From positions 1 to 53,434 of IMG/VR virus record IMGVR_UViG_3300006923_002342: DNA of 53,434 nucleotides. The stretch is one strand, 5' to 3'. Positions 1-53,434 of the stretch are shown in pieces. This DNA is from a virus. The notes under the pieces are model-generated. The model saw nothing but the letters and a program-made list of their open reading frames with translations, made no database searches and was not told the origin of the DNA. Position 1 is the stretch's first letter; every line of letters starts with the position of its first letter. Made by a program: the position numbers and the translations under genes.

Positions 1-77
1 CCCTCATAACGGTCCTGAGAGATTTTTTCTTCTTTTTCCGTCAAGAAGTTGCGCCACTTTTTAAATTCCTTTTTCAT
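1..77 (-). CDS. 5' part of an unidentified gene, cut by the left edge
   Basis: An ATG at 77-75 opens a frame that stays open to the window edge (25 complete codons). The visible N-terminus starts MKKEFKKWRNFLTEKEEK and is very rich in lysine and glutamate, so it is probably helical. It lies 25 bases downstream of the stop of the 384-residue virion protein gene. No strong Shine-Dalgarno is visible next to the ATG, only a weak AAGTG. A TATAAT box lies about 20 bases upstream. The function cannot be assigned from this fragment. Confidence 0.6.
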   Translation of the reverse strand, partial: MKKEFKKWRNFLTEKEEKISQDRYE

Positions 78-96
78 CACTTATAAATAGAACCTT

Positions 97-126
97 ATTA
101 TATCAAAAATCTAGCTTTAATTTGAA
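97..126 (-). promoter_or_regulatory. Candidate extended -10 promoter upstream of the left-edge gene
   Basis: On the minus strand TGATATAAT occupies 105-97. The TGA is the stop codon of the 384-residue gene and TATAAT (102-97) follows at once. A TTCAAA at 126-121 with an 18-base spacer is a weak -35 match (4 of 6). The predicted start would be about 13 bases before the ATG at 77. The same TGATATAATA string also follows a stop codon at 49099. This is a pattern match only and could be chance in AT-rich DNA. Confidence 0.3.
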
Positions 127-1257
127 TGTAAAATCATCTTGGTCGCGCTTTCGCACTGGATTTGCCACTTTTGCAATACCAATAAGATTTCTTTTCTCGT
201 CATAGATTCCAACGTAGTTTATATATACCGTTCTTTTAAAGGATGGATTAGGATCCCTCCAGCTACTTGATACAATATTTTTAATTGGGTTCTTATCATA
301 TTCAACATAGGAAGTGGAGCCACTCGATGCAGTCGGAGCTACAGCATAGGCACGGGTGATGGATGTGGGATTGTTGGATAAATTTACAGTAGAAAGTGGT
401 GCTTGAGCTAACATGGTTAGTGTCGGAACATAATTGGTTCCACTAAAGTTTAATGCGAAGCTCGACGATGGAATCCCAGACCCAGTGGTTGAAAAATCCA
501 TCCAGCGCGGATTGATGGCCCCTCCACCATAATAATCTTCTGTATGAGAAGATAGGGGCCAACTCCCGGTTAAAATTAAAAATCCTTCGTCATATAAAAC
601 AACACCAGCCACCGAGCCACTTGCAGTTGTTGTGCCACCATCAGTGCTTGAAGAAACTTGTCGCAATTCACCATTCTGCATCGAATCTTTAAGTTCTGCT
701 ATAAGAGTTCCGGATACATAAAACTTACAGGATACAGTTCCTTTTTGTATAGAGGAGCCGTAGAAGATTGAAGGAATGCTTACCAGGCGCATTTCTTGAG
801 TTGCTTTATTCCCAAGACTGGAACTGTAAGCATATCTGGGGCTTAAAATTTCATAATCTTGGAGTGCTGTTCTTAACGCAGAGATGCGGCGGCGGGTGGA
901 ATTGAGGGCATAGCGATCAGATGAAATGCTGGCAGACAATGGATAACTGCCAGTTATTACATCTCCGTATTCAAAATTGCTATTAAATTGTGTGTCTGAA
1001 GTAGTGCTGAATGCCTCCAAACTACCATCCTTAATAACAAAGGGATATATTAAATTGCCGGTTTTTCTATCAATATTCAACTCATAAAGATTGACATAAC
1101 CTGTTGGGGTCATCCCAGCATTGTTAACAAAGCTACCAGACTCTCGCGGTGTGTTGTTGTAATAAATATTCTGATCATAAATAATGAAATTTGTTTGGGG
1201 ATGAGTTTTTATTCTGTTGTAAAAAACATCGTTTTGATCAAACTTGTAGAAAGGCAT
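103..1257 (-). CDS. Putative virion structural protein, 384 aa
   Basis: Not recognised as a named T4 protein. It is rich in Ser, Thr, Gly and Asn with short beta-prone stretches, and lacks a signal peptide or membrane segment, as expected of a tail, fibre or baseplate component. The N-terminus (FYKFDQNDVFYNRIKTHP) resembles the start of structural proteins I associate with large marine myophages. The last 40 residues (345-384) contain YVGIYDEKRNLIGIAKV and end in LKLDF. They match the end of the next gene upstream (VGLYSSDNELLAVAKL, RVRLDY), so the two proteins share a C-terminal module. The ATG is preceded by AGGTAG. The gene lies at the end of the tail block and is probably expressed late. 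Confidence 0.75.
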   Translation of the reverse strand: MPFYKFDQNDVFYNRIKTHPQTNFIIYDQNIYYNNTPRESGSFVNNAGMTPTGYVNLYELNIDRKTGNLIYPFVIKDGSLEAFSTTSDTQFNSNFEYGDVITGSYPLSASISSDRYALNSTRRRISALRTALQDYEILSPRYAYSSSLGNKATQEMRLVSIPSIFYGSSIQKGTVSCKFYVSGTLIAELKDSMQNGELRQVSSSTDGGTTTASGSVAGVVLYDEGFLILTGSWPLSSHTEDYYGGGAINPRWMDFSTTGSGIPSSSFALNFSGTNYVPTLTMLAQAPLSTVNLSNNPTSITRAYAVAPTASSGSTSYVEYDKNPIKNIVSSSWRDPNPSFKRTVYINYVGIYDEKRNLIGIAKVANPVRKRDQDDFTFKLKLDF

Positions 1258-1280
1258 GACTACCTGTAATTAGTTTAGAT

Positions 1281-2411
1281 TTAATAATCAAGCCTTACGC
1301 GGATTGTCATTTCATTAGTAGGGTCTTTCTTCAGAGCCTCAGATAGTTTAGCAACCGCTAAAAGTTCATTATCTGAAGAATAAAGTCCAACTGTTGTAAT
1401 ATATGAAATTGGTGCGTCAAGGGTGTTGTTCTTAACCACAATCTTACTTGAACTGAGATAAGTTGGATTAGAACTATAATTAAAATCATTATGATTAACG
1501 CGGCAGAAATGAATTGTTGAATTTAATTCTGTCGTATTGTTAAATGATATGTCTTGAATTCGATTGCGGAAATAATTGCAAGAAGAACTTATTGCAGAAC
1601 CTGTAAGCGAAGCAGAGATATATGTGCCATTGGGTCGGAAAGGAGTGCTGGGCCCACCACCTGCTGTCGCACCACCAATTCCCCCATTTTGACCAGACAA
1701 ACTACTACCACTTTGGAAAACTGAACTACTAAGAACAACGATTCCTGCTTGATAAAAAATTAAACCGCAAGCCGGTGCGGTGGTCCAGCCTGCTCCTGCT
1801 CCTGCTGTTGCAGATAAAATAGCATATTCACCAGCGGGCGAGTTTACACGATAATCATTTTCTTTTCCAGAATCTGAAATGGTTATGACAGAATTGTTGT
1901 CAAACGGCGTGGCATAAGAGCCAGTGCCCACCTTGAGCGTGAAAGACCCTTTTTTAATTTCATCTTTGGCAAGTAAACGAGCAAAACTCATAAAAATACA
2001 ATCTCTTAATTTTGTTCCGCCTGCAACCAAGTTTCCATCTTCGTCAAAAGGTCTTATGTCTCCACTGGTATTATATCCAACCATGAGTTGCGCCATTTGA
2101 TTATAAATATTAATTTTTTTAGACTGCATCGTTGTGTTAGTTGATGCACTAAGGGCCGAGGATGCTGCATATCCCACGGTCAAATCGTAAATGTGGTTGG
2201 CTGAAGAACTGAGATAAGGATAGTCATAGACACTTTGAAACATGCCATGAGCATAATTTTTAATATTAGTCCCATTGTATGTGTCGGTGGTGGCACCCCC
2301 GGCGTTGTAAGTACCAGAAGCAAGTGTACCAGTAAGTGGAATAGCTTCATGCAATAACGTCTTCGTTGAGGTTATGTCGTTGTTTAGAAAAGTTTTAAAA
2401 GTTGTTGCCAT
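1281..2411 (-). CDS. Putative virion structural protein, 376 aa
   Basis: No named family is recognised. The protein is Ser/Thr/Gly/Ala-rich, with a low-complexity Gly-rich stretch near residues 240-255 and an alternating Ala-Gly run (AGAGAG) encoded by a short CCTGCT tandem at about 1789-1807. Residues 336-376 form the C-terminal module shared with the following gene: VGLYSSDNELLAVAKL, then a short linker, then a basic-acidic tail ending RVRLDY. The start ATG is preceded by AAGGAAT at good spacing. It sits between two other tail-block genes with gaps of 17 and 23 bases. A structural role (baseplate, fibre or decoration) is inferred from context and composition. Confidence 0.75.
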   Translation of the reverse strand: MATTFKTFLNNDITSTKTLLHEAIPLTGTLASGTYNAGGATTDTYNGTNIKNYAHGMFQSVYDYPYLSSSANHIYDLTVGYAASSALSASTNTTMQSKKINIYNQMAQLMVGYNTSGDIRPFDEDGNLVAGGTKLRDCIFMSFARLLAKDEIKKGSFTLKVGTGSYATPFDNNSVITISDSGKENDYRVNSPAGEYAILSATAGAGAGWTTAPACGLIFYQAGIVVLSSSVFQSGSSLSGQNGGIGGATAGGGPSTPFRPNGTYISASLTGSAISSSCNYFRNRIQDISFNNTTELNSTIHFCRVNHNDFNYSSNPTYLSSSKIVVKNNTLDAPISYITTVGLYSSDNELLAVAKLSEALKKDPTNEMTIRVRLDY

Positions 2412-2428
2412 TGTTTATTCCTTATGTA

Positions 2429-3397
2429 TTAAGCTGGTATGCTTTTAATAAACCTAATGGGAAGATTTATGCTATACCCTGTGGTTGCTCCTGTTACTTT
2501 AATATTGCTGTCGATATATCTTACATTTTGAGAAGCACCGGCCACATTGGTCATTGACGTTTGTGCTCCGAGCTGTTGAAACAAATAAGTGCTCGTTTGA
2601 AGTTCCGTTGATGCTTGAATCATGAAATAGATTATAGTTCCGGCTGGTCCCTTGATGTTGGTTTCGTACCCGGTTCCAGCTAGATTCCCCATAAATGTAT
2701 TTTGATCAGTTCCAAGAGAAAAGTAATAACTGGCAATATTATCATCATCCACAAATGAAATTTGGGCAGGAGCAAAATCTCCGTTGCCACGAGTGAGAGT
2801 GCCCAATCTATTATCCATTTCGACAATATATTGAGTCTCTAATAAATCAGCATCGATTGCTGCGGTGGCGGCAAGCTCATTAGTGTTTAATCCCTGATCA
2901 ACACGAATCAGATTTTGTTGTTGCCCTGGTTGAAAACCATTGAGAAATCCGTTTGTTAAAGCGATATCCGCCACTGTTCCTTGCCCAGTAGTATTGACTA
3001 TAAAACCAGCGGCGTTGCTGCTTCCCACAGTTGTTTCATCTACGCAAACAACATGGATCTCTGAACTACCTGAAGCTTTTGCTGTAGGTTGGGTAGAATT
3101 CTGTACCAAAACGGGCAAGTAGAGCAAGTTTGTTCTAGGGATTGAAAGCAATTTTGATTTCATTGTGGAGGTATTATTTGTAAAAGCCTCCAAAATTGGT
3201 GTTTGTAAAATCTCTAAATCATAGTATGCACTGCCACTCGCATTGTTTTTGTCGTAGGAACCATAATTAATTTCATCATCCCCTAATGCGAATTTTGTAA
3301 TCTTAAATGATCCGTTTCCTTGTGCTAAACGATAGCGGCCTGTATCTGTGAGTACCGCGTCTAAAATAATGTCACCACTATTATCTAAAAATGCCAT
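2429..3397 (-). CDS. Putative virion structural protein with LTxxG...FK...DD module, 322 aa
   Basis: The first 50 residues contain ILDAVLTDTGRYRLAQG followed by FKITKFALGDDEINY. This kind of N-terminus recurs, in my memory, in structural proteins of T4-like marine phages. The same spacing of conserved residues (LTxxGxxxLxxGxFK, then DDxIxY) occurs at the N-terminus of the 353-residue protein at 10190-11251, so the two share a module. The remainder is a mixed alpha/beta region with no motif I recognise and ends LPIRFIKSIPA. AGGAG lies eight bases before the ATG. The 42-base gap before it is the longest in this part of the tail block. Confidence 0.75.
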   Translation of the reverse strand: MAFLDNSGDIILDAVLTDTGRYRLAQGNGSFKITKFALGDDEINYGSYDKNNASGSAYYDLEILQTPILEAFTNNTSTMKSKLLSIPRTNLLYLPVLVQNSTQPTAKASGSSEIHVVCVDETTVGSSNAAGFIVNTTGQGTVADIALTNGFLNGFQPGQQQNLIRVDQGLNTNELAATAAIDADLLETQYIVEMDNRLGTLTRGNGDFAPAQISFVDDDNIASYYFSLGTDQNTFMGNLAGTGYETNIKGPAGTIIYFMIQASTELQTSTYLFQQLGAQTSMTNVAGASQNVRYIDSNIKVTGATTGYSINLPIRFIKSIPA

Positions 3398-3439
3398 ATT
3401 TATCTCCTATCTTCATATAAATAGTTTGTTTTTTTAGTT

Positions 3440-6379
3440 CTAACATAAATTATTATTTCCTGTTTTTTCTATTTTGGTATGTTTTTTTGTAAACTTTATA
3501 TTAAGATCAATCTTCTTTCCCGTCTTTCTGGACCTTACGCGCACTTTTATCAACTTATCCCACAGGGTTTGGTCGGCGGTTCCAAGCTCAATCTTGCTAC
3601 CATCTGCTCCTAACACCCTGGTTAAACATCCAGTATCGTCCACAGTTTTTGTTCCATCCGGATTAATTAACCCAGATGCTTCCTCATCAACCACACGCTG
3701 TGTTAGGGCTGGTTTTATGTGAATATATTTTGTAAACTTTTTGGCAACCTTTTGTGGTGGTGGCCGATTCTCATCCAATGAATAAACATTTCGCAGAAGA
3801 TATGGGGCGTATCCGTCATACACCATTTGTAATTCATAAACCGGCGATGGGTTAGAGAAGTGACCATGATTATCAATCGTTCTAAAAATATAGTAATAAG
3901 TGGTATTGGGGGAAATAGTTTTATCTATCCACTCACCACTTGTTGAAAACTGACACTCATTATCAAGATTGACTTTTGTATCTACATGAGCAATTTTATT
4001 TCCAATAAAATCTGAGTAATTAGATGGTTTTTTATCAATTCGGAAAACCTCAAAGAACCTTGCATGGTCATCACTCTTAAATCTTATTGGCTCAAGTGGT
4101 CCCACCTCTTGGGACATTCTCAAGTTTTCAATTGCTTCAGAATCACCTGGCTGGATGGCGATTGGATTTAAATCATATTCCCCGGAATTTCCAGTCATCC
4201 AAAACAAAATTTGATTTCGCACATTTTGATATGTAATAACTTCCACGCCGGGAAAAACAGGGGGATCATCCATCATTACCACTTCTTTTTGGTAATAAGG
4301 AACTTTTACCATCTTTAAAGACGGTTCTGTTAAAACACAAATCTTGGCTTGGGATGGGCTTATCTCTTGTCGCCAGTGGTTAGAATTTGCGATTGGGGCT
4401 TGGTCTAACTGATACCAATATCGTGTACCAAATACCATTTCCATCGCATAAATCCGGTAAATATATTTCTTACCATACTTAACTTGCGTATCTGAAAATT
4501 TGTAATCAGTAAAAGTTGATGAATTCGGAAAATAAAAAGATTGCACTTTTTCGTCAGGAGTCCCATCTGTCCTAACTGACCACTTTTCAACTATATAAAA
4601 GATGGTTTCGTGGTAAGCATTTTCGGGGGCGATTCTTCTGGTCGCTTCTTGAGCATTCGTAGAGCCGCCCGCAATTTGGCGCTCGCGCCCGGCCATATTC
4701 AGGGACTCGTAAACTCCTATCCCTCCTACAATCTGTTTCCACGTTCGAGTCTTATCATATATCAAATCTTGCATTTTTGCCTTAAACGAAGTTAACATTA
4801 GGTTTCTGACTATCGCAGTTGAAACATTATTTTGTGCTTCTTCGACTTCCTGATCATATGCCCCTAAGAAAACTCCTTTCTCGACTTGTCCATAATAGTC
4901 CGGACCAAACGCCGCTTGAGCATTCCGTGAGCCTACAATCTGCCTGGAGCGACCGCGAGCGTCTGATGGGCGAGTTATCTGTGTTAGCCACCCATTAGGG
5001 GCGAGCAAGTCCCAACAGTCTAACGAACTTGATGGGACTAGCTGATCAGAGAAATTTTCATATGGTTTAAAAGCAGTTTCTGTATAGGTTGTTGGATCGG
5101 GGATAAAGGGCAAACCACCAGAAGAAATAAGATTATATCCCATCGAAGATGATGCACCCCAGGTGTTATCGACAAAACCTTTAATAAACATCGCTGTCAT
5201 CTCGGTATTTTCGAACAATTTTATAACCTCGTTGTTAGGAGTATTAGCTGTAGAAAATTCAATATCGCACGACATTGGAAACCTTTGTCTAACATCACTG
5301 AATTCAGCAAACATTTGATTATTTGACGAAGGCACAATTTGATGCTTAAACCTGTCGGCCAAAGGATTCTGGCCTTCTCGCCATGCAGGAACAGTAGTTC
5401 CTTTTACTCCGTCAGAAAAGGCATAAGCATATTTATCAAAGTAATCTCCTTTACTTACATCGGCTTCCACCGTTTGTGCGCGGGCTCCCGCATTATAAGT
5501 TACCAAGGTTGCTATACGAGTTTCTTTAAGTTGCCTTTCTAGGGTGATATGTTTTTCGAAAACGGTATTAATGGTTGCTGGATCATAGTCTGAACTTCCG
5601 CCAGCTCGCTCTCTCGTATCATTTTCATTCTCCATTACACTCAAGAATGAATAAAGACTCGGGAGCATACTCTCATGTGGTTCCTTGGTTGGATCTTCTT
5701 GAGTAAGAATTGATTCATACGTTTGAATATAAAAATTATAATTGGGAGTTACAGATGCCTCATAAGGCGTCAATGAGCCATAGGAGTTATCTCTAACTTT
5801 TTTGGAATCTAATGGAGTATTATATCGAAACACTTGATCATCAAACTTTATTGCTGTGTTGCCGTCGCGTAATTTACCATCAGCAAACGTAGAAATAATG
5901 CCATGAGGTCCAATATTTCCGCCAGCAATATTTCTTGCGTGAGTTGTTAATCCTTGCCCATCTTCTAAAACCTTTAACCATTTGTCTTGACTTACAAATG
6001 GGTTGTTTGCGCCACCGCCAATCCCTGGTTCTGGTAAGTTGCCGCATTCCCCAATATCAACTGGGTTATATCGAATGACGACTTCTTCTTTTTTCCTAAA
6101 ATGAAATCCAGTTTGGGATACCGAAAAAATCGCATATGCAGGCGTTCGGTTAGCCCCTTCCTCGCTAATTTCAATAGCTTGCGGACCTGTAACATATGCC
6201 CCGATGTCCGGGGTGGCAGGGATCGGATTCCAAATACGATTCATTCTATATCGCATAAAATCAATCGGACCTGCCGCATCATATTCAAAAAATGGAGTAT
6301 TTCCGTGCGCGTTACTACCGAACGATGTCGCATTATACAGAGACACTACGCGCCAAGGTAAACTTACTTTAATACCCAC
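3440..6379 (-). CDS. Large virion protein with fibronectin-III-like repeats, 979 aa
   Basis: A tail or baseplate structural protein by context. Two stretches look like fibronectin type III or Ig-like beta sandwiches. One is near residues 600-670 (VKYGKKYIYRIYAME). The other is near 790-870 (TISPNTTYYYIFRTIDNHG). The Tyr-rich alternating strands and the PNTTYYY turn are typical of such folds, which are common on phage tails and often bind carbohydrate weakly. The C-terminus is strongly basic and ends in NNNLC. The start is GTG at 6379, chosen because AGGAGG lies five bases upstream, embedded in the Gly-Gly codons at the end of the preceding gene. The two genes overlap by 11 bases, which suggests translational coupling. 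The exact T4 equivalent is unknown. Confidence 0.75.
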   Translation of the reverse strand: MGIKVSLPWRVVSLYNATSFGSNAHGNTPFFEYDAAGPIDFMRYRMNRIWNPIPATPDIGAYVTGPQAIEISEEGANRTPAYAIFSVSQTGFHFRKKEEVVIRYNPVDIGECGNLPEPGIGGGANNPFVSQDKWLKVLEDGQGLTTHARNIAGGNIGPHGIISTFADGKLRDGNTAIKFDDQVFRYNTPLDSKKVRDNSYGSLTPYEASVTPNYNFYIQTYESILTQEDPTKEPHESMLPSLYSFLSVMENENDTRERAGGSSDYDPATINTVFEKHITLERQLKETRIATLVTYNAGARAQTVEADVSKGDYFDKYAYAFSDGVKGTTVPAWREGQNPLADRFKHQIVPSSNNQMFAEFSDVRQRFPMSCDIEFSTANTPNNEVIKLFENTEMTAMFIKGFVDNTWGASSSMGYNLISSGGLPFIPDPTTYTETAFKPYENFSDQLVPSSSLDCWDLLAPNGWLTQITRPSDARGRSRQIVGSRNAQAAFGPDYYGQVEKGVFLGAYDQEVEEAQNNVSTAIVRNLMLTSFKAKMQDLIYDKTRTWKQIVGGIGVYESLNMAGRERQIAGGSTNAQEATRRIAPENAYHETIFYIVEKWSVRTDGTPDEKVQSFYFPNSSTFTDYKFSDTQVKYGKKYIYRIYAMEMVFGTRYWYQLDQAPIANSNHWRQEISPSQAKICVLTEPSLKMVKVPYYQKEVVMMDDPPVFPGVEVITYQNVRNQILFWMTGNSGEYDLNPIAIQPGDSEAIENLRMSQEVGPLEPIRFKSDDHARFFEVFRIDKKPSNYSDFIGNKIAHVDTKVNLDNECQFSTSGEWIDKTISPNTTYYYIFRTIDNHGHFSNPSPVYELQMVYDGYAPYLLRNVYSLDENRPPPQKVAKKFTKYIHIKPALTQRVVDEEASGLINPDGTKTVDDTGCLTRVLGADGSKIELGTADQTLWDKLIKVRVRSRKTGKKIDLNIKFTKKHTKIEKTGNNNLC

Positions 6380-9300
6380 TGTTTCCTCCTCCTGTTCCTA
6401 ATCCTGATAACGGATTTCTCGCGGTCGGGGCTGATTGTTGGCCAGATGATTGTTGGCCAGATGATTGTTGGCCAGATGATTGTTGACCACTCGCTGGTGC
6501 AAAAGTGCTGCCTGCTGCTCCCGGAAGGGTTGGTGCGGTTGGTGCGCCACTAGAATTATCACCAGCAGCATTTGCTGCGGCGACTGCATTTTGTTGCATT
6601 TGAGCAGCATTAGCGGCAGTGAAAGAACCTCCTGTTGCTCCAGGGACTGCGGTTGTCACTGGTGGGGTTGGAGGTGCAGCTGTTACATTGTTTGTGATCT
6701 CCTCAACAACCCAATTGGTTGCAACTGTATAAACTGGTGGGAATGAAGATTCTGGCGGATCTAAAGGAGAAGACGGTATTGTATCGGTATAAGTCTCGGC
6801 TTCGCGGTGTGGTGAGGCCAAGGGAGCCATACCAGCATTCAAAATAAAATATTCTTCATATGTTGGCAAATCATTTCCTGATTGTCTTTGAACTTTAAAC
6901 ACTCCGCTTTCCCAAGGCCGAATGCGGCACAACAATGCGTTTGCTGGTGTCTTGGTCCCAACCCGGTCATACACCTCTCTATCAAGAGTTTTCCAAACTG
7001 GCATACCGCTTGAAAACTCCTCAATTTCATTTTCGTTTAAAGAATACTTTGTGGGTTTATAGCCATCTAAATATTGGATTTCGCCGATTGTTTCAAATAA
7101 AATCCGCGCTTTTGAACTAAGAGTTGGGCTTTCGAAAGGTTCGCTTTTTAGGAAATTATCTATTTCACCCTTTAACGCTCCACCGCCGAAATCTTTTCCT
7201 TGAGTTAGTGAATGGTTTTCATAATTAAACCGAATCAAAGCTTTGACCACATTAGGCAAATTATCAAGTTTTTGTTGTATTAAAACTGTTCGGTCAGCAG
7301 CATTTGGGATTGATTTGTCAAGCGCATCCTTAAAACCAGAGGGCAATTTAGGGTTATAATATCCTATGCTTTTCTGACTAGATCCTTCTGGTAGTGAAAC
7401 TCCTGCACGGTTCCCCTCGCTCACAACACCATTCGAAATCAGATTCCAAAATATGTCAAAGGCTTTGCGGTTTTCATGAGTTTGAGCATTTGATCCCTCA
7501 ATATAATCTTGGATCGGGTTAGAACTTGGGCCTTCGGTTGTTATTGATCCTGGTGGATTTAATCGTGGTGACACATTTGGCACTGGTATGGCAGTTAAAT
7601 TATAATTGTAGGAAAGAAAATCAGCTACTTTCTCCTGAAGGGTGTTTGTGTTGGTAATTCTATTGGTAATCGTTGTCAGAGATCCTGCCGCCAAATTCAT
7701 AAAATCCCTATTACTAATATTGGGCGCATCGCCCGTATTTTGGCCAATCATTGGAAGGGTAATATCTGCACCACCATAAACAACAGCGGGCGTTAGATAT
7801 GAAAAATCTGTTCTTCGCAACGTGTTGTCAGGCGTTATTCCGTCGCTCACAAAGTCTGGCAAATCAATTCTACTGTTGACACCATTAAACAATTTAGTTA
7901 ACTCCTTGGAAACAATACTTGTTTTCCATCTATCACTATCTATAACTCTCAACCCTGTATCTGTTGGAATTTTAGGAAAGCCATTATAATCGGCCCCTAG
8001 AAAATCAAAACCAGTATTTAATGGCAAGTTTGCGTCATAATAATCAGAGAAAGTGTGGGAGATGGTAAACGTATTCATTGATGGTTCAGTCGAAGAAGCA
8101 ACATCACTTTCAAAAACATTATTTGAAGTTCCAGCAGCATTCGTGGCATCGGTATCTTTTGGTAGGTTTATTCCGCGCTCTTTTTGAACTCCTATAGCAC
8201 TGTTGAGGAAGGTGATAAGATTATCATACAAGTTCATCGCAGCCAAACAACCTTGAGGATTACCAGCTTTAGGGCTGACATATAAATTCAGAGTGTTCAT
8301 AATGTTCATTTTCTCTGGACCGCTTAACTCTACAAAGATCTGCAATATTTGAACATACTTCATTCCCACGCCACCAGTGAGAGCTGATCTGCCCCAGGAG
8401 ACGCCCATGGCAGAATTTTGAAAAGCTTGTGTAAAACGATTAGTTGTTGGATCAAAATTGGCTACTTGCTCTGTGCCTGAGCCATATACGGCGCTGGTCT
8501 TTGACCCCTCATTATAATATGCTTTTATTTTTTTTAACTCGTCTAAAAGGACTGCTCGCTTTTCATTTAAAAATTCAACAACACCATCTTCGATTTCTAA
8601 TTCTACTCTATATTGATAATATCCATCTGAATTTCCGAACATATTAGCATCAGTGCCAGTGTAATAATAAATTCCTTGCGCATTATTATTATGAATATTG
8701 GTAATCTGCCTCATGGTGGACACCCCATCCACAGATGCTGCACCGTCGCCAATAAAAGTCTTGCCAGTTGCAGCAGATATTTCACCAGCATCAATAATTA
8801 ATTCGTCTGTTGGATCAAAAGAAATGTATTTCGGGTCTGCTGGAGTTCCTGTATTTCTCTGTCCCCGCGCCAAGGCACTATCAAATTTAGATAATTTAGA
8901 AGCAGGATCGAAAATATGAACGCCGGGAAAATAATAAGGAGTAGTTCCGGTTTCGGAACTGCCAGCGACACGTTGACGATAAACTTTCATTGAAAGAATC
9001 TGAACTTTATTCATAACCTCGCGTAACCACGGCGGATTATCTTGTTGTCGCACTGCAAACAAGTTAGAATAAGGTGTATTTTCTCGAACGAGCTTTCTTA
9101 AATCTAGACCAAACATAAATCGGCAGTTATTATTTTGATCGCGTGAAAGGTTTATATCCGTAAAATAAGAAAACCTCATACTATCGTTGTCAATAATTCT
9201 TCGATTCTTTGTCAAAGCTTGCAAGATTTCATTTTGAAAAGTTGCAAAATTTAATTCCAACTTGTCTAATCTTGCAACAACCCTAAAATCTTGTATTTTG

Positions 9301-10193
9301 GTATTTGGAAACGCTTGTCTTATAAGATAAGGATGTTGAGATCGTGGAGCAGATGGATCATGAGTGGTGCCTCCCATGTATTTTCCATCACTAAAATGGA
9401 CCGGACCTGTCCAAAGTTTGTCGGTTTTGGCCAACTCATCTCCGTTTTGAGTTGCTTCAAAAAATACATATCCTTCTTTAACCATTTTATTATTACGATA
9501 AACTGCGTCTGAATTGACTTTGCTGATCTGTTGGGAACCTTCCGGGTAAGCGGCTGGGCCAAATCCAAAATGTCTAGCCAAATTATCTAAATTAATACTT
9601 GTCCACACAAAATATGCCAAATCAGTTGGCTCCGCTGGTAAATTTGTGGAATGATTTGCAATTCCTGGTCGCCATTGAGCATCAGAAGATAAAATGGTCT
9701 TGCTTATGCTTTTAATTGCATTACCCTTTGCATCAAACTCGGTGATACAGCGACTTATATCATCGCCGGTTCCGAACTCTGACAAATCTAAAGACATATA
9801 AGAAATGCCTGGGCCAGTTATGAGTTGTGCTTGGTCAGTATAAATATTTTGGGAAACCACTTTACCAGACCATTCTCTCACCGAATCTGTTGTATAAGCC
9901 TGAACAATATTTACTTTTATATAATCTTTTAAACTATCTCCGTTAGGAAGGGTACGTGACGAAAACCACTGAGAAGTTCCACCAGCCCCCAAGATATCTT
10001 TGATGGTTAATGCTAATTCAACTTGTAAACTTCCGTCACCACGGGTAACGATGCCCTCGCCAGGATAATCAATATGAGGATTTATCTCATTTTTAGTATA
10101 TCCAGTGTTACTCCGCAAAATAATATTGCTGATATAAACATTTGGGAGAAATTCTCCAACAGTTTGAACTGGATTTATAACATAGCTTGTCAT
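6369..10193 (-). CDS. Large virion structural protein with low-complexity C-terminal tail, 1274 aa
   Basis: A large, probably multidomain tail or baseplate protein with no recognised family signature. Residues 1 to about 1160 are ordinary globular sequence without membrane segments. The last 108 residues or so are low complexity, rich in Pro, Ala, Thr, Gln, Ser and Gly. They include a pentapeptide repeat SSGQQ (four copies) encoded by 15-base tandem DNA repeats, and end GGGNSGY. Such a tail is likely flexible. The ATG at 10193 overlaps the stop of the 353-residue gene by four bases (ATGA), so translation is probably coupled. The 3' end supplies the Shine-Dalgarno of the next gene. The function beyond virion component is unknown. 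Confidence 0.75.
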   Translation of the reverse strand: MTSYVINPVQTVGEFLPNVYISNIILRSNTGYTKNEINPHIDYPGEGIVTRGDGSLQVELALTIKDILGAGGTSQWFSSRTLPNGDSLKDYIKVNIVQAYTTDSVREWSGKVVSQNIYTDQAQLITGPGISYMSLDLSEFGTGDDISRCITEFDAKGNAIKSISKTILSSDAQWRPGIANHSTNLPAEPTDLAYFVWTSINLDNLARHFGFGPAAYPEGSQQISKVNSDAVYRNNKMVKEGYVFFEATQNGDELAKTDKLWTGPVHFSDGKYMGGTTHDPSAPRSQHPYLIRQAFPNTKIQDFRVVARLDKLELNFATFQNEILQALTKNRRIIDNDSMRFSYFTDINLSRDQNNNCRFMFGLDLRKLVRENTPYSNLFAVRQQDNPPWLREVMNKVQILSMKVYRQRVAGSSETGTTPYYFPGVHIFDPASKLSKFDSALARGQRNTGTPADPKYISFDPTDELIIDAGEISAATGKTFIGDGAASVDGVSTMRQITNIHNNNAQGIYYYTGTDANMFGNSDGYYQYRVELEIEDGVVEFLNEKRAVLLDELKKIKAYYNEGSKTSAVYGSGTEQVANFDPTTNRFTQAFQNSAMGVSWGRSALTGGVGMKYVQILQIFVELSGPEKMNIMNTLNLYVSPKAGNPQGCLAAMNLYDNLITFLNSAIGVQKERGINLPKDTDATNAAGTSNNVFESDVASSTEPSMNTFTISHTFSDYYDANLPLNTGFDFLGADYNGFPKIPTDTGLRVIDSDRWKTSIVSKELTKLFNGVNSRIDLPDFVSDGITPDNTLRRTDFSYLTPAVVYGGADITLPMIGQNTGDAPNISNRDFMNLAAGSLTTITNRITNTNTLQEKVADFLSYNYNLTAIPVPNVSPRLNPPGSITTEGPSSNPIQDYIEGSNAQTHENRKAFDIFWNLISNGVVSEGNRAGVSLPEGSSQKSIGYYNPKLPSGFKDALDKSIPNAADRTVLIQQKLDNLPNVVKALIRFNYENHSLTQGKDFGGGALKGEIDNFLKSEPFESPTLSSKARILFETIGEIQYLDGYKPTKYSLNENEIEEFSSGMPVWKTLDREVYDRVGTKTPANALLCRIRPWESGVFKVQRQSGNDLPTYEEYFILNAGMAPLASPHREAETYTDTIPSSPLDPPESSFPPVYTVATNWVVEEITNNVTAAPPTPPVTTAVPGATGGSFTAANAAQMQQNAVAAANAAGDNSSGAPTAPTLPGAAGSTFAPASGQQSSGQQSSGQQSSGQQSAPTARNPLSGLGTGGGNSGY
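6433..6492 (-). repeat. 15-base tandem repeat coding for SSGQQ units
   Basis: On the plus strand GATTGTTGGCCAGAT occurs three times without a mismatch (6433-6447, 6448-6462, 6463-6477). A fourth, diverged copy follows at 6478-6492. The period is a multiple of three, so gain or loss of a copy would change the length of the linker in the 1274-residue virion protein without shifting the frame. Confidence 0.95.
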
Positions 10194-11251
10194 GAATGGT
10201 CCTTGAGATCTTCTTCGGTGATATCTGTATTATAAATATTACGCGCATCAATTTCTTTCTGTTTGTCTGAATCTTCACAATCCAAAAATCTTGTGGAATA
10301 GATTCCCAATGTCCTATCTGATGTTCTTTCGCAAATAATATCTTTTTCGATCTCGTTATCTACATCAATTTCCAAAAAATATTCTACATATCGAGGATCA
10401 AGTTCATACTCCGACATTCCAGTAATATCAAGTTCATCAATTGGGGAGACATTATCCAATAAGATTCCATCTTTAATTTGTTCAGGATATTTTATAAAAT
10501 AAAGAGGTGTTAATACTTCTCGGATTCCCCCCTTACCATTACTGACTTGTTCTTCGTCTACTTCATAAACTTCTATTTCATACCCTTCTTTTTCAAAATC
10601 TATATTTGCCTCGCTGATATCTAACAATATACCACCATCGTCCGAGAAAACATCAATATACTCATTTCCATAAATTGCAGAATCAGCATCTTCGGCTATT
10701 TGACTTGCGTCAGACAGTTGCTTGATGGCAGTTTTGTAAACTACATTTTCCACTCGGATTTGTGGAGTGTTTAATGCACTTCCAGTTGGTTCTTTTACCC
10801 ATGAGGTGGTTCTAGCAGAACTACTTACTTGCCCTATAAGAAACTGTATATTCCACGAAGGAATATATTCAGAGTTTAAATCTGAAGAACCAATAATGTT
10901 TTGCAAGGCATATTGATTATCCGTAATTGTATCGGGTGGTCGGATGGCCAAATCTTCAAAATATCTCTTTTCCCACTCCGCATTTGAGCGAATTAAAGTA
11001 TTTGCTTTACGGACTTGTGACTCAACTCCTCTAAAGTTATATTGCCCCTCTAATTGAGGTGTGTCTGATTTTATGCGATTTTGTATATCTTTTTGATCTT
11101 GAGGGCCGAAACCATACTCGGAGTCATATAAGATACCATCGTCGAAAAAAGCGTAATAAACTGGCTTAAATTTGCCATTAGAAAGCAAGTATTTGCCATA
11201 CTGTGTTAGCTGTATATCGATGACCTGTTCTTGTTTGTTAAAAAATTTCAT
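10190..11251 (-). CDS. Putative virion structural protein with LTxxG...FK...DD module, 353 aa
   Basis: The N-terminus reads VIDIQLTQYGKYLLSNGKFK and continues YYAFFDDGILYDSEYG. I associate it with a protein found among the structural genes of large marine phages. The order LTxxGxxxLxxGxFK then DDxIxY matches the N-terminus of the 322-residue protein at 2429-3397, suggesting a shared assembly or attachment domain. The rest is markedly acidic (many Asp and Glu), especially residues 200-353, and ends EEDLKDHS. The start codon follows the stop of the 3153-residue gene directly, with GGAGGAGG from the last Gly codons of that gene as its ribosome binding site. Four bases overlap the next gene. Confidence 0.75.
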   Translation of the reverse strand: MKFFNKQEQVIDIQLTQYGKYLLSNGKFKPVYYAFFDDGILYDSEYGFGPQDQKDIQNRIKSDTPQLEGQYNFRGVESQVRKANTLIRSNAEWEKRYFEDLAIRPPDTITDNQYALQNIIGSSDLNSEYIPSWNIQFLIGQVSSSARTTSWVKEPTGSALNTPQIRVENVVYKTAIKQLSDASQIAEDADSAIYGNEYIDVFSDDGGILLDISEANIDFEKEGYEIEVYEVDEEQVSNGKGGIREVLTPLYFIKYPEQIKDGILLDNVSPIDELDITGMSEYELDPRYVEYFLEIDVDNEIEKDIICERTSDRTLGIYSTRFLDCEDSDKQKEIDARNIYNTDITEEDLKDHS

Positions 11252-14200
11252 TTAGCCTCCTCCTAGCGAGTTATCGGACGGGTCGGTGCCCGGATCTTGA
11301 GAGGACGCACCAGCACGTCCACTTTCTGCGCGCTTGGACCCTAGAGAATTATCGGACGATGGTGGATTTTGGGGTGGCGTTGCGGAAACATTACCAGCTT
11401 CCGCCTCTGGTGGTGCTTCGCGTCGGGGTTCGTTGCGCGTGGGCGATGGTGGCGGTGGTGGTGGTCTTCTTCCAAAATTGTTTCCTACCTCTACTTGAGC
11501 TAATTCAATAAGAGAAAAATTGTCATATGGCCAGTTGTAACTGTATTCATATCCAAGGGGATTTATAAAACTATTGGCTTTAAGCGCCATCAGATCTTGA
11601 TACATCAAACTTCTTCCCCCCGTGCTGATTGCTCCATCATCGCTATCCTTGGTGGTTGCCCAATAGTTTATTGCGGCTCGTTTCTTAACTTTAAATACCA
11701 TCCAACGTATCTCGGCCTGTGCCGGGAGCGGTCTGCCCCCAAAGAACTCATAGTTTTTCATTTCGTGTGAAATACCTTGTGAGTCTAATTCGGGAGTCAT
11801 AGCAATTTTTGGCATCACGCCTTGCCAAATATCTTTAAGATCATCGCGATCTAATTCATGTTCAAATTCTATCATATACATTACAAATGGTTCGATATCA
11901 CTATATCTGTTAAAATCTAATTCGGGTGGTAAAATATATTTTTCCATCATTTCTGACAATATAGAAACAGAAGTGTCTCTCACTGGTGCGTCTAATCCCC
12001 AAGTCGCTAAATCAGAACCCGGACCACCACCGCCCAACATAACAGTTCCAGGAATAGCAAAACCACTATTTAATTTGTTGGTCCTCGTGTTTCTAAAAAG
12101 ATTTCTTGACGCTCGTTTGCTCTCCCCCCCCATAGTAAAGAAATACTTGCCCATAATTGGCGAATGAACAGTTTTAGACATGCCAGAATTTGCGTATACT
12201 CTGCGTGTACTAAAGGGAATAGCCACAATCGCTTCTGAAATCATCTTGGTATGTGCCAGTTGACCGATCTTTCTTTTGAGTGCAAAGGCAGTGTTTGCGC
12301 TGCTTATGCCCGTGGCGGCAAGATCGACTTCATCGCACGGGGCATTGGCAGTGCTTAAGCCTCCGGGTGATAATGCGATGGGGCTTACTCCCTTAAACCA
12401 TTCTGTCATATCCCTAAATCTTTCTTGATTCTCCATGACGATGCCATTACCAGCAGGGAGTGAGCTGGAATGTATACCAATAAATAAATTTGGGGTACGT
12501 TCTACTCCAAAGAAAATACCTTTATGATTTTGTGGAACTTCCCCATAACCACTCCACATTCCGCGACCGTAGCCATATTCTGGGGCTTGAGAGCTGGAGA
12601 AGTCTAAAACTGGTGTTTCCATGTAAGGTGAAATCACCCAACGATCCAAGCTCATGTTGGATGGATCTGGAGATAAAATACCTTGTACATTTAAAGATGC
12701 TGTTACATCCATCATGGCTTGATAAGAAAAGTTACTATACCCGAAACGATATTCGTCTGTCTGATTGGGTTCATCAAATTTGGTCCATGCATTCCGGCGA
12801 GGATCATCAACACCCTTAAAACTCATCGTCATACGATTCATCACTTCAGCCCATCGAAATCCAAGACCACCACCAGCAGTTTGGGCGTCTTCAATAGAAG
12901 CGGTAAACATAAGTCGTACTTTTGCTTTTCCATAAAAATATGGAGGAGTTACTGGTGCATATGAAGGATCCCCATCGCGTAAAGGCACGGTTCCCCCTCC
13001 AGCTTGCCATGCCGAAGAAGACGCGGCATAAGTTCCTCGATTGGCATTCCACCCAGGACCAAAATATTTACCGTTATATGATCCAGTTACTCCTGCGCCG
13101 GGTGGACCCCACACAGTTCCAATGCGTAAAGATTCTGATCCAGATGTGTTGGGATTAAGTGGGTTCTTGGCATTGGTTGGATAGGAAGAACTGGCAAAAA
13201 ACGGGAAGCTCGAAGACACATATCCATTAAAATAATCCTGCACCATTATAAGTTCATCATTGGGAGCATTGTTGGTCTTTTCAATGTATGCATCCATTAC
13301 ATAAATCTTTCCAGCTTCCACTTGTATATCACCGGCTGGTCGAGATTCTATGGATTGTAATTGTGAATCCTGTAAAAAGAAATTTGGAATCTCAGCTAGA
13401 TAATTATGCATCGCACTAGAGTATAAATCAGTCGTGGTTTCCTCTGGGTGTGATGGTGAGAATTCAGCGTAAGGGAACCTCATTGGTTCTCTATCCGGTT
13501 GAGAAACATAATAGCTTGGAGCATTGTGTAATAATCGATGAGTGCCATCCGATTGAGAGTGCGGCACATATTGCAACGGATTTAACAGCGATTTAAATGG
13601 AAATCTTGTGTCGGGATTGCGAACATTGTATTCATATCCCGGATACTCATCTACTGATACAGTGGCGGTGCTTCCGGTAAACACTCCCCAATCCACTGCT
13701 ATTCCGGATTTAATAGTGTTATACAGAATACCGGGAGCAAAGAAAGGTTGCAACAATGCTTGCATCGCCAATTGATCAGAACCCGACTGAACCCTTGCGG
13801 TTGGTTCTGGGGCTGAGTTCGATGCAGATAATGCCCCTCCTCCAAGATGTGGTCCAAAAGTACCAGAAAACAAACTCACCAATTGTGTGGTTCTATCGGC
13901 TGGATAAAATCCCTTATAAGGCAACAATTTTTTAACGGCGCTACAATTAATGGCAATTTTGTTGAGTTTATAATCTGCTGCGAAGGTTCCAAAATATTTC
14001 TGAAAATCACTAAACGAATATTCTTTAAAAAAGTTCTCATCAAACCCGCGCTGGTTGCCAGGGCTCGTATGAGTCAAGGCACTGGAAGTCACATTACCTC
14101 CGTCAAGTGATAAAAATTTATCATTTTGTGCTCTGAAATTGTTCCCCGCAGTGTTTACATAATATTCCATATTATCTGAAATTTTAAACTCTGGCAATAT

Positions 14201-17200
14201 AGTGCGGGTCTGGGACAACCCTCTAATATTTTCAGCGTAGGCTTCATAAGAATCATACCAAGGATCTTTACCAGCGTCTATGTTTGTGCGCCATTTCATT
14301 CCTTTATTAACAGAGCTTAATATTTGTTGAATGTAAGAGGCTGATGTTGCACTCCATGGTCCCCATTGGGTCCAAAGAGTGTTGTTTGGTGCCTGACTAT
14401 AAAGAATAGCATCACCAATACTTGGCAACCAATAATAAAAAGCAGAAGCAGATGGGTTTATATATAACTGGTGTAAGTATGAAGTCGGATTAATGGATCC
14501 AGTTACTCCACCAAGCATTCCTCCGATACGAGCAGTGTTGATAGAATTTAACTCTCCGGTATCTAGACCATTATTAAGAGCAAACGAGGAGGCACCCGAT
14601 AAGCTTGAAACTGTAACTGCCTCATGTCCGGGGTTGACCGAAGGAGGGTTATAGACGATAGGTTCTCCCCCAAAAGGCCATACACTTCTGGCCATACCAT
14701 CGGCGTTTCCGCAGGAATTGCTTATTGTAGTTTGAAAGCTGGGGTATCCGGGACTCACAAAGGACGGAGCCATTTGTGGTAAATATCGATTTCTTTCATA
14801 ATAGGCGGTTTTCCAAAAGGTTCTTCTAACATTGGGGGCGCGATCAATACCATTATGCCCAATAGACAATGAAGCGGTGGGTGGAAAACCTGGGCTGTAA
14901 TTATCAATAACGGAGGCGGTTTCAGCATATCGAGTGCGTGAGCGAGTTTTGCCAAGACCTGTATTAGCAGAGCGCGGATATGAAACTTCCGCATATGTTA
15001 AACTGTGGAAATCAGTATTATAATCATCTGATTCAATTAATTTATTGTATATCTGTGCATCTGTTTTATTATTTATGCCACCCAAATATTCACCAATTGA
15101 TTTAACGGGATTATTAAACGGCAAGCCCCTTTGAGTCCATAGGCATAAATTGTTCCCAAAAGAATGTTGTAATTGAACATCCGTTAGTTCACTGATAAGC
15201 GGACGAAACTTAAAGGTGACTGGTGGTTCCGTATAATTTATAATGTTATTGGGATCGGTTCGGGGATCAAAATAGGTCGCGGGCAGGTTTGAACCAGAAC
15301 CATGGGGAACAGTTACAATTCCGCGCTTTGATCCAACAGAAAGAATGTTGTTTTTCTTGTGAAATCTTGGAACTGGGGTGTCACCGGCTCTTAAATGCTT
15401 CCAAGAAGGGTGCCCATAGGGACCATTAACATTGTTAAAATATGCGTTAATGGTAGGAGCAATTACTCCATCGGTATAAAACTGGCTTCCGGGGGATATA
15501 GTGTTGCTTGACTCCGTTAATTGGGTTCGGTAATAGTTTGAAAACGTCCGGTCGGGATTATAAAAAGAATACTGTGCAAAATTGACAGTAAAAATATCAG
15601 TATAAGGTTGCCAAATACTCGCTGTCGCAAGTTGAACTACCGACGCAGTCATAGAAGTTGTCCCAGAAGGAACAGAAAACGGCACTAACCCGCCTGCATC
15701 ATGGCAACCTCCAACATAACCAAATGGTTGGGTTTTATCCCTATTATAAGAATCCGCAATCCACTTATATTGTAATGTACTTTGTGGAATATCATGTTGA
15801 ACAAACCAATTGTCATAATTAACGCTTGTTGTGAGTTGAGTGGAAGAAGTTCCAATTAAAGCACCCACTGTTACAGGATTGCGATTCACTTTGTGGTAAG
15901 CAGCAATAACATTATTATATCCAAACGGGTTTACGGTATGTTCTGACGGAACTGTGCCGTCACCAGGGCTTCCAGTGGGAGAAATACCAAATTGCCCACA
16001 ATGTTCTGTCAACCAACTGTCAAGGGCTTCTCTTACCATTAAGTTGCGATAATTTAATTCATTGTAAACTGAAAATTCTTCAGCATTAACATCCAAACAA
16101 CCGCGTGAACTAACTTCAGGGCCACCAGGAGCATTAAATCTTTCAACAAAAATCGATTTATTGGTGCCTGTCAAATCAAAACGGGGAAGTGCATAATCAA
16201 TTGCGCCGCTAAAAATTCCTGTATCCGAAGACGTTGGTGAGAATCCTCCATTCGCAATGAAGTAGCGATTGTTCAAACTTCGACCAGAAGTTTGCAGAAT
16301 TTCATATCCAAAGCGATAATTCCCAGCAACTGCTGATGATGTTCCCCACTTAATATTGGCAATATTTAATGGGCGCTTGGCATAAGCGTCACGTATCATT
16401 GTTGCACGAGGTTGGTGAGCTGTGCGAGAACCAATGGTTAAAGTATTAGATGCTAGAGTAAGATTCCAAGCTTCTGGGCGAGTTGCGGTAGTGTCAGTTG
16501 CGGCAGAATTAATATTAATGTGTCTATGCTGACGACCACCAACGTGATGCTGCGTGAACGGTCCTTGAATCGGAATACCTTTGTCGTCTCCGTAAATATC
16601 ATCATGATAATTATCAATTGCTGTTTTCGTTCGAAAATTGGTTCCAACATCAGCCGCATAACCAGTTGTGACCGAGGAACTGTAAAGGCTAAATGGTGCA
16701 AATATATTACTTTTACCGCTTGTATAACCATAAGGTTTTTCAGAATTGGTAACTTTTGCATCTAACTTAGTTTTGGAATTGGGAATAATTACATCGTTGC
16801 AACCTTTTTCGCCAGGAATACTTGAGGCAGTTATAGTTAATTGTTCTGATGAATCAAATTTAAGAGACTCGTGAGTGTATTCTACCGTTTTATTTTTAGC
16901 AAAATTAGATCCTCCATGAATTACTGGCTGCTCATCCACATCAAGTCTGTAGATTTTTGTAAAGTTGCGCACAGCATATGCTTGACCTTCGTAAGTTGTT
17001 GTGGTAGTGGTTGAATTACGAGAAACAGCCAGCGTTGGGCCGGAGCCACTTCTGAAATCATTAGCCAGACGTATTGTATTTCTTTGAGCATTGACCGATG
17101 CATCGCCAGAAGTAATATTTGTATTATTTCTATCAGCGCGTTCCAACCACCACTCGCAGTTAGAGCCTGTGGCCGAGTTCGGAATTGGAGCCGTTCCTCG

Positions 17201-20200
17201 TTTCCCGGAATATAGCATTTCATTAATCCCGAATACTCCAGCTTCGGGGAGACTTTGATTTTGATTTTTCTTCTCTAAAGACGGAAATTTAGATTGATAT
17301 TTATTTCGCTCAAGCACATGACTTTCAACCATTGTGCGGAGATTTTCGGAGAATCGGGCTGAACCAGGAACTAATTGTTGCAACATTACTGATAATGCAG
17401 AGTCCAACCATTTAAAATATTCAACAAATTTTTCTAATTCAATTGTGTTTTGAACTCTCTCAAAGTACAATTGACGCAATTTCTGCATATCTTTGTATTC
17501 TGATCGGTAACGATTTACTGGCTGACCAATTAGATTATTAAAATCTACGATTGTTCCAAAAATGTTTATCATTTCTCTTGAAATGATATTATACATGCTC
17601 TTTTCAAAGGCGAAAAAATATTGTTCAGGGCGCGAATCTTTGGTAAATAACTTATTCTGTCCCTCGTCAACAAGGGAAACCATATCAGAACTATTAATAA
17701 TTTCCGGAGGTTGTTGTATTAGAGTGTGAACATATCTTCGATCAATGGAGGAAGTAGAATTGGTTAAGAATCCATATCCCTTTCCTGTATGTTGATATTG
17801 TCCAATTGGTCCAAGCCACCCCCATCGTGAAGTGTAATCATTAGAGCCGGAAGATGCAACTGAAGTATCTTGAACGGTGAAATTACCACCGGCATCAGAA
17901 CTCGTTACATTCTCAAAATCCCAATTTAATATGAGTGTCTCTAATTGAGGAATCGCTTTAACATTTTTACTGCCGAGCTTTGCACCTTCTTCAGTTAAAT
18001 AAGCATCACGATATGGATTTGAAGAACCAAAATTGGTAACATCTTTGGCATGAGCAGCCAAGGTTCCGCTGGATAAATAATCCATCCATACGCGCAGTGA
18101 AGTTGACTTGGTATTGCTCCTTTGTAAAATAGTTCCAGTGGTATTGGTTCTATGTGCCCCAACAAAAAACCTTTTATTAGCTTTCAAGAAATTTTGAGCA
18201 TTCGCCGAACTAATTGAAGCAGTTACAAGAAAACTATTATTCAATACATCTAATACATAATTATAACCAGAAAACTCAACATCATACTGCCCCACAGAAC
18301 TTCCTGACACACCAGCCGCTAGCGGGTACTTTTTGGGTTTAATTCTAACTGCCAAATTCCACCGAGAATTATCATAAACCTCTTGAAATACAGAACTTGT
18401 AAGTCTTGGGAACATTCCGAGGCCATCGTTACTACAAGTTAGCTGGAAATATGCTGCCGATCTTCGAATATCTGGGCGGACTGTCTGGACCTGGAATTGG
18501 CCATAATCAGGAGATCCCCAAGCGGTTGAGCCTGCGGCACCGGATGTGTGAGAGCCAAAAACAGAAGCTGTTGGGAATGACGTATTGAAATAATAACTAT
18601 TTCCTTTCTCTGGATCTTTGGGAAAGAACGACTCCAACTCATAAGTATTGCCCCTATATTGGACTTCAGCACTTGAGCTGATATATCCTCGACTATATGC
18701 ATTAGAACTGGCTGTTTGTTGGTATACAACCGCGTCTAAATTATTTTCAGTATAGAAGTTTGCGTATCTTTTTCTTACTGTGGCGTTTTCATAATTATCT
18801 AAAATTTTGTGAGTAATTTGATCGCCATATAAACGAATACTTATCAGCTCTTCATCAACACCAAAACATCTAATAAGATTACGAAAAGACTTCATCGTAC
18901 CTTTGGTTTTATAAATGTTAATTAAATTATTGTAAACATTTTGATAAATGAGGTTTTTCAGTTCATTTACCTTTTCTGTAAAAAGCTTTTTATCATTACG
19001 AGCATCTAGATATTCTAAATCTGTTGCTTTTGTAAAGATTTCGGAAGTTAAAAACCCAGAACCGTCTATCAATCGATTTGAAAAAGGGAAAGGCTTATCA
19101 CTTCCACTAATATAATCTTTGTTTTTTAAAGAAGTAATAGCTTGAGTTTGCAAGTATAAAGTGTCAAAGTAACTTGACATAATCTGTGTCAGTTGTTTTA
19201 ACGCGCTTTTTGAATTATTCTCGTCATCAGCGGTAATCCATTGAGGGAGAGTCCCAAAAATTGAAGAATTGTTTTTTACATCATGTAATTTTCCAAGACT
19301 CATCATTGTGGTCTTTGACGAAGAAACTAGTGGATGTGTTGCATAGAGAATAGGGTCTTGAAATTCATAAGCCGCAGCAGATGCAGACATAATTGCCGAG
19401 CCGGTGTTTCTTGAGGTAACGGTATAACCTTCCCATTGTCCATTTGTAACCCTACCAGCATAATCAACCACTAAAGCATCCTTAGCGTTGACACTAGAAG
19501 TGTTAATTATCCCTTCATTAAATTTATAATAAACACCCAAGTCTACTGGATTTTCATAGGAATATTTAGTAGAAGCTGAGGTCGCCAGCGTTAAATCAGT
19601 ATTTGTACCACCACCGACTTGACTAAACCAATATTGTCCGACCTCTTTTGCAGTTCTTCGCTTTTTCCAAAACCTAAATTCGTCTAAGGAGCCCGAGAAT
19701 TTGCCATCGCCCTGTATTTCATTTCCTCCCGAAACAGCTGTAATAAGGGAACCAATTTGACCCAACATCGAACCTGTAACAGTGCCCATTGTAGTGCCGC
19801 CGATGAGGGTGTAAGTAAGATTACCATTAGTATAAAGTCGGCCAGCCATTTGGCTACCTGTATTTACGAAAGTAAGAGCAAAATGATTCCAAGATCCTGT
19901 GAGAGTAGAACCACTTAAAACAACGCTAGGAATTCCACCAGGTGTAACTCCTTGCCAAGAAAATCCTGCACTTCCTGACAGTAATTCTACATTGAAGTTT
20001 GGATTAACTACGCCACCTTCGGTTCCAGAAATTTCTACACGAAATCGACCATAGCCAGCTGTATCATAAGTTCCACTATTCCATATATCCACAATTACTT
20101 GGCGTCTGGATTCATCGGACGCATTAAAAGTCGATTTATTAAGCCAAAATTCAACAGATAATCCACCGCTACCCTCTAATTCGAGATTGGACAATCCTTG

Positions 20201-20713
20201 ACTAGCAGTATTATAGATATTTAAATTATCAAATTGTAAAGTAAGTTCAGGATTAGTTTGAGAATTAAGAGAATAATTTACATTATTCCCCTTAAAAAAG
20301 ATCCATTCCCTATTACTTGGAGCATCATATCCTGTGCCTGCGTCTATAACAGACCCATAAGATTGTCCAAAATTAATATATCCAGTTGTACGAGGATAGT
20401 CATTTTCAAAAATATATCGGTCAAGATAGGTTCCAGAAAGATTCCAATTAATTTTCTCTTTTAAAGAACCATCATAAGGATATTCGTTTAAAATATAGTT
20501 ATAAGCATCTTCATAATATTTCTCGGCTGATCCATAAATTGCAAAATTAGAGGCGGTTGAAAAATCAACAGAAGGTATAAACCTTTGTTTTTGTTTTATA
20601 TTTGATTTTAAATAATCTGCTGATTCGACTCCAGAGCCAACCGAATTTTGAGAAGCATTTTCTAAAAGCTTTTCAGACTTTTTCCCACTAAAAAGATCCT
20701 TAATATTGGCCAT
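11252..20713 (-). CDS. Giant virion protein with LamG-like domain, 3153 aa
   Basis: The largest gene in the window (9.5 kb). Residues about 50-100 contain FAIYGSAEKYYEDAYNYILN, a stretch I associate with structural proteins of uncultured marine phages. Residues about 183-360 look like a concanavalin/LamG-type jelly roll (LSVEFWLNKSTF, SWNHFALTFVNT, GRLYTNG, FSGSLDEFRFWKKRRT), a fold that usually binds glycans. Most of the rest is Ser, Thr, Asn and Tyr-rich beta-type sequence. The C-terminal 90 residues are disordered, with a PPPPPPSP run and two copies of a SDNSLG motif, the last at the C-terminus (LGGG). No signal peptide or membrane segment is visible. A role in tail fibre, baseplate periphery or receptor contact is inferred. 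The ATG has only a weak GAG-type ribosome site four bases after the previous stop. Confidence 0.8.
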   Translation of the reverse strand: MANIKDLFSGKKSEKLLENASQNSVGSGVESADYLKSNIKQKQRFIPSVDFSTASNFAIYGSAEKYYEDAYNYILNEYPYDGSLKEKINWNLSGTYLDRYIFENDYPRTTGYINFGQSYGSVIDAGTGYDAPSNREWIFFKGNNVNYSLNSQTNPELTLQFDNLNIYNTASQGLSNLELEGSGGLSVEFWLNKSTFNASDESRRQVIVDIWNSGTYDTAGYGRFRVEISGTEGGVVNPNFNVELLSGSAGFSWQGVTPGGIPSVVLSGSTLTGSWNHFALTFVNTGSQMAGRLYTNGNLTYTLIGGTTMGTVTGSMLGQIGSLITAVSGGNEIQGDGKFSGSLDEFRFWKKRRTAKEVGQYWFSQVGGGTNTDLTLATSASTKYSYENPVDLGVYYKFNEGIINTSSVNAKDALVVDYAGRVTNGQWEGYTVTSRNTGSAIMSASAAAYEFQDPILYATHPLVSSSKTTMMSLGKLHDVKNNSSIFGTLPQWITADDENNSKSALKQLTQIMSSYFDTLYLQTQAITSLKNKDYISGSDKPFPFSNRLIDGSGFLTSEIFTKATDLEYLDARNDKKLFTEKVNELKNLIYQNVYNNLINIYKTKGTMKSFRNLIRCFGVDEELISIRLYGDQITHKILDNYENATVRKRYANFYTENNLDAVVYQQTASSNAYSRGYISSSAEVQYRGNTYELESFFPKDPEKGNSYYFNTSFPTASVFGSHTSGAAGSTAWGSPDYGQFQVQTVRPDIRRSAAYFQLTCSNDGLGMFPRLTSSVFQEVYDNSRWNLAVRIKPKKYPLAAGVSGSSVGQYDVEFSGYNYVLDVLNNSFLVTASISSANAQNFLKANKRFFVGAHRTNTTGTILQRSNTKSTSLRVWMDYLSSGTLAAHAKDVTNFGSSNPYRDAYLTEEGAKLGSKNVKAIPQLETLILNWDFENVTSSDAGGNFTVQDTSVASSGSNDYTSRWGWLGPIGQYQHTGKGYGFLTNSTSSIDRRYVHTLIQQPPEIINSSDMVSLVDEGQNKLFTKDSRPEQYFFAFEKSMYNIISREMINIFGTIVDFNNLIGQPVNRYRSEYKDMQKLRQLYFERVQNTIELEKFVEYFKWLDSALSVMLQQLVPGSARFSENLRTMVESHVLERNKYQSKFPSLEKKNQNQSLPEAGVFGINEMLYSGKRGTAPIPNSATGSNCEWWLERADRNNTNITSGDASVNAQRNTIRLANDFRSGSGPTLAVSRNSTTTTTTYEGQAYAVRNFTKIYRLDVDEQPVIHGGSNFAKNKTVEYTHESLKFDSSEQLTITASSIPGEKGCNDVIIPNSKTKLDAKVTNSEKPYGYTSGKSNIFAPFSLYSSSVTTGYAADVGTNFRTKTAIDNYHDDIYGDDKGIPIQGPFTQHHVGGRQHRHININSAATDTTATRPEAWNLTLASNTLTIGSRTAHQPRATMIRDAYAKRPLNIANIKWGTSSAVAGNYRFGYEILQTSGRSLNNRYFIANGGFSPTSSDTGIFSGAIDYALPRFDLTGTNKSIFVERFNAPGGPEVSSRGCLDVNAEEFSVYNELNYRNLMVREALDSWLTEHCGQFGISPTGSPGDGTVPSEHTVNPFGYNNVIAAYHKVNRNPVTVGALIGTSSTQLTTSVNYDNWFVQHDIPQSTLQYKWIADSYNRDKTQPFGYVGGCHDAGGLVPFSVPSGTTSMTASVVQLATASIWQPYTDIFTVNFAQYSFYNPDRTFSNYYRTQLTESSNTISPGSQFYTDGVIAPTINAYFNNVNGPYGHPSWKHLRAGDTPVPRFHKKNNILSVGSKRGIVTVPHGSGSNLPATYFDPRTDPNNIINYTEPPVTFKFRPLISELTDVQLQHSFGNNLCLWTQRGLPFNNPVKSIGEYLGGINNKTDAQIYNKLIESDDYNTDFHSLTYAEVSYPRSANTGLGKTRSRTRYAETASVIDNYSPGFPPTASLSIGHNGIDRAPNVRRTFWKTAYYERNRYLPQMAPSFVSPGYPSFQTTISNSCGNADGMARSVWPFGGEPIVYNPPSVNPGHEAVTVSSLSGASSFALNNGLDTGELNSINTARIGGMLGGVTGSINPTSYLHQLYINPSASAFYYWLPSIGDAILYSQAPNNTLWTQWGPWSATSASYIQQILSSVNKGMKWRTNIDAGKDPWYDSYEAYAENIRGLSQTRTILPEFKISDNMEYYVNTAGNNFRAQNDKFLSLDGGNVTSSALTHTSPGNQRGFDENFFKEYSFSDFQKYFGTFAADYKLNKIAINCSAVKKLLPYKGFYPADRTTQLVSLFSGTFGPHLGGGALSASNSAPEPTARVQSGSDQLAMQALLQPFFAPGILYNTIKSGIAVDWGVFTGSTATVSVDEYPGYEYNVRNPDTRFPFKSLLNPLQYVPHSQSDGTHRLLHNAPSYYVSQPDREPMRFPYAEFSPSHPEETTTDLYSSAMHNYLAEIPNFFLQDSQLQSIESRPAGDIQVEAGKIYVMDAYIEKTNNAPNDELIMVQDYFNGYVSSSFPFFASSSYPTNAKNPLNPNTSGSESLRIGTVWGPPGAGVTGSYNGKYFGPGWNANRGTYAASSSAWQAGGGTVPLRDGDPSYAPVTPPYFYGKAKVRLMFTASIEDAQTAGGGLGFRWAEVMNRMTMSFKGVDDPRRNAWTKFDEPNQTDEYRFGYSNFSYQAMMDVTASLNVQGILSPDPSNMSLDRWVISPYMETPVLDFSSSQAPEYGYGRGMWSGYGEVPQNHKGIFFGVERTPNLFIGIHSSSLPAGNGIVMENQERFRDMTEWFKGVSPIALSPGGLSTANAPCDEVDLAATGISSANTAFALKRKIGQLAHTKMISEAIVAIPFSTRRVYANSGMSKTVHSPIMGKYFFTMGGESKRASRNLFRNTRTNKLNSGFAIPGTVMLGGGGPGSDLATWGLDAPVRDTSVSILSEMMEKYILPPELDFNRYSDIEPFVMYMIEFEHELDRDDLKDIWQGVMPKIAMTPELDSQGISHEMKNYEFFGGRPLPAQAEIRWMVFKVKKRAAINYWATTKDSDDGAISTGGRSLMYQDLMALKANSFINPLGYEYSYNWPYDNFSLIELAQVEVGNNFGRRPPPPPPSPTRNEPRREAPPEAEAGNVSATPPQNPPSSDNSLGSKRAESGRAGASSQDPGTDPSDNSLGGG

Positions 20714-20717
20714 AGTT

Positions 20718-22262
20718 TCACTCTATTACACGAAATTTAAAAGTTTCAGGTTGTTCTTGATAAGCGCCATTGATATGATAAACAAATTTTATTCCGTAAG
20801 CATATCCAGCTTCCAGCATATTCATGTCTAAATCAAAATAACTCCCAGTTACATCGTATGAAAGTCTAGTATGATTTAAACTACCAGTTCCATATAAAAT
20901 AACATCCTTTTCATCAATCATCCTGAAAATTTTAAAATAAGCATCTTCAACAATATCATTTTGAATTTGTTTAGACGCTACTGTGTAAATAGTTGGGCTC
21001 CAATCTTTTAATCGCGTAAATAGGCGGAATCGGGCAGAGTCTTGGTTATAGTACGAAGGTTCCAAATTTGTAATAGTGGTAACATAACGAGGAATAGAGT
21101 ATATATTCGAAGAATTAAACTTCTGAGGTATAAAAGAGCCTGTGTGATATATCTTAACACCAGCAGTTGTAATTGCGGAGCCAGATGAGCCTGAAAACCA
21201 TCTATCAAACGCCAAACTTGCAGTGGTATCAAGGGCAAAGGATGCGCTATAAATTCCAGTATCAACCCAACCACCAGTAATGGGGCTATTTGGCGTAGCA
21301 GTTAGTAGCTCGCCTTGGCTAGCCGAAGTATATGTATTGACATATATCGGACCCGTTCCAATGTTTGCAAGATTTTTTGGCTGACCCCTTACATAATTGT
21401 ATAGATAGAGTGTGTTTAAATTGTCTGCGGCACTTAGATTTGAACTAGAAACATAAAAACTACCACGCTGATCTTTGCGCGTAGAGTTCCACCTAGCCTC
21501 AATCACCGGACGAGAAAAAAAGTATTCACTGCTTCGGGCAGAAAACTTTTTAGTGTAATACGAACGTTGGCCCATGGCTTGGCTTCCGGTTAACATTACC
21601 CCAACACCATAATTGTCATATCCGTCGCCCGACGTTCCTATAATCCACTGCTCTACAAGACCTGTAATTTTAACCTCTAGATCACCAGTTCCATCTTCTC
21701 CAAATGTTTGAGTATAATTAAACTCATCATATGTGGTAACAGGCGAGCCATTCCAAGAAGCACTCAAATAGCTGCCGCCGTCTGTGCTTGATGTTAAGCT
21801 TCGACCGGAATTATTTGTCCATTCTGTGGCCGCTTGAGCATTGATCCAATTAGAGCCAGTTCCATTGTATGTTACATCCGAATATTCGTCCATATCCAAG
21901 CCATCCCCTTCTTGCCATGATTGCGAAACAGGAGAAATAACAAGAGTAAAGTTTCTAGGCAGTGTTGAGGTGTGTTTTACATTATAAAGCCTCAAATAAA
22001 AATCTACACTTCCGCTTGCTGGAATTGTACCAGCTGTTCTATCAGATTGAATGGTGGTGGTTGCATCAGCAGTAACCACTGGGAATTTAATAAGTAATTT
22101 GGACTCTTCATAAGAGGAACTAGATTCTTGAGCATAAATCGAAAAAACCTCTAAAGAATCAGCCAAGCCCATGTTACTACTAGTCCCGCGAGTAATTAAG
22201 TTTGGTTGAAAAGCGTTCGTAATAGTGTTATCGTTTATGGCAGTATATCTTTTGATTCCCAT
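20718..22262 (-). CDS. Putative virion protein with DNRLRE-like segment, 514 aa
   Basis: It sits between the gp6 homologue and the giant LamG protein. The N-terminus (TRGTSSNMGLADSLEVFS, then SKLLIKFPV) resembles DNRLRE-type beta domains, in which a sample phrase of this kind precedes a strand that opens a jelly-roll. The middle is aromatic and beta-rich, and the C-terminal part has GYAYGIKFVYHINGAYQEQP. No catalytic motif is visible. ATG at 22262 overlaps the TAA of the gp6-type gene by one base (TAATG), so the two are translationally coupled, which argues for co-assembly in the baseplate or tail. The family resemblance is weak and the function is inferred. Confidence 0.7.
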   Translation of the reverse strand: MGIKRYTAINDNTITNAFQPNLITRGTSSNMGLADSLEVFSIYAQESSSSYEESKLLIKFPVVTADATTTIQSDRTAGTIPASGSVDFYLRLYNVKHTSTLPRNFTLVISPVSQSWQEGDGLDMDEYSDVTYNGTGSNWINAQAATEWTNNSGRSLTSSTDGGSYLSASWNGSPVTTYDEFNYTQTFGEDGTGDLEVKITGLVEQWIIGTSGDGYDNYGVGVMLTGSQAMGQRSYYTKKFSARSSEYFFSRPVIEARWNSTRKDQRGSFYVSSSNLSAADNLNTLYLYNYVRGQPKNLANIGTGPIYVNTYTSASQGELLTATPNSPITGGWVDTGIYSASFALDTTASLAFDRWFSGSSGSAITTAGVKIYHTGSFIPQKFNSSNIYSIPRYVTTITNLEPSYYNQDSARFRLFTRLKDWSPTIYTVASKQIQNDIVEDAYFKIFRMIDEKDVILYGTGSLNHTRLSYDVTGSYFDLDMNMLEAGYAYGIKFVYHINGAYQEQPETFKFRVIE

Positions 22263-24064
22263 TATTTGATCGTTCCTTTAATGTCTACGGCTGGGTATTT
22301 GATTTCGAAAACCACATTCTTTGGGCAATCAATATAGCTTCCATCTGCGGAATAAAGCATGTTAATATCAACCGGATTACTGGCATAATTTAATCCAGAT
22401 TTTTGAACAATTTTAACCTTTGTAACATCAATAATACCCTTCATCTTATTAAGTTGGGTATATATGTCTGATACATAAAAAGGTTGGCCAATTTCAAATT
22501 TACTTGCATAATATGCAGCCAATTTAGAAGCTGCGTCACTTAGTACATCAAACTTGTTGGTATCTAAAGCCGCGATGGCCGCGAATTCAATTCCAATATT
22601 TATAATCTTTGCATCTAAAATGTCAATGGTGTCACTTATCATTCTAGCTTGATTCAACCATTGTTTTAAGTTTTCCTTTATGGTAGAATTAGAAATAGCT
22701 AGCGTTCCATCCGATGCTTCTGATAAGACATATAAATTCAAATTTCTGCGCAAAGAAGTTGAATCACGAACGATATTTACTCGCTTAACTGCTCCATATT
22801 TTGCAGGCATCGAATAACATAAACTTTGATAATCTTCTGAGGTTACTGCGCGGTTTTGGGAAGAAAAGACATTATAAATTCTATGTTTTAATTCTTCTGT
22901 CGTTGGCAACGCAACATCACCTACAATTGGCTGATCATTATTGACTTCTAAAGAACTGACAACGCTTGATAGTGCATTAGAGCTTAATGAACTGAGTTCT
23001 TTGAAGTCCCAAATTGGGGTGTCAATATTGGTCAGAGCATTCGCAGAAATATTTACGTTATCAGAATCATTAACACGGTATAAAACAGTCAACGTTGTGT
23101 TGGAAGGGGCCACACCAAATTTATCAGTTTTTAGGAAATTTCCTGGATCAATGCTGGTATCAGATATATAATCCTTTCCATGGACCTTTAACACAACTTT
23201 GCTTGGATCTACTATAGAATCAATAGATAAAGTGGTGTTTTTAGTTCCGAACCCAAATTGTAAAAATGTATCTTCTTGAGTTCGTTCAATCACAAATCGT
23301 CGGGGAACAACGAAAGGTCTTAAAAGGTTCTGGGTAATAGAACTATTATCGCCGCGATTGAGGGTGGGCTTATAAATGGTGTCTTGTGATAAATAATCTA
23401 CCTCATAATATTCGTTACCTTCAGAATCCACTACAGACATGACTTCTGTAATATTATCTCCGCTTAATTTTAACTTTAGAAATTTTTGAAACTTGCCAAC
23501 TACCAAGGATTCTCGATTTATTCTTCCAGAAACAACTTGTCCACGAGCACGAATGGCATAGCTTATAATTGCGCCTGTGCTTGAATTTACTTCTGCGATG
23601 ACTAGTTCGTTATTTGGATCTGAAAAATCGACATCTTCATTCAAAATAAATGCTGAATTATCAATAGAAGACACTTCACTTCCACGTTTTAAAATTGGCA
23701 TATAGTTGGTATCAGGCCCAGTACCAACAGTCGCGGCGGGGACAATAATATAAAATATTGCTTCACCCACGGATGCTGCTGCGGGATTGAAGCGATATCC
23801 CATTTGTCGCCCTAATTTAATAACATTATCATATTCAATTGCAGTATCAAGAAAGGATTCGTTAACACTATAATCTAAATAAAATGATAAAATGTCGCCG
23901 ATATATGCAGTAGTGTCCAGCATAAGCGAACCAAAGCCGGATTCGCTGAAGTCTTTAAAAGAATTAGGGTAATAACGTTTTGCGTAATCTACTAAATCTT
24001 CTTTAATGCTGTTAAAATCTCTTGATGTATAATCAATAAGTGGATATTGTTTTTTTGAGCCCAA
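22262..24064 (-). CDS. 6: Baseplate wedge protein, gp6 / baseplate-J type, 600 aa
   Basis: Likely the T4 gp6-type subunit that forms the inner ring of the baseplate and links the wedges. The N-terminus has PLIDYTSRDFNSIKEDL (residues 8-24) and GFGSLMLDTTAYIGDILSFY (43-62), both typical of gp6/baseplate-J proteins. Residues about 395-430 carry NRAVTSEDYQSL and YGAVKRVNIV, the usual baseplate-J core. The length is close to T4 gp6. The frame begins at TTG (24064), the first possible start after an in-frame TGA. AGAGG eight bases upstream supports it. The gene lies directly after the gp25-type gene, the standard pairing of contractile tails, and overlaps the next gene by one base. Confidence 0.9.
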   Translation of the reverse strand: MGSKKQYPLIDYTSRDFNSIKEDLVDYAKRYYPNSFKDFSESGFGSLMLDTTAYIGDILSFYLDYSVNESFLDTAIEYDNVIKLGRQMGYRFNPAAASVGEAIFYIIVPAATVGTGPDTNYMPILKRGSEVSSIDNSAFILNEDVDFSDPNNELVIAEVNSSTGAIISYAIRARGQVVSGRINRESLVVGKFQKFLKLKLSGDNITEVMSVVDSEGNEYYEVDYLSQDTIYKPTLNRGDNSSITQNLLRPFVVPRRFVIERTQEDTFLQFGFGTKNTTLSIDSIVDPSKVVLKVHGKDYISDTSIDPGNFLKTDKFGVAPSNTTLTVLYRVNDSDNVNISANALTNIDTPIWDFKELSSLSSNALSSVVSSLEVNNDQPIVGDVALPTTEELKHRIYNVFSSQNRAVTSEDYQSLCYSMPAKYGAVKRVNIVRDSTSLRRNLNLYVLSEASDGTLAISNSTIKENLKQWLNQARMISDTIDILDAKIINIGIEFAAIAALDTNKFDVLSDAASKLAAYYASKFEIGQPFYVSDIYTQLNKMKGIIDVTKVKIVQKSGLNYASNPVDINMLYSADGSYIDCPKNVVFEIKYPAVDIKGTIK

Positions 24065-24090
24065 TCAAAGTTCCTCTCTCTATCAAATAA

Positions 24091-24480
24091 TTAGTCTACG
24101 GGTAAAGTTAGTTCTAAATTGTCTATTTCATCCAAAGGGATAATTGTATATTCTACCCTTACACTTAGAAAATTGGGATCGATGCCCTCAGTTTCGGCAG
24201 CACTATTAAAAATGATATTATCAACAGTAATATAGGGGAGATACTTCTTAACTTGTTGTTTTATCTTCCCGGATATTCGGCCATACAATCCGGGGTTGTC
24301 CATTTCAAACAAAAATCTTTTTAATCCAATCCCAAAATTTACATCCATTATTCGTTCACCGGGTATAGTGAACATTAAATTTTTGAAATTCTGTTTAACC
24401 AAATCTTTGTAAGCAGTTATCATCATATAACCGTTTATACTATCTCTAACAAGTGGAAGTTTTGGGGTGATTCCTGACAT
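24091..24480 (-). CDS. 25: Baseplate wedge protein, gp25-like, 129 aa
   Basis: A member of the gp25/GPW family, a small wedge subunit that contacts the sheath and starts its polymerisation in contractile tails and type VI secretion systems. The diagnostic segment is PGERIMDVNFGIGLKRFLFE (residues 40-59), matching the family pattern of a Glu-Arg pair, then FGxGLxxxLFE. The length is normal for the family. It precedes the gp6-type gene with a 26-base gap. The start ATG has an AAGGAGAAG ribosome site. Despite old annotations of this family as lysozyme, no muramidase catalytic site is visible. Confidence 0.93.
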   Translation of the reverse strand: MSGITPKLPLVRDSINGYMMITAYKDLVKQNFKNLMFTIPGERIMDVNFGIGLKRFLFEMDNPGLYGRISGKIKQQVKKYLPYITVDNIIFNSAAETEGIDPNFLSVRVEYTIIPLDEIDNLELTLPVD

Positions 24481-24494
24481 TTATATCTTCTCCT

Positions 24495-27400
24495 TTATAT
24501 ATCTGAACTTGGTGGTGCCAAGCCATCGATAATATTACATGCTTCTGGTGAGCCCGCTATGCTATTGGCATATTTGACTTCCTTATTAAATAGTTTGTCG
24601 AGCCAATCTGACGGTGGCATTGAATTTAACCACATTGGTTCTGGTCGCCAATCCATTCCCCAATAAGCCAAACCAAATGGCGTGATGGGTAAACCTGGCC
24701 AAAACATTGGAAGAAGTGTTATCGGGAGGAGTGCCATTGAAATCCACATAATTTGAGGTTCAGGGATGAAATTTTCATCTATAGGCTCAAACCATTCATC
24801 GGGGGGATCGGTTGGGGTAGAGTCTTTACATGCTTGCGGTCCATCCAATAAGTTTCCGAAAGCAGATCCAAATTGTTGCGTAGTATTTGCCATAACTTGA
24901 CCTTGTGCGATCAACTGGTTAACCAAGTGTATAGAATCTCTAATCATTTTTGAAACAGCGATATTAATGTCATATGCCTCTACAAAGCCCTTAAAAATCA
25001 ACACAGCTGTTTTCGCGATCATCATTATTAGTTGTTGGGCCAATCCAGCCCATGGAATACCATTTAGTGATAGCAATTGGAGATCGAGGCTTGATGGCGT
25101 ACTACACCCAGCTGTTTGATAATTCCCAGAATTAAGAAGAGTTATAAAAATATCTTTTAATCTTATCTTTGTTGGGTCGAAGGCTTCGGTAACACCCTTA
25201 TAAGAACGTAAATACTCAGAACTATAGATCTGGTTCAAAGACAGCATCCGATCTACAGGGAAAAGATACCTAAATAATGACTTATATTCAGGTGAATTCG
25301 TGAGTTGAGGGATAAGTGCGCTTCGGTAATTCTGAATGAATTGTTGCTCAAAAAAGCCAATATCTATGGCATCTGGTGTTCCATCTGAGTCAGCTTTGGT
25401 ATAGCGATTGCCGGTGTTGGCTATATCGCTCATTAGCGTCAACGGATCGATTTCTACTTCTGAACATACCATCGGAACTACATGTGCCCAATTGTTTCCA
25501 TTGGGAACAAAAAAGGCTTTTTGATACAAAGAAGATTTAGGAGTTGCTGCCGTAGTTTGGGCAATATTATCAAAAGGTGGAAGGGAACCAAAACCCGCAG
25601 CAGCCTCAGTTTCATACATATTTAAAATAGGATCAATAGCATGATTTCTTGAACACTGAGAGTCCGATGTATGCATGGGCGCCGTATGTGTAAAAATGTT
25701 ATTGGTTGAAGCTGCTTGTTCCATGGGAGTGACATACGAAATTCTTACACCCAAATAAACACTTTGAAAGAAATCTCCCAACACTAGCTCGTCTCGATCT
25801 GCAACTAGATTTACACCTAAATCTTTTTCCATAGCTTCGCCACAGGCTTGAAAATCGTCTAAATCTGTTACCAGAGCCTTAGTAATCGGTTGGGGTCTAC
25901 AGTCATTTGATAACAGAGCACTGATTGATAGTGGCACCTTCCCACCAGAAGTGAATCTCTCGTCAATGTAATCCTGAAATTCATTAATATTTACAACACC
26001 TTTTAAAAATTCGGTGCGAGAACCCCTGTCAACATAATTAGAGTTCGACCATTTGGCTTTGCGGACTGGAAGCACATAAATGGAGCCTGCGGGGATGAAC
26101 TTTGGATTATGTTCACCCGGCGTAAAATTATCAATTTCGTGGAGGGGCACTCCTTGATAAGCCTGCTCCTCAACACGCAAATAATATTCTTTAATAAAGT
26201 TTCCATTTTCAAAACTTTTGCCTGGGTTTGCCTCTGGTGGTGTTGGTTCGCGACCAACGCCGTTTTCTTGAATGGACTTTAACAAATTTGTGGACAACTC
26301 TTTTCTTTCGGTAAAAGCTTTTTTAAAATCGTCTACAGCTTCTTCCAGTTCATCGATCCACTCCTGATACTTAAACACAACTCCACCAGGGGCTTGGGTT
26401 TTTTCCCACTTTAATAGTTCTATAATCGTGAGTATATCAAAATCTAAAAGACTAACATACGGCATTCCCTCTCCCAGCAAATTAGACGCTCGCTGAAACA
26501 AACGATAAGAATATGGATTGGTATTGGGGTTTGAAGCAGCAGAAAGGCCATAAAAAGACGGTTGTCTTGAGTCCGCACCAACAGTCAACCCATCTCCACT
26601 GAGCGCAGCATGTGTCTGTGAATCAAAAGGGGTGTTGGAGCGATTTATAGTATCAGTCCAGCTCCTCCTAGATGGCATTCGTTGGCCGCCCACATCATAA
26701 CCCCATGTAGGATCTATTAATTTCCAACCTATTTTTCCATTAGGAAATGGTGTGCCGCGCCAGGGGCCGACTTCAACCCCGTCTATTGTTATCCATCGTA
26801 AGAATTGTGCTTCAAACTCAAAACGATTATTAAAGTCCGGCGCGGGATCTTGTTCCCAAGAATGCGACCAGGAGGCGTTGGTCGAGCTGCGATATTGTCT
26901 TATCTTGGCTTCGTGGGTGTCGGCGAGGGGGCTTTGCAAAGCGCGTGGATACCAATATCCCTGATAATAAGTTTGATTTTTAGAACTTCCATTGTCCGAA
27001 GAACGTCTGGAATCAGTAGGTTGTCTTGCTCCCCGGTAAACGCTATAAGGCCCAAATGGTGGGTTAATGAGGCCCTTTCCAGTAATCCAGGCCGGTGGTT
27101 CAATTCCGCTGCCGCCCCAGTTATGACGATCCCACACGTAATTGTATTTAAATTTAAACGATTTTCTACTAGTAAAGGCCGCAGTGGAATCACTGAAAAG
27201 TTTTCCGGGTCTATCGCCTGTGTTGGGGCTGTAATTCGCCACCAACGGACCACGCGCATTAATAGAAGTTCCTGATGCGAGCATCTTGAGGAGAACAGAC
27301 ATCACTTTCTTTTCAGAATCAGAAACCCCATAATTATAAAGAGTGGGTTCGTTTTGTGGAGCATCTAACCCAAGAATGGTGTTTCTGCCTGCTGTGGTAA

Positions 27401-30400
27401 GGTCGAGCCCCGCAATAAGCCCACTATCAGCAAAAATTTGTTCTTCCCGGTTAAATGTGCCAGATCTTTTATTCGGAGATAGTGGTTCTGCGCCAGTAAT
27501 CCAACGCCATGATTCTGGATTTACGGCGGTACTAATTGAACTTTCTTTTGACCAAATTGTTTGTTTTTGGATGGGAGTTTTTCCAAAATACTCTCGAAAT
27601 AGCATTCCAATTGGAAGATTTTTCAAATAAGAAATGGACGAATCCCAATTAAACTTTCGCAAAGTTTGTTGAGATAATGCGCCATCTCCCAACAATTCTT
27701 TAACTTTTTCTGTTGGAATTGGTGTAGGTGCTTGAGTGGAGGTAAACAAACTATCATTTTTTAAAATGCGATTGGGATCATTTGGAAAAGCTGGTACATC
27801 ACATCCAGGAATCCAAGAAGGATCTTCGCTGGACTGATCTATTAACAAATAAGAATCCAACGAAGTATCTCCGATAGTTCCAATCATTTTAGTCAAGCGA
27901 TTTGATACTGCATAAACTTGATGACGAATAAAATAATCTAAAACTTTATCGAAATCATCCGTTTGGGATCGTGGTGGCCTTAATGAAGGTGCATTACGAT
28001 TATAGAGATCCAATGCTTCTTTGCGGAATTCATCAATAAATTCTTTTTGAGTTACGTCCTTTACAAGCAATTGTGAAATATAGTTAACAAGTAACCCATC
28101 CACCGTGTCGGGACTATTAAATCTAAAGTAATAAAAGATAAAAAGTGAACGTAACATCACTTCTAGCACATAAGTTCGAACAGTTAAAAGAACTGCCCCG
28201 CCGAGGTTGGCCTTTTCAAAAGGATTATCTTTGTTCGAACCCAAACCATCAATATTTGGAAAAGATGCATCTATACATTGAACAACTCCGTATTCATCTC
28301 TAATACGTTGTTTAATTACTTCAGTGTCTAGCAAGCTGGGATTAGGATCACAATTTGGATCTTGACCTGTTTTATTCATTGGCAATAAGTCCAAACCATT
28401 TAATTTTCCTAAATCTAATAAAGGAGATTTAGAAATCATTTTAGTAAAACTGCAATAAAAATCACGCCACAAACCATCATAAGTGCTATGAGGTGAAGTT
28501 GGGGAGCCATAATCTTTAGCATAAAGAAAGTTTTTTAATCCTTCTCTACCGCCTCGCGGGATTCCCACAATTCCTTGAGATAGATCAACATCAGCAACTG
28601 TTTCTCGCAGATCGTCCACAATCTTATATGAGCTTCTATATGTGGTAGCTCCGTGAGCCCAGGCTTTTTGATTCCAAGTGACAAATGCTTGCTCTTGAGG
28701 AATATGTTCAAGATTTGCATCATATGTCCAACTATTGAATTGTTGGGCGATGCAAACATAATCTTCTTGTTTTTTACTTTCCACATCCTGATAAATAATC
28801 AAAGGTGGTGTTACTACACTCCCGGCCATCGGTGCTTCAAGGGCTAACGTAATAGTCGTTGCATAACTATTAATAGGCCAGCCGCTACCACAATTTACAT
28901 CTATGCTGGCTGAATATGGAACAATGTAATCAATGTTGTAAGTGGACCCTGCCAATGCCCCAAACGCTTTAGCAATCATTTCGGTGGCATTGTCAGTTAA
29001 AGCACCTCCATGTGCGGCGGTTCCGGTGGTGGGTAATGGTGGTGTTGGTAATTGTGGAGATGGTGTAGAGTTTCCTAAAATTTTCTGGATTTCATTTCCC
29101 ACTCCTGCGGCATCGAAGACACTGTTCTTTATTTGAAAATTATATACATGATACGAGTCTCGCTGATCAGTTATGTCAAAAAGCTTTTCATCTGCACACA
29201 TAGATGCAAATGAATCTTGAAGACCAGGAGCAAATTTTGATTGGCCTTTTTCTTTTGTAGTAATGGGAATTGGAGAATAACCATATAATCGGGAATATTC
29301 AGCCATTCGCTGATCTGCTGGGGCTTGAGCATAATCTTGTGGCCGCTTTCTGCCGCCTATGGTAAGTCTATCTCCAGCGCCCGGTAAAATTTGTGCTTGT
29401 TCCCATGCAGCTTCTTGCTCTGCTGTTGGGGTCGTTTGGCCAGTTTGCATTTGGCCTGCGACCAAGCGATCTCTAACTTTAACAGGAGAACCCCAGTCCA
29501 AGCGGGCATCTCGATTATAATATTCTACATCGTCATTATCAGTTCCACCGATAGCGTTCTCTATTATCATCACTTCATCAGTTTCGCCATCTTCGCGATA
29601 AGAAACTAATGAGCGTCCTGGAACTGCGGCATCGCCAGGTAACGCTCCATAAGAATAGTTTAGTGAAGGATCTTTAACAAGCTTAGTCCATTCAGGGTTA
29701 AGTTCAAGCTTTGATGTGCCATTATCGTCAATAACAATTGTACGCGGCACTTCTCTTTCAATAAACGTATCTTTTGTCAAATTGGGTATAAACCCATCTA
29801 TATCCTGATTAAAAGTCATTGTCAAGGTATCATAAATCGTATCAAGGACTTGATTCATTAAAAAGGTCAAAGAGGGGTGATCTTTCTCAATTAAACCTTT
29901 CTTAACTTCAGGAATTAAGACTTCACCCGTTTTCCTCGAAATAATTTCTTTTGAATTAATCGGATTGGGCATTGTCATTTCTTTCGGGACAATAATACCA
30001 GCAGGATCTCGATAAATAACTGTGCAGTAGATTTCTGGTACTGCATGTTTAAGAGGGTTTCCCTGCTCCAACATGGTTGACAGTTCCTCTAGTCGCTGAT
30101 CGCGGCGGGCGTTGGATTTTAAAATTTGATCATCAATTTGAGCAGAAGACAGACCCTTGTCATTTAATAATTTTGTGCGTACAGCAATATCGTCGGTGTC
30201 TTGTAAGCATTTTGCCGATTCAGGCATCGCATCAGTAATGTTTTTTATTTGTTCTAAAACTGGTGTGGTTCCTATCAGTTTGCCCAAGTCTTCCCATAAT
30301 CTTCTAATCTGTTTTGGCAGAGATGAGGGATCACCATCACCTTGCATTAGGCGTTTTAAATTAGGATAATTATCAAGTAATGCAGTAAGTCCATACGTCG

Positions 30401-32243
30401 CGTCTCGACCAACCGGACAGCCCAATAAAAGATTGCCAGTTTCGCCAGGGGTTAAGATTGTTGATGATGCTCGAATATAGCTCGTAAAATCAGTTTTAGC
30501 ATTTTCAATCTTTTGTTCTATTTCCTGTTTTGTAAGAGCTTTTGTTTTTTGATACCCCAAAGCTTCACCCAAATCTTCGTCAATATGGTTGGCCAGTAGA
30601 AATGGATTTTTTGCATGTTGTTTTCCTTCAGCTATAACTTCAGCTGCAATCTCATCTGCGCCTGTGCCTTCGTAAATCCCGGAGCTTATATCCGAAACAG
30701 TTCCTACAATTAAGCCAGGTAATAAAGAATCCGCCACATTCAATCCACCAAAATTCATAGCATCATTTCGATTGGCGCGGCCTTCATTGGCTAGGGCGCA
30801 CTCTTTACAAGCATCTAGCAATTGTCGGATTAATTCAACAAGCATTTGAATTAAAACGTTTACGACCGCATCTAAAATTCCATTCAAGATCTGTAGTCCC
30901 AGATCTCTCATATAATCTACAACAGGGAAATCGTCTGGAACGGAAATCGTGGGAAGTTGCTTTTGTAAAAGAACTGAAACATTATCAAAAAAGGAATCCG
31001 TCTGACTCAACAAGGCTCTTGCTTTGTCCAAAAATTCAAAGCCTCGGAAACCCATGCACTCCATAGCGCCAGCTATCAAGCTTTGAAGTGGAATTTTGTT
31101 TAAAAGCCGTTTCCACACTCCATCACCAATGTAGTCGGTAGGGTTTGTACCTAAAATCGAAGTGCCCATTTCCAGATACTCACTAATAGAATCTAAGCTA
31201 CTGATTACATGATCTCCGACGAAATTAGCCGATGAATCTAGTTTATCTTGTAATTCTTCTCGCTGCTCTGGTGTGTTTTTAAGGGCTAAGAAATCATCTA
31301 AATCTAGAGATGTATAGTGCGCCGAAACACGCGCCTTATACTCCTCCCACGCATTGGCTTTGGTTTTGCTTTTACGGGGGGCTTCAGACATTTCATATGA
31401 GGGAGGATTTAAAACAAATTTATCAAAGAATTGTTGCATTGGCATTTTTTCATTTTTGAAATAAATTTGATGTATTTCTTCAAAATTAGTCAAAAAGTTA
31501 ACTGTTCTTTGGTTTGTTGCTACTGGTGATTTTACAAATTTGTTAAAACCTTTGAACAGGGTTTTGAATCCACTGCCGTCATTTATCTGTGCATATAAGA
31601 ATTTATATTGAGAGTCGATTCCAAACACAATCAAATCTGAACGTGAATTAGAAAACATATGGCCATTTGCTTTCATTAAGGCTGACAAAACATTAATAAA
31701 ATTAGAAAGATTATTAACCTCATATATTAAATCCAGCCCTTGAACTTTACCCTTAAATTTTCGGATACTAGCAGTATATCGATTTAAAAGTTCTAACACT
31801 CCATTGAACTTCTTTTCTATTCCAAAAGTATTAAAATAAATCTCAGCAGATGGTGTTGGGAGTGTCTTTGGTTCGGGTGCGGCTGTCAATTCTTGATCAA
31901 TAACAATTGAAGGAATTGAAACTAAAACTTTAATAGGGGATAAAGGGCGTTCTGATAAAAACCAATCTTCTGCAAACGCAGTATCCATTCGAGAGTTGTT
32001 TGCATCATCCTCTCTTTCATAAAAATGCAAAAGAGTTTCAAACCCGGTTGGAATGGCATTTTCTTTTATATCTTCCAACCTGTCATCACTACCATCAGTT
32101 GTAGTATCATTAGTGGTAACAGTAATAGAATATCTATCTGGCAAATCACCTTCCGCTTTTTGAAAAAAACCAATGGCATCTTTTTGTTTCGTCCAATCAA
32201 GCTTGATTAGCGGTTTAATATCTTTTGTTGTATCAATGGGCAT
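24495..32243 (-). CDS. Giant baseplate or tail-associated protein, 2582 aa
   Basis: No named family is recognised. The gene spans 7.7 kb between a spike-like gene and gp25, which places it in the baseplate assembly module. The protein has at least two hydrophobic or amphipathic helical regions: residues about 448-480 (LNGILDAVVNVLIQMLVELI) and a C-terminal stretch about 2430-2460 (LAQQLIMMIAKTAVLIFKGF). A strongly hydrophobic, Trp- and Pro-rich segment follows at about 2498-2530. These are unusual for a soluble baseplate protein and suggest a part that meets the host membrane or packs in the tail hub. A T4-type late promoter sequence lies 26 bases upstream of the ATG. The gene starts two bases after the previous stop. 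The function is inferred from position only. Confidence 0.75.
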   Translation of the reverse strand: MPIDTTKDIKPLIKLDWTKQKDAIGFFQKAEGDLPDRYSITVTTNDTTTDGSDDRLEDIKENAIPTGFETLLHFYEREDDANNSRMDTAFAEDWFLSERPLSPIKVLVSIPSIVIDQELTAAPEPKTLPTPSAEIYFNTFGIEKKFNGVLELLNRYTASIRKFKGKVQGLDLIYEVNNLSNFINVLSALMKANGHMFSNSRSDLIVFGIDSQYKFLYAQINDGSGFKTLFKGFNKFVKSPVATNQRTVNFLTNFEEIHQIYFKNEKMPMQQFFDKFVLNPPSYEMSEAPRKSKTKANAWEEYKARVSAHYTSLDLDDFLALKNTPEQREELQDKLDSSANFVGDHVISSLDSISEYLEMGTSILGTNPTDYIGDGVWKRLLNKIPLQSLIAGAMECMGFRGFEFLDKARALLSQTDSFFDNVSVLLQKQLPTISVPDDFPVVDYMRDLGLQILNGILDAVVNVLIQMLVELIRQLLDACKECALANEGRANRNDAMNFGGLNVADSLLPGLIVGTVSDISSGIYEGTGADEIAAEVIAEGKQHAKNPFLLANHIDEDLGEALGYQKTKALTKQEIEQKIENAKTDFTSYIRASSTILTPGETGNLLLGCPVGRDATYGLTALLDNYPNLKRLMQGDGDPSSLPKQIRRLWEDLGKLIGTTPVLEQIKNITDAMPESAKCLQDTDDIAVRTKLLNDKGLSSAQIDDQILKSNARRDQRLEELSTMLEQGNPLKHAVPEIYCTVIYRDPAGIIVPKEMTMPNPINSKEIISRKTGEVLIPEVKKGLIEKDHPSLTFLMNQVLDTIYDTLTMTFNQDIDGFIPNLTKDTFIEREVPRTIVIDDNGTSKLELNPEWTKLVKDPSLNYSYGALPGDAAVPGRSLVSYREDGETDEVMIIENAIGGTDNDDVEYYNRDARLDWGSPVKVRDRLVAGQMQTGQTTPTAEQEAAWEQAQILPGAGDRLTIGGRKRPQDYAQAPADQRMAEYSRLYGYSPIPITTKEKGQSKFAPGLQDSFASMCADEKLFDITDQRDSYHVYNFQIKNSVFDAAGVGNEIQKILGNSTPSPQLPTPPLPTTGTAAHGGALTDNATEMIAKAFGALAGSTYNIDYIVPYSASIDVNCGSGWPINSYATTITLALEAPMAGSVVTPPLIIYQDVESKKQEDYVCIAQQFNSWTYDANLEHIPQEQAFVTWNQKAWAHGATTYRSSYKIVDDLRETVADVDLSQGIVGIPRGGREGLKNFLYAKDYGSPTSPHSTYDGLWRDFYCSFTKMISKSPLLDLGKLNGLDLLPMNKTGQDPNCDPNPSLLDTEVIKQRIRDEYGVVQCIDASFPNIDGLGSNKDNPFEKANLGGAVLLTVRTYVLEVMLRSLFIFYYFRFNSPDTVDGLLVNYISQLLVKDVTQKEFIDEFRKEALDLYNRNAPSLRPPRSQTDDFDKVLDYFIRHQVYAVSNRLTKMIGTIGDTSLDSYLLIDQSSEDPSWIPGCDVPAFPNDPNRILKNDSLFTSTQAPTPIPTEKVKELLGDGALSQQTLRKFNWDSSISYLKNLPIGMLFREYFGKTPIQKQTIWSKESSISTAVNPESWRWITGAEPLSPNKRSGTFNREEQIFADSGLIAGLDLTTAGRNTILGLDAPQNEPTLYNYGVSDSEKKVMSVLLKMLASGTSINARGPLVANYSPNTGDRPGKLFSDSTAAFTSRKSFKFKYNYVWDRHNWGGSGIEPPAWITGKGLINPPFGPYSVYRGARQPTDSRRSSDNGSSKNQTYYQGYWYPRALQSPLADTHEAKIRQYRSSTNASWSHSWEQDPAPDFNNRFEFEAQFLRWITIDGVEVGPWRGTPFPNGKIGWKLIDPTWGYDVGGQRMPSRRSWTDTINRSNTPFDSQTHAALSGDGLTVGADSRQPSFYGLSAASNPNTNPYSYRLFQRASNLLGEGMPYVSLLDFDILTIIELLKWEKTQAPGGVVFKYQEWIDELEEAVDDFKKAFTERKELSTNLLKSIQENGVGREPTPPEANPGKSFENGNFIKEYYLRVEEQAYQGVPLHEIDNFTPGEHNPKFIPAGSIYVLPVRKAKWSNSNYVDRGSRTEFLKGVVNINEFQDYIDERFTSGGKVPLSISALLSNDCRPQPITKALVTDLDDFQACGEAMEKDLGVNLVADRDELVLGDFFQSVYLGVRISYVTPMEQAASTNNIFTHTAPMHTSDSQCSRNHAIDPILNMYETEAAAGFGSLPPFDNIAQTTAATPKSSLYQKAFFVPNGNNWAHVVPMVCSEVEIDPLTLMSDIANTGNRYTKADSDGTPDAIDIGFFEQQFIQNYRSALIPQLTNSPEYKSLFRYLFPVDRMLSLNQIYSSEYLRSYKGVTEAFDPTKIRLKDIFITLLNSGNYQTAGCSTPSSLDLQLLSLNGIPWAGLAQQLIMMIAKTAVLIFKGFVEAYDINIAVSKMIRDSIHLVNQLIAQGQVMANTTQQFGSAFGNLLDGPQACKDSTPTDPPDEWFEPIDENFIPEPQIMWISMALLPITLLPMFWPGLPITPFGLAYWGMDWRPEPMWLNSMPPSDWLDKLFNKEVKYANSIAGSPEACNIIDGLAPPSSDI

Positions 32244-32245
32244 AA

Positions 32246-33247
32246 CTAATTTACGTGGTTTGACCTACTATTTATATACCTGTCTCCCAATTCATTTAAA
32301 TAAGTTAATTGAAAAGTTCTTAAATTTGCCTTAAACATCCCACACGATCTTTTAGTCTGACTAAGATAATCCAACATAGTTTTACAACCTGCTGATTGTA
32401 CTGTGGGAGAAGTGGTTGTCATTTTGCCAAAAAACGGCGAATGGTGAAAGTGATTTGTTACTGCCTGATTAAAAGAAGATTGAATCATCAAAAGAGAATC
32501 AACAATACCTGCCAAACTATCGACATGATCAACAAGTCGTATCAAAGCATCTTTAAGATTGGTCCCCTTTACCACTGGTTGAAGATCGGAATCGTCATTT
32601 CCAGCAATAATATCAATGCCAGCAACACTACGGACTGTTCCTCCCTGTGAATTGTTAGTCTCGCCGCCAGTTACCAATTTGATCCCTTCGCGGGCAATAA
32701 TTCTTATTCCATCAGCCTTCAAAGCAATACCAGACCGAGGCTCGGGCACCCAAACAGAAGGTGTTGGAATATTGGGATTATCAACAATAGCAAATTCGTC
32801 AGCATTGACGCCAATTGGCGATCCGATGCTGCCATTGGCTAAATCGAAATTAGCATCAATATCTGTTTTTTGGCTAATATAGATTCTGGCAGCATCTTTT
32901 TTAAAATCTGGATCTGTCCAGACACGCTGATCGTTCGCTGTATACTCAATCACATTTGCCGCCATTCGGCCAACGACGATATCAATTGCTGCTGCTTGAG
33001 TATCGCCGCGACCACCATATCCAGTCAGAAGGCTTCCCGGACGATCCCTTCCCAATACAATCCAAGCATTATTATCATTTTTAATAATTTTTTCAGTTGT
33101 TGTTTGGATAAAGCCTGGTACTGGTTCCAGGAGTGGATCACCAGCAATACCTTTAATATATTTGGTATCTTTTTTGCTTTTCTTGTTGGAAGCTTTTTTT
33201 GCCTCTTTACTTAAGCCTGCATTTGTATTTGCTTTTTTAAAAGTCAT
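32246..33247 (-). CDS. Putative baseplate central spike-like protein, 333 aa
   Basis: Probably a beta-rich spike or hub-tip protein. Residues about 170-195 (SGIALKADGIRIIAREGIKL) have the short alternating strands seen in gp5/VgrG-type beta-prism spikes. A following segment (GGTVRSVAGIDIIAGND) repeats that pattern. Near residue 270 is NHFHHSPFF, a His-x-His of the kind that binds a metal ion at the tip of phage spikes, followed by TTTSPTV. The N-terminus is lysine-rich (KKASNKKSKKDTKY). The C-terminal 50 residues look helical. Neighbours are a possible hub protein upstream and the 2582-residue gene downstream, with gaps of only two bases. An alternative is another beta-rich baseplate component. 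Confidence 0.55.
   Translation of the reverse strand: MTFKKANTNAGLSKEAKKASNKKSKKDTKYIKGIAGDPLLEPVPGFIQTTTEKIIKNDNNAWIVLGRDRPGSLLTGYGGRGDTQAAAIDIVVGRMAANVIEYTANDQRVWTDPDFKKDAARIYISQKTDIDANFDLANGSIGSPIGVNADEFAIVDNPNIPTPSVWVPEPRSGIALKADGIRIIAREGIKLVTGGETNNSQGGTVRSVAGIDIIAGNDDSDLQPVVKGTNLKDALIRLVDHVDSLAGIVDSLLMIQSSFNQAVTNHFHHSPFFGKMTTTSPTVQSAGCKTMLDYLSQTKRSCGMFKANLRTFQLTYLNELGDRYINSRSNHVN
32269..32276 (-). promoter_or_regulatory. Candidate T4-type late promoter (TATAAATA)
   Basis: The minus strand reads TATATAAATAGTAGG, with TATAAATA at 32276-32269. T4-like late promoters consist of this single box recognised by gp55. It lies 26 bases upstream of the 2582-residue gene start and inside the last codons of the spike-like gene, so the leader would be about 15-20 bases. 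A gp55-like gene is present 2 kb upstream. The box is all A/T and also occurs by chance within genes, so position is the main support. Confidence 0.45.
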
Positions 33248-33249
33248 TA

Positions 33250-33882
33250 TTATATCTCATCTTCTCTCCGGGTTGTGCGTGACGGCGGGGATGATGTGGC
33301 TGGGGGAGCGGCGGGGACATCTTTTTTACGTTTATTCTTATCCTTAAAGCTGCTAGAAGCAGATTCAAAGGTTGGGGCTGCGCCTTTTGCAAACTTACCT
33401 AAATAAAGGCCCACTTTATTAGTAAATCCCCAAGCCCAAGGATGAATAACTTGAACAATGTCACCTGCCTTTGGAATATCTTTATCCAATCCTAGATTCT
33501 GAGCTTCGAAAATAAAATGTTCGTAGATAAGACTATCTTCATCTCCCGGATTTAAAAAATTTCTTGGAACAGAGAGAGCAGCATCAAAGCTTGTATGAAC
33601 CCACATTTTTAAACAACTTGTGGATTCTGTCTCGGAAACCATATTGGCTCTATCACGAGGGCCGCCAGGAGTTAATTTTCCATTTTTTGTGACCTTTAAT
33701 ACAATGCCCGGTATGGGGCGCGTGACTTGTTCTCCGGTACTGTCGTAGCTTCTCTTAACAAGAACTGCCCAACGGTCAACAAAGTTATCTTCAGGGGCCA
33801 AGAATGAAGAAGGGAACTGTTCGCCATTTTCAGGGAAAATATTATAATTTCCATTAAGAATCTTTTTTGTTTTTTTTGACAT
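33250..33882 (-). CDS. Hypothetical baseplate-module protein, possible OB-fold, 210 aa
   Basis: Not recognised with certainty. The central part alternates beta strands (WAVLVKRSYDST, PIPGIVLKVTKNGKL) and ends with IPKAGDIVQVIHPWAWG then GLYLGKF. This could be a small barrel such as the OB domain that precedes phage spikes. The last 40 residues or so are Lys, Ala, Pro, Ser and Arg-rich and probably disordered. It lies directly before the spike-like gene with a two-base gap, so the two may form a split hub-spike unit, by analogy with gp5. The ATG is preceded by GGGGG at suitable distance and overlaps the previous gene by 29 bases. The functional suggestion is inference. Confidence 0.5.
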   Translation of the reverse strand: MSKKTKKILNGNYNIFPENGEQFPSSFLAPEDNFVDRWAVLVKRSYDSTGEQVTRPIPGIVLKVTKNGKLTPGGPRDRANMVSETESTSCLKMWVHTSFDAALSVPRNFLNPGDEDSLIYEHFIFEAQNLGLDKDIPKAGDIVQVIHPWAWGFTNKVGLYLGKFAKGAAPTFESASSSFKDKNKRKKDVPAAPPATSSPPSRTTRREDEI

Positions 33883-34180
33883 CGTTCACCCCCTCATTTA
33901 ATTGGTCAAATATATCGTCTCTCTCAGATTGAGATAAATCCATACTTGCTTTCTCGCCTTTCTTTTGAAGGGTTGCGATCTTAACTAATTGTTCATTAGA
34001 TCGTTGAAGGGTTTCCACATATTTTGCTGCGATCAAGCCAACCTCCTTGTGACGATGTTCATCAGAGGAAAGGTACTTAACCAGGTCTTTGAGCAGCTCT
34101 TTTGTTTGATCACGATCTGCCCGAATATTATCGATGGCTTCTTCGGCTAGGGTTTCAAAATCTTTCTTTACTCGTTCCAT
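33854..34180 (-). CDS. Small helical protein of unknown function, 108 aa
   Basis: A short, highly charged and almost entirely helical protein. The central stretch (HKEVGLIAAKYVETLQRSNE, then QLVKIATLQKK) has heptad-like spacing and may form a coiled coil. The C-terminus is lysine and aspartate-rich. It resembles the oligomerising core of small terminase subunits in size and charge, but no motif proves this and no large terminase lies in the window. It overlaps the late sigma factor gene by 13 bases and the following gene by 29 bases. The ribosome site is weak (AAGAAAAA). Confidence 0.55.
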   Translation of the reverse strand: MERVKKDFETLAEEAIDNIRADRDQTKELLKDLVKYLSSDEHRHKEVGLIAAKYVETLQRSNEQLVKIATLQKKGEKASMDLSQSERDDIFDQLNEGVNDVKKNKKDS

Positions 34181-34854
34181 TTTTTCTTAAAAATCGCATA
34201 CTCAAACCTAAACTTGTTTAAACTGTTCAAAACCTGTTTGGTGTTGAGATTTGTAATTTCCCTTATGTACAAGTAAATAGCTTTTTTATTAAAAATTTCG
34301 ATAGTCTCTGAGTCAGTAAAGAGGATTTTGATGGCTTCTAGTATTTTTCTTTCATTTTCTTTAAGATTTTGCTTTTCCCACTTCCTAATCTCAACCCACA
34401 AATGCTCCATATATTCTTTCTTTTCTCTGTCTTTATCATAAGTATTATAAATCGCAAGCTTGTCCATTTCAATTCTTTTGGAAATCTCGTCATACCCTGC
34501 TTCGCGGCGTAATTGAATTGCAGTTTTTTTGACTTTCGCGATAAACCAGTTTTTTGTTATAACACTAAAATAAGAAAAAGCTTTGGAACCTTTAGATGGA
34601 TCAAAATTACTCAAAATGGTAACAAGATGCATTTCACATTCATCTTTTAAACTATCAACGTTGGGGAGATTGGTAAATTTATAAGTAAAGACGATTTTGT
34701 TAATCATCTCCTTAAACACGGGTTGAATTATATTCTTGTAAAGCTCGTTCCGATGATGGTTGTCTTCAGAGTTGGTGTATTCAACAATTGCGTCTTCGTG
34801 AAATTGCGTGAAATATTGATTTTTTTTCTTACGCTTGCGCTTCTTCTTGATCAT
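34168..34854 (-). CDS. 55: Late-transcription sigma factor, T4 gp55-like, 228 aa
   Basis: Likely a divergent sigma factor that directs host RNA polymerase to phage late promoters. Residues 84-110 contain FDPSKGSKAFSYFSVITKNW followed by FIAKVKK, which matches the core of gp55 and of sigma region 2, where T4 gp55 has a FDETKYKNPHAYITQ segment. Residues 40-70 (FKEMINKIVFTYKFTNLP) fit the preceding helix. The N-terminus is very basic (KKKRKRKKK). T4 gp55 is 185 residues; the extra length lies at the C-terminus. An AGGA ribosome site sits six bases before the ATG. A TATAAATA late-promoter sequence occurs downstream before the 2582-residue gene, as expected for such a factor. The start overlaps the membrane protein gene by 26 bases. 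Confidence 0.85.
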   Translation of the reverse strand: MIKKKRKRKKKNQYFTQFHEDAIVEYTNSEDNHHRNELYKNIIQPVFKEMINKIVFTYKFTNLPNVDSLKDECEMHLVTILSNFDPSKGSKAFSYFSVITKNWFIAKVKKTAIQLRREAGYDEISKRIEMDKLAIYNTYDKDREKKEYMEHLWVEIRKWEKQNLKENERKILEAIKILFTDSETIEIFNKKAIYLYIREITNLNTKQVLNSLNKFRFEYAIFKKKWNE

Positions 34855-35191
34855 ATTGTTCCTGTAGTTCTAATGTGGCGGCTTCGAGTTGTTCTAGTAA
34901 ATCTGGTTGTGTGAAGGAATAAATATCTTCATACTTTACCATAAATTCACTCAATGCTTTTGAGTGTTCAAGTAACCCAGTCAATGTCTCATCACCATAG
35001 AATGTTGGCATTTCGTAGACTGTTTTTAAATGCTCTTGAAACGAATCAAGACGAGTAAAAATTTCAGATAGTTCTTCAGAAATAACGAATACCTTGACGA
35101 TGTTCGTCCTGATATATGAAACCAGCACCATGTTAACTAAGATTGAAACAACTAAGAGTAAGCACCCTAATATAAACCATTCATTTATCAT
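34829..35191 (-). CDS. Small membrane-anchored protein with helical cytoplasmic part, 120 aa
   Basis: Residues about 5-27 (WFILGCLLLVVSILVNMVLV) form one clear transmembrane segment, with no cleavable signal peptide visible. The remainder is acidic and helical (ELSEIFTRLDSFQEHLKTVY) and ends in EEAQA. It lies between a zinc-ribbon protein and the late sigma factor, overlapping both (11 and 26 bases). No family is recognised. The tight coupling to the sigma factor may mean co-expression rather than a shared role. Confidence 0.65.
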   Translation of the reverse strand: MINEWFILGCLLLVVSILVNMVLVSYIRTNIVKVFVISEELSEIFTRLDSFQEHLKTVYEMPTFYGDETLTGLLEHSKALSEFMVKYEDIYSFTQPDLLEQLEAATLELQEQYDQEEAQA

Positions 35192-35453
35192 CTTTATAGT
35201 CTCTTTGAGATAATTTATCTCTTTCCTCTTTTAAATCCCTTGTTGCTTCTTCTATTGCGGCCTTCACTAAGGTTCCGGGCTTTGATTTTCCTTCTAAATT
35301 AGTGATTTTTTTGTTTAAAAAAATAGCAGAGGGTCGTCGTACTAGTGAATTGGTATGGCTACAAATTTGACAATTTTCCAAGGTTTTTCCTAGCGAATGA
35401 CGTGCTTCAAATTCTTCTTCACACTCTTTGCAATAGTAGACATATTTTGGCAT
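35181..35453 (-). CDS. FmdB-like zinc-ribbon protein, 90 aa
   Basis: The N-terminal 40 residues carry four cysteines as two CxxC pairs (C8, C11, C28, C31; YYCKECEEEF and ENCQICSHT). This is the layout of the small FmdB-type zinc ribbon often found in bacterial and phage proteins of unclear regulatory role. The second half is lysine and glutamate-rich and helical (AAIEEATRDLKEERDKLSQR). It is adjacent to a 67-residue gene upstream without a gap and overlaps the membrane protein gene downstream. Its place in the block that also encodes the late sigma factor makes a role in transcription or protein contact possible, but this is inference. Confidence 0.7.
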   Translation of the reverse strand: MPKYVYYCKECEEEFEARHSLGKTLENCQICSHTNSLVRRPSAIFLNKKITNLEGKSKPGTLVKAAIEEATRDLKEERDKLSQRDYKDDK

Positions 35454-35657
35454 CTAGGCTTCTGGCTGAGTTTCTTCGGTTTCTGTTTCTTGTTCAAGTT
35501 TTTGTGGTTCGATAATGGGTGGATTTTCTACGATTAAACCTTCCGAAGTTGCGGTCATCTCGAACTCTTGTAAGATGGATGTGATATCCAACTGTTCCAT
35601 AATCCCTTTTTGAAGGGACATCATTATTGCGCCAATGGCTTGATTTGATAATTTCAT
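35454..35657 (-). CDS. Short hypothetical protein, 67 aa, first gene after a sigma70-type promoter
   Basis: A two-part protein. The first 35 residues or so are hydrophobic-helical (LSNQAIGAIMMSLQKGIMEQ), and the C-terminal 25 are Glu, Thr, Pro and Gln-rich (EQETETEETQPEA). The link has VENPPII. I recall similar short proteins near structural or regulatory genes of marine T4-like phages but cannot name a function. AAGGAG is well placed before the ATG. It is the first gene behind the strongest promoter sequence in the window and leads the zinc ribbon, membrane protein and sigma factor genes. Confidence 0.65.
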   Translation of the reverse strand: MKLSNQAIGAIMMSLQKGIMEQLDITSILQEFEMTATSEGLIVENPPIIEPQKLEQETETEETQPEA

Positions 35658-35681
35658 ATATTTTCTCCTTACTTATGCAAC

Positions 35682-35710
35682 ATTATATCGCACTTATATC
35701 CAATTGTTAA
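35682..35710 (-). promoter_or_regulatory. Near-consensus sigma70-type promoter
   Basis: Minus strand: -35 TTAACA at 35710-35705 (5 of 6 to TTGACA), 17-base spacer, -10 TATAAT at 35687-35682 (6 of 6). The -35 lies in the last codons of the upstream glycosyltransferase gene, the -10 in the 36-base gap. The start would be near 35675, giving a leader of about 18 bases with AAGGAG. It would express the small genes and the late sigma factor with host polymerase, independently of the sugar cluster. Confidence 0.7.
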
Positions 35711-36521
35711 ATTTTTCAAAAACATAATCCGGGGAAGGGTGGCATCCAAATTCAGATAAAAACAACACAGGGGTGTTTAAAGGATTCCAAGTTTGGTGAT
35801 ACCTAACATCATTTTCCGGACGCGACCATACTACATGCGGACAAGCACACAAACTAGCTAAATGCATTGGTCCCGAACTTGGGCCGAAAGTGCATTTAGC
35901 ATTCCTTATGACGGTTAATACATCGGAGGTGTCTGCTCCCCGCAAATCTTTGGTTCCTTCTAAGTGTAACGCTTCATTATAGGTTCCCACGCAGGCTACT
36001 TTTTCTGGAGATATACTTAACAATTCTAACAACTTTTCCCATTTTCTAATATCCCAATTGTCCTCTTTACGTAATTCGCGATGTCTTAAGTGAAAAACAT
36101 AATCATATTGAGTTGTAGTTTGCTGTCCATATGTAATATACTCGGGAACTATATCATAATCTCCCAATTTAAAAGATTCGGTATAATGAGTCCGAGGGGG
36201 CCAACCGATTCGACGTGGAGTAAAAATAGTTGGACTTTGTTTTAAGAATTGTGGGCGGCGATTCATTAGTGTTTCACGCAACAGTTGATTAGCATCAACT
36301 CCGTGCATAAAAAATGAATCAGCCCATCCGGTTTGCGAATCTATAAATAAAAAATCTGTAGCAAAATCTTTATACAAGGCTTCTGAGGTTTCGCGACATA
36401 GAATTAGGGTTTGTTCAAAATGGTGAGACAAAGCCCTAACATATGCTTGCCAAGCGAATAATTCCCACCCAAATTCTCCGACCCACGGTCCAGCAATCAA
36501 TAATTTATCTGAATTGCTCAT
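35694..36521 (-). CDS. GT9-like glycosyltransferase (heptosyltransferase-type), 275 aa
   Basis: The C-terminal half has a GT9/GT-B ending: VACVGTYNEALHLEG, then a SDVLTVIRNAKCTFGPSSGP loop, then MHLASLCACPHVVWS. This parallels the D/S-S/T-G-x-M-H-L-A nucleotide-sugar binding loop of ADP-heptose:LPS heptosyltransferases. The N-terminal half is Trp- and aromatic-rich (GPWVGEFGWELFAWQ) and would hold the acceptor domain. The length is slightly short for GT9 (about 320-350). The ATG follows GGA five bases upstream and overlaps the preceding glycosyltransferase gene by 17 bases. It is the last gene of the sugar cluster. GT9 enzymes often use ADP-heptose, which fits the activated-heptose module further upstream. 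Substrate unknown. Confidence 0.65.
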   Translation of the reverse strand: MSNSDKLLIAGPWVGEFGWELFAWQAYVRALSHHFEQTLILCRETSEALYKDFATDFLFIDSQTGWADSFFMHGVDANQLLRETLMNRRPQFLKQSPTIFTPRRIGWPPRTHYTESFKLGDYDIVPEYITYGQQTTTQYDYVFHLRHRELRKEDNWDIRKWEKLLELLSISPEKVACVGTYNEALHLEGTKDLRGADTSDVLTVIRNAKCTFGPSSGPMHLASLCACPHVVWSRPENDVRYHQTWNPLNTPVLFLSEFGCHPSPDYVFEKFNNWI

Positions 36522-37377
36522 ATATTTCCATTATCTTCTGTGCCCAATTAATGCGGGTAAACTGCTGGACTGTTTCATACCCCTGATTTGCAATTTGTTG
36601 ACGCTCAAGATCATGGGATAAGTAATATTTTATTTTCTTGTTAAGATCCATGATGTCTTTGTAAATAATTAAATCTTTACCATCCACAAAATGTTCTTTT
36701 CGACCCACCCAATCATCGGAAAGTAAAAACCCATTTGCTGCCATAATTTTATATATTCGATCTGAAGCTCCATGATCTGTGCAAATATTTAAGTTAATTT
36801 TTGTTTGTGAAATCAGGCGTGGGTGGTTGAATCCAAAGACATTATTAGAGATAGTAACTTGATGTGAAACAGCATTCAATATACCTTGTCGATTACCATA
36901 TAAATTACCCACAAACCCTACATCATATTCATGTTTTAAATCTTTATATGGTTTCTCTGTAAAAGAATCATACCCCTCACAAACATAAAAGCAATTATCA
37001 CTTATTTTTTTAGCCTTTTCTAAAACGTTTATCTTATCAAAACATGCAAAGTCAACTAGCGCAAGCCTTTCTTCCATCTCCGGAGTATAGCTAACAAGAG
37101 GGTCCATAAACCACAAACATGTGGTGGTTATTGCGTTTATCTCTTTAACTATTTTATTGGGAATGCCATTACACTTGCTATAAATTATTAAGTCAAACTT
37201 ATTCTCTTTAACGGTTTTAAGTAAATGCTCATCCCGTTGTTGCGAACCTATTTGTTGAGCTTTTTGGCGATAAGGATAACCCACAATGTTATACCCCAAC
37301 TTTTTAAAAGCTAGGAGCTGAGAGGTATTGGTTGATCTTCCAGTCCTATCAAAAACACCGATAAATAAAATTTTCAT
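36505..37377 (-). CDS. CgeB/GT1-like glycosyltransferase, 290 aa
   Basis: A GT-B fold glycosyltransferase in the CgeB-like group often found in phage and bacterial surface-sugar clusters. Its C-terminal half has ICTDHGASDRIYKIMAANGF, then LLSDDWVGRKEHFVDGKDLI, where a small-residue loop and a Glu-type residue bind the nucleotide sugar. The C-terminal helix (KIKYYLSHDLERQQIANQGY) is typical of the family. The N-terminal half (DLIIYSKCNGIP) is the variable acceptor domain. It overlaps the following gene by 17 bases and is separated by four bases from the preceding one. Donor and acceptor cannot be read from sequence. Confidence 0.7.
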   Translation of the reverse strand: MKILFIGVFDRTGRSTNTSQLLAFKKLGYNIVGYPYRQKAQQIGSQQRDEHLLKTVKENKFDLIIYSKCNGIPNKIVKEINAITTTCLWFMDPLVSYTPEMEERLALVDFACFDKINVLEKAKKISDNCFYVCEGYDSFTEKPYKDLKHEYDVGFVGNLYGNRQGILNAVSHQVTISNNVFGFNHPRLISQTKINLNICTDHGASDRIYKIMAANGFLLSDDWVGRKEHFVDGKDLIIYKDIMDLNKKIKYYLSHDLERQQIANQGYETVQQFTRINWAQKIMEIYEQFR

Positions 37378-37381
37378 TTTA

Positions 37382-38248
37382 TTAAACTTTTATTAGATGT
37401 TTAAGCCTTTCTAATATTATGTCTATTGTATCTTCCAATGTTGGATGATTGTTACAATAATCTTCACACTCTTTCCGGTTGAGGGTCGGAGTATTTTCCC
37501 ACACTTCCTTTATTGTATTTTTAAAATCTTCATAACTATTATCATTAAAATAAATTGCTCTATCTCCCAAATAATCGCGTCCACCCTGGTAAGGTGAATC
37601 ACTAATAACCGAAACTTTTCCCAGACGATGACCTTCCAAAAGTGTCAAACCACCAGTAGACATTTCATGATATTCACAACACATAAAACTACATTCAGCA
37701 ATTACTTTTTGAAACTCAGAAGTTGACATATTATTTTTGGTTTCAACCAAGGGTATGTTTAATTCTTCACAAGCCCTCTTAAGCCAGCCAAAATTTTTAT
37801 CAGCCACATATGGCCTAAGTGGATTCAATATATATCTTTTATCTTCTATTGGATCCTCATAATCAAAAAACCTGGCCCAAATCTTCATAAATTTACATTT
37901 ATTGGTATCAATACCTTCTTCTTCCATTCTAAGAATTCCTTCATTAGAGATAGACCAGATTTCCATGCTTTTGTGTAAATATTCTTTGTATTTGTGCCAG
38001 TCATAACCATGTGGGTTTGGAGCAGTCCAAACAGATTTATAGAAATCTAACATATAACTTATAATTGGTATTTTGGAATAAGTTTTATGAAAAATATCTA
38101 ATAGCCCAACAGTAGCTTGTGTTGTATTTACAATAAAATCACATTCTGGATGGATAGAATTCAAGTGGACTGTTACTCCCTTGGATTCAAACACTGGAAC
38201 CCAGGGTTCAATATTTTTAGAAGGAGGAGTTATAAGCGAAATTCTCAT
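37382..38248 (-). CDS. GT4-like glycosyltransferase, 288 aa
   Basis: Probably a retaining GT-B glycosyltransferase. The N-terminus MRISLITPPSKNIEPW and the later GGLTLLEGHRLGKVSVISDS (residues about 207-226) give the nucleotide-binding E-x7-E-like region of GT4 in a modified form. A donor loop (YHEMSTGG) precedes it. The segment ISNEGILRMEEEGID matches the end of the N-terminal domain where these enzymes usually have a SxxxR/K helix. It lies three bases after the first GDP-mannose dehydratase paralogue, so it may transfer the sugar that enzyme helps to make, but the specificity is unknown. Confidence 0.65.
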   Translation of the reverse strand: MRISLITPPSKNIEPWVPVFESKGVTVHLNSIHPECDFIVNTTQATVGLLDIFHKTYSKIPIISYMLDFYKSVWTAPNPHGYDWHKYKEYLHKSMEIWSISNEGILRMEEEGIDTNKCKFMKIWARFFDYEDPIEDKRYILNPLRPYVADKNFGWLKRACEELNIPLVETKNNMSTSEFQKVIAECSFMCCEYHEMSTGGLTLLEGHRLGKVSVISDSPYQGGRDYLGDRAIYFNDNSYEDFKNTIKEVWENTPTLNRKECEDYCNNHPTLEDTIDIILERLKHLIKV

Positions 38249-38251
38249 AAT

Positions 38252-39232
38252 CTATACACCACACTCTTTATTTAATTTTTGCATATCATATTCTACCATA
38301 GTTCTCACCATTTGTTCAAAACTAATTTTAGGATGCCAATTAAATTTATTAAAAGCCTTAGAAGAATCACCTTGAATTATATCCACTTCAGTTGGTCGTA
38401 TAAATTTAGAATCTTGCTTAACATACGGTTCCCAATTTTCAATCCCAATATACTCAAAAGCAATCTTTAAAAAATCCCTTATAGAATGTAATTGATTTGT
38501 GGCTATTACATAATCATCAGGAGTATCTTGCTGCGTCATCAACCACATCGCTCTAACATAGTCAGGAGCGTATCCCCAATCTCTTTTTGAATCCAAATTT
38601 CCAAGAACAATGTGTTTTTTTACTCCACATTTTATTTGAGCAACCCCTTGTGAAATTTTACGTGTTACAAATTTTGGACTACGACGGGGTGAATTATGAT
38701 TAAATAAAATAGCATTACAGACAAATAAATTGTATGCTTCACGATAATTTCTAGTAATCCAATAAGAATAGAGTTTTGCCACCCCGTATGGACTCTGTGG
38801 CATACACGGGCTTAATTCATTGGAAGGAACATCCACAGCGCGGCCAAACATCTCAGAAGACCCAGCCTGACAAAATTTTATATTCTTGTTACAGTGACGA
38901 ATTGCTTCTAAAATCCTTAACACACCAATTCCATTTACTTCACTTGCATCTTCTGGCGTATTCCAGCTTTCGCCTACCGCACCACGATTAGAAGCTAAAT
39001 TATAAATCTCATCGGGCTTGATATTTTCCACACATTTAATAATAGATTTCTGATCTTTTAAATCACTTTTTATAAAGTGCAATTTGTCTTTGCTACTCTC
39101 TAAATTTCTATGATTTAAAGAACTTTCATCTCTTATTGTTCCCCATACTTCATAATTCTTGGATAATAGAAAATCAGCTAAATGACTTCCGTCCATACCA
39201 GTAACACCAGTTATTAAAGCTGTTTTTTTCAC
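38252..39232 (-). CDS. SDR dehydratase, GDP-mannose 4,6-dehydratase paralogue 1, 326 aa
   Basis: An extended SDR of the GMD type. The Rossmann motif is GVTGMDG (residues 9-15), the catalytic set is S125, E127 (GSSEMFG), Y149 and K153 (SPYGVAK), and [13 protein letters not shown] marks the GDP-sugar site. The 4,6-dehydratase converts GDP-D-mannose to GDP-4-keto-6-deoxymannose. It is the most divergent of three copies: where GMD usually has an AMSHV-type loop it has [17 protein letters not shown] changed specificity or a reductase/epimerase step is possible. Start GTG at 39232 overlaps the stop of the next SDR gene (GTGA), with AAGGA eight bases upstream. All GMD-type catalytic residues are present. 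Confidence 0.8.
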
Positions 39233-40224
39233 TGTAGAAGTCCTTGACTCTCACCTCTTTTTAAATATTCATAATCAGCTCGATACATCATTTCATATAA
39301 TTGTTGAAAACTTATACGTGGTTCCCACTTTAATATTTTTTTAGCCTTCGAAGCATCTCCCAAAAGATATGGAACTTCTTGTGGCCTAAAGAGTCTTTCG
39401 TCTATTTCAACGTATTTATCAGGATTCAAACCAGCATACGAAAATACACATTCTAAAAACTCTTTAATCGTATGAAAATCTCCCGTCGCAATTACATAAT
39501 CATCAGGAGTATCTTGTTGTAACATCTTCCACATGGCTTCAACATAATCCCCAGCATAACCCCAATCTCTCTTGGCGTCAAGATTGCCAAGAAATAATTT
39601 ATCCTGAAGTCCCAATTTAATTTTTGCCGCTGCTAAAGTTATTTTGCGAGTGACAAAATTCTCTCCACGCATAGGTGATTCATGATTAAAAAGAATACCG
39701 CTTGATACATGAAGATTATAACTTTCTCTATAATTTCTTACCAAATTATGAGCAAATACTTTTGCACATGCATAAGGAGAAGCAGGCATCAATCGCGAAT
39801 CCTCATTAAAAGGATAATTTAAATTATCTCCAAACATCTCAGATGAAGACGCTTGATAAAATCTAGCATTTGGACAAACAGTTTTTATTGCATTTAATAT
39901 TCTTAAAGTTCCCATAGCTATCCCATCAACTGTGTGTTCGGGAATATCAAAGGAAACACGAACATGTGATTGGGCCGCAAGATTATAAATTTCGTCGGGG
40001 TTTATATCAATCAATAATTTCCAAATTGCCCCAGCGTCATTTAAATCAAAATATATTAATTGAAAATTCTTATGTTGAAAAATCTCATCCACTCTCTGGG
40101 TGTTTTCAACTGATGTTCTTCTTTTGAGGCCGTAAACTTTATAATTTTTTTTTAACAACAAACGGGCCAAAAAAGCGCCGTCTTGCCCCGTAATGCCAGT
40201 TATTATTGCTTTCATTTGTTTCAT
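39229..40224 (-). CDS. SDR dehydratase, GDP-mannose 4,6-dehydratase paralogue 2, 331 aa
   Basis: A GMD-type SDR. It has GITGQDG (residues 10-16) for NADP, SSSEMFG with S127 and E129, SPYACAK with Y151 and K155, and [13 protein letters not shown] near the GDP-mannose site. The loop [14 protein letters not shown] is close to the usual GMD loop. The start is the ATG at 40224, which forms a TAATG overlap with the preceding ColD-like gene and has GGAG ten bases upstream. An ATG nine bases further upstream is too close to this site. It lies directly behind the 3-dehydratase gene, so it may act in the same pathway. Paralogues 1 and 3 flank the sub-cluster. Confidence 0.85.
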
Positions 40225-41399
40225 TATAAGCATTCTCCATCTTTTATCCCCGTGTTTACAATTGTACTAATAAATTCTATTTCTTCCTCGGTCAAAAGTG
40301 GATGATTCGGCAAATAAAAACCATATTCATCAACCGCCGAAACATTAGATAAATCATCTTCTCCATATTTTTTGACATAAAAGGGTTGTTTCCCCAGAGA
40401 ACCACAAATAAGAGGACGAGTTTCTATATTTTTTTCTTGAAGCATTTTAACAATTATACTTTTATTGGGATGTATCACTGGAAATGCAAAATTCGATATA
40501 AATTTATCCTTATCTTCTTTCGCGCTCCAAAACGGATTATCAATGAGTTTATTATACAAAATAAAATTTTTATTTCGTTGCTTGCAAATATCATCTAATT
40601 TGTCTAACTGACCCAACCCAATAAATGCTTGCAAATCTGTAGAGCGTAAATTAAAGCCAGCATGATAAAAAGTATAAAGAGAATTAAACCCATTAATTTT
40701 CCACTCATTCCTCAACTTCGTTTGTTGATCCGAATCCATGTCCCGATCCCAACCGTGACTTCGAATACTTTTAAGGATGTTTATTAAATCTTTGTCATCA
40801 GTAGAAACAACACCACCTTCAATGGTTGAAATATGATGACCAAAGTAAGTAGAAAAAGTTGACATTAGTCCAAAAGTTCCAAGCTTTTGACCCTTATATT
40901 CACTACCAATAGATTCACATACATCCTCTAACAGAATAACATTATATTTTTCACACAACCTTACTATTTCATCCATATGAGGGACTAAACCCAGAACTGA
41001 AACCAAAATTAAAGCTGATGGGGATTCATCTTTAAAAATATTTTCTAAAAACTCTAAATCCACAGAAAGATCTGTCATGTTAATGTCACATAGAACTGGT
41101 TTTAATCCCAATTGCATTACGGGAGATAGATCTGTTGCCCAAGACAACGCAGGAACTACAATTTTAGAACCAGGGGAAATATAATCTCCCTCTAACAAAG
41201 CCGCCAACATTAAAAGATTTGCAGAAGAACCCGAATTACAAAAAAGAGAATATTCCCTTTCTAGCCAACTACTCCACTTCTTTTCAAATTGGGTTGTTAG
41301 TTGCCCTTTTGTAAGACGAGGATAAGTTTTTAACCATTCAATTAAAGAATCTATATCCCCTTTATTTATAGTTTCTTTGGCCAAAGTAATTTGTTTCAT
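40224..41399 (-). CDS. ColD/RfbH-like PLP-dependent sugar 3-dehydratase, 391 aa
   Basis: A DegT/DnrJ-fold enzyme in which the PLP-binding lysine is replaced by histidine. The motif is [14 protein letters not shown], with H188 and H189 where aminotransferases have K-N. ColD (GDP-4-keto-6-deoxymannose 3-dehydratase) uses histidine at this position, and RfbH/DdhC enzymes do likewise. Such enzymes remove the 3-OH of a 4-keto sugar, using glutamate-derived PMP in ColD. Other features fit: [14 protein letters not shown] (residues 157-170) with the Asp that contacts the PLP ring, NSGSSAN (55-61) for phosphate binding, and a C-terminal domain of normal length. The start ATG at 41399 overlaps the TGA of the GMD gene upstream (ATGA), so the enzymes are co-translated. 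The likely product is GDP-4-keto-3,6-dideoxymannose. Confidence 0.85.
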
Positions 41400-42367
41400 A
41401 TTTCTTTTTCCCACCTTTCAATCATTTCTTCCAGCATTGTTTCAAAAGTATATTCCGGCACCCAACCCAATACTTCACGCGATTTCGATGCATCTCCCTT
41501 TAAATATTTTAATTCTTCCGGTCGCATGTATTTAGAGTTCTGAACCACATGGTCTAAATAATTTAAGCCCAATTTTTGAAACACAGTGCGACACAAGTCT
41601 CTTACCGAGTGAGTGTTGCCTGTAGCTACAATAAATTCATCGGGGATATTATGATTTAAGATCAGGTGCATCGCACGTACATAATCTTTTGAATGTCCCC
41701 AATCTCTATAAGAATCCATGTTTCCAAGTTCTAGCTTTTCCTGTAATCCTTTTTTAATAGAAACTGCACCGTGAACAACCTTGTTTGTTACAAAATTCAA
41801 GCCTCGGCGTGGAGACTCGTGATTGAATAAGATTCCATTACAAGCATGTAGTTTATAAGCATGTCTATAGTGGCGCACAAGATTGTATCCCATAACTTTA
41901 GCACAACCATAAGGACTAACCGGGTTCATGGGAGTTGTAAGCCTCTGTATACCATCATCGTCTACTGAATTACCGAACATTTCAGATGAACTGGCCTGAT
42001 AAAACTTAGCGTGAGGCGATAATGTCCTGTAAACCTCTAACATATTAAGTACCCCCAATGCATTCGTTTGAATAGTGAACGAAGGAATATCATAGCTAAT
42101 ACGCACATGGCTCATGGCTCCAAGATTATAAATCTCATCCGGCTGTACTTCTTGAAAAATACGCACCAATGAAGGGTAATCAAGGAGATCGCCATAATAA
42201 GTTTTGATTTTTCCACCCAACTCTGTTAAACGAATATCTTGATTTTGTGCCACTGAATGGCGGCGTATTATACCATAAACTTCATAATCTTTGCCATATA
42301 GATACTCGGCCAAATAACTACCGTCCTGGCCGCTGATGCCTGTAATGAGTGCTTTCTTTTTTATCAT
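41396..42367 (-). CDS. gmd: GDP-mannose 4,6-dehydratase, 323 aa
   Basis: The most canonical of the three GMD copies. It has GISGQDG (10-16), GAMSHVRISYDIPS (83-96), SSSEMFG with S127 and E129, SPYGCAK with Y153 and K157, and SPRRGLNFVTNKVV. It would convert GDP-D-mannose to GDP-4-keto-6-deoxy-D-mannose in the cytoplasm with NADP. This is the substrate of the ColD-like enzyme encoded by the next gene, whose start overlaps its stop (ATGA). GGAG is eight bases before the ATG. Length and domain order are normal. The pair provides the first two steps toward a 3,6-dideoxyhexose. Confidence 0.9.
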   Translation of the reverse strand: MIKKKALITGISGQDGSYLAEYLYGKDYEVYGIIRRHSVAQNQDIRLTELGGKIKTYYGDLLDYPSLVRIFQEVQPDEIYNLGAMSHVRISYDIPSFTIQTNALGVLNMLEVYRTLSPHAKFYQASSSEMFGNSVDDDGIQRLTTPMNPVSPYGCAKVMGYNLVRHYRHAYKLHACNGILFNHESPRRGLNFVTNKVVHGAVSIKKGLQEKLELGNMDSYRDWGHSKDYVRAMHLILNHNIPDEFIVATGNTHSVRDLCRTVFQKLGLNYLDHVVQNSKYMRPEELKYLKGDASKSREVLGWVPEYTFETMLEEMIERWEKEI

Positions 42368-42380
42368 TCAAGTTTCTCCA

Positions 42381-43037
42381 TTATTTTTTTTTCAGTAACA
42401 AATTCCCAAAATTACCTTTAAAATCATATACTCCTAATTCTTCAAAATCACTTAAAGCGCCTAAAATCTCTTCCCTTGTAGAAGATCCTTTATACAACCT
42501 TTGTTTTCCCACGCCACTAAATTCTATAAAGATGAATCTTGTTTTTGTAGAAATGGTTTCTATCGCTCCTTCCATAAATTCTTTTTCTGCTCCATTAACA
42601 TCAATCCATAAGAGGTCTATTACTTCTTCTTTTAAATTATCTTTGACCCAACTATCCAATCGCGAACACTTTACTGGCTCTGTTTTGGTAAATTCTACAT
42701 CTTTAAAAACCTTGAGGTGGTCTTGAGGCATTTTCATAGAATCTGATGCTAAATGATTATTAGAACTATACCAGTCCACCTCTCCATTAACATTACCCAA
42801 AGCAATGTTGATTAAATTAAAATTTTTATTTGTTTCGAGTTGATGCCTAAAGGGTTCTGTTATGGTTGGGTTTGGATCAAAAGCAAATATCTTTGCGTTG
42901 CTTTTAAATACCATAAATTCCAAACTATCTTTTGCGTCATAACATCCTATGTCAAAAATTACGGGCCTTTCTTTGTTTATTAATTTTAACAAACTCTTTT
43001 TATCAAGTTTTTCAGAACTTACCTTAACATTGCTCAT
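42381..43037 (-). CDS. FkbM-family methyltransferase, 218 aa
   Basis: A SAM-dependent methyltransferase of the FkbM type, which usually O-methylates sugars. Residues 25-40 contain PVIFDIGCYDAKDSLEF, the SAM-binding strand-loop. AKIFAFDPNPTITEPF follows (the acidic D-P-N end of strand 2). DLLWIDVNGAEKEFMEGA is the characteristic catalytic-region motif (W-D-V-x-G-x-E). The length is at the low end of the family. It lies 13 bases before gmd and seven bases after the half-length DegT gene. It probably methylates a sugar made or transferred in this cluster. The exact site is unknown. Confidence 0.8.
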   Translation of the reverse strand: MSNVKVSSEKLDKKSLLKLINKERPVIFDIGCYDAKDSLEFMVFKSNAKIFAFDPNPTITEPFRHQLETNKNFNLINIALGNVNGEVDWYSSNNHLASDSMKMPQDHLKVFKDVEFTKTEPVKCSRLDSWVKDNLKEEVIDLLWIDVNGAEKEFMEGAIETISTKTRFIFIEFSGVGKQRLYKGSSTREEILGALSDFEELGVYDFKGNFGNLLLKKK

Positions 43038-43044
43038 TTTTTTA

Positions 43045-43635
43045 TCACCTAAAAACCTTCATTTTTGTTAAATCTGGCCAATCCATAACAGTCCACCGAG
43101 TTGGTTTTGTTTTAATCGCATCTGGTAATTTTTTCAAGCCAAGTTGTGCAGTTTCTGGCGTCATGTAGTAGTGATATCCCATCATATCAATATTTTGTTC
43201 TCGCCACGGAATATTTGGATGCCTACCGTCATAAGACATTCGTTTAAGCACATCTGCTGCTTTAGCATTATCTGTTAAAATAATCCCACCACGACCGAGA
43301 CTCAAATGTTTGCGAAATTGAAAACTTACACACATAAAAGTACCGGGCAGATAAGAATCTTTCTTCCACAATACGGCTGCATCTATAATATTTGTATTAC
43401 CTAAATAATAAAAATCAGTCCATTCCTCATCCCTAAACTCAAAATCAATAGCTAGTTTGCGGGCCAAGAACGGTACTGAAATATAAGTGTTCTTCGGTAT
43501 TGTATAATATTGCACGTTTTGATAACGTAGGCACAACTCAAGAGCATGAGTGCAGCAATCAACAGCTACTGCATGTGGAGCGCCAAAGAAAGCAGCAATT
43601 TTATTTTCAAATTTTGTAATATCCTCAAAACTCAT
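43045..43635 (-). CDS. Half-length DegT/DnrJ-fold aminotransferase-like protein, 196 aa
   Basis: It looks like the PLP domain of a DegT/DnrJ/EryC1 sugar aminotransferase without the C-terminal half. FENKIAAFFGAPHAVAVDCC aligns with the N-terminal region, IIDAAVLWKK with the Asp strand, and SFQFRKHLSLGRGGI with the lysine loop, so the PLP lysine (FRKH) appears present. Full-length members are about 370-400 residues. The protein ends naturally at DLTKMKVFR, and no downstream frame carries the missing part; the next gene is FkbM. It could be a stable short phage form, a partner of another DegT protein, or a remnant. The start ATG at 43635 overlaps the upstream stop (ATGA), with GGAG eight bases before it. 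Confidence 0.65.
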   Translation of the reverse strand: MSFEDITKFENKIAAFFGAPHAVAVDCCTHALELCLRYQNVQYYTIPKNTYISVPFLARKLAIDFEFRDEEWTDFYYLGNTNIIDAAVLWKKDSYLPGTFMCVSFQFRKHLSLGRGGIILTDNAKAADVLKRMSYDGRHPNIPWREQNIDMMGYHYYMTPETAQLGLKKLPDAIKTKPTRWTVMDWPDLTKMKVFR

Positions 43636-44171
43636 TTTACACACTCCACATTCAAACTCACCAGCGTTCCATTTTTTTTATCCATATGAGGAATATATGC
43701 CTGAGAATGATCATCAAACATTGCATGTTCAGTTTCGCGCCAATCATATTTTCTAACATTAGAATATCCACAATTCTCCAAAACTTTTCTCAAACTTGCA
43801 AAATCATAAATTGTTTTGTGATAAATTGCTAAATCTCCCATCGGCATTCTTCCATAAAGAGGACCAAGCAATTGATCGAGAGAAACCGTTCCACTTGTAT
43901 AAAGCGAACTTAAAACTGTAAAGTTTGGCACGGCTATCCGCAAGATAGCGGCGGGCTTTAGAACTCGATACCATTCTCGTAATAATTTTTCAACCCCATA
44001 ACGATCAAAATACTCGACCACATGAGATGCATAAATAAGATCGACTGTGTTATCTTGGAATTCTAGCGCCTCTATAGATCTATAATCCAAATGAGGATAA
44101 TCTCCCCCATCAATGTGTGTCCAGTCAGCACCAAAATTGCGCACGCCACAGCCCATATTGATCTTAATCAT
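43632..44171 (-). CDS. Class I SAM-dependent methyltransferase, 179 aa
   Basis: The protein begins MIKINMGCGVRNFGADW, with the GCG turn of the SAM-binding motif I in the first strand. DLIYASHVVEYF and LLREWYRVLKPAAILRIAVP give the Methyltransf_11-type core. The ATG at 44171 is preferred over one 30 bases upstream because AAGGAG lies seven bases before it. The start overlaps the end of the cupin gene by eight bases. The short C-terminal part (YIPHMDKKNGTLVSLNV) does not suggest a specific acceptor. Probably modifies a sugar of the cluster, as inferred from neighbours. Confidence 0.75.
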   Translation of the reverse strand: MIKINMGCGVRNFGADWTHIDGGDYPHLDYRSIEALEFQDNTVDLIYASHVVEYFDRYGVEKLLREWYRVLKPAAILRIAVPNFTVLSSLYTSGTVSLDQLLGPLYGRMPMGDLAIYHKTIYDFASLRKVLENCGYSNVRKYDWRETEHAMFDDHSQAYIPHMDKKNGTLVSLNVECVK

Positions 44172-44583
44172 CAATAAACTCCTTATCACATGCTTGACCA
44201 TAATAAGGGCCAGTCTTATATTCCAGTACCAAAGTACCTTTTTCTAAAATTTCATAATTGTGGCCACCGCGAAAAGTAATAGATAAATCGCCTTCATTTA
44301 ATATTTCAGTAGTTAAAACTTCATCATTTAAATCATACAAAATAGCCTTAACTTTCCCCTTCAGCACCACCCACGATTCTTGAGTGATAGAAGTATGAGG
44401 CATTTCTTTGTTAACGTGCTTGTGAGGTACGAATGTCTGACCCTTATCATATTTTAAAACCGCCAACTGTAAGAATTCTTCAGCCCCCACAATATCTGTG
44501 CGCGGGGTGTCTATTTTAGACGGGGAACAAAAAATATGTAAAAGGGTGTCGTCTTCTACTTCAGAATATATTTTTTTTATCAT
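44164..44583 (-). CDS. Cupin-fold protein, possibly a sugar isomerase or WxcM-like, 139 aa
   Basis: A single-domain cupin. The first cupin motif is KGQTFVPHKHVNKEMPHT and the second is EGDLSITFRGGHNYEILEKG. Between them lies ESWVVLKGKVKAILYDL. Small cupins of this kind in sugar clusters often act as ketoisomerases, epimerases or binding proteins. The His pair HKH may bind a metal. The start ATG at 44583 is chosen because AAAGGGA lies upstream and it falls after the stop of the preceding gene; an ATG 39 bases upstream would overlap that gene. Substrate unknown. Confidence 0.65.
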   Translation of the reverse strand: MIKKIYSEVEDDTLLHIFCSPSKIDTPRTDIVGAEEFLQLAVLKYDKGQTFVPHKHVNKEMPHTSITQESWVVLKGKVKAILYDLNDEVLTTEILNEGDLSITFRGGHNYEILEKGTLVLEYKTGPYYGQACDKEFIDD

Positions 44584-44602
44584 AAATTGTCCCTTTCTGT
44601 TT

Positions 44603-45400
44603 TCATTTATACCTCTTTCCATCTTCTAGAACTTTCTCTATAATAGGGCGCTTTGTGTTGTCGATATAATCATAGATAAGAAGAATATCCTCTTTTCTAA
44701 TTCCTGCTCCGCAGCCCCATGGCTTACTTGAGCCCCATCGCGGAAATGGCACTCCCTGCTCATAAACATTGGCAGTTTTTACTAAACTGGCTGGAGCAGC
44801 AAGTGTTGCCATAGTAGCTGGATCCACATCAGGGAGATTTGGAGGACTTACACAAGAAATTATTGTTGCACCGTCCTTTTGTGATTCTGGCATATTTTTA
44901 ATTTCAAAATCCCAAGTTGTGAATTTTGGTTTTAAAAACTTTTTAAAGTATTCTTTTCTCCATATAGCGGGATGCAAAGTAGTCCTATAAGGTGCGTTAG
45001 GCAGTAATCGCACTAATCCTTCTTTATATGCAACTGAGTAAACATTCAGGTGTGTATCCAACATTGCCTTTTGAGCATTACCACAACGTATTTCTTCCTC
45101 TAGTAATTGCATTCTTTCCATATCTACATCATCCACTATCAGCGAATCAGCCATCATAACAACAAAATAATCTTCTTCAAGCTCATCAATATAAGGTATC
45201 AATGGATCTGTCCAACATTGACCAAAATCACTTTGCTTTCCAAGAGAAACATAATTAAAATTATCCGGTAGCGTGGGGATATTCGAATCATCAAAACCCA
45301 ATATGGTTACATCTTGATGTGGCCAATATCTATTGAACAAAGTAGCATAAGGCTCAAGCAGGTGTAAATACTGGTCGCATGTGGTAACTAAAATTCGCAT
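44603..45400 (-). CDS. Putative GT-A-type glycosyltransferase, 265 aa
   Basis: Residues 1-12 (MRILVTTCDQYL) and the segment YFVVMMADSLIVDDVDMERM (with an acidic cluster like a metal-binding DxD) suggest a GT-A fold. It is followed by TTLHPAIWRKEYFKKFL. The C-terminal stretch has PRWGSSKPWGCGAGI. The length suits a phage glycosyltransferase. AGGG precedes the ATG. The gene lies between a helical protein gene and the cupin gene. The assignment is based on fold-like features rather than a firm motif, and an unrelated cluster-specific protein remains possible. Confidence 0.5.
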   Translation of the reverse strand: MRILVTTCDQYLHLLEPYATLFNRYWPHQDVTILGFDDSNIPTLPDNFNYVSLGKQSDFGQCWTDPLIPYIDELEEDYFVVMMADSLIVDDVDMERMQLLEEEIRCGNAQKAMLDTHLNVYSVAYKEGLVRLLPNAPYRTTLHPAIWRKEYFKKFLKPKFTTWDFEIKNMPESQKDGATIISCVSPPNLPDVDPATMATLAAPASLVKTANVYEQGVPFPRWGSSKPWGCGAGIRKEDILLIYDYIDNTKRPIIEKVLEDGKRYK

Positions 45401-45414
45401 TTTTTATCCCTTAT

Positions 45415-45774
45415 CTAATTTTTATTGTTAAAGCCCTTATACTGCTTTACATTTCCGTCGTCAAATTTTTTGGTAAATTCTTTATTTATATGTGCGTCTA
45501 AATACTGATTTATTGCTTTTGTTAATTTAGGACGGCGATCTTTAAAACAAAAATCTAATTTTCTTTTTAAATCAAAGACTTCTTGAGGATCATTGGATTC
45601 TGCACAAGCGTCTTCAATTTTCCACATACGAATATGAAGGATGATATACTTTTCAAGCATTTCTGCAAAATTATCAGACCACTCGACACCTTTAAAATGG
45701 GGTGGCTCTTTGTCAAATCTAGACTCAATTTCTTCTAGTACCAACTTACTTATTTTTTCTAATCTTTCGCTCAT
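45415..45774 (-). CDS. Helical hypothetical protein, weakly DUF4254-like, 119 aa
   Basis: All-helical and highly charged, with many Glu, Lys and Asp. The segment IILHIRMWKIEDACAESNDP resembles the WxxED helix of DUF4254 proteins, which occur in LPS clusters, but the length is short for that family. The C-terminus is lysine and asparagine-rich (KQYKGFNNKN). Its ATG overlaps the stop of the GT9-like gene (four bases, ATGA). The role is unknown. Confidence 0.5.
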   Translation of the reverse strand: MSERLEKISKLVLEEIESRFDKEPPHFKGVEWSDNFAEMLEKYIILHIRMWKIEDACAESNDPQEVFDLKRKLDFCFKDRRPKLTKAINQYLDAHINKEFTKKFDDGNVKQYKGFNNKN

Positions 45775-46670
45775 AACGGCACTCTCTCTAAAATATTTTT
45801 TAAAACCCTTCCAACGTGTATGTTATCGCAACCTCCGGTTTCCAAAAAGGTAACACCATTATCATTAACAGGTTCTAACGCTAATAAATTTTGAGTATGA
45901 TTCGGAAGCCAGTTTGTCATTAAATTTATAGCAGGATGAGAATAAGCACCCATAACCCATTGAGCACCACTATCAGTTCCAATAACTAATTGTGAGGCTA
46001 ACGCGGCCTTTACTTGGTCAAAATATGATAATTCTGGAAATGTTCTATAACCCTTTAATTCGCTTAATGTGGGATCGGATGGCAACCCATAGTGATGAAC
46101 CGTATATCCTCTTTTTATTAAGTTATCAATCAACAAGTTCCACCAATGAGGACTTGGGGACCGCCCAGGAGATCCAGCAAAGGGCCATATAGCAATATTA
46201 TTATGATATTTAACAGTGCCCAAATTTGCTTGTTTAGCATAAGTAGAAGTCACTATCGGCAAGCCCACATCAAACCATTTATATAATTTGGGTTTCATCT
46301 CGCCCTCTGTTAATACATCTGTAATATCCATTATACCATTCATACGAGCAGTTTCTTCGACTTTAGACCTATAATTATAATAATCGGGTATATCATGTTG
46401 GGCTCCTTTAGGAATTATAATATCACACGTATTCATTAAATCTTGATCTTGGGGGCCGAAGCTGGTCCATTCGTCTGTTATTTTAATTCTATCAATCAAA
46501 GGGTGATTAAAATAGATGGGCGCAGTTTGCGCACATTTCTTATCAATTACCCAATATTTATAGCTATTAGGATATTTTTTTTCAAAATATGTTAACATAG
46601 GTAAAGCCATTATAAGATCACCTATTATCCCATAGCTCATCCCCCATATACTAAAATTTTTATTCACCAC
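45771..46670 (-). CDS. GT9-like glycosyltransferase, about 300 aa
   Basis: A heptosyltransferase-type GT-B protein. NIAIWPFAGSPGRSPSPHWW matches the usual PGxS/A-x-x-K/R-x-W-P donor-side motif. AALASQLVIGTDSGAQWVMG is the D-S/T-G nucleotide-sugar loop of GT9. The C-terminal part (ETGGCDNIHVGRVLKNI) completes the domain. The N-terminal half has WGMSYGIIGDLIMALPML, the glycine-rich acceptor-domain turn. I place the start at a GTG at 46670 just after the upstream cupin stop. A TTG 33 bases upstream would overlap that gene. ADP-heptose is a plausible donor by family, though not proven. It is the second GT9-like protein of the cluster. Confidence 0.7.
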   Translation of the reverse strand: MVNKNFSIWGMSYGIIGDLIMALPMLTYFEKKYPNSYKYWVIDKKCAQTAPIYFNHPLIDRIKITDEWTSFGPQDQDLMNTCDIIIPKGAQHDIPDYYNYRSKVEETARMNGIMDITDVLTEGEMKPKLYKWFDVGLPIVTSTYAKQANLGTVKYHNNIAIWPFAGSPGRSPSPHWWNLLIDNLIKRGYTVHHYGLPSDPTLSELKGYRTFPELSYFDQVKAALASQLVIGTDSGAQWVMGAYSHPAINLMTNWLPNHTQNLLALEPVNDNGVTFLETGGCDNIHVGRVLKNILERVPL

Positions 46671-46678
46671 CGTTGACC

Positions 46679-47038
46679 CTAATCCCCCTTTATAACTCGA
46701 CAACTATCTTCATCAAAATGTTGGGTAGAAAATTCAAAAAGCTCTGTATCTTCTAAAGCAATCATTTGGTGTCTCAATCCTGTATAAACATGAAAATTAT
46801 CGCCCGCACCTAAAACCATTTCTTCAGCTTCTAGTATATCATCATTGTCTGAAAATTTTAAAAGAATCTTGCCAGACTGGATATAGAAGACTTCATCCTT
46901 GATCTTATGATAATGCCACGAGCACCGCTTATCCTTCACGAAATATAAAAGCTTCCCACAATATTGTTCACAGTTAACAATCCACTTTTCAAATCCCCAG
47001 CCTTTGGGAACAAACTTAATCGGTATAGAAGTCTGCAT
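46679..47038 (-). CDS. Cupin, type II phosphomannose isomerase-like, 119 aa
   Basis: A compact cupin close to the C-terminal domain of mannose-6-phosphate isomerase/mannose-1-P guanylyltransferase proteins. PKGWGFEKWIVN is the typical entry. RCSWHYHKIKDEVFYIQSG carries the metal-binding H-x-H and E. The second motif is GAGDNFHVYTGLRHQMIAL. The ATG has AAGGA seven bases upstream and overlaps the HAD phosphatase gene by 23 bases. Members of this group isomerise sugar phosphates or act as binding proteins. It could feed mannose-6-P toward GDP-mannose for the three GMD proteins, but no guanylyltransferase is visible. Confidence 0.65.
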   Translation of the reverse strand: MQTSIPIKFVPKGWGFEKWIVNCEQYCGKLLYFVKDKRCSWHYHKIKDEVFYIQSGKILLKFSDNDDILEAEEMVLGAGDNFHVYTGLRHQMIALEDTELFEFSTQHFDEDSCRVIKGD

Positions 47039-47336
47039 CTTTTATTCCTTTGTCGTCCACATACATATCTCCATTGGGTTTTCCCATAAATAAATCGTGA
47101 TATTTAACTCCCCAATTATCTAATTGCTGCGCGGTATAAGCATAAAATATTTGATAAGCCTTAATCACATTATTATTAGTTCTACCCATTCCTCGCGCTG
47201 TTTGATAGATGATAGTGTGTCCCTCATCATATAATTGATTATTTTTTTCTATCCTATTCCGTTTCGGCTCTGCATTGTCATAGTCACCATAACTGTTGGT
47301 GCAAATAGTTCCATCGATATCAAAAATATAAACCAT
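47016..47336 (-). CDS. HAD-superfamily phosphatase, small C0 type, 106 aa
   Basis: A short cap-less HAD hydrolase. Motif I is FDIDGT with D6 and D8 (nucleophile and general acid). TARGM carries motif II. GKPNGDMYVDDKG carries K86 of motif III and D94/D95 of motif IV. All four HAD motifs are present in 106 residues, typical of small phosphatases in capsule and LPS clusters. It probably removes a phosphate from a sugar bisphosphate, and could therefore take the role of GmhB in the heptose pathway, although GmhB itself is longer. The start overlaps the transaldolase stop by one base (TAATG). Confidence 0.8.
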   Translation of the reverse strand: MVYIFDIDGTICTNSYGDYDNAEPKRNRIEKNNQLYDEGHTIIYQTARGMGRTNNNVIKAYQIFYAYTAQQLDNWGVKYHDLFMGKPNGDMYVDDKGIKDADFYTD

Positions 47337-48001
47337 TAGGAAATCCAGCTCTCAAAGTCTTTTAAAAACCCGTTTACCGACTCATCTGTCTTGGAGTGTT
47401 TCATAGATTTTTTAATCACCGAATAACCGGCAGTAACAATGTGGCAGCCAGCTTCCCAGGCATTCACAATATCGTAAGGGTTTCGGATGCTTCCAGCTAT
47501 AATTTCAGTATTCGTGCCCTTTTCGTCAATAAATTTACTTACAGTCGCAGCTACTTGAAGGGGATCGCCGCCGACATCAATTAATCGATTATAAAAGAGT
47601 GACACATACTTAGAACCTGCTAAAGTTGCCATCTCCATTTGTGCTGCTGTGAAACAACAAGTGCAATTCACATCAACACCTTCCGAACTTAATTTATTAA
47701 TTACCTCTAATTCTTCAAAACCAACAGGAATTTTAATATTTAGATTCTCATAACCCACATCGTTTATAATTTCCATCGCCTGACCAAACATAGAATTAGC
47801 ATCTTTAGCGAACACTTCAACACTCAAAGGGAGGTTTCCTGCCTCTCCACACAGAGAAGCAATTTTTTTAATATGTCCCAGAAAATCTGTTTTGGGTTCT
47901 TTTGCCAAGATAGAAGGGTTGGTGGTAACTCCTTCAACTATGCCTTTATTAATGGCGTCAGAGATTTCATCTAAGTTTGCTGTGTCTAAAAATAATTTCA
48001 T
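47336..48001 (-). CDS. talC: Transaldolase, TalC/FSA family, 221 aa
   Basis: A Class I aldolase of the short transaldolase family. MKLFLDTANLDEI has D6; GVTTNPS carries N28; NLNIKIPV has K90, the Schiff-base lysine; and SLFYNRLIDVGG follows. LPLSVEVFAKD has Glu at residue 62, where fructose-6-phosphate aldolase has Gln. In this family Glu favours transaldolase activity, which makes sedoheptulose 7-phosphate from fructose-6-P and erythrose-4-P. Phages, notably cyanophages, carry talC as a metabolic gene. Here it lies within a sugar-activation module instead of with photosynthesis genes. The ATG follows GAGGAAT and is three bases after the cupin gene stop. Confidence 0.9.
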   Translation of the reverse strand: MKLFLDTANLDEISDAINKGIVEGVTTNPSILAKEPKTDFLGHIKKIASLCGEAGNLPLSVEVFAKDANSMFGQAMEIINDVGYENLNIKIPVGFEELEVINKLSSEGVDVNCTCCFTAAQMEMATLAGSKYVSLFYNRLIDVGGDPLQVAATVSKFIDEKGTNTEIIAGSIRNPYDIVNAWEAGCHIVTAGYSVIKKSMKHSKTDESVNGFLKDFESWIS

Positions 48002-48003
48002 CT

Positions 48004-48414
48004 TTATTCCTCTTTGAAAGTATATTGTTTGCCATCATGGACAATGTGTGAATCTGATTCTTGATCATGAGTGGCAACTTCAATGATCGTTGTATCTTCT
48101 AAGGCAATCCTCATGTGCATTAAACCAGGCTTGATTTCAAAAACATCTCCCTTTTCTAATGTTAAAGACTTATTTTCCCCTCTGCCGATCTTCATACCTA
48201 CTTTTAATTTACCTTCTTGAATGTAGTATAATTCTTTTTTGGTACAATGAAACTCCATGCTGCTTTGTGTACCCTTTCTCATGAATATTTCTTTTAAACA
48301 AAACATTTCGTTTTGAAATAAAGTTGCCATATGACCCCAATATTTTTCTACTACTTTTGATTTAAGGTGTTTTGAAGGGATTTCCAAAATCCCATAAATA
48401 TTATCTTTGTCCAT
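48004..48414 (-). CDS. Cupin-fold protein, about 136 aa
   Basis: A single cupin domain. MEFHCTKKELYYIQEGKLKV is the first motif, with H and E ligands. KGDVFEIKPGLMHMRIALED is the second. It resembles the other cupin at 46679-47038 and is similar to mannose-6-P isomerase-type or sugar-binding cupins. Three in-frame ATGs exist (48444, 48432, 48414). I prefer 48414 because a GGAG lies upstream and the overlap with the AraD gene is shortest (14 bases). It is between the AraD-type epimerase and the transaldolase, so a sugar-phosphate isomerase role is plausible. The substrate is unknown. Confidence 0.65.
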   Translation of the reverse strand: MDKDNIYGILEIPSKHLKSKVVEKYWGHMATLFQNEMFCLKEIFMRKGTQSSMEFHCTKKELYYIQEGKLKVGMKIGRGENKSLTLEKGDVFEIKPGLMHMRIALEDTTIIEVATHDQESDSHIVHDGKQYTFKEE

Positions 48415-49084
48415 AGTAGGCTTTGTCTCCATGTTTTCGTTCATAGTGCTTGTTTAAAATATAGGAGGGCAATGGCTCAACAGGATTGGATAGTGTATTG
48501 GAATAAAAAGACATTTCGGCGACTTGTTCCATAATATAAGCATGGTTGAATGCATCCTCATAATTTTTTCCCCATGAAAAGACGCCATGGCCGCGCACCA
48601 ACACGCCGGGAGTGGCTTGGGGGGAAATACACTTCTCTCGGAATAAGTCAGTTATTTGAAGCCCTGTATTTCCTTCATAGTCATTCTCAATTTGCTCTGG
48701 TGATAATTGTGAGGTGAGAGGAATTTTTCCATTAAAATAATCAGCATGGGTCGTTCCGATACACTCAATCGGTATTCCCGCTTGGGCAAAGCTAGTACAA
48801 AACTTGGAATGTGTGTGTGCCACACTCTTTATGTGCGGAAAGTGGTGGTATAAATGCAAGTGGGTTTTCAAATCCACAGAGGGCTTCTTTCCTTCGATCA
48901 ATTCGCCAGTTGTGAGAGATACAAGGGATATGTCACTTTCATGCATTTCGCTATATTTTATACCCGAAGGTTTAATGTAGATTGTGTCGTCTTGACGAAT
49001 CGAGATATTCCCCCACGTTAATACAACCAAGCCACTAGAAGATAGTCTTTTGTTTTCCTCTAGGCACTTACTCCTTAAATTCAC
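48401..49084 (-). CDS. araD: AraD-type L-ribulose-5-phosphate 4-epimerase / class II aldolase, 227 aa
   Basis: The sequence is close to enterobacterial AraD/UlaF. LTWGNISIR (22-30), D71 in SVDLKTH, the metal ligands H90 and H92 (VAHTHS), D115 in THADYF, H166 in RGHGVFSWG, and Y224 in KAYYGQ all match, with a constant offset of five from E. coli AraD (D76, H95, H97, D120, H171, Y229). It would interconvert L-ribulose-5-P and D-xylulose-5-P, or act on a related sugar phosphate by aldol cleavage. The start is GTG at 49084, as the next ATG would remove part of the fold. It appears GC-richer by eye than its neighbour PfkB. Its placement with kinase, isomerase and transaldolase suggests an activated-sugar pathway. 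Confidence 0.88.
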   Translation of the reverse strand: MNLRSKCLEENKRLSSSGLVVLTWGNISIRQDDTIYIKPSGIKYSEMHESDISLVSLTTGELIEGKKPSVDLKTHLHLYHHFPHIKSVAHTHSKFCTSFAQAGIPIECIGTTHADYFNGKIPLTSQLSPEQIENDYEGNTGLQITDLFREKCISPQATPGVLVRGHGVFSWGKNYEDAFNHAYIMEQVAEMSFYSNTLSNPVEPLPSYILNKHYERKHGDKAYYGQR

Positions 49085-49090
49085 ACCAAT

Positions 49091-49120
49091 ATTATATCAC
49101 ACATTAAATTTCTTTTTTAA
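49091..49120 (-). promoter_or_regulatory. Candidate extended -10 box before the AraD gene
   Basis: On the minus strand TGATATAAT lies at 49099-49091: the stop codon TGA of the kinase gene runs into TATAAT. A weak -35 (TTAAAA, 49120-49115, 18-base spacer) precedes it. The start would fall near the GTG of the AraD gene at 49084, so a transcript would be almost leaderless. This is uncertain: the box may be chance. It repeats the string after the 384-residue gene stop at 103. Confidence 0.25.
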
Positions 49121-50053
49121 ATCAAATAAGTTTGGTAAATGATTTTTAGGAGTGGAAACATATAGGGCCGCCCAATTGTTGGAAATATTTAAACTCTCTT
49201 GAGGGCTATTTTCATAATCACAGAGAGCGAGCGAGGCCAAGAAGCTATCCCCAGCACCACAGGAATCCACTACATTAGTTGAGACGCCTGGGGAGTTAAA
49301 TTCTTCGCCATCTACACAAAGAAGGCTTCCCTTTGAACCCAGTGTAACACATATATCACAATTCAAACTCTTGCTTACCTCTTTTATGTTACTACAATTT
49401 AAATATTTTTTTAAAACATTGCACTCACTCTCATTCACCACCAACAAACTACAGTCTTTAAAGTTTTGAAAGTGTTCGATATCATTAGATGAAAGTTGAG
49501 AATTGATTAAAACATTTGTACCGTTCAAATTGCAGGCCGAAATTATATGTTTAATGATTTTGGGGGTCAAAAAACCATTTCTATAATCTGATATAATTAC
49601 GCAATCAAATCCAACTAGCATATCCGGGATCTCAGCCAGGATCATACCCTCCACTTCTTCAGAAATAGGTTTTTTACAATCGGTATTTAGTTGAAAATAT
49701 TTATATTCTTGTTCTCCGCGAGTGACCCAATACCTTCTTTTTACATTGTTTATCTTAGAGGCATCATAAAAAGCTTTTATTTGCACATTTTTACTACAAC
49801 TCTTAAACATGTCCATATACTCGCCCGGAGCTTTTAGGGTTAAAAAAGTAATACTTTTACATAACTTTTGAAGGTTGGAAACCACCCCAAGGGCACCACC
49901 GGGAATAGTTCTATAATTCTTTAATCGAGCCTTGAGAGTTGGTGTTTCCAACGCCAAACCGAGTGATTCGCATCTATAAGAAACATCAATGATGGTATCC
50001 CCCACAACGCAAATTTTCTTATCTTTAAAAAAATTTAGGAGTTCTTTTTCCAT
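49097..50053 (-). CDS. PfkB-family sugar kinase, HldE kinase-domain-like, 318 aa
   Basis: A ribokinase-fold enzyme. ICVVGDTIIDVSYRC (14-28) and PGGALGVVSNLQKL (51-64) are close to the N-terminal kinase domain of HldE/RfaE, which phosphorylates D-glycero-D-manno-heptose 7-phosphate at C1. The PfkB C-terminal signature VVDSCGAGDSFLA (261-273) supplies the ATP-binding anion hole and catalytic D269. The length matches the HldE kinase domain. It follows the RpiB-nucleotidyltransferase gene with 19 bases of overlap, so kinase and adenylyltransferase activities are separate proteins here, encoded side by side. The substrate could be another sugar phosphate. Confidence 0.85.
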   Translation of the reverse strand: MEKELLNFFKDKKICVVGDTIIDVSYRCESLGLALETPTLKARLKNYRTIPGGALGVVSNLQKLCKSITFLTLKAPGEYMDMFKSCSKNVQIKAFYDASKINNVKRRYWVTRGEQEYKYFQLNTDCKKPISEEVEGMILAEIPDMLVGFDCVIISDYRNGFLTPKIIKHIISACNLNGTNVLINSQLSSNDIEHFQNFKDCSLLVVNESECNVLKKYLNCSNIKEVSKSLNCDICVTLGSKGSLLCVDGEEFNSPGVSTNVVDSCGAGDSFLASLALCDYENSPQESLNISNNWAALYVSTPKNHLPNLFDLKKKFNV

Positions 50054-50904
50054 GTTTTGAGAGACTTTGCTTTCTTAATGATACTAGTTGTAGAATAATT
50101 TTCTACAAAAGGGCAAATGCGAATTTCAGTATCGGTGGGGATATTATCTCTTTTCCTAACTTCTGAGCTTGACCATTCTCCACCTTTTACAACAATATGA
50201 GGGTTGACTTGTTCTCTAATGGAGTCTAATTCTCCATTAAATATAATAACTTCATCTATTTCCCTTATAGAATCAAGAACCTTCTTGCGATCAATCTGGG
50301 AGTTAACTGGTCTTGATGGACCTTTAAGTTTTCTAACCGAAATATCGTCATTTATAGCCACAATCAATCTATCTCCCAATTTTTTAGAAAATTTAAAGAG
50401 TTCAATGTGACCTTTGTGAAGGATATCAAAAACACCATTCGTAAACACCACTTTATCAACGGGTTTGGAATTCAATTTTACTATTCTTTTTTCATGGCGG
50501 CCCTCTCCATAGGGTTCGCCGAGCCATGAATCTAAAATCTGTAAAGAAGTTTCTGCATTATTAATCCATGCTCCCATGCAAATTACATTAGAGTCATTGT
50601 GTTCACGGCACTTGGGGGCAGTTTCTATATTGTGAACGAGGGCAGCTCTTATGTTCGGAAAGCGATTTGCCGCGATGCTCATGCCAACGCCAGTTCCACA
50701 TATTAAAACGCCACGATAAGATTCATCAGATGAAACAATAGAAGAAATTTGTTTAGCGTAATCCACATAATCCACACTCACGTCTGCATTGTATGGACCT
50801 ATATCAATTACTGTATATCCCCTCTCCTTAAGAAGTTGTGTAAAATAACTTTTTAACTCGACACCGTTATGATCGGCACCTAAGATGATAACTTTTTTTT
50901 CCAT
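50035..50904 (-). CDS. RpiB isomerase fused to HldE2-type nucleotidyltransferase, 289 aa
   Basis: Two domains in one frame. Residues 1-145 are RpiB/LacAB: GADHNG with D11 and H12, CGTGVGMSIAANRF with C69 (the enediol base of RpiB), EHNDSNV and RHEKR, all as in E. coli RpiB. Residues 150-289 are the adenylyltransferase part of HldE: TNGVFDILHKGH with the HxGH nucleotide motif (163-166), KLGDRLIVAINDD, KGPSRPVN, KGGEW and STTSII. No linker of note separates them. RpiB interconverts ribose- and ribulose-5-P; HldE2 transfers AMP to heptose-1-P. A natural fusion of the two would join sugar isomerisation to nucleotide activation. The next gene is the matching kinase. I know of no described enzyme with this architecture. 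Confidence 0.88.
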   Translation of the reverse strand: MEKKVIILGADHNGVELKSYFTQLLKERGYTVIDIGPYNADVSVDYVDYAKQISSIVSSDESYRGVLICGTGVGMSIAANRFPNIRAALVHNIETAPKCREHNDSNVICMGAWINNAETSLQILDSWLGEPYGEGRHEKRIVKLNSKPVDKVVFTNGVFDILHKGHIELFKFSKKLGDRLIVAINDDISVRKLKGPSRPVNSQIDRKKVLDSIREIDEVIIFNGELDSIREQVNPHIVVKGGEWSSSEVRKRDNIPTDTEIRICPFVENYSTTSIIKKAKSLKTWKKNS

Positions 50905-50910
50905 TTTTAC

Positions 50911-51786
50911 CTACAAGTGTTTTAAAAAAATTCCAAAGGCTTCGTTTTGTTGCACTCTGATAGCGCTTATCAAAGCTTCACCATTAAGTCCCCACCAATC
51001 TTGGGATGCGGCACCTAATAACTGCGTCTTTGTTATAACTCCACAGTTTAACATCTTAGCTTCTACTACGAGCCGACAAAGAGATTCTAGAACTGTGGGG
51101 ATGTAAACAAGAGTGCGATAAGAAGATAACGTTTTTAAAAATTCTTCCTCATCAGAGGAGTGAATTAGGTCGAAATCATACTTGCTTCGTTGACAAAAGG
51201 CTGATGCTTGTTGAGTTCCTTTGACCACGTTGTGAGAATTAACTACACAATAATCTTTATCTTTAGGGGTTTGAGCTATTGATTCAATAAAATTGAGCTT
51301 GCTTTCAGACCACAAACTACACCCAATACTCTCTACATTGGAAATGTCCAAATTTTTTCTCACACTATCAGCTTGAGAATTACTAAGACAAACCACACAT
51401 TTAGAGTTTTTATAAAAATCCCTATTGATTACCTGATCTGGGGGAGCAAGGAAGTTCGGAAATCTTGAAGGATCTCTTGTTTTAAGATATTTGTGGTCAT
51501 GTTCATAAATAACATAATGTGTATCTTTTAAAGCTCTTTTTGATTCTTCGGTAAGTTGTACGAAGTTTCCAACAATAAATTTTTTATTCTTATTAGACTC
51601 TATGAAAGAAGGGGATATATCGCGGCAATATTTTTTTTCAACATTGAAGCCATATTCCTCTAAGAGAGAGATAAGAACTGAGTCGTTGTTTTCTGCGCCA
51701 CCTTTATTGTTTAAATCTACTTTATAAAAGTCGCCTATAAAAATACACTCTAGATCATTTGAACTTCGTTCAATAGAGAATTCCAC
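50911..51786 (-). CDS. Putative GT4-type glycosyltransferase, 291 aa
   Basis: Probably a GT-B transferase. The N-terminal half has ECIFIGDFYKVDLNNKGGAE, which gives the GG-x-E turn typical of GT4 acceptor domains. VVCLSNSQADSVRKNL is the end of that domain. The donor-side half has VNSHNVVKGTQQASAF and YIPTVLESLCRLVVEAKM, where two Glu (LESLCRLVVEA) form the family's E-x7-E-like pair. The start is GTG at 51786, supported by AGGA six bases upstream. It overlaps the preceding glycosyltransferase gene by 37 bases. The donor and acceptor are unknown. Confidence 0.65.
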   Translation of the reverse strand: MEFSIERSSNDLECIFIGDFYKVDLNNKGGAENNDSVLISLLEEYGFNVEKKYCRDISPSFIESNKNKKFIVGNFVQLTEESKRALKDTHYVIYEHDHKYLKTRDPSRFPNFLAPPDQVINRDFYKNSKCVVCLSNSQADSVRKNLDISNVESIGCSLWSESKLNFIESIAQTPKDKDYCVVNSHNVVKGTQQASAFCQRSKYDFDLIHSSDEEEFLKTLSSYRTLVYIPTVLESLCRLVVEAKMLNCGVITKTQLLGAASQDWWGLNGEALISAIRVQQNEAFGIFLKHL

Positions 51787-53006
51787 TCTTCTTCCTCTTT
51801 GCTGGGTTTATAGACAGAGTTGCATAATTTCTGATATTGGACTGATTCTTCAAATGTTTCTTGAACCCATTTTTGCAACTTCTTAGCATCGGATTTTGCA
51901 GCTCCAATATTCTTATGAACTTGCCTTAAAGTCTTTTTATAGTTCCACTCTTTTGGGAAACACCACATGGAATCCTTTTGAATTACACCTTCCCAATGTG
52001 CCTCTGGTTGGATTGGTTTAATATCAAATGCAATCTCGCTAAACATTGCTTTATTCTTTACTTTACCCTTTTTGTCTTTAACGGGCATATGAAGGAAATC
52101 CACTTGGCCACTCCAATTTGGAGCAATTACTGGAAGTCCATTATACGCAGCTTCAAAAAGTGGAAGACCGAAACCTTCTCCGTGTGACAAATTAATCATC
52201 GCCTTTACTTGTGGATGTTGATATAGCCCTGTCATCTCTGATTCACTCATATCACCATGTAAAAGATAAACTTCACACTTGCGACCGGCGTGTTCTTTTA
52301 AAAGTTCTTGTAGGCGTTGGTGGGCGAACGTTCTATCGCGCAAGCAATTTTTAGCCAAAGAGGTTTTTACTATAAGTCCTACCTCTTGATCATAAAATTC
52401 CTCTACAAACCATGTAATCGTTCTCTCCAGGTTTTTTCTCGCAATCCATGTGCCGACAGTGAGAAAATTAAAGTCGTGCTTTAAATCTAAATCTAGATTA
52501 ACAGGTTCTATATTTTTTACAGGATATCCCACGACTTCAATTGGGCAAGTCGATTTGGCCATGAATTGCTCACCTGTCGCATTGTTGGTGGCGGGATATT
52601 CCGTGTTGTCAAAACCGAATTTGGCATGTTCGGACACCACAATAATCTTATCCATTTGAAGGGATTTTTCTACCCATCCTGGTGCGATTTTTGTGGTTTC
52701 AATACCGGCTGTTACACCAATGTTTATCGGTGCTAGCTTCTCCCATTCATTAGGGATGGTAACTTGCAAGGATATATCAAATTGTCCGCCTTGTTGAGTA
52801 TGTTGGATTGTTTTTCCTAAAATAAGATCAATCCATTGTCGCTCTTCGGTGTCTTCATGGAGCCAACCGGTTTGGCCCCAATTAAGATTAATAAGATATA
52901 CGTCAAACACATCAGGATGTGATCGCAAAGATCTTAACACAAACCTGGTATGTTCACCATAACCACTCTGACTTAAGGCTGGACCCCTAACTAATACTTT
53001 TTTCAT
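51750..53006 (-). CDS. GT4 glycosyltransferase, 418 aa
   Basis: A full-length retaining GT-B enzyme. KKVLVRGPALSQSGYGEHTR (2-21) is the glycine-rich N-terminal loop. The hinge has DFNFLTVGTWIARKNLERTI with the R/K of the donor-phosphate site (ARKN). GEGFGLPLFEAAYNGLPVIA is the E-x7-E motif with its usual G-F-G-L-P context. The C-terminal helix (LQKWVQETFEESVQYQKLC) closes the fold. The start ATG at 53006 overlaps the stop of the previous glycosyltransferase gene (ATGA). It probably adds one residue to a surface or virion glycan. Confidence 0.85.
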   Translation of the reverse strand: MKKVLVRGPALSQSGYGEHTRFVLRSLRSHPDVFDVYLINLNWGQTGWLHEDTEERQWIDLILGKTIQHTQQGGQFDISLQVTIPNEWEKLAPINIGVTAGIETTKIAPGWVEKSLQMDKIIVVSEHAKFGFDNTEYPATNNATGEQFMAKSTCPIEVVGYPVKNIEPVNLDLDLKHDFNFLTVGTWIARKNLERTITWFVEEFYDQEVGLIVKTSLAKNCLRDRTFAHQRLQELLKEHAGRKCEVYLLHGDMSESEMTGLYQHPQVKAMINLSHGEGFGLPLFEAAYNGLPVIAPNWSGQVDFLHMPVKDKKGKVKNKAMFSEIAFDIKPIQPEAHWEGVIQKDSMWCFPKEWNYKKTLRQVHKNIGAAKSDAKKLQKWVQETFEESVQYQKLCNSVYKPSKEEEEWNSLLNEVQMI

Positions 53007-53434
53007 ACTGCCATTAACTCCCAAGATTTATAATTTTTACGATTTTCCCATGAACCATGTTCTTCGTGTGTTTTTAATAAGATTTCTTCCCATTTTTGGG
53101 CAAAATTTTCAAAATTATAATTATCTAAAACATGTTGGCGACCTGCTTTGCCGAGTTCAGCTCTTTTGTCGGACCCATATTCATACATTTTAACCAAAGC
53201 ATTCGTCACGTCTTTACCGGACAGGCGATCTTCATAAATGAATGGCACCTCTTGGGAACCAATAATTGCTTTTGAAGCTGGTTCAATACCTATTCCGTGC
53301 TCGCACTCTACTACTTTCTTTGCCTTATTGTTTCTTTTTAACATAATAGATTCGCTAACTTTATCTATCTTAGTCACTTGTTCTTGCAACCCACCTGTCA
53401 TAGTAGCAATAATGGGCGTTTCACATGCCAAAGA
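53003..53434 (-). CDS. C-terminal part of a GT4 glycosyltransferase, cut by the right edge
   Basis: The frame is open at the window edge and ends at 53003 with TGA. The visible protein begins SLACETPIIATMTGGLQEQV, equivalent to the end of the E-x7-E donor motif of GT4 (usually EAMACGTPV). It continues with a C-terminal helical region (GKAGRQHVLDNYNFENFAQK). About 143 residues are visible, perhaps a third of the protein. The gene is transcribed first in the visible cluster, which therefore extends beyond the window. Confidence 0.8.
   Translation of the reverse strand, partial: SLACETPIIATMTGGLQEQVTKIDKVSESIMLKRNNKAKKVVECEHGIGIEPASKAIIGSQEVPFIYEDRLSGKDVTNALVKMYEYGSDKRAELGKAGRQHVLDNYNFENFAQKWEEILLKTHEEHGSWENRKNYKSWELMAV

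Follow-up and report, generated by a model that had tools for sequence, protein, structure and literature searches.

A conserved viral gene cassette with an RpiB-HldE2 fusion and its possible role in synthesis of a nucleotide-activated C7 or C8 aldose

Related pathways and the cassette in the window

In bacteria, ADP-heptose is made by GmhA, HldE1/HldA, GmhB, HldE2/HldC and HldD. Heptose-type nucleotidylyltransferases (NT) are also borne by viruses (Tang et al. 2024); PMC11461863 gives the architectures NT, kinase-NT and isomerase-kinase-NT, does not list RpiB-NT, and relates a report that viruses lack the phosphatase. Pelagimyophages carry rfaE among LPS genes (PMC7029224), and the multigene transfers in PMC9599517 are those of curli and DNA modification. 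In the lincosamide GDP-octose pathway, the transaldolase LmbR converts F6P or S7P and ribose-5-P to octulose-8-P, and the isomerase LmbN, the kinase LmbP (predicted), the phosphatase LmbK and the guanylyltransferase LmbO are assigned in lincomycin synthesis (PMC5854111, PMC4351081). A literature search for the gene set reported here found no description of it.

The DNA analysed (the window) comprises 53,434 nucleotides of a T4-like aquatic virus (IMG/VR record IMGVR_UViG_3300006923_002342). Six ORFs, overlapping or nearly abutting, occupy positions 47016-50904 of the minus strand within a cluster of glycosyltransferase, methyltransferase and dehydratase genes. The cassette and its neighbours are as follows.

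51750..53024, minus strand: GT4-like glycosyltransferase, upstream of the cassette
50911-51786: ORF with no family, between the GT4-like gene and the cassette
50035..50904, minus strand: RpiB-HldE2 fusion; RpiB-type sugar-phosphate isomerase (aa 1-146) and HldE2-type nucleotidylyltransferase (aa 150-281)
49097..50053, minus strand: PfkB-type kinase, HldE1 branch; substrate-pocket residues switched (Q121, N123, R158, Q186); 19 nt overlap with the fusion
48401..49084, minus strand: AraD-type class II aldolase/epimerase; 44 nt overlap with the cupin
48004..48444, minus strand: cupA, cupin similar to phosphomannose isomerase (PMI) and lyxose isomerase; H66, E71 and H110 conserved
47336..48001, minus strand: TalC/FSA-fold transaldolase; Schiff-base K90, transaldolase-type E62 and F136, family-specific L135, Y137 and G170
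47016..47336, minus strand: small HAD phosphatase with DxD, EcbF/BcbF-like; the conserved cassette ends with this gene
46679..47038, minus strand: cupB, second PMI-like cupin (phrog_7851), directly after the HAD gene with 23 nt overlap; accessory
45771..46703, minus strand: divergent GT9-like glycosyltransferase; 25 nt overlap with cupB

The six cassette proteins represent seven activities, the fusion counting as two. An earlier note on this DNA had placed a HAD phosphatase, a TalC-type transaldolase, a cupin, AraD, an HldE1-like kinase and an RpiB-HldE2 fusion here, and family matches bore out all six at those positions; the counterparts that it named for the kinase, phosphatase and nucleotidylyltransferase steps are all encoded. 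The GT4-like gene and the ORF at 50911-51786 precede the cassette in several relatives too, and cupB is missing from most cassettes.

Like the bacterial ADP-heptose pathway, the cassette has a kinase and a nucleotidylyltransferase homologous to HldE1 and HldE2 and a phosphatase step, and GT9 neighbours occur in several cassette genomes. Unlike that pathway, it has no GmhA, fuses RpiB to HldE2, and adds AraD, a dedicated TalC and a PMI-like cupin; the substrate residues of its kinase are switched and its HAD is of the EcbF/BcbF type, not GmhB. It shares virus-borne heptose-type nucleotidylyltransferases with the enzymes of Tang et al. 2024, but compared with that account it has an RpiB-NT fusion, encodes a HAD and lacks the STTR5 Arg (FVENYSTT). 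The lincosamide pathway, likened by description of activities, also runs from a dedicated transaldolase through an isomerase, a C1 kinase and a phosphatase to a nucleotidylyltransferase; however, its enzyme makes a GDP-sugar, its cluster serves an antibiotic rather than a glycan, and its published list includes no RpiB or AraD. The HldE2 loci of cyanophages S-SSM7, S-SM2, P-TIM68, S-T4 and Sf-CH8 and 36 IMG/VR loci likewise hold a kinase and HldE2 in glycan clusters, in most cases beside a PMI-like cupin and, in several, also a small HAD, but neither RpiB nor TalC stands alongside and their kinases retain the HldE1 residues. Cyanophage talC has the same TalC/FSA fold and transaldolase-type residues, but it forms a separate clade (34-36% identity) and lies outside glycan cassettes.

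Distribution and conservation

The cassette is a real, conserved and co-inherited unit. Besides the window, 51 viral contigs carried the RpiB-HldE2 fusion, with the kinase beside it in 51/51. The 48 of these contigs that were untruncated had cupin (48/48), TalC (48/48), HAD (47/48) and AraD (44/48); AraD was absent from L031, L032, L253 and L254 and from the L082 contig. Contigs with the cassette TalC (n = 53) fell into 33 clusters at 95% identity, and the gene set and its order recurred across dozens of other viral contigs. None of 36 viral loci with HldE2 only had RpiB, AraD or TalC, but all had the kinase and most the cupin, and 40 viral loci with an ordinary TalC (L291-L330) contained no RpiB and no AraD. 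Viral AraD loci were on cassette contigs in 40 of 43 cases. Random co-location was ruled out by the recurrent gene set in viral contigs and by the restriction of AraD mostly to cassettes; the neighbour search that the earlier note had proposed returned conserved co-occurrence and not random scatter.

Four variants are unfused (L283, L285, L289 and L290). In these AraD, RpiB, kinase, TalC and cupin stay together, with one HldE2 but two kinases. The cassette genes tested were under purifying selection (dN/dS 0.004-0.27), and catalytic residues were retained in all cassette enzymes.

Seven MAG/SAG contigs also carry the fusion. Bacterial versions of the cassette have the cupin fused to the HAD, and on a Prochlorococcus SAG contig the cassette lies within a Wzz/GT locus. 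The cassette is rare in cells: 380 genomes scanned from the phylum of MAG G002 added no full fusion to those of G002 and G003. No full-length fusion was found at 80% cover among INPHARED cultured phages, and none in the BFVD fold library.

Enzyme families and substrate pockets

The RpiB part of the fusion matched LacAB_rpiB (Pfam, 4e-47) and passed curated RpiB cut-offs (TIGR01120 rpiB, 140.3 bits, just above 138.65), and it has the Asp-His, Cys, His and Arg-His-Arg catalytic set. Residues D11, H12, C69, H102, N103, R136, H137 and R140, together with H163 and H166 of the HldE2 HxGH motif, were invariant. The phosphate in trypanosomal RpiB is stabilised by R113, R137 and R141 (PMC4882579). Position 113 was Arg in 63 of 68 other RpiBs and Trp in every cassette copy; N13 and W113 were specific to the family (62/62 cassette RpiB loci), which formed a clade apart from other RpiBs. 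Several cassette genomes encode extra, ordinary RpiBs. The HldE2 part matched rfaE_dom_II (NCBIfam, 4e-39, under its cut-off) and scored 133.7 bits against the TIGR02199 cut-off of 181.5, with HxGH and STT motifs kept. The Arg of the STTR5-type (F/L)xxGRSTT motif was absent from the window, which reads FVENYSTT, and from the aligned relatives.

The kinase matched PfkB (Pfam, 3e-17). Its best NCBIfam match was rfaE_dom_I (2e-32), far under cut-off, and it reached 112.5 of the 345 bits set for the HldE1 equivalog TIGR02198. The residues R32, H117, R121, D123 and K186 found in 42 HldE1-type viral kinases were G, Y, Q, N and Q in 46-51 of 51 cassette kinases, so that the Arg/Arg/Lys substrate set of HldE1 is replaced by Gly/Gln/Gln.

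AraD matched Aldolase_II (Pfam, 4e-44) and NF006047 AraD (276.7 bits, cut-off 257), and scored 242 of 389 bits for the TIGR00760 equivalog. The residues of the catalytic set previously credited to it (Zn-site His, Asp of THAD, Tyr of the C-terminal YGQ) are kept. The PSSD motif reads PSVD in 45 of 47 sequences (Ser to Val70 in the window), and the AraD clade was set apart in the tree; Ser75 of AraD is presumably a phosphate-binding residue. TalC matched TAL_FSA (Pfam, 5e-45). A Schiff-base Lys with Glu and Phe at the positions of FSA Gln59 and Tyr131 distinguishes transaldolase from FSA, and cassette TalC has these transaldolase-type residues (K90 in 47/47, E62 in 46/47, F136 in 47/47). Its pocket is changed, and its clade stands apart from both the housekeeping and the cyanophage TalC.

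The cupA product was similar to PMI and lyxose isomerase, and a fold search did not separate isomerase from dioxygenase folds. The HAD was nearest to EcbF/BcbF (2e-13), with motifs intact. GT9-type transferases had been claimed in the plural; the one such protein near the cassette in the window is the very divergent product of 45771-46703. It had no Pfam match, PF01075 included, and its similarity is of the profile-profile kind only (GT9s by hhalign, probability 95.7, E 1e-8; PDB 3tov, 7.5e-7), beside a weak heptsyl_trn_I match (3e-5). Four bacterial/archaeal MAGs (G001, G002, G003 and G007) and L283/L290 have GT9 genes next to the cassette. Enrichment over other HldE2-bearing viruses was moderate, about 7/20 against 2/26 records over cut-off, the records being of unequal length. 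This viral enrichment is weaker than adjacency had first suggested.

Proposed pathway and alternative products

On the basis of the genes present and their order, of co-occurrence, catalytic residues and selection, and of the pocket changes common to the family, we consider that the cassette probably makes a nucleotide-activated C7 or C8 aldose other than the usual ADP-D-glycero-D-manno-heptose. Its enzymes appear to use a substrate different from those of their known relatives. TalC would transfer a C3 unit and build a ketose phosphate, either sedoheptulose-7-P or, with an aldopentose-5-P acceptor, octulose-8-P. AraD may invert a single carbinol centre on a ketose phosphate. The RpiB domain, the PMI-like cupin or both would convert ketose to aldose, the HldE1-like kinase would phosphorylate C1, the HAD would remove the terminal phosphate, and the HldE2 domain would form the NDP-sugar, which neighbouring glycosyltransferases could place in the surface or virion glycan. 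A chain of ketose-P, aldose-P, 1,n-bisphosphate, 1-phosphate and NDP-sugar fits the gene set. The sequences support a complete isomerase-kinase-phosphatase-nucleotidylyltransferase logic. RpiB and the cupin are its sole isomerase candidates: 46 virus records and cassette-bearing G001, G002, G003 and G007 yielded no SIS_2/GmhA. The earlier note had reasoned that RpiB would have to replace GmhA; as a PMI-like cupin is encoded too, either of them may be the C1-C2 isomerase. The moderate GT9 enrichment, the lack of AraD in a few contigs and the two kinases beside one HldE2 in unfused variants weigh against the proposal.

As the product we slightly, and tentatively, favour a heptose, though not the manno isomer, as most likely. 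If the pathway is as proposed, diverse T4-like viruses and reduced-genome bacteria share a complete, portable sugar-nucleotide pathway, its transaldolase is apparently dedicated to a glycan sugar and not to central metabolism, and the few activated C7/C8 sugars (ADP-heptose, GDP-heptose, lincosamide GDP-octose) gain a new entry. An unexplained, repeatedly conserved gene set becomes a pathway testable in vitro. The phage annotation 'phosphoheptose isomerase', which has been copied widely, also appears to be mistaken.

An octose, which the earlier note had not raised, is a serious rival, possible though somewhat unlikely. By lincosamide logic, AraD and RpiB would supply an aldopentose-5-P, TalC would add C3 from F6P or S7P to give octulose-8-P, the cupin would form the aldose, and the kinase, HAD and HldE2 would yield NDP-octose. 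This route employs all seven activities and has the lincomycin precedent (PMC5854111, PMC4351081). The separate clade and changed pocket of TalC, the loss from the kinase of basic residues conserved in HldE1, and the likeness of the cupin to PMI and lyxose isomerase are consistent with it, and AraD-less variants could still begin at Ru5P. However, the PSSD to PSVD change in AraD and R113W in RpiB speak against plain pentose-5-P substrates, and GT9 neighbours favour a heptose. It is conceivable, if not probable, that an octose or another higher-carbon sugar unknown in virus or bacterial glycans is made by a lincosamide-like transaldolase route. Such a route would be an independent invention of viruses and deep-branching bacteria, in which RpiB and AraD were reshaped to provide a non-standard pentose or heptulose phosphate.

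Some other product, ordinary ADP-heptose included, is unlikely. RpiB gives products of C2-R configuration (ribose, allose, galactose) and would not yield the manno isomer. The main route of the earlier note, ADP-D-glycero-D-manno-heptose with RpiB substituting for GmhA, is by itself very unlikely, even though a transaldolase and a HAD are encoded along with the HldE1-like and HldE2-like domains, and working NDP-heptose enzymes are known in viruses (Tang et al. 2024, as related in PMC11461863 and PMC11573728). It leaves AraD without a task. L009, L015, L016 and L290 have a separate second kinase/HldE2 pair that is more HldE-like, which makes a different sugar the probable cassette product. The simple ADP-heptose route was rejected on this parallel pair and the pocket residues: of the activated-sugar pathway first envisaged, the complete isomerase-to-NDP logic is supported, but the ordinary route is not, given family-wide switches in RpiB, kinase, AraD and TalC.

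A pentose, the least likely of heptose, octose and pentose, also has little probability. Curated cut-offs place RpiB and AraD in pentose-5-P families, RpiB retains its full catalytic set, and a pentose-5-P could pass through the 1,5-bisphosphate and pentose-1-P to NDP-pentose; but this version, also raised earlier, leaves TalC and the cupin, the most constant partners, without a role. R113W, the Ser to Val change in AraD and the ordinary extra RpiBs of several cassette genomes count against it as well. An auxiliary set that raises pentose-phosphate flux in the manner of cyanophage talC, with no sugar-nucleotide pathway, is highly improbable: talC is common in cyanophages and 502 phage records match, but an auxiliary gene of that type was rejected on the separate clade of cassette TalC, ordinary viral TalC stands without cassette neighbours, the kinase, HAD and HldE2 would have no place, and the cassette is located in glycan clusters.

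Conservation of the gene unit

All six ORFs that the earlier note reported between 47016 and 50904, which lie on the minus strand, proved to have the positions and families given there. Between adjacent ORFs there is either an overlap or a gap of no more than 12 nt, a spacing like that of a translationally coupled operon. Catalytic residues were kept throughout the cassette enzymes. The structure model of the RpiB-HldE2 fusion comprised two well-formed domains (mean pLDDT 83) matching solved RpiBs and HldC. A Lys/Glu/Phe set distinguishes transaldolases from fructose-6-phosphate aldolase, and the cassette TalC has these transaldolase-type residues. The alignment of AraD to the L-ribulose-5-phosphate 4-epimerase of E. 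coli spanned the entire protein. The cupin was nearest to phosphomannose isomerase (PMI; PF01050 in 21 of 29 members, with a lyxose isomerase match in some), and its fold search was compatible with sugar isomerases but not specific to them.

Initial scans recovered the full-length fusion from 44 viral and seven genome contigs, and scans using TalC and AraD added seven viral contigs. Profile HMM mapping gave the common order RpiB-HldE2, kinase, AraD, cupin, TalC, HAD. By our own count from these maps, covering untruncated viral contigs only (n = 48), kinase, cupin and TalC were present in all 48, HAD in 47 and AraD in 44; the co-occurrence in other phage genomes that the earlier note had proposed to look for was observed. 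Viral AraD loci lay on cassette contigs in 40 of 43 cases; two of the other three (L371, L372) stop at a contig edge and one (L345) is AraD alone. The 36 viral loci with HldE2 only contained a kinase and mostly a cupin, with RpiB, AraD and TalC in none of them, and neither RpiB nor AraD was found in 40 loci with ordinary TalC. dN/dS values of 0.004–0.27 for the cassette genes tested (HAD left out) indicated purifying selection. The cassette is a unit.

Four viral contigs (L283, L285, L289 and L290) keep AraD-RpiB-kinase-TalC-cupin with RpiB unfused, and HAD-HldE2-second kinase lies about 6 kb downstream. A GT9 gene is directly upstream of the unfused cassette in the two checked, L283 and L290; in L283 that gene is itself directly preceded by one for a NUMOD3 homing-endonuclease-type protein (6159-7061). 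MAGs of CPR-type bacteria (L083, L084) have a cupin-HAD fusion.

Viruses with NDP-heptose enzymes are already known (Tang et al. 2024, as cited through PMC11461863 and PMC11573728), and pelagimyophages carry rfaE (PMC7029224). Neither the fusion nor this gene set was described in the open-access papers found.

Substrate pockets and the isomerase step

Asn13 and Trp113 of RpiB were present at 62/62 cassette loci; in 68 other RpiBs position 13 is mostly Ala or Gly and position 113 is Arg in 63. Arg113 of trypanosomal RpiB is one of three arginines stabilising phosphate (PMC4882579). Cassette kinases have G32, Y117, Q121, N123, R158 and Q186 in 46–51 of 51, where HldE1-type viral kinases have Arg32, His117, Arg121, Asp123 and Lys186, with mostly Asn at position 158. 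Val replaces the second Ser of PSSD in AraD, and TalC is changed at L135, Y137 and G170 among others. For each of RpiB, TalC and AraD, the cassette sequences group in a single clade separate from their relatives outside the cassette, cyanophage TalC among them. Since the pocket changes are common to viral and bacterial copies, all carriers probably make an identical or similar product, which is probably not ADP-D-glycero-D-manno-heptose.

No SIS-type isomerase (GmhA) was detected in 46 virus records or in the four cassette-bearing genomes, out of seven, that were examined. A self-contained pathway would therefore have to use RpiB or the cupin for this step. Since an ordinary RpiB or transaldolase is present in addition in some cassette genomes, the copies in the cassette are not the housekeeping enzymes. 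One cassette-bearing MAG (G007) has a single TAL_FSA match (C25:3362-4132), and it contains an in-frame TAA.

PHROG 1238 and cyanophage GenBank records (L162-L166) name a protein of about 110 aa 'phosphoheptose isomerase'. The HAD of the window (47016-47336), a phosphatase, matches this PHROG. As HAD profiles hit the same genes in those cyanophages, whose genomes contain no SIS_2 domain, the name looks wrong.

Identity of the sugar

The earlier note proposed a pathway to an activated heptose or pentose. We favour a C7 or C8 aldose, with heptose slightly ahead of octose. HldE homology points to heptose, as do a transaldolase that can give sedoheptulose-7-phosphate and the GT9 genes adjoining the cassette in L283, L290 and four cassette-bearing genomes (G001, G002, G003 and G007, with one to three GT9 genes each); GT9 enrichment in cassette viruses over other HldE2-bearing viruses was modest. 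The ADP-heptose route itself probably does not describe the product, given the changed pockets and a second kinase/HldE2 pair in addition to the cassette in L009, L015, L016 and L290 (L290 has a second kinase but no second HldE2). The HldE1 residues are retained in this pair, which also gives higher scores with HldE models; two routes to one sugar would be redundant.

HldE-type HldE2/kinase pairs in RpiB-cassette viruses
L009, 13673-14792
L015, 13376-14561
L290, 16305-17712

An octose, slightly behind heptose, would give each cassette enzyme a role. Lincomycin biosynthesis, which starts with a transaldolase linking a C3 unit to ribose-5-phosphate (PMC5854111, PMC4351081), offers a possible analogue with the same step order. 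The pentose half of the proposal fared worse: only the families to which RpiB and AraD nominally belong speak for it.

Surroundings of the cassette

gp23 occurred in 9 of 34 carrier records, including every record above 150 kb; the carriers include T4-like viruses. The window, a virus record from IMG/VR that is 53,434 bases long, has T4-like baseplate genes:

22262-24064, gp6-like
24091-24480, gp25-like

Close to them are two giant ORFs, one encoding 3153 aa (11252-20713) and the other 2582 aa (24495-32243); several other large neighbours (979 and 1274 aa) matched no PHROG.

The cassette of the window lies inside a long viral glycan cluster of glycosyltransferases, methyltransferases, DegT aminotransferases and three GDP-mannose-dehydratase-like proteins. 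On a Prochlorococcus single-cell contig (L086) it adjoins Wzz, sugar-transferase and glycosyltransferase genes, a polysaccharide locus that is apparently the host's. The sugar is likely destined for a surface or virion glycan.

Within the window's cluster, a DegT aminotransferase stands together with the three dehydratase-like proteins at 38252-42367. A short DegT-like protein of 199 aa (43045-43644), too small for a complete aminotransferase, is conserved in the cassette-bearing L009 and L015. Additional cupin-like genes lie at 44164-44622 and 46679-47038. The latter resembles PMI and accompanies HldE2 in cyanophages too, which makes the 'cysteine dioxygenase' label of its PHROG (phrog_7851) doubtful.

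Follow-up and report, generated by a model that had tools for sequence, protein, structure and literature searches.

An RpiB-HldE2 fusion shared by phages and distant cellular genomes lies in a conserved cassette that may make an unusual activated sugar

INTRODUCTION

In the ADP-heptose pathway (GmhA, HldE and GmhB, or the split enzymes HldA and HldC), a sugar phosphate is isomerised, phosphorylated at C1, dephosphorylated at its terminus and joined to a nucleotide. A gene on a viral contig, in which an RpiB-type isomerase and an HldE2-type nucleotidyltransferase share one frame, raises the question of what sugar such a protein might help to activate. The contig was analysed at its full length of 53,434 nucleotides (IMG/VR record IMGVR_UViG_3300006923_002342, positions 1 to 53,434) and is referred to below as the window.

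RESULTS

The fusion is a single, intact gene

The gene and the domains of its product are as follows:

50035..50904, minus strand: RpiB-HldE2 fusion, 289 aa (ORF, Pfam, NCBIfam, AlphaFold2, and 47 distinct full-length versions including that of the window)
Residues 6-144 of the fusion: RpiB domain
Residues about 145-151: linker
Residues about 150-280: nucleotidyltransferase domain

The frame starts with ATG and runs without a stop; the initial annotation, which gave no strand, had described it correctly, and it lies on the minus strand, the plus strand of the same interval being rich in stops. That both domains are complete, as had been claimed, was borne out by Pfam, in which LacAB_rpiB aligned to residues 6-144 (160 bits, profile positions 1-138 of 138) and CTP_transf_like to residues 154-276 (55 bits, positions 1-131 of 133), and by NCBIfam, in which rpiB (TIGR01120) scored 140.3 bits (cut-off 138.65) and rfaE_dom_II (TIGR02199) 133.7 bits, below its cut-off of 181.5. 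The motifs listed at the outset are all in place: CGTG with C69, RHEKR at 136-140, HKGH at 163-166 and KGGEW at 240-244. Structure prediction, which the initial annotation had proposed as a check, returned two compact, well-formed domains (AlphaFold2, 33 sequences, mean pLDDT 89.2). In Foldseek searches the first domain matched RpiB crystal structures, with 42-44% identity to the E. coli and C. thermocellum RpiBs in the alignments, and the second matched HldC (5xf2) and glycerol-3-phosphate cytidylyltransferase (1coz). A stop or frameshift at residues 140-155, named beforehand as what could split the protein, is ruled out: 47 distinct fusions were found at full length and in frame, and those other than that of the window are 49-61% identical to it; it is thus extremely improbable that two genes were joined by a sequencing or assembly error.

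Baseplate-wedge matches place this IMG/VR virus contig, which is that of a marine phage, among contractile-tailed phages, and the phage is probably T4-like. Two virion-type ORFs of the window are very large, at 3153 and 2582 residues (11252-20713 and 24495-32243).

Distribution and relationships of the fusion

The fusion is rare in cells but not among viruses. Full-length copies were found on 52 other viral contigs, 44 of them detected by a scan and confirmed by tblastn and eight more reached by a scan from the neighbouring cupin, and in seven cellular genomes. The latter, from a scan of GTDB genomes, comprised three Patescibacteria-type carriers (Parcubacteria, Doudnabacteria and Taylorbacteria), a Prochlorococcus single cell, a member of the Longimicrobiales, an Acidobacteria MAG and an archaeal MAG. 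Only one of 200 Prochlorococcus genomes had the fusion, this being the copy already found, and full-length matches among 379 sampled genomes of the Patescibacteria-type phylum were confined to two of the known carriers. The best 80 RpiB-family genes on IMG/VR contigs (L238-L317) were divided equally, 40 being fused and 40 plain.

Several candidate carriers were rejected. None of 128 matching named phage records covered 80% of the fusion query, and the named cyanophages have single-domain nucleotidyltransferases without a fusion match. Two plasmid matches extended over both domains: that on a Sagittula plasmid, annotated rfaE2 and adjoining a separate sedoheptulose-7-phosphate isomerase gene, had its RpiB part aligned spuriously at 28% identity, while that on a Proteus plasmid fell in a stretch without listed genes and was set aside.

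The fused RpiB domains formed one clade with respect to the plain ones (SH-aLRT 98.9); in the tree of nucleotidyltransferase domains the fused forms were not one clade (two changes). The tree of full-length sequences nested the Prochlorococcus copy, whose contig also has chain-length determinant and glycosyltransferase genes, among viral copies, and grouped the other cellular copies apart together with one viral row. Because of these placements, exchange of the fusion between phages and cells, in either direction, appears likely.

The fusion belongs to a conserved cassette

The genes around the fusion in the window are the following, all on the minus strand:

45771..46703, minus strand: possible GT9-like (heptosyltransferase I-like) glycosyltransferase, a weak match (TIGR02193, 23.2 bits, cut-off 185)
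46679..47038, minus strand: CUP1, second cupin, 60-64% identical to cupins of isolated cyanophages
47016..47336, minus strand: small HAD phosphatase of the EcbF/BcbF type, candidate sugar-bisphosphate phosphatase (TIGR01689, 50.7 bits, below cut-off; 9iqw, E 1e-12)
47336..48001, minus strand: TalC/FSA-family protein with a transaldolase-type active site, K90, E62 and F136 (NCBIfam, residues)
48004..48444, minus strand: CUP2, small single-domain cupin like the C-terminal domains of mannose-6-phosphate isomerases (Cupin_1, 28.9 bits; MannoseP_isomer weak)
48401..49084, minus strand: AraD-like ketose-phosphate 4-epimerase, class II aldolase fold (PRK08193, 276.7 bits, cut-off 257)
49097..50053, minus strand: HldE1-like PfkB-family sugar-phosphate kinase, a separate protein, overlapping the fusion gene by 19 bases
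50911..51786, minus strand: putative glycosyltransferase directly upstream of the fusion, without a Pfam match, kept in 13 of 51 loci
51750..53024, minus strand: GT4-like glycosyltransferase further upstream (PF20706, 29.9 bits), kept in 14 of 51 loci

The initial annotation was right that the kinase is a separate protein with its own ORF. The AraD-like epimerase, the cupin, the transaldolase and the HAD phosphatase, which it did not mention, form one conserved unit and are central to the locus. Across 51 fusion loci the kinase was present in 50, CUP2 in 49, the transaldolase in 47, AraD in 46 and the HAD in 44, the absences falling mostly at contig ends, as did the single absence of the kinase. 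Wherever the contig continues, the kinase, the CUP2-type cupin and the transaldolase stand beside the fusion, and the HAD and AraD-like genes nearly always do; kinase, phosphatase and nucleotidyltransferase are thus encoded together. This co-location supports the original proposal that isomerase and nucleotidyltransferase serve one pathway, to which the separate kinase would also belong. In the reverse search from the cupin, all eight additional contigs with room had the fusion, and among viral contigs CUP2 occurred only beside it, except on one truncated contig. Gene order differs in L044, L083, L084 and L085; the genes thus stay together irrespective of any single inherited arrangement. With the start codons used in this analysis, the kinase gene overlaps the fusion gene by 4-35 bases in 47 of 50 loci. 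CUP1 was left outside the core cassette because its close copies (77-82%) are found in few fusion loci only. In two Patescibacteria loci, cupin and HAD apparently make up one ORF, judging from ORF and tblastn positions (L083:10100-11341 and L084:6451-7551).

The kinase matched PfkB (Pfam, 63 bits) and rfaE_dom_I (TIGR02198, 112.5 bits, below the 345-bit NCBIfam cut-off); its nearest solved structure was HldA (4e84, E 4e-5), and it has a GAGD motif with a nearly invariant D269. The AraD-like protein matched E. coli AraD (1jdi, E 4e-62), and its Zn ligands H90/H92/H166 and catalytic D115/Y224 are nearly invariant, aligning to the E. coli Zn ligands H95/H97/H171 and catalytic residues D120/Y229. 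At the positions that tell transaldolase (TalC) from FSA, the TalC-type protein has Glu and Phe in place of the Gln and Tyr of FSA; E62 was found in 46 of 48 rows and F136 in 47 of 48, with one gap. In CUP2, residues E64/H66/E71/H110 are invariant, and the Foldseek neighbours of its model, which include phosphomannose isomerase (7zvy) and KdgF, point to no single function; a role as an anomerase or second isomerase is possible.

Four phage contigs, which represent two lineages, lack AraD: L031/L032, one of them 197 kb long and both searched as whole records, and L219/L220, searched over their stretches. Their fusions nevertheless have the signature residues of the others; the C4 step would therefore be either not universal or supplied by the host. 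In the archaeal MAG, AraD lies on a different contig.

TIGR00441, the model for the usual heptose isomerase GmhA, had no match in 14 of 14 phage records, in the Patescibacteria-type MAGs or in the archaeal MAG, and matches below the family cut-off were found elsewhere in the Longimicrobiales, Acidobacteria and Prochlorococcus genomes. In the Patescibacteria-type MAGs G015 and G016, which have no other HldE2-like match at E <= 1e-25, genes of the GT9 heptosyltransferase family adjoin the fusion, and a GT9 gene probably does so in G018. Such genes are near the fusion in several phages, and are weak or absent at many phage loci and in the window, where no match to PF01075 was found.

Further away in the window lie three GDP-mannose 4,6-dehydratase-like paralogues (38252-39232, 39229-40233 and 41396-42367). 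Near them are a DegT aminotransferase of full length (40224-41414) and a short DegT-like ORF of 199 residues (43045-43644); the dehydratase and DegT genes at 38252-42367 are possibly an aminodeoxy sugar branch.

Catalytic residues are kept and pocket residues are changed

The catalytic residues C69, H102, R136 and R140 are present in all 47 distinct fusions, as is H166 of the HxGH motif, H163 being present in 46. Like E. coli RpiB/AlsI and LacAB, the RpiB half has the complete LacAB_rpiB fold with the catalytic Cys/Thr/His/Asn (Cys69, Thr71, His102, Asn103) and two phosphate-binding Arg residues (Arg136, Arg140). It lacks the phosphate-binding Arg113 (MtRpiB numbering; the aligned E. coli RpiB residue is Arg), a position occupied by Trp in 47 of 47 fusions and by Arg in 67 of the 73 plain RpiBs gathered here, Arg also being found in 40 of 40 plain viral RpiBs. 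Besides W113, residues N13, P37, Q52, N92, K98 and G133 are specific to the fusions. The HldE2 half has HxGH, K194, R198, D217 and the STT region, and departs from the KGG-Asp and (F/L)xxGxSTT motifs. Position 243 is Glu in all fusions versus Asp in 41 of the 41 plain HldE2s compared, and most fusions have D/N/K/E in place of the STT-motif Gly; together with R252 (in all fusions) and R250 (in 46 of 47), these are the fusion-specific features of this half.

In MtRpiB, Arg113 binds the phosphate of R5P and narrows, or partly covers, the pocket, while hexose-phosphate LacAB uses another Arg instead and has a longer, open pocket (PMC3755991). The presence of Trp in every fusion would therefore disfavour plain R5P isomerisation and favour a longer substrate; judged by its residues, the RpiB half is unlikely to carry out plain ribose-5-phosphate isomerisation. 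In some HENases one Arg broadens nucleotide choice (PMC11461863). The fusions do not have it at that position, and the nucleotide transferred would most simply be AMP from ATP, giving an ADP-sugar.

DISCUSSION

A possible route to an activated heptose

We lean somewhat towards the fusion being an enzyme with two activities in a dedicated route to a nucleotide sugar; this route would run alongside ADP-heptose synthesis, with an RpiB/LacAB-type isomerase replacing GmhA. The substrates of AraD are 3L,4R ketose phosphates, on which it acts at C4, and RpiB/LacAB enzymes give C2-R aldoses. The transaldolase products S7P and F6P have C3 to the left and C4 to the right, like xylulose-5-phosphate, an AraD substrate; inversion at C4 leads to a tagatose-type ketose, which LacAB turns into a galacto aldose. 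In the proposed pathway the cassette transaldolase would form a ketose phosphate of D-threo configuration at C3/C4, most simply sedoheptulose-7-phosphate; the AraD-like enzyme would invert C4; the RpiB half would isomerise the ketose phosphate to an aldose phosphate; the HldE1-like kinase would add a 1-phosphate; the small HAD would remove the terminal phosphate; and the HldE2 half would transfer the nucleotide, probably AMP from ATP, yielding an NDP-sugar for the nearby glycosyltransferases. The fusion would thus couple the aldose-forming isomerase with the final activation step. From S7P, the AraD and RpiB steps would give D-glycero-D-galacto-heptose-7-phosphate, and omission of the AraD step the D-glycero-D-gluco form. 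The reaction order, the seven-carbon substrate, the nucleotide and the product configuration are all extrapolated from the parent families; D-glycero-D-galacto, in particular, is a guess from their stereochemistry and is doubtful as the actual configuration.

Seven carbons are preferred because the kinase and nucleotidyltransferase most resemble heptose enzymes, because the cassette has a dedicated transaldolase, and because GT9 genes adjoin the fusion in GmhA-less genomes without another HldE2-like match. Kinase, HAD and nucleotidyltransferase all score below NCBIfam cut-offs, so a non-heptose substrate is possible. The weakness or absence of GT9 at many phage loci, the lack of AraD in two phage lineages and a scheme that gives CUP2 no step also count against this reading. 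Of the 'ribose- or heptose-based' product first suggested, the heptose half is favoured on these grounds, whereas ribose is disfavoured by the replacement of Arg113 by Trp (PMC3755991). Similarly, the idea that the RpiB product or a relative is what becomes activated holds insofar as both belong to the same pathway, but the HldE2 half is unlikely to act on that product directly, since the HldE logic needs gain of a 1-phosphate and loss of the terminal phosphate first. With the kinase and HAD steps intervening, the fused activities would be an early step and the last one.

A usual ADP-heptose-type route to a manno-heptose is unlikely, although the absence of GmhA from fusion-bearing phage records and several MAGs, the HldE1- and HldE2-type partners, the adjacent GT9 genes in Patescibacteria and the dispensability of AraD in two phage lineages would all fit it. 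Most loci have AraD, for which that route has no use; E243, R252 and, nearly always, R250 set the HldE2 half apart from every plain HldE2, and it has lost the usual STT Gly; and the known RpiB/LacAB products are of C2-R and not manno configuration. We regard as quite unlikely a route through pentoses (xylulose-5-phosphate to L-ribulose-5-phosphate by AraD, and on to an L-pentose-5-phosphate) or hexoses (F6P to tagatose-6-phosphate to galactose-6-phosphate), followed by 1-phosphate activation to an NDP-pentose or NDP-hexose. It would leave the dedicated transaldolase unexplained, sits poorly with a kinase and nucleotidyltransferase closest to heptose enzymes and with the loss of the Arg113 of pentose-phosphate RpiBs, and would be a roundabout way to NDP-galactose, for which simpler routes exist. 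In its favour, AraD proper acts on L-ribulose-5-phosphate and the cassette member passes the AraD subfamily cut-off, and LacAB converts tagatose-6-phosphate to galactose-6-phosphate (PMC3755991).

The RpiB half might also be an ordinary pentose-phosphate-pathway enzyme that raises nucleotide supply during infection, its fusion to HldE2 being accidental; all the RpiB catalytic residues are kept, and viral rpiB appears among the listed auxiliary genes of the pentose phosphate pathway (PMC3877843). This is very improbable given that phages and distant cellular genomes alike retain the fusion beside the same partners, that every fusion has Trp113, and that the Doudnabacteria genome has a separate RpiB besides the fusion. 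The preferred reading can be extended, tentatively and at less than even confidence, to a self-contained route from central sugar phosphates to a non-manno (galacto or gluco) NDP-heptose, made up of a transaldolase, a heptulose-phosphate 4-epimerase of the AraD type and an RpiB-type heptose isomerase fused to a nucleotidyltransferase. T4-like phages and distant cellular lineages would have exchanged this route.

Relation to known systems

The cassette follows the chemical sequence of the ADP-heptose pathway, and its kinase and nucleotidyltransferase are homologues of HldE1 and HldE2. It differs in that its isomerase is of another family and fused to the nucleotidyltransferase, with GmhA missing, in its EcbF/BcbF-type HAD, in the addition of AraD, cupin and transaldolase, and in its changed HldE2 pocket. 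The fusion shares its HldE2-type catalytic domain with the HENases, which the classification of Tang et al. (2024; summary in PMC11461863) divides into enzymes that are alone, fused to a kinase or fused to an isomerase/kinase; viral enzymes of the HENase type have been reported. Multi-domain forms thus exist, but an isomerase fusion without a kinase is outside the three classes summarised, and the fusion motif does not have the usual Gly.

The isolated T4-like cyanophages P-TIM68, S-SSM7 and S-CAM3 have a homologous small HAD and cupin, with a kinase and single-domain nucleotidyltransferase close by in the first two. In contrast to the fusion loci, no RpiB fusion or SIS-type isomerase was found there and no AraD or transaldolase is annotated, and the nucleotidyltransferase keeps Asp at 243. 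In P-TIM68 a transketolase-like gene (L232:3335-4480) directly precedes the kinase of the related core cassette, which suggests that the activation steps are the same and are supplied by a different front end. The genes annotated 'phosphoheptose isomerase' in P-TIM68, S-SSM7, S-CAM3 and Sf-CH5 (L232:6760-7098, L234:8082-8417, L237:7086-7406 and L233:8964-9311) are 49-53% identical to the small HAD of the window, and no SIS_2 domain was matched in the four records; this annotation is probably wrong. The adjoining cupins in three of these phages are annotated 'cysteine dioxygenase'. The septacidin and hygromycin B pathways also provide S7P-derived non-manno heptoses in bacteria (PMC9654166), but for actinobacterial natural products, the likeness here being one of the described products.

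No match in Pfam, NCBIfam, PHROGs or the PDB covers both domains of the fusion, and our literature search found no paper describing an RpiB-HldE2 fusion or the six-gene set; in the titles and abstracts searched, no biosynthetic route to mannoheptulose-7-phosphate or D-glycero-D-galacto-heptose was found. Pathways to activated heptoses are known, and a six-gene route with such a fusion was not found described among them.

These results point to a GmhA-independent way of making and activating an unusual surface sugar, with its steps in one transferable set of genes; the product is probably an unusual activated seven-carbon sugar for surface decoration. Because 40 of the best 80 RpiB-family genes on IMG/VR contigs are fusions, counts of viral 'rpiB' probably mix two functions, and some of the auxiliary genes counted under the pentose phosphate pathway would instead serve surface-sugar synthesis. 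The fused halves, with their family-specific pocket changes, offer a handle on substrate choice in the RpiB and HldE2 families.
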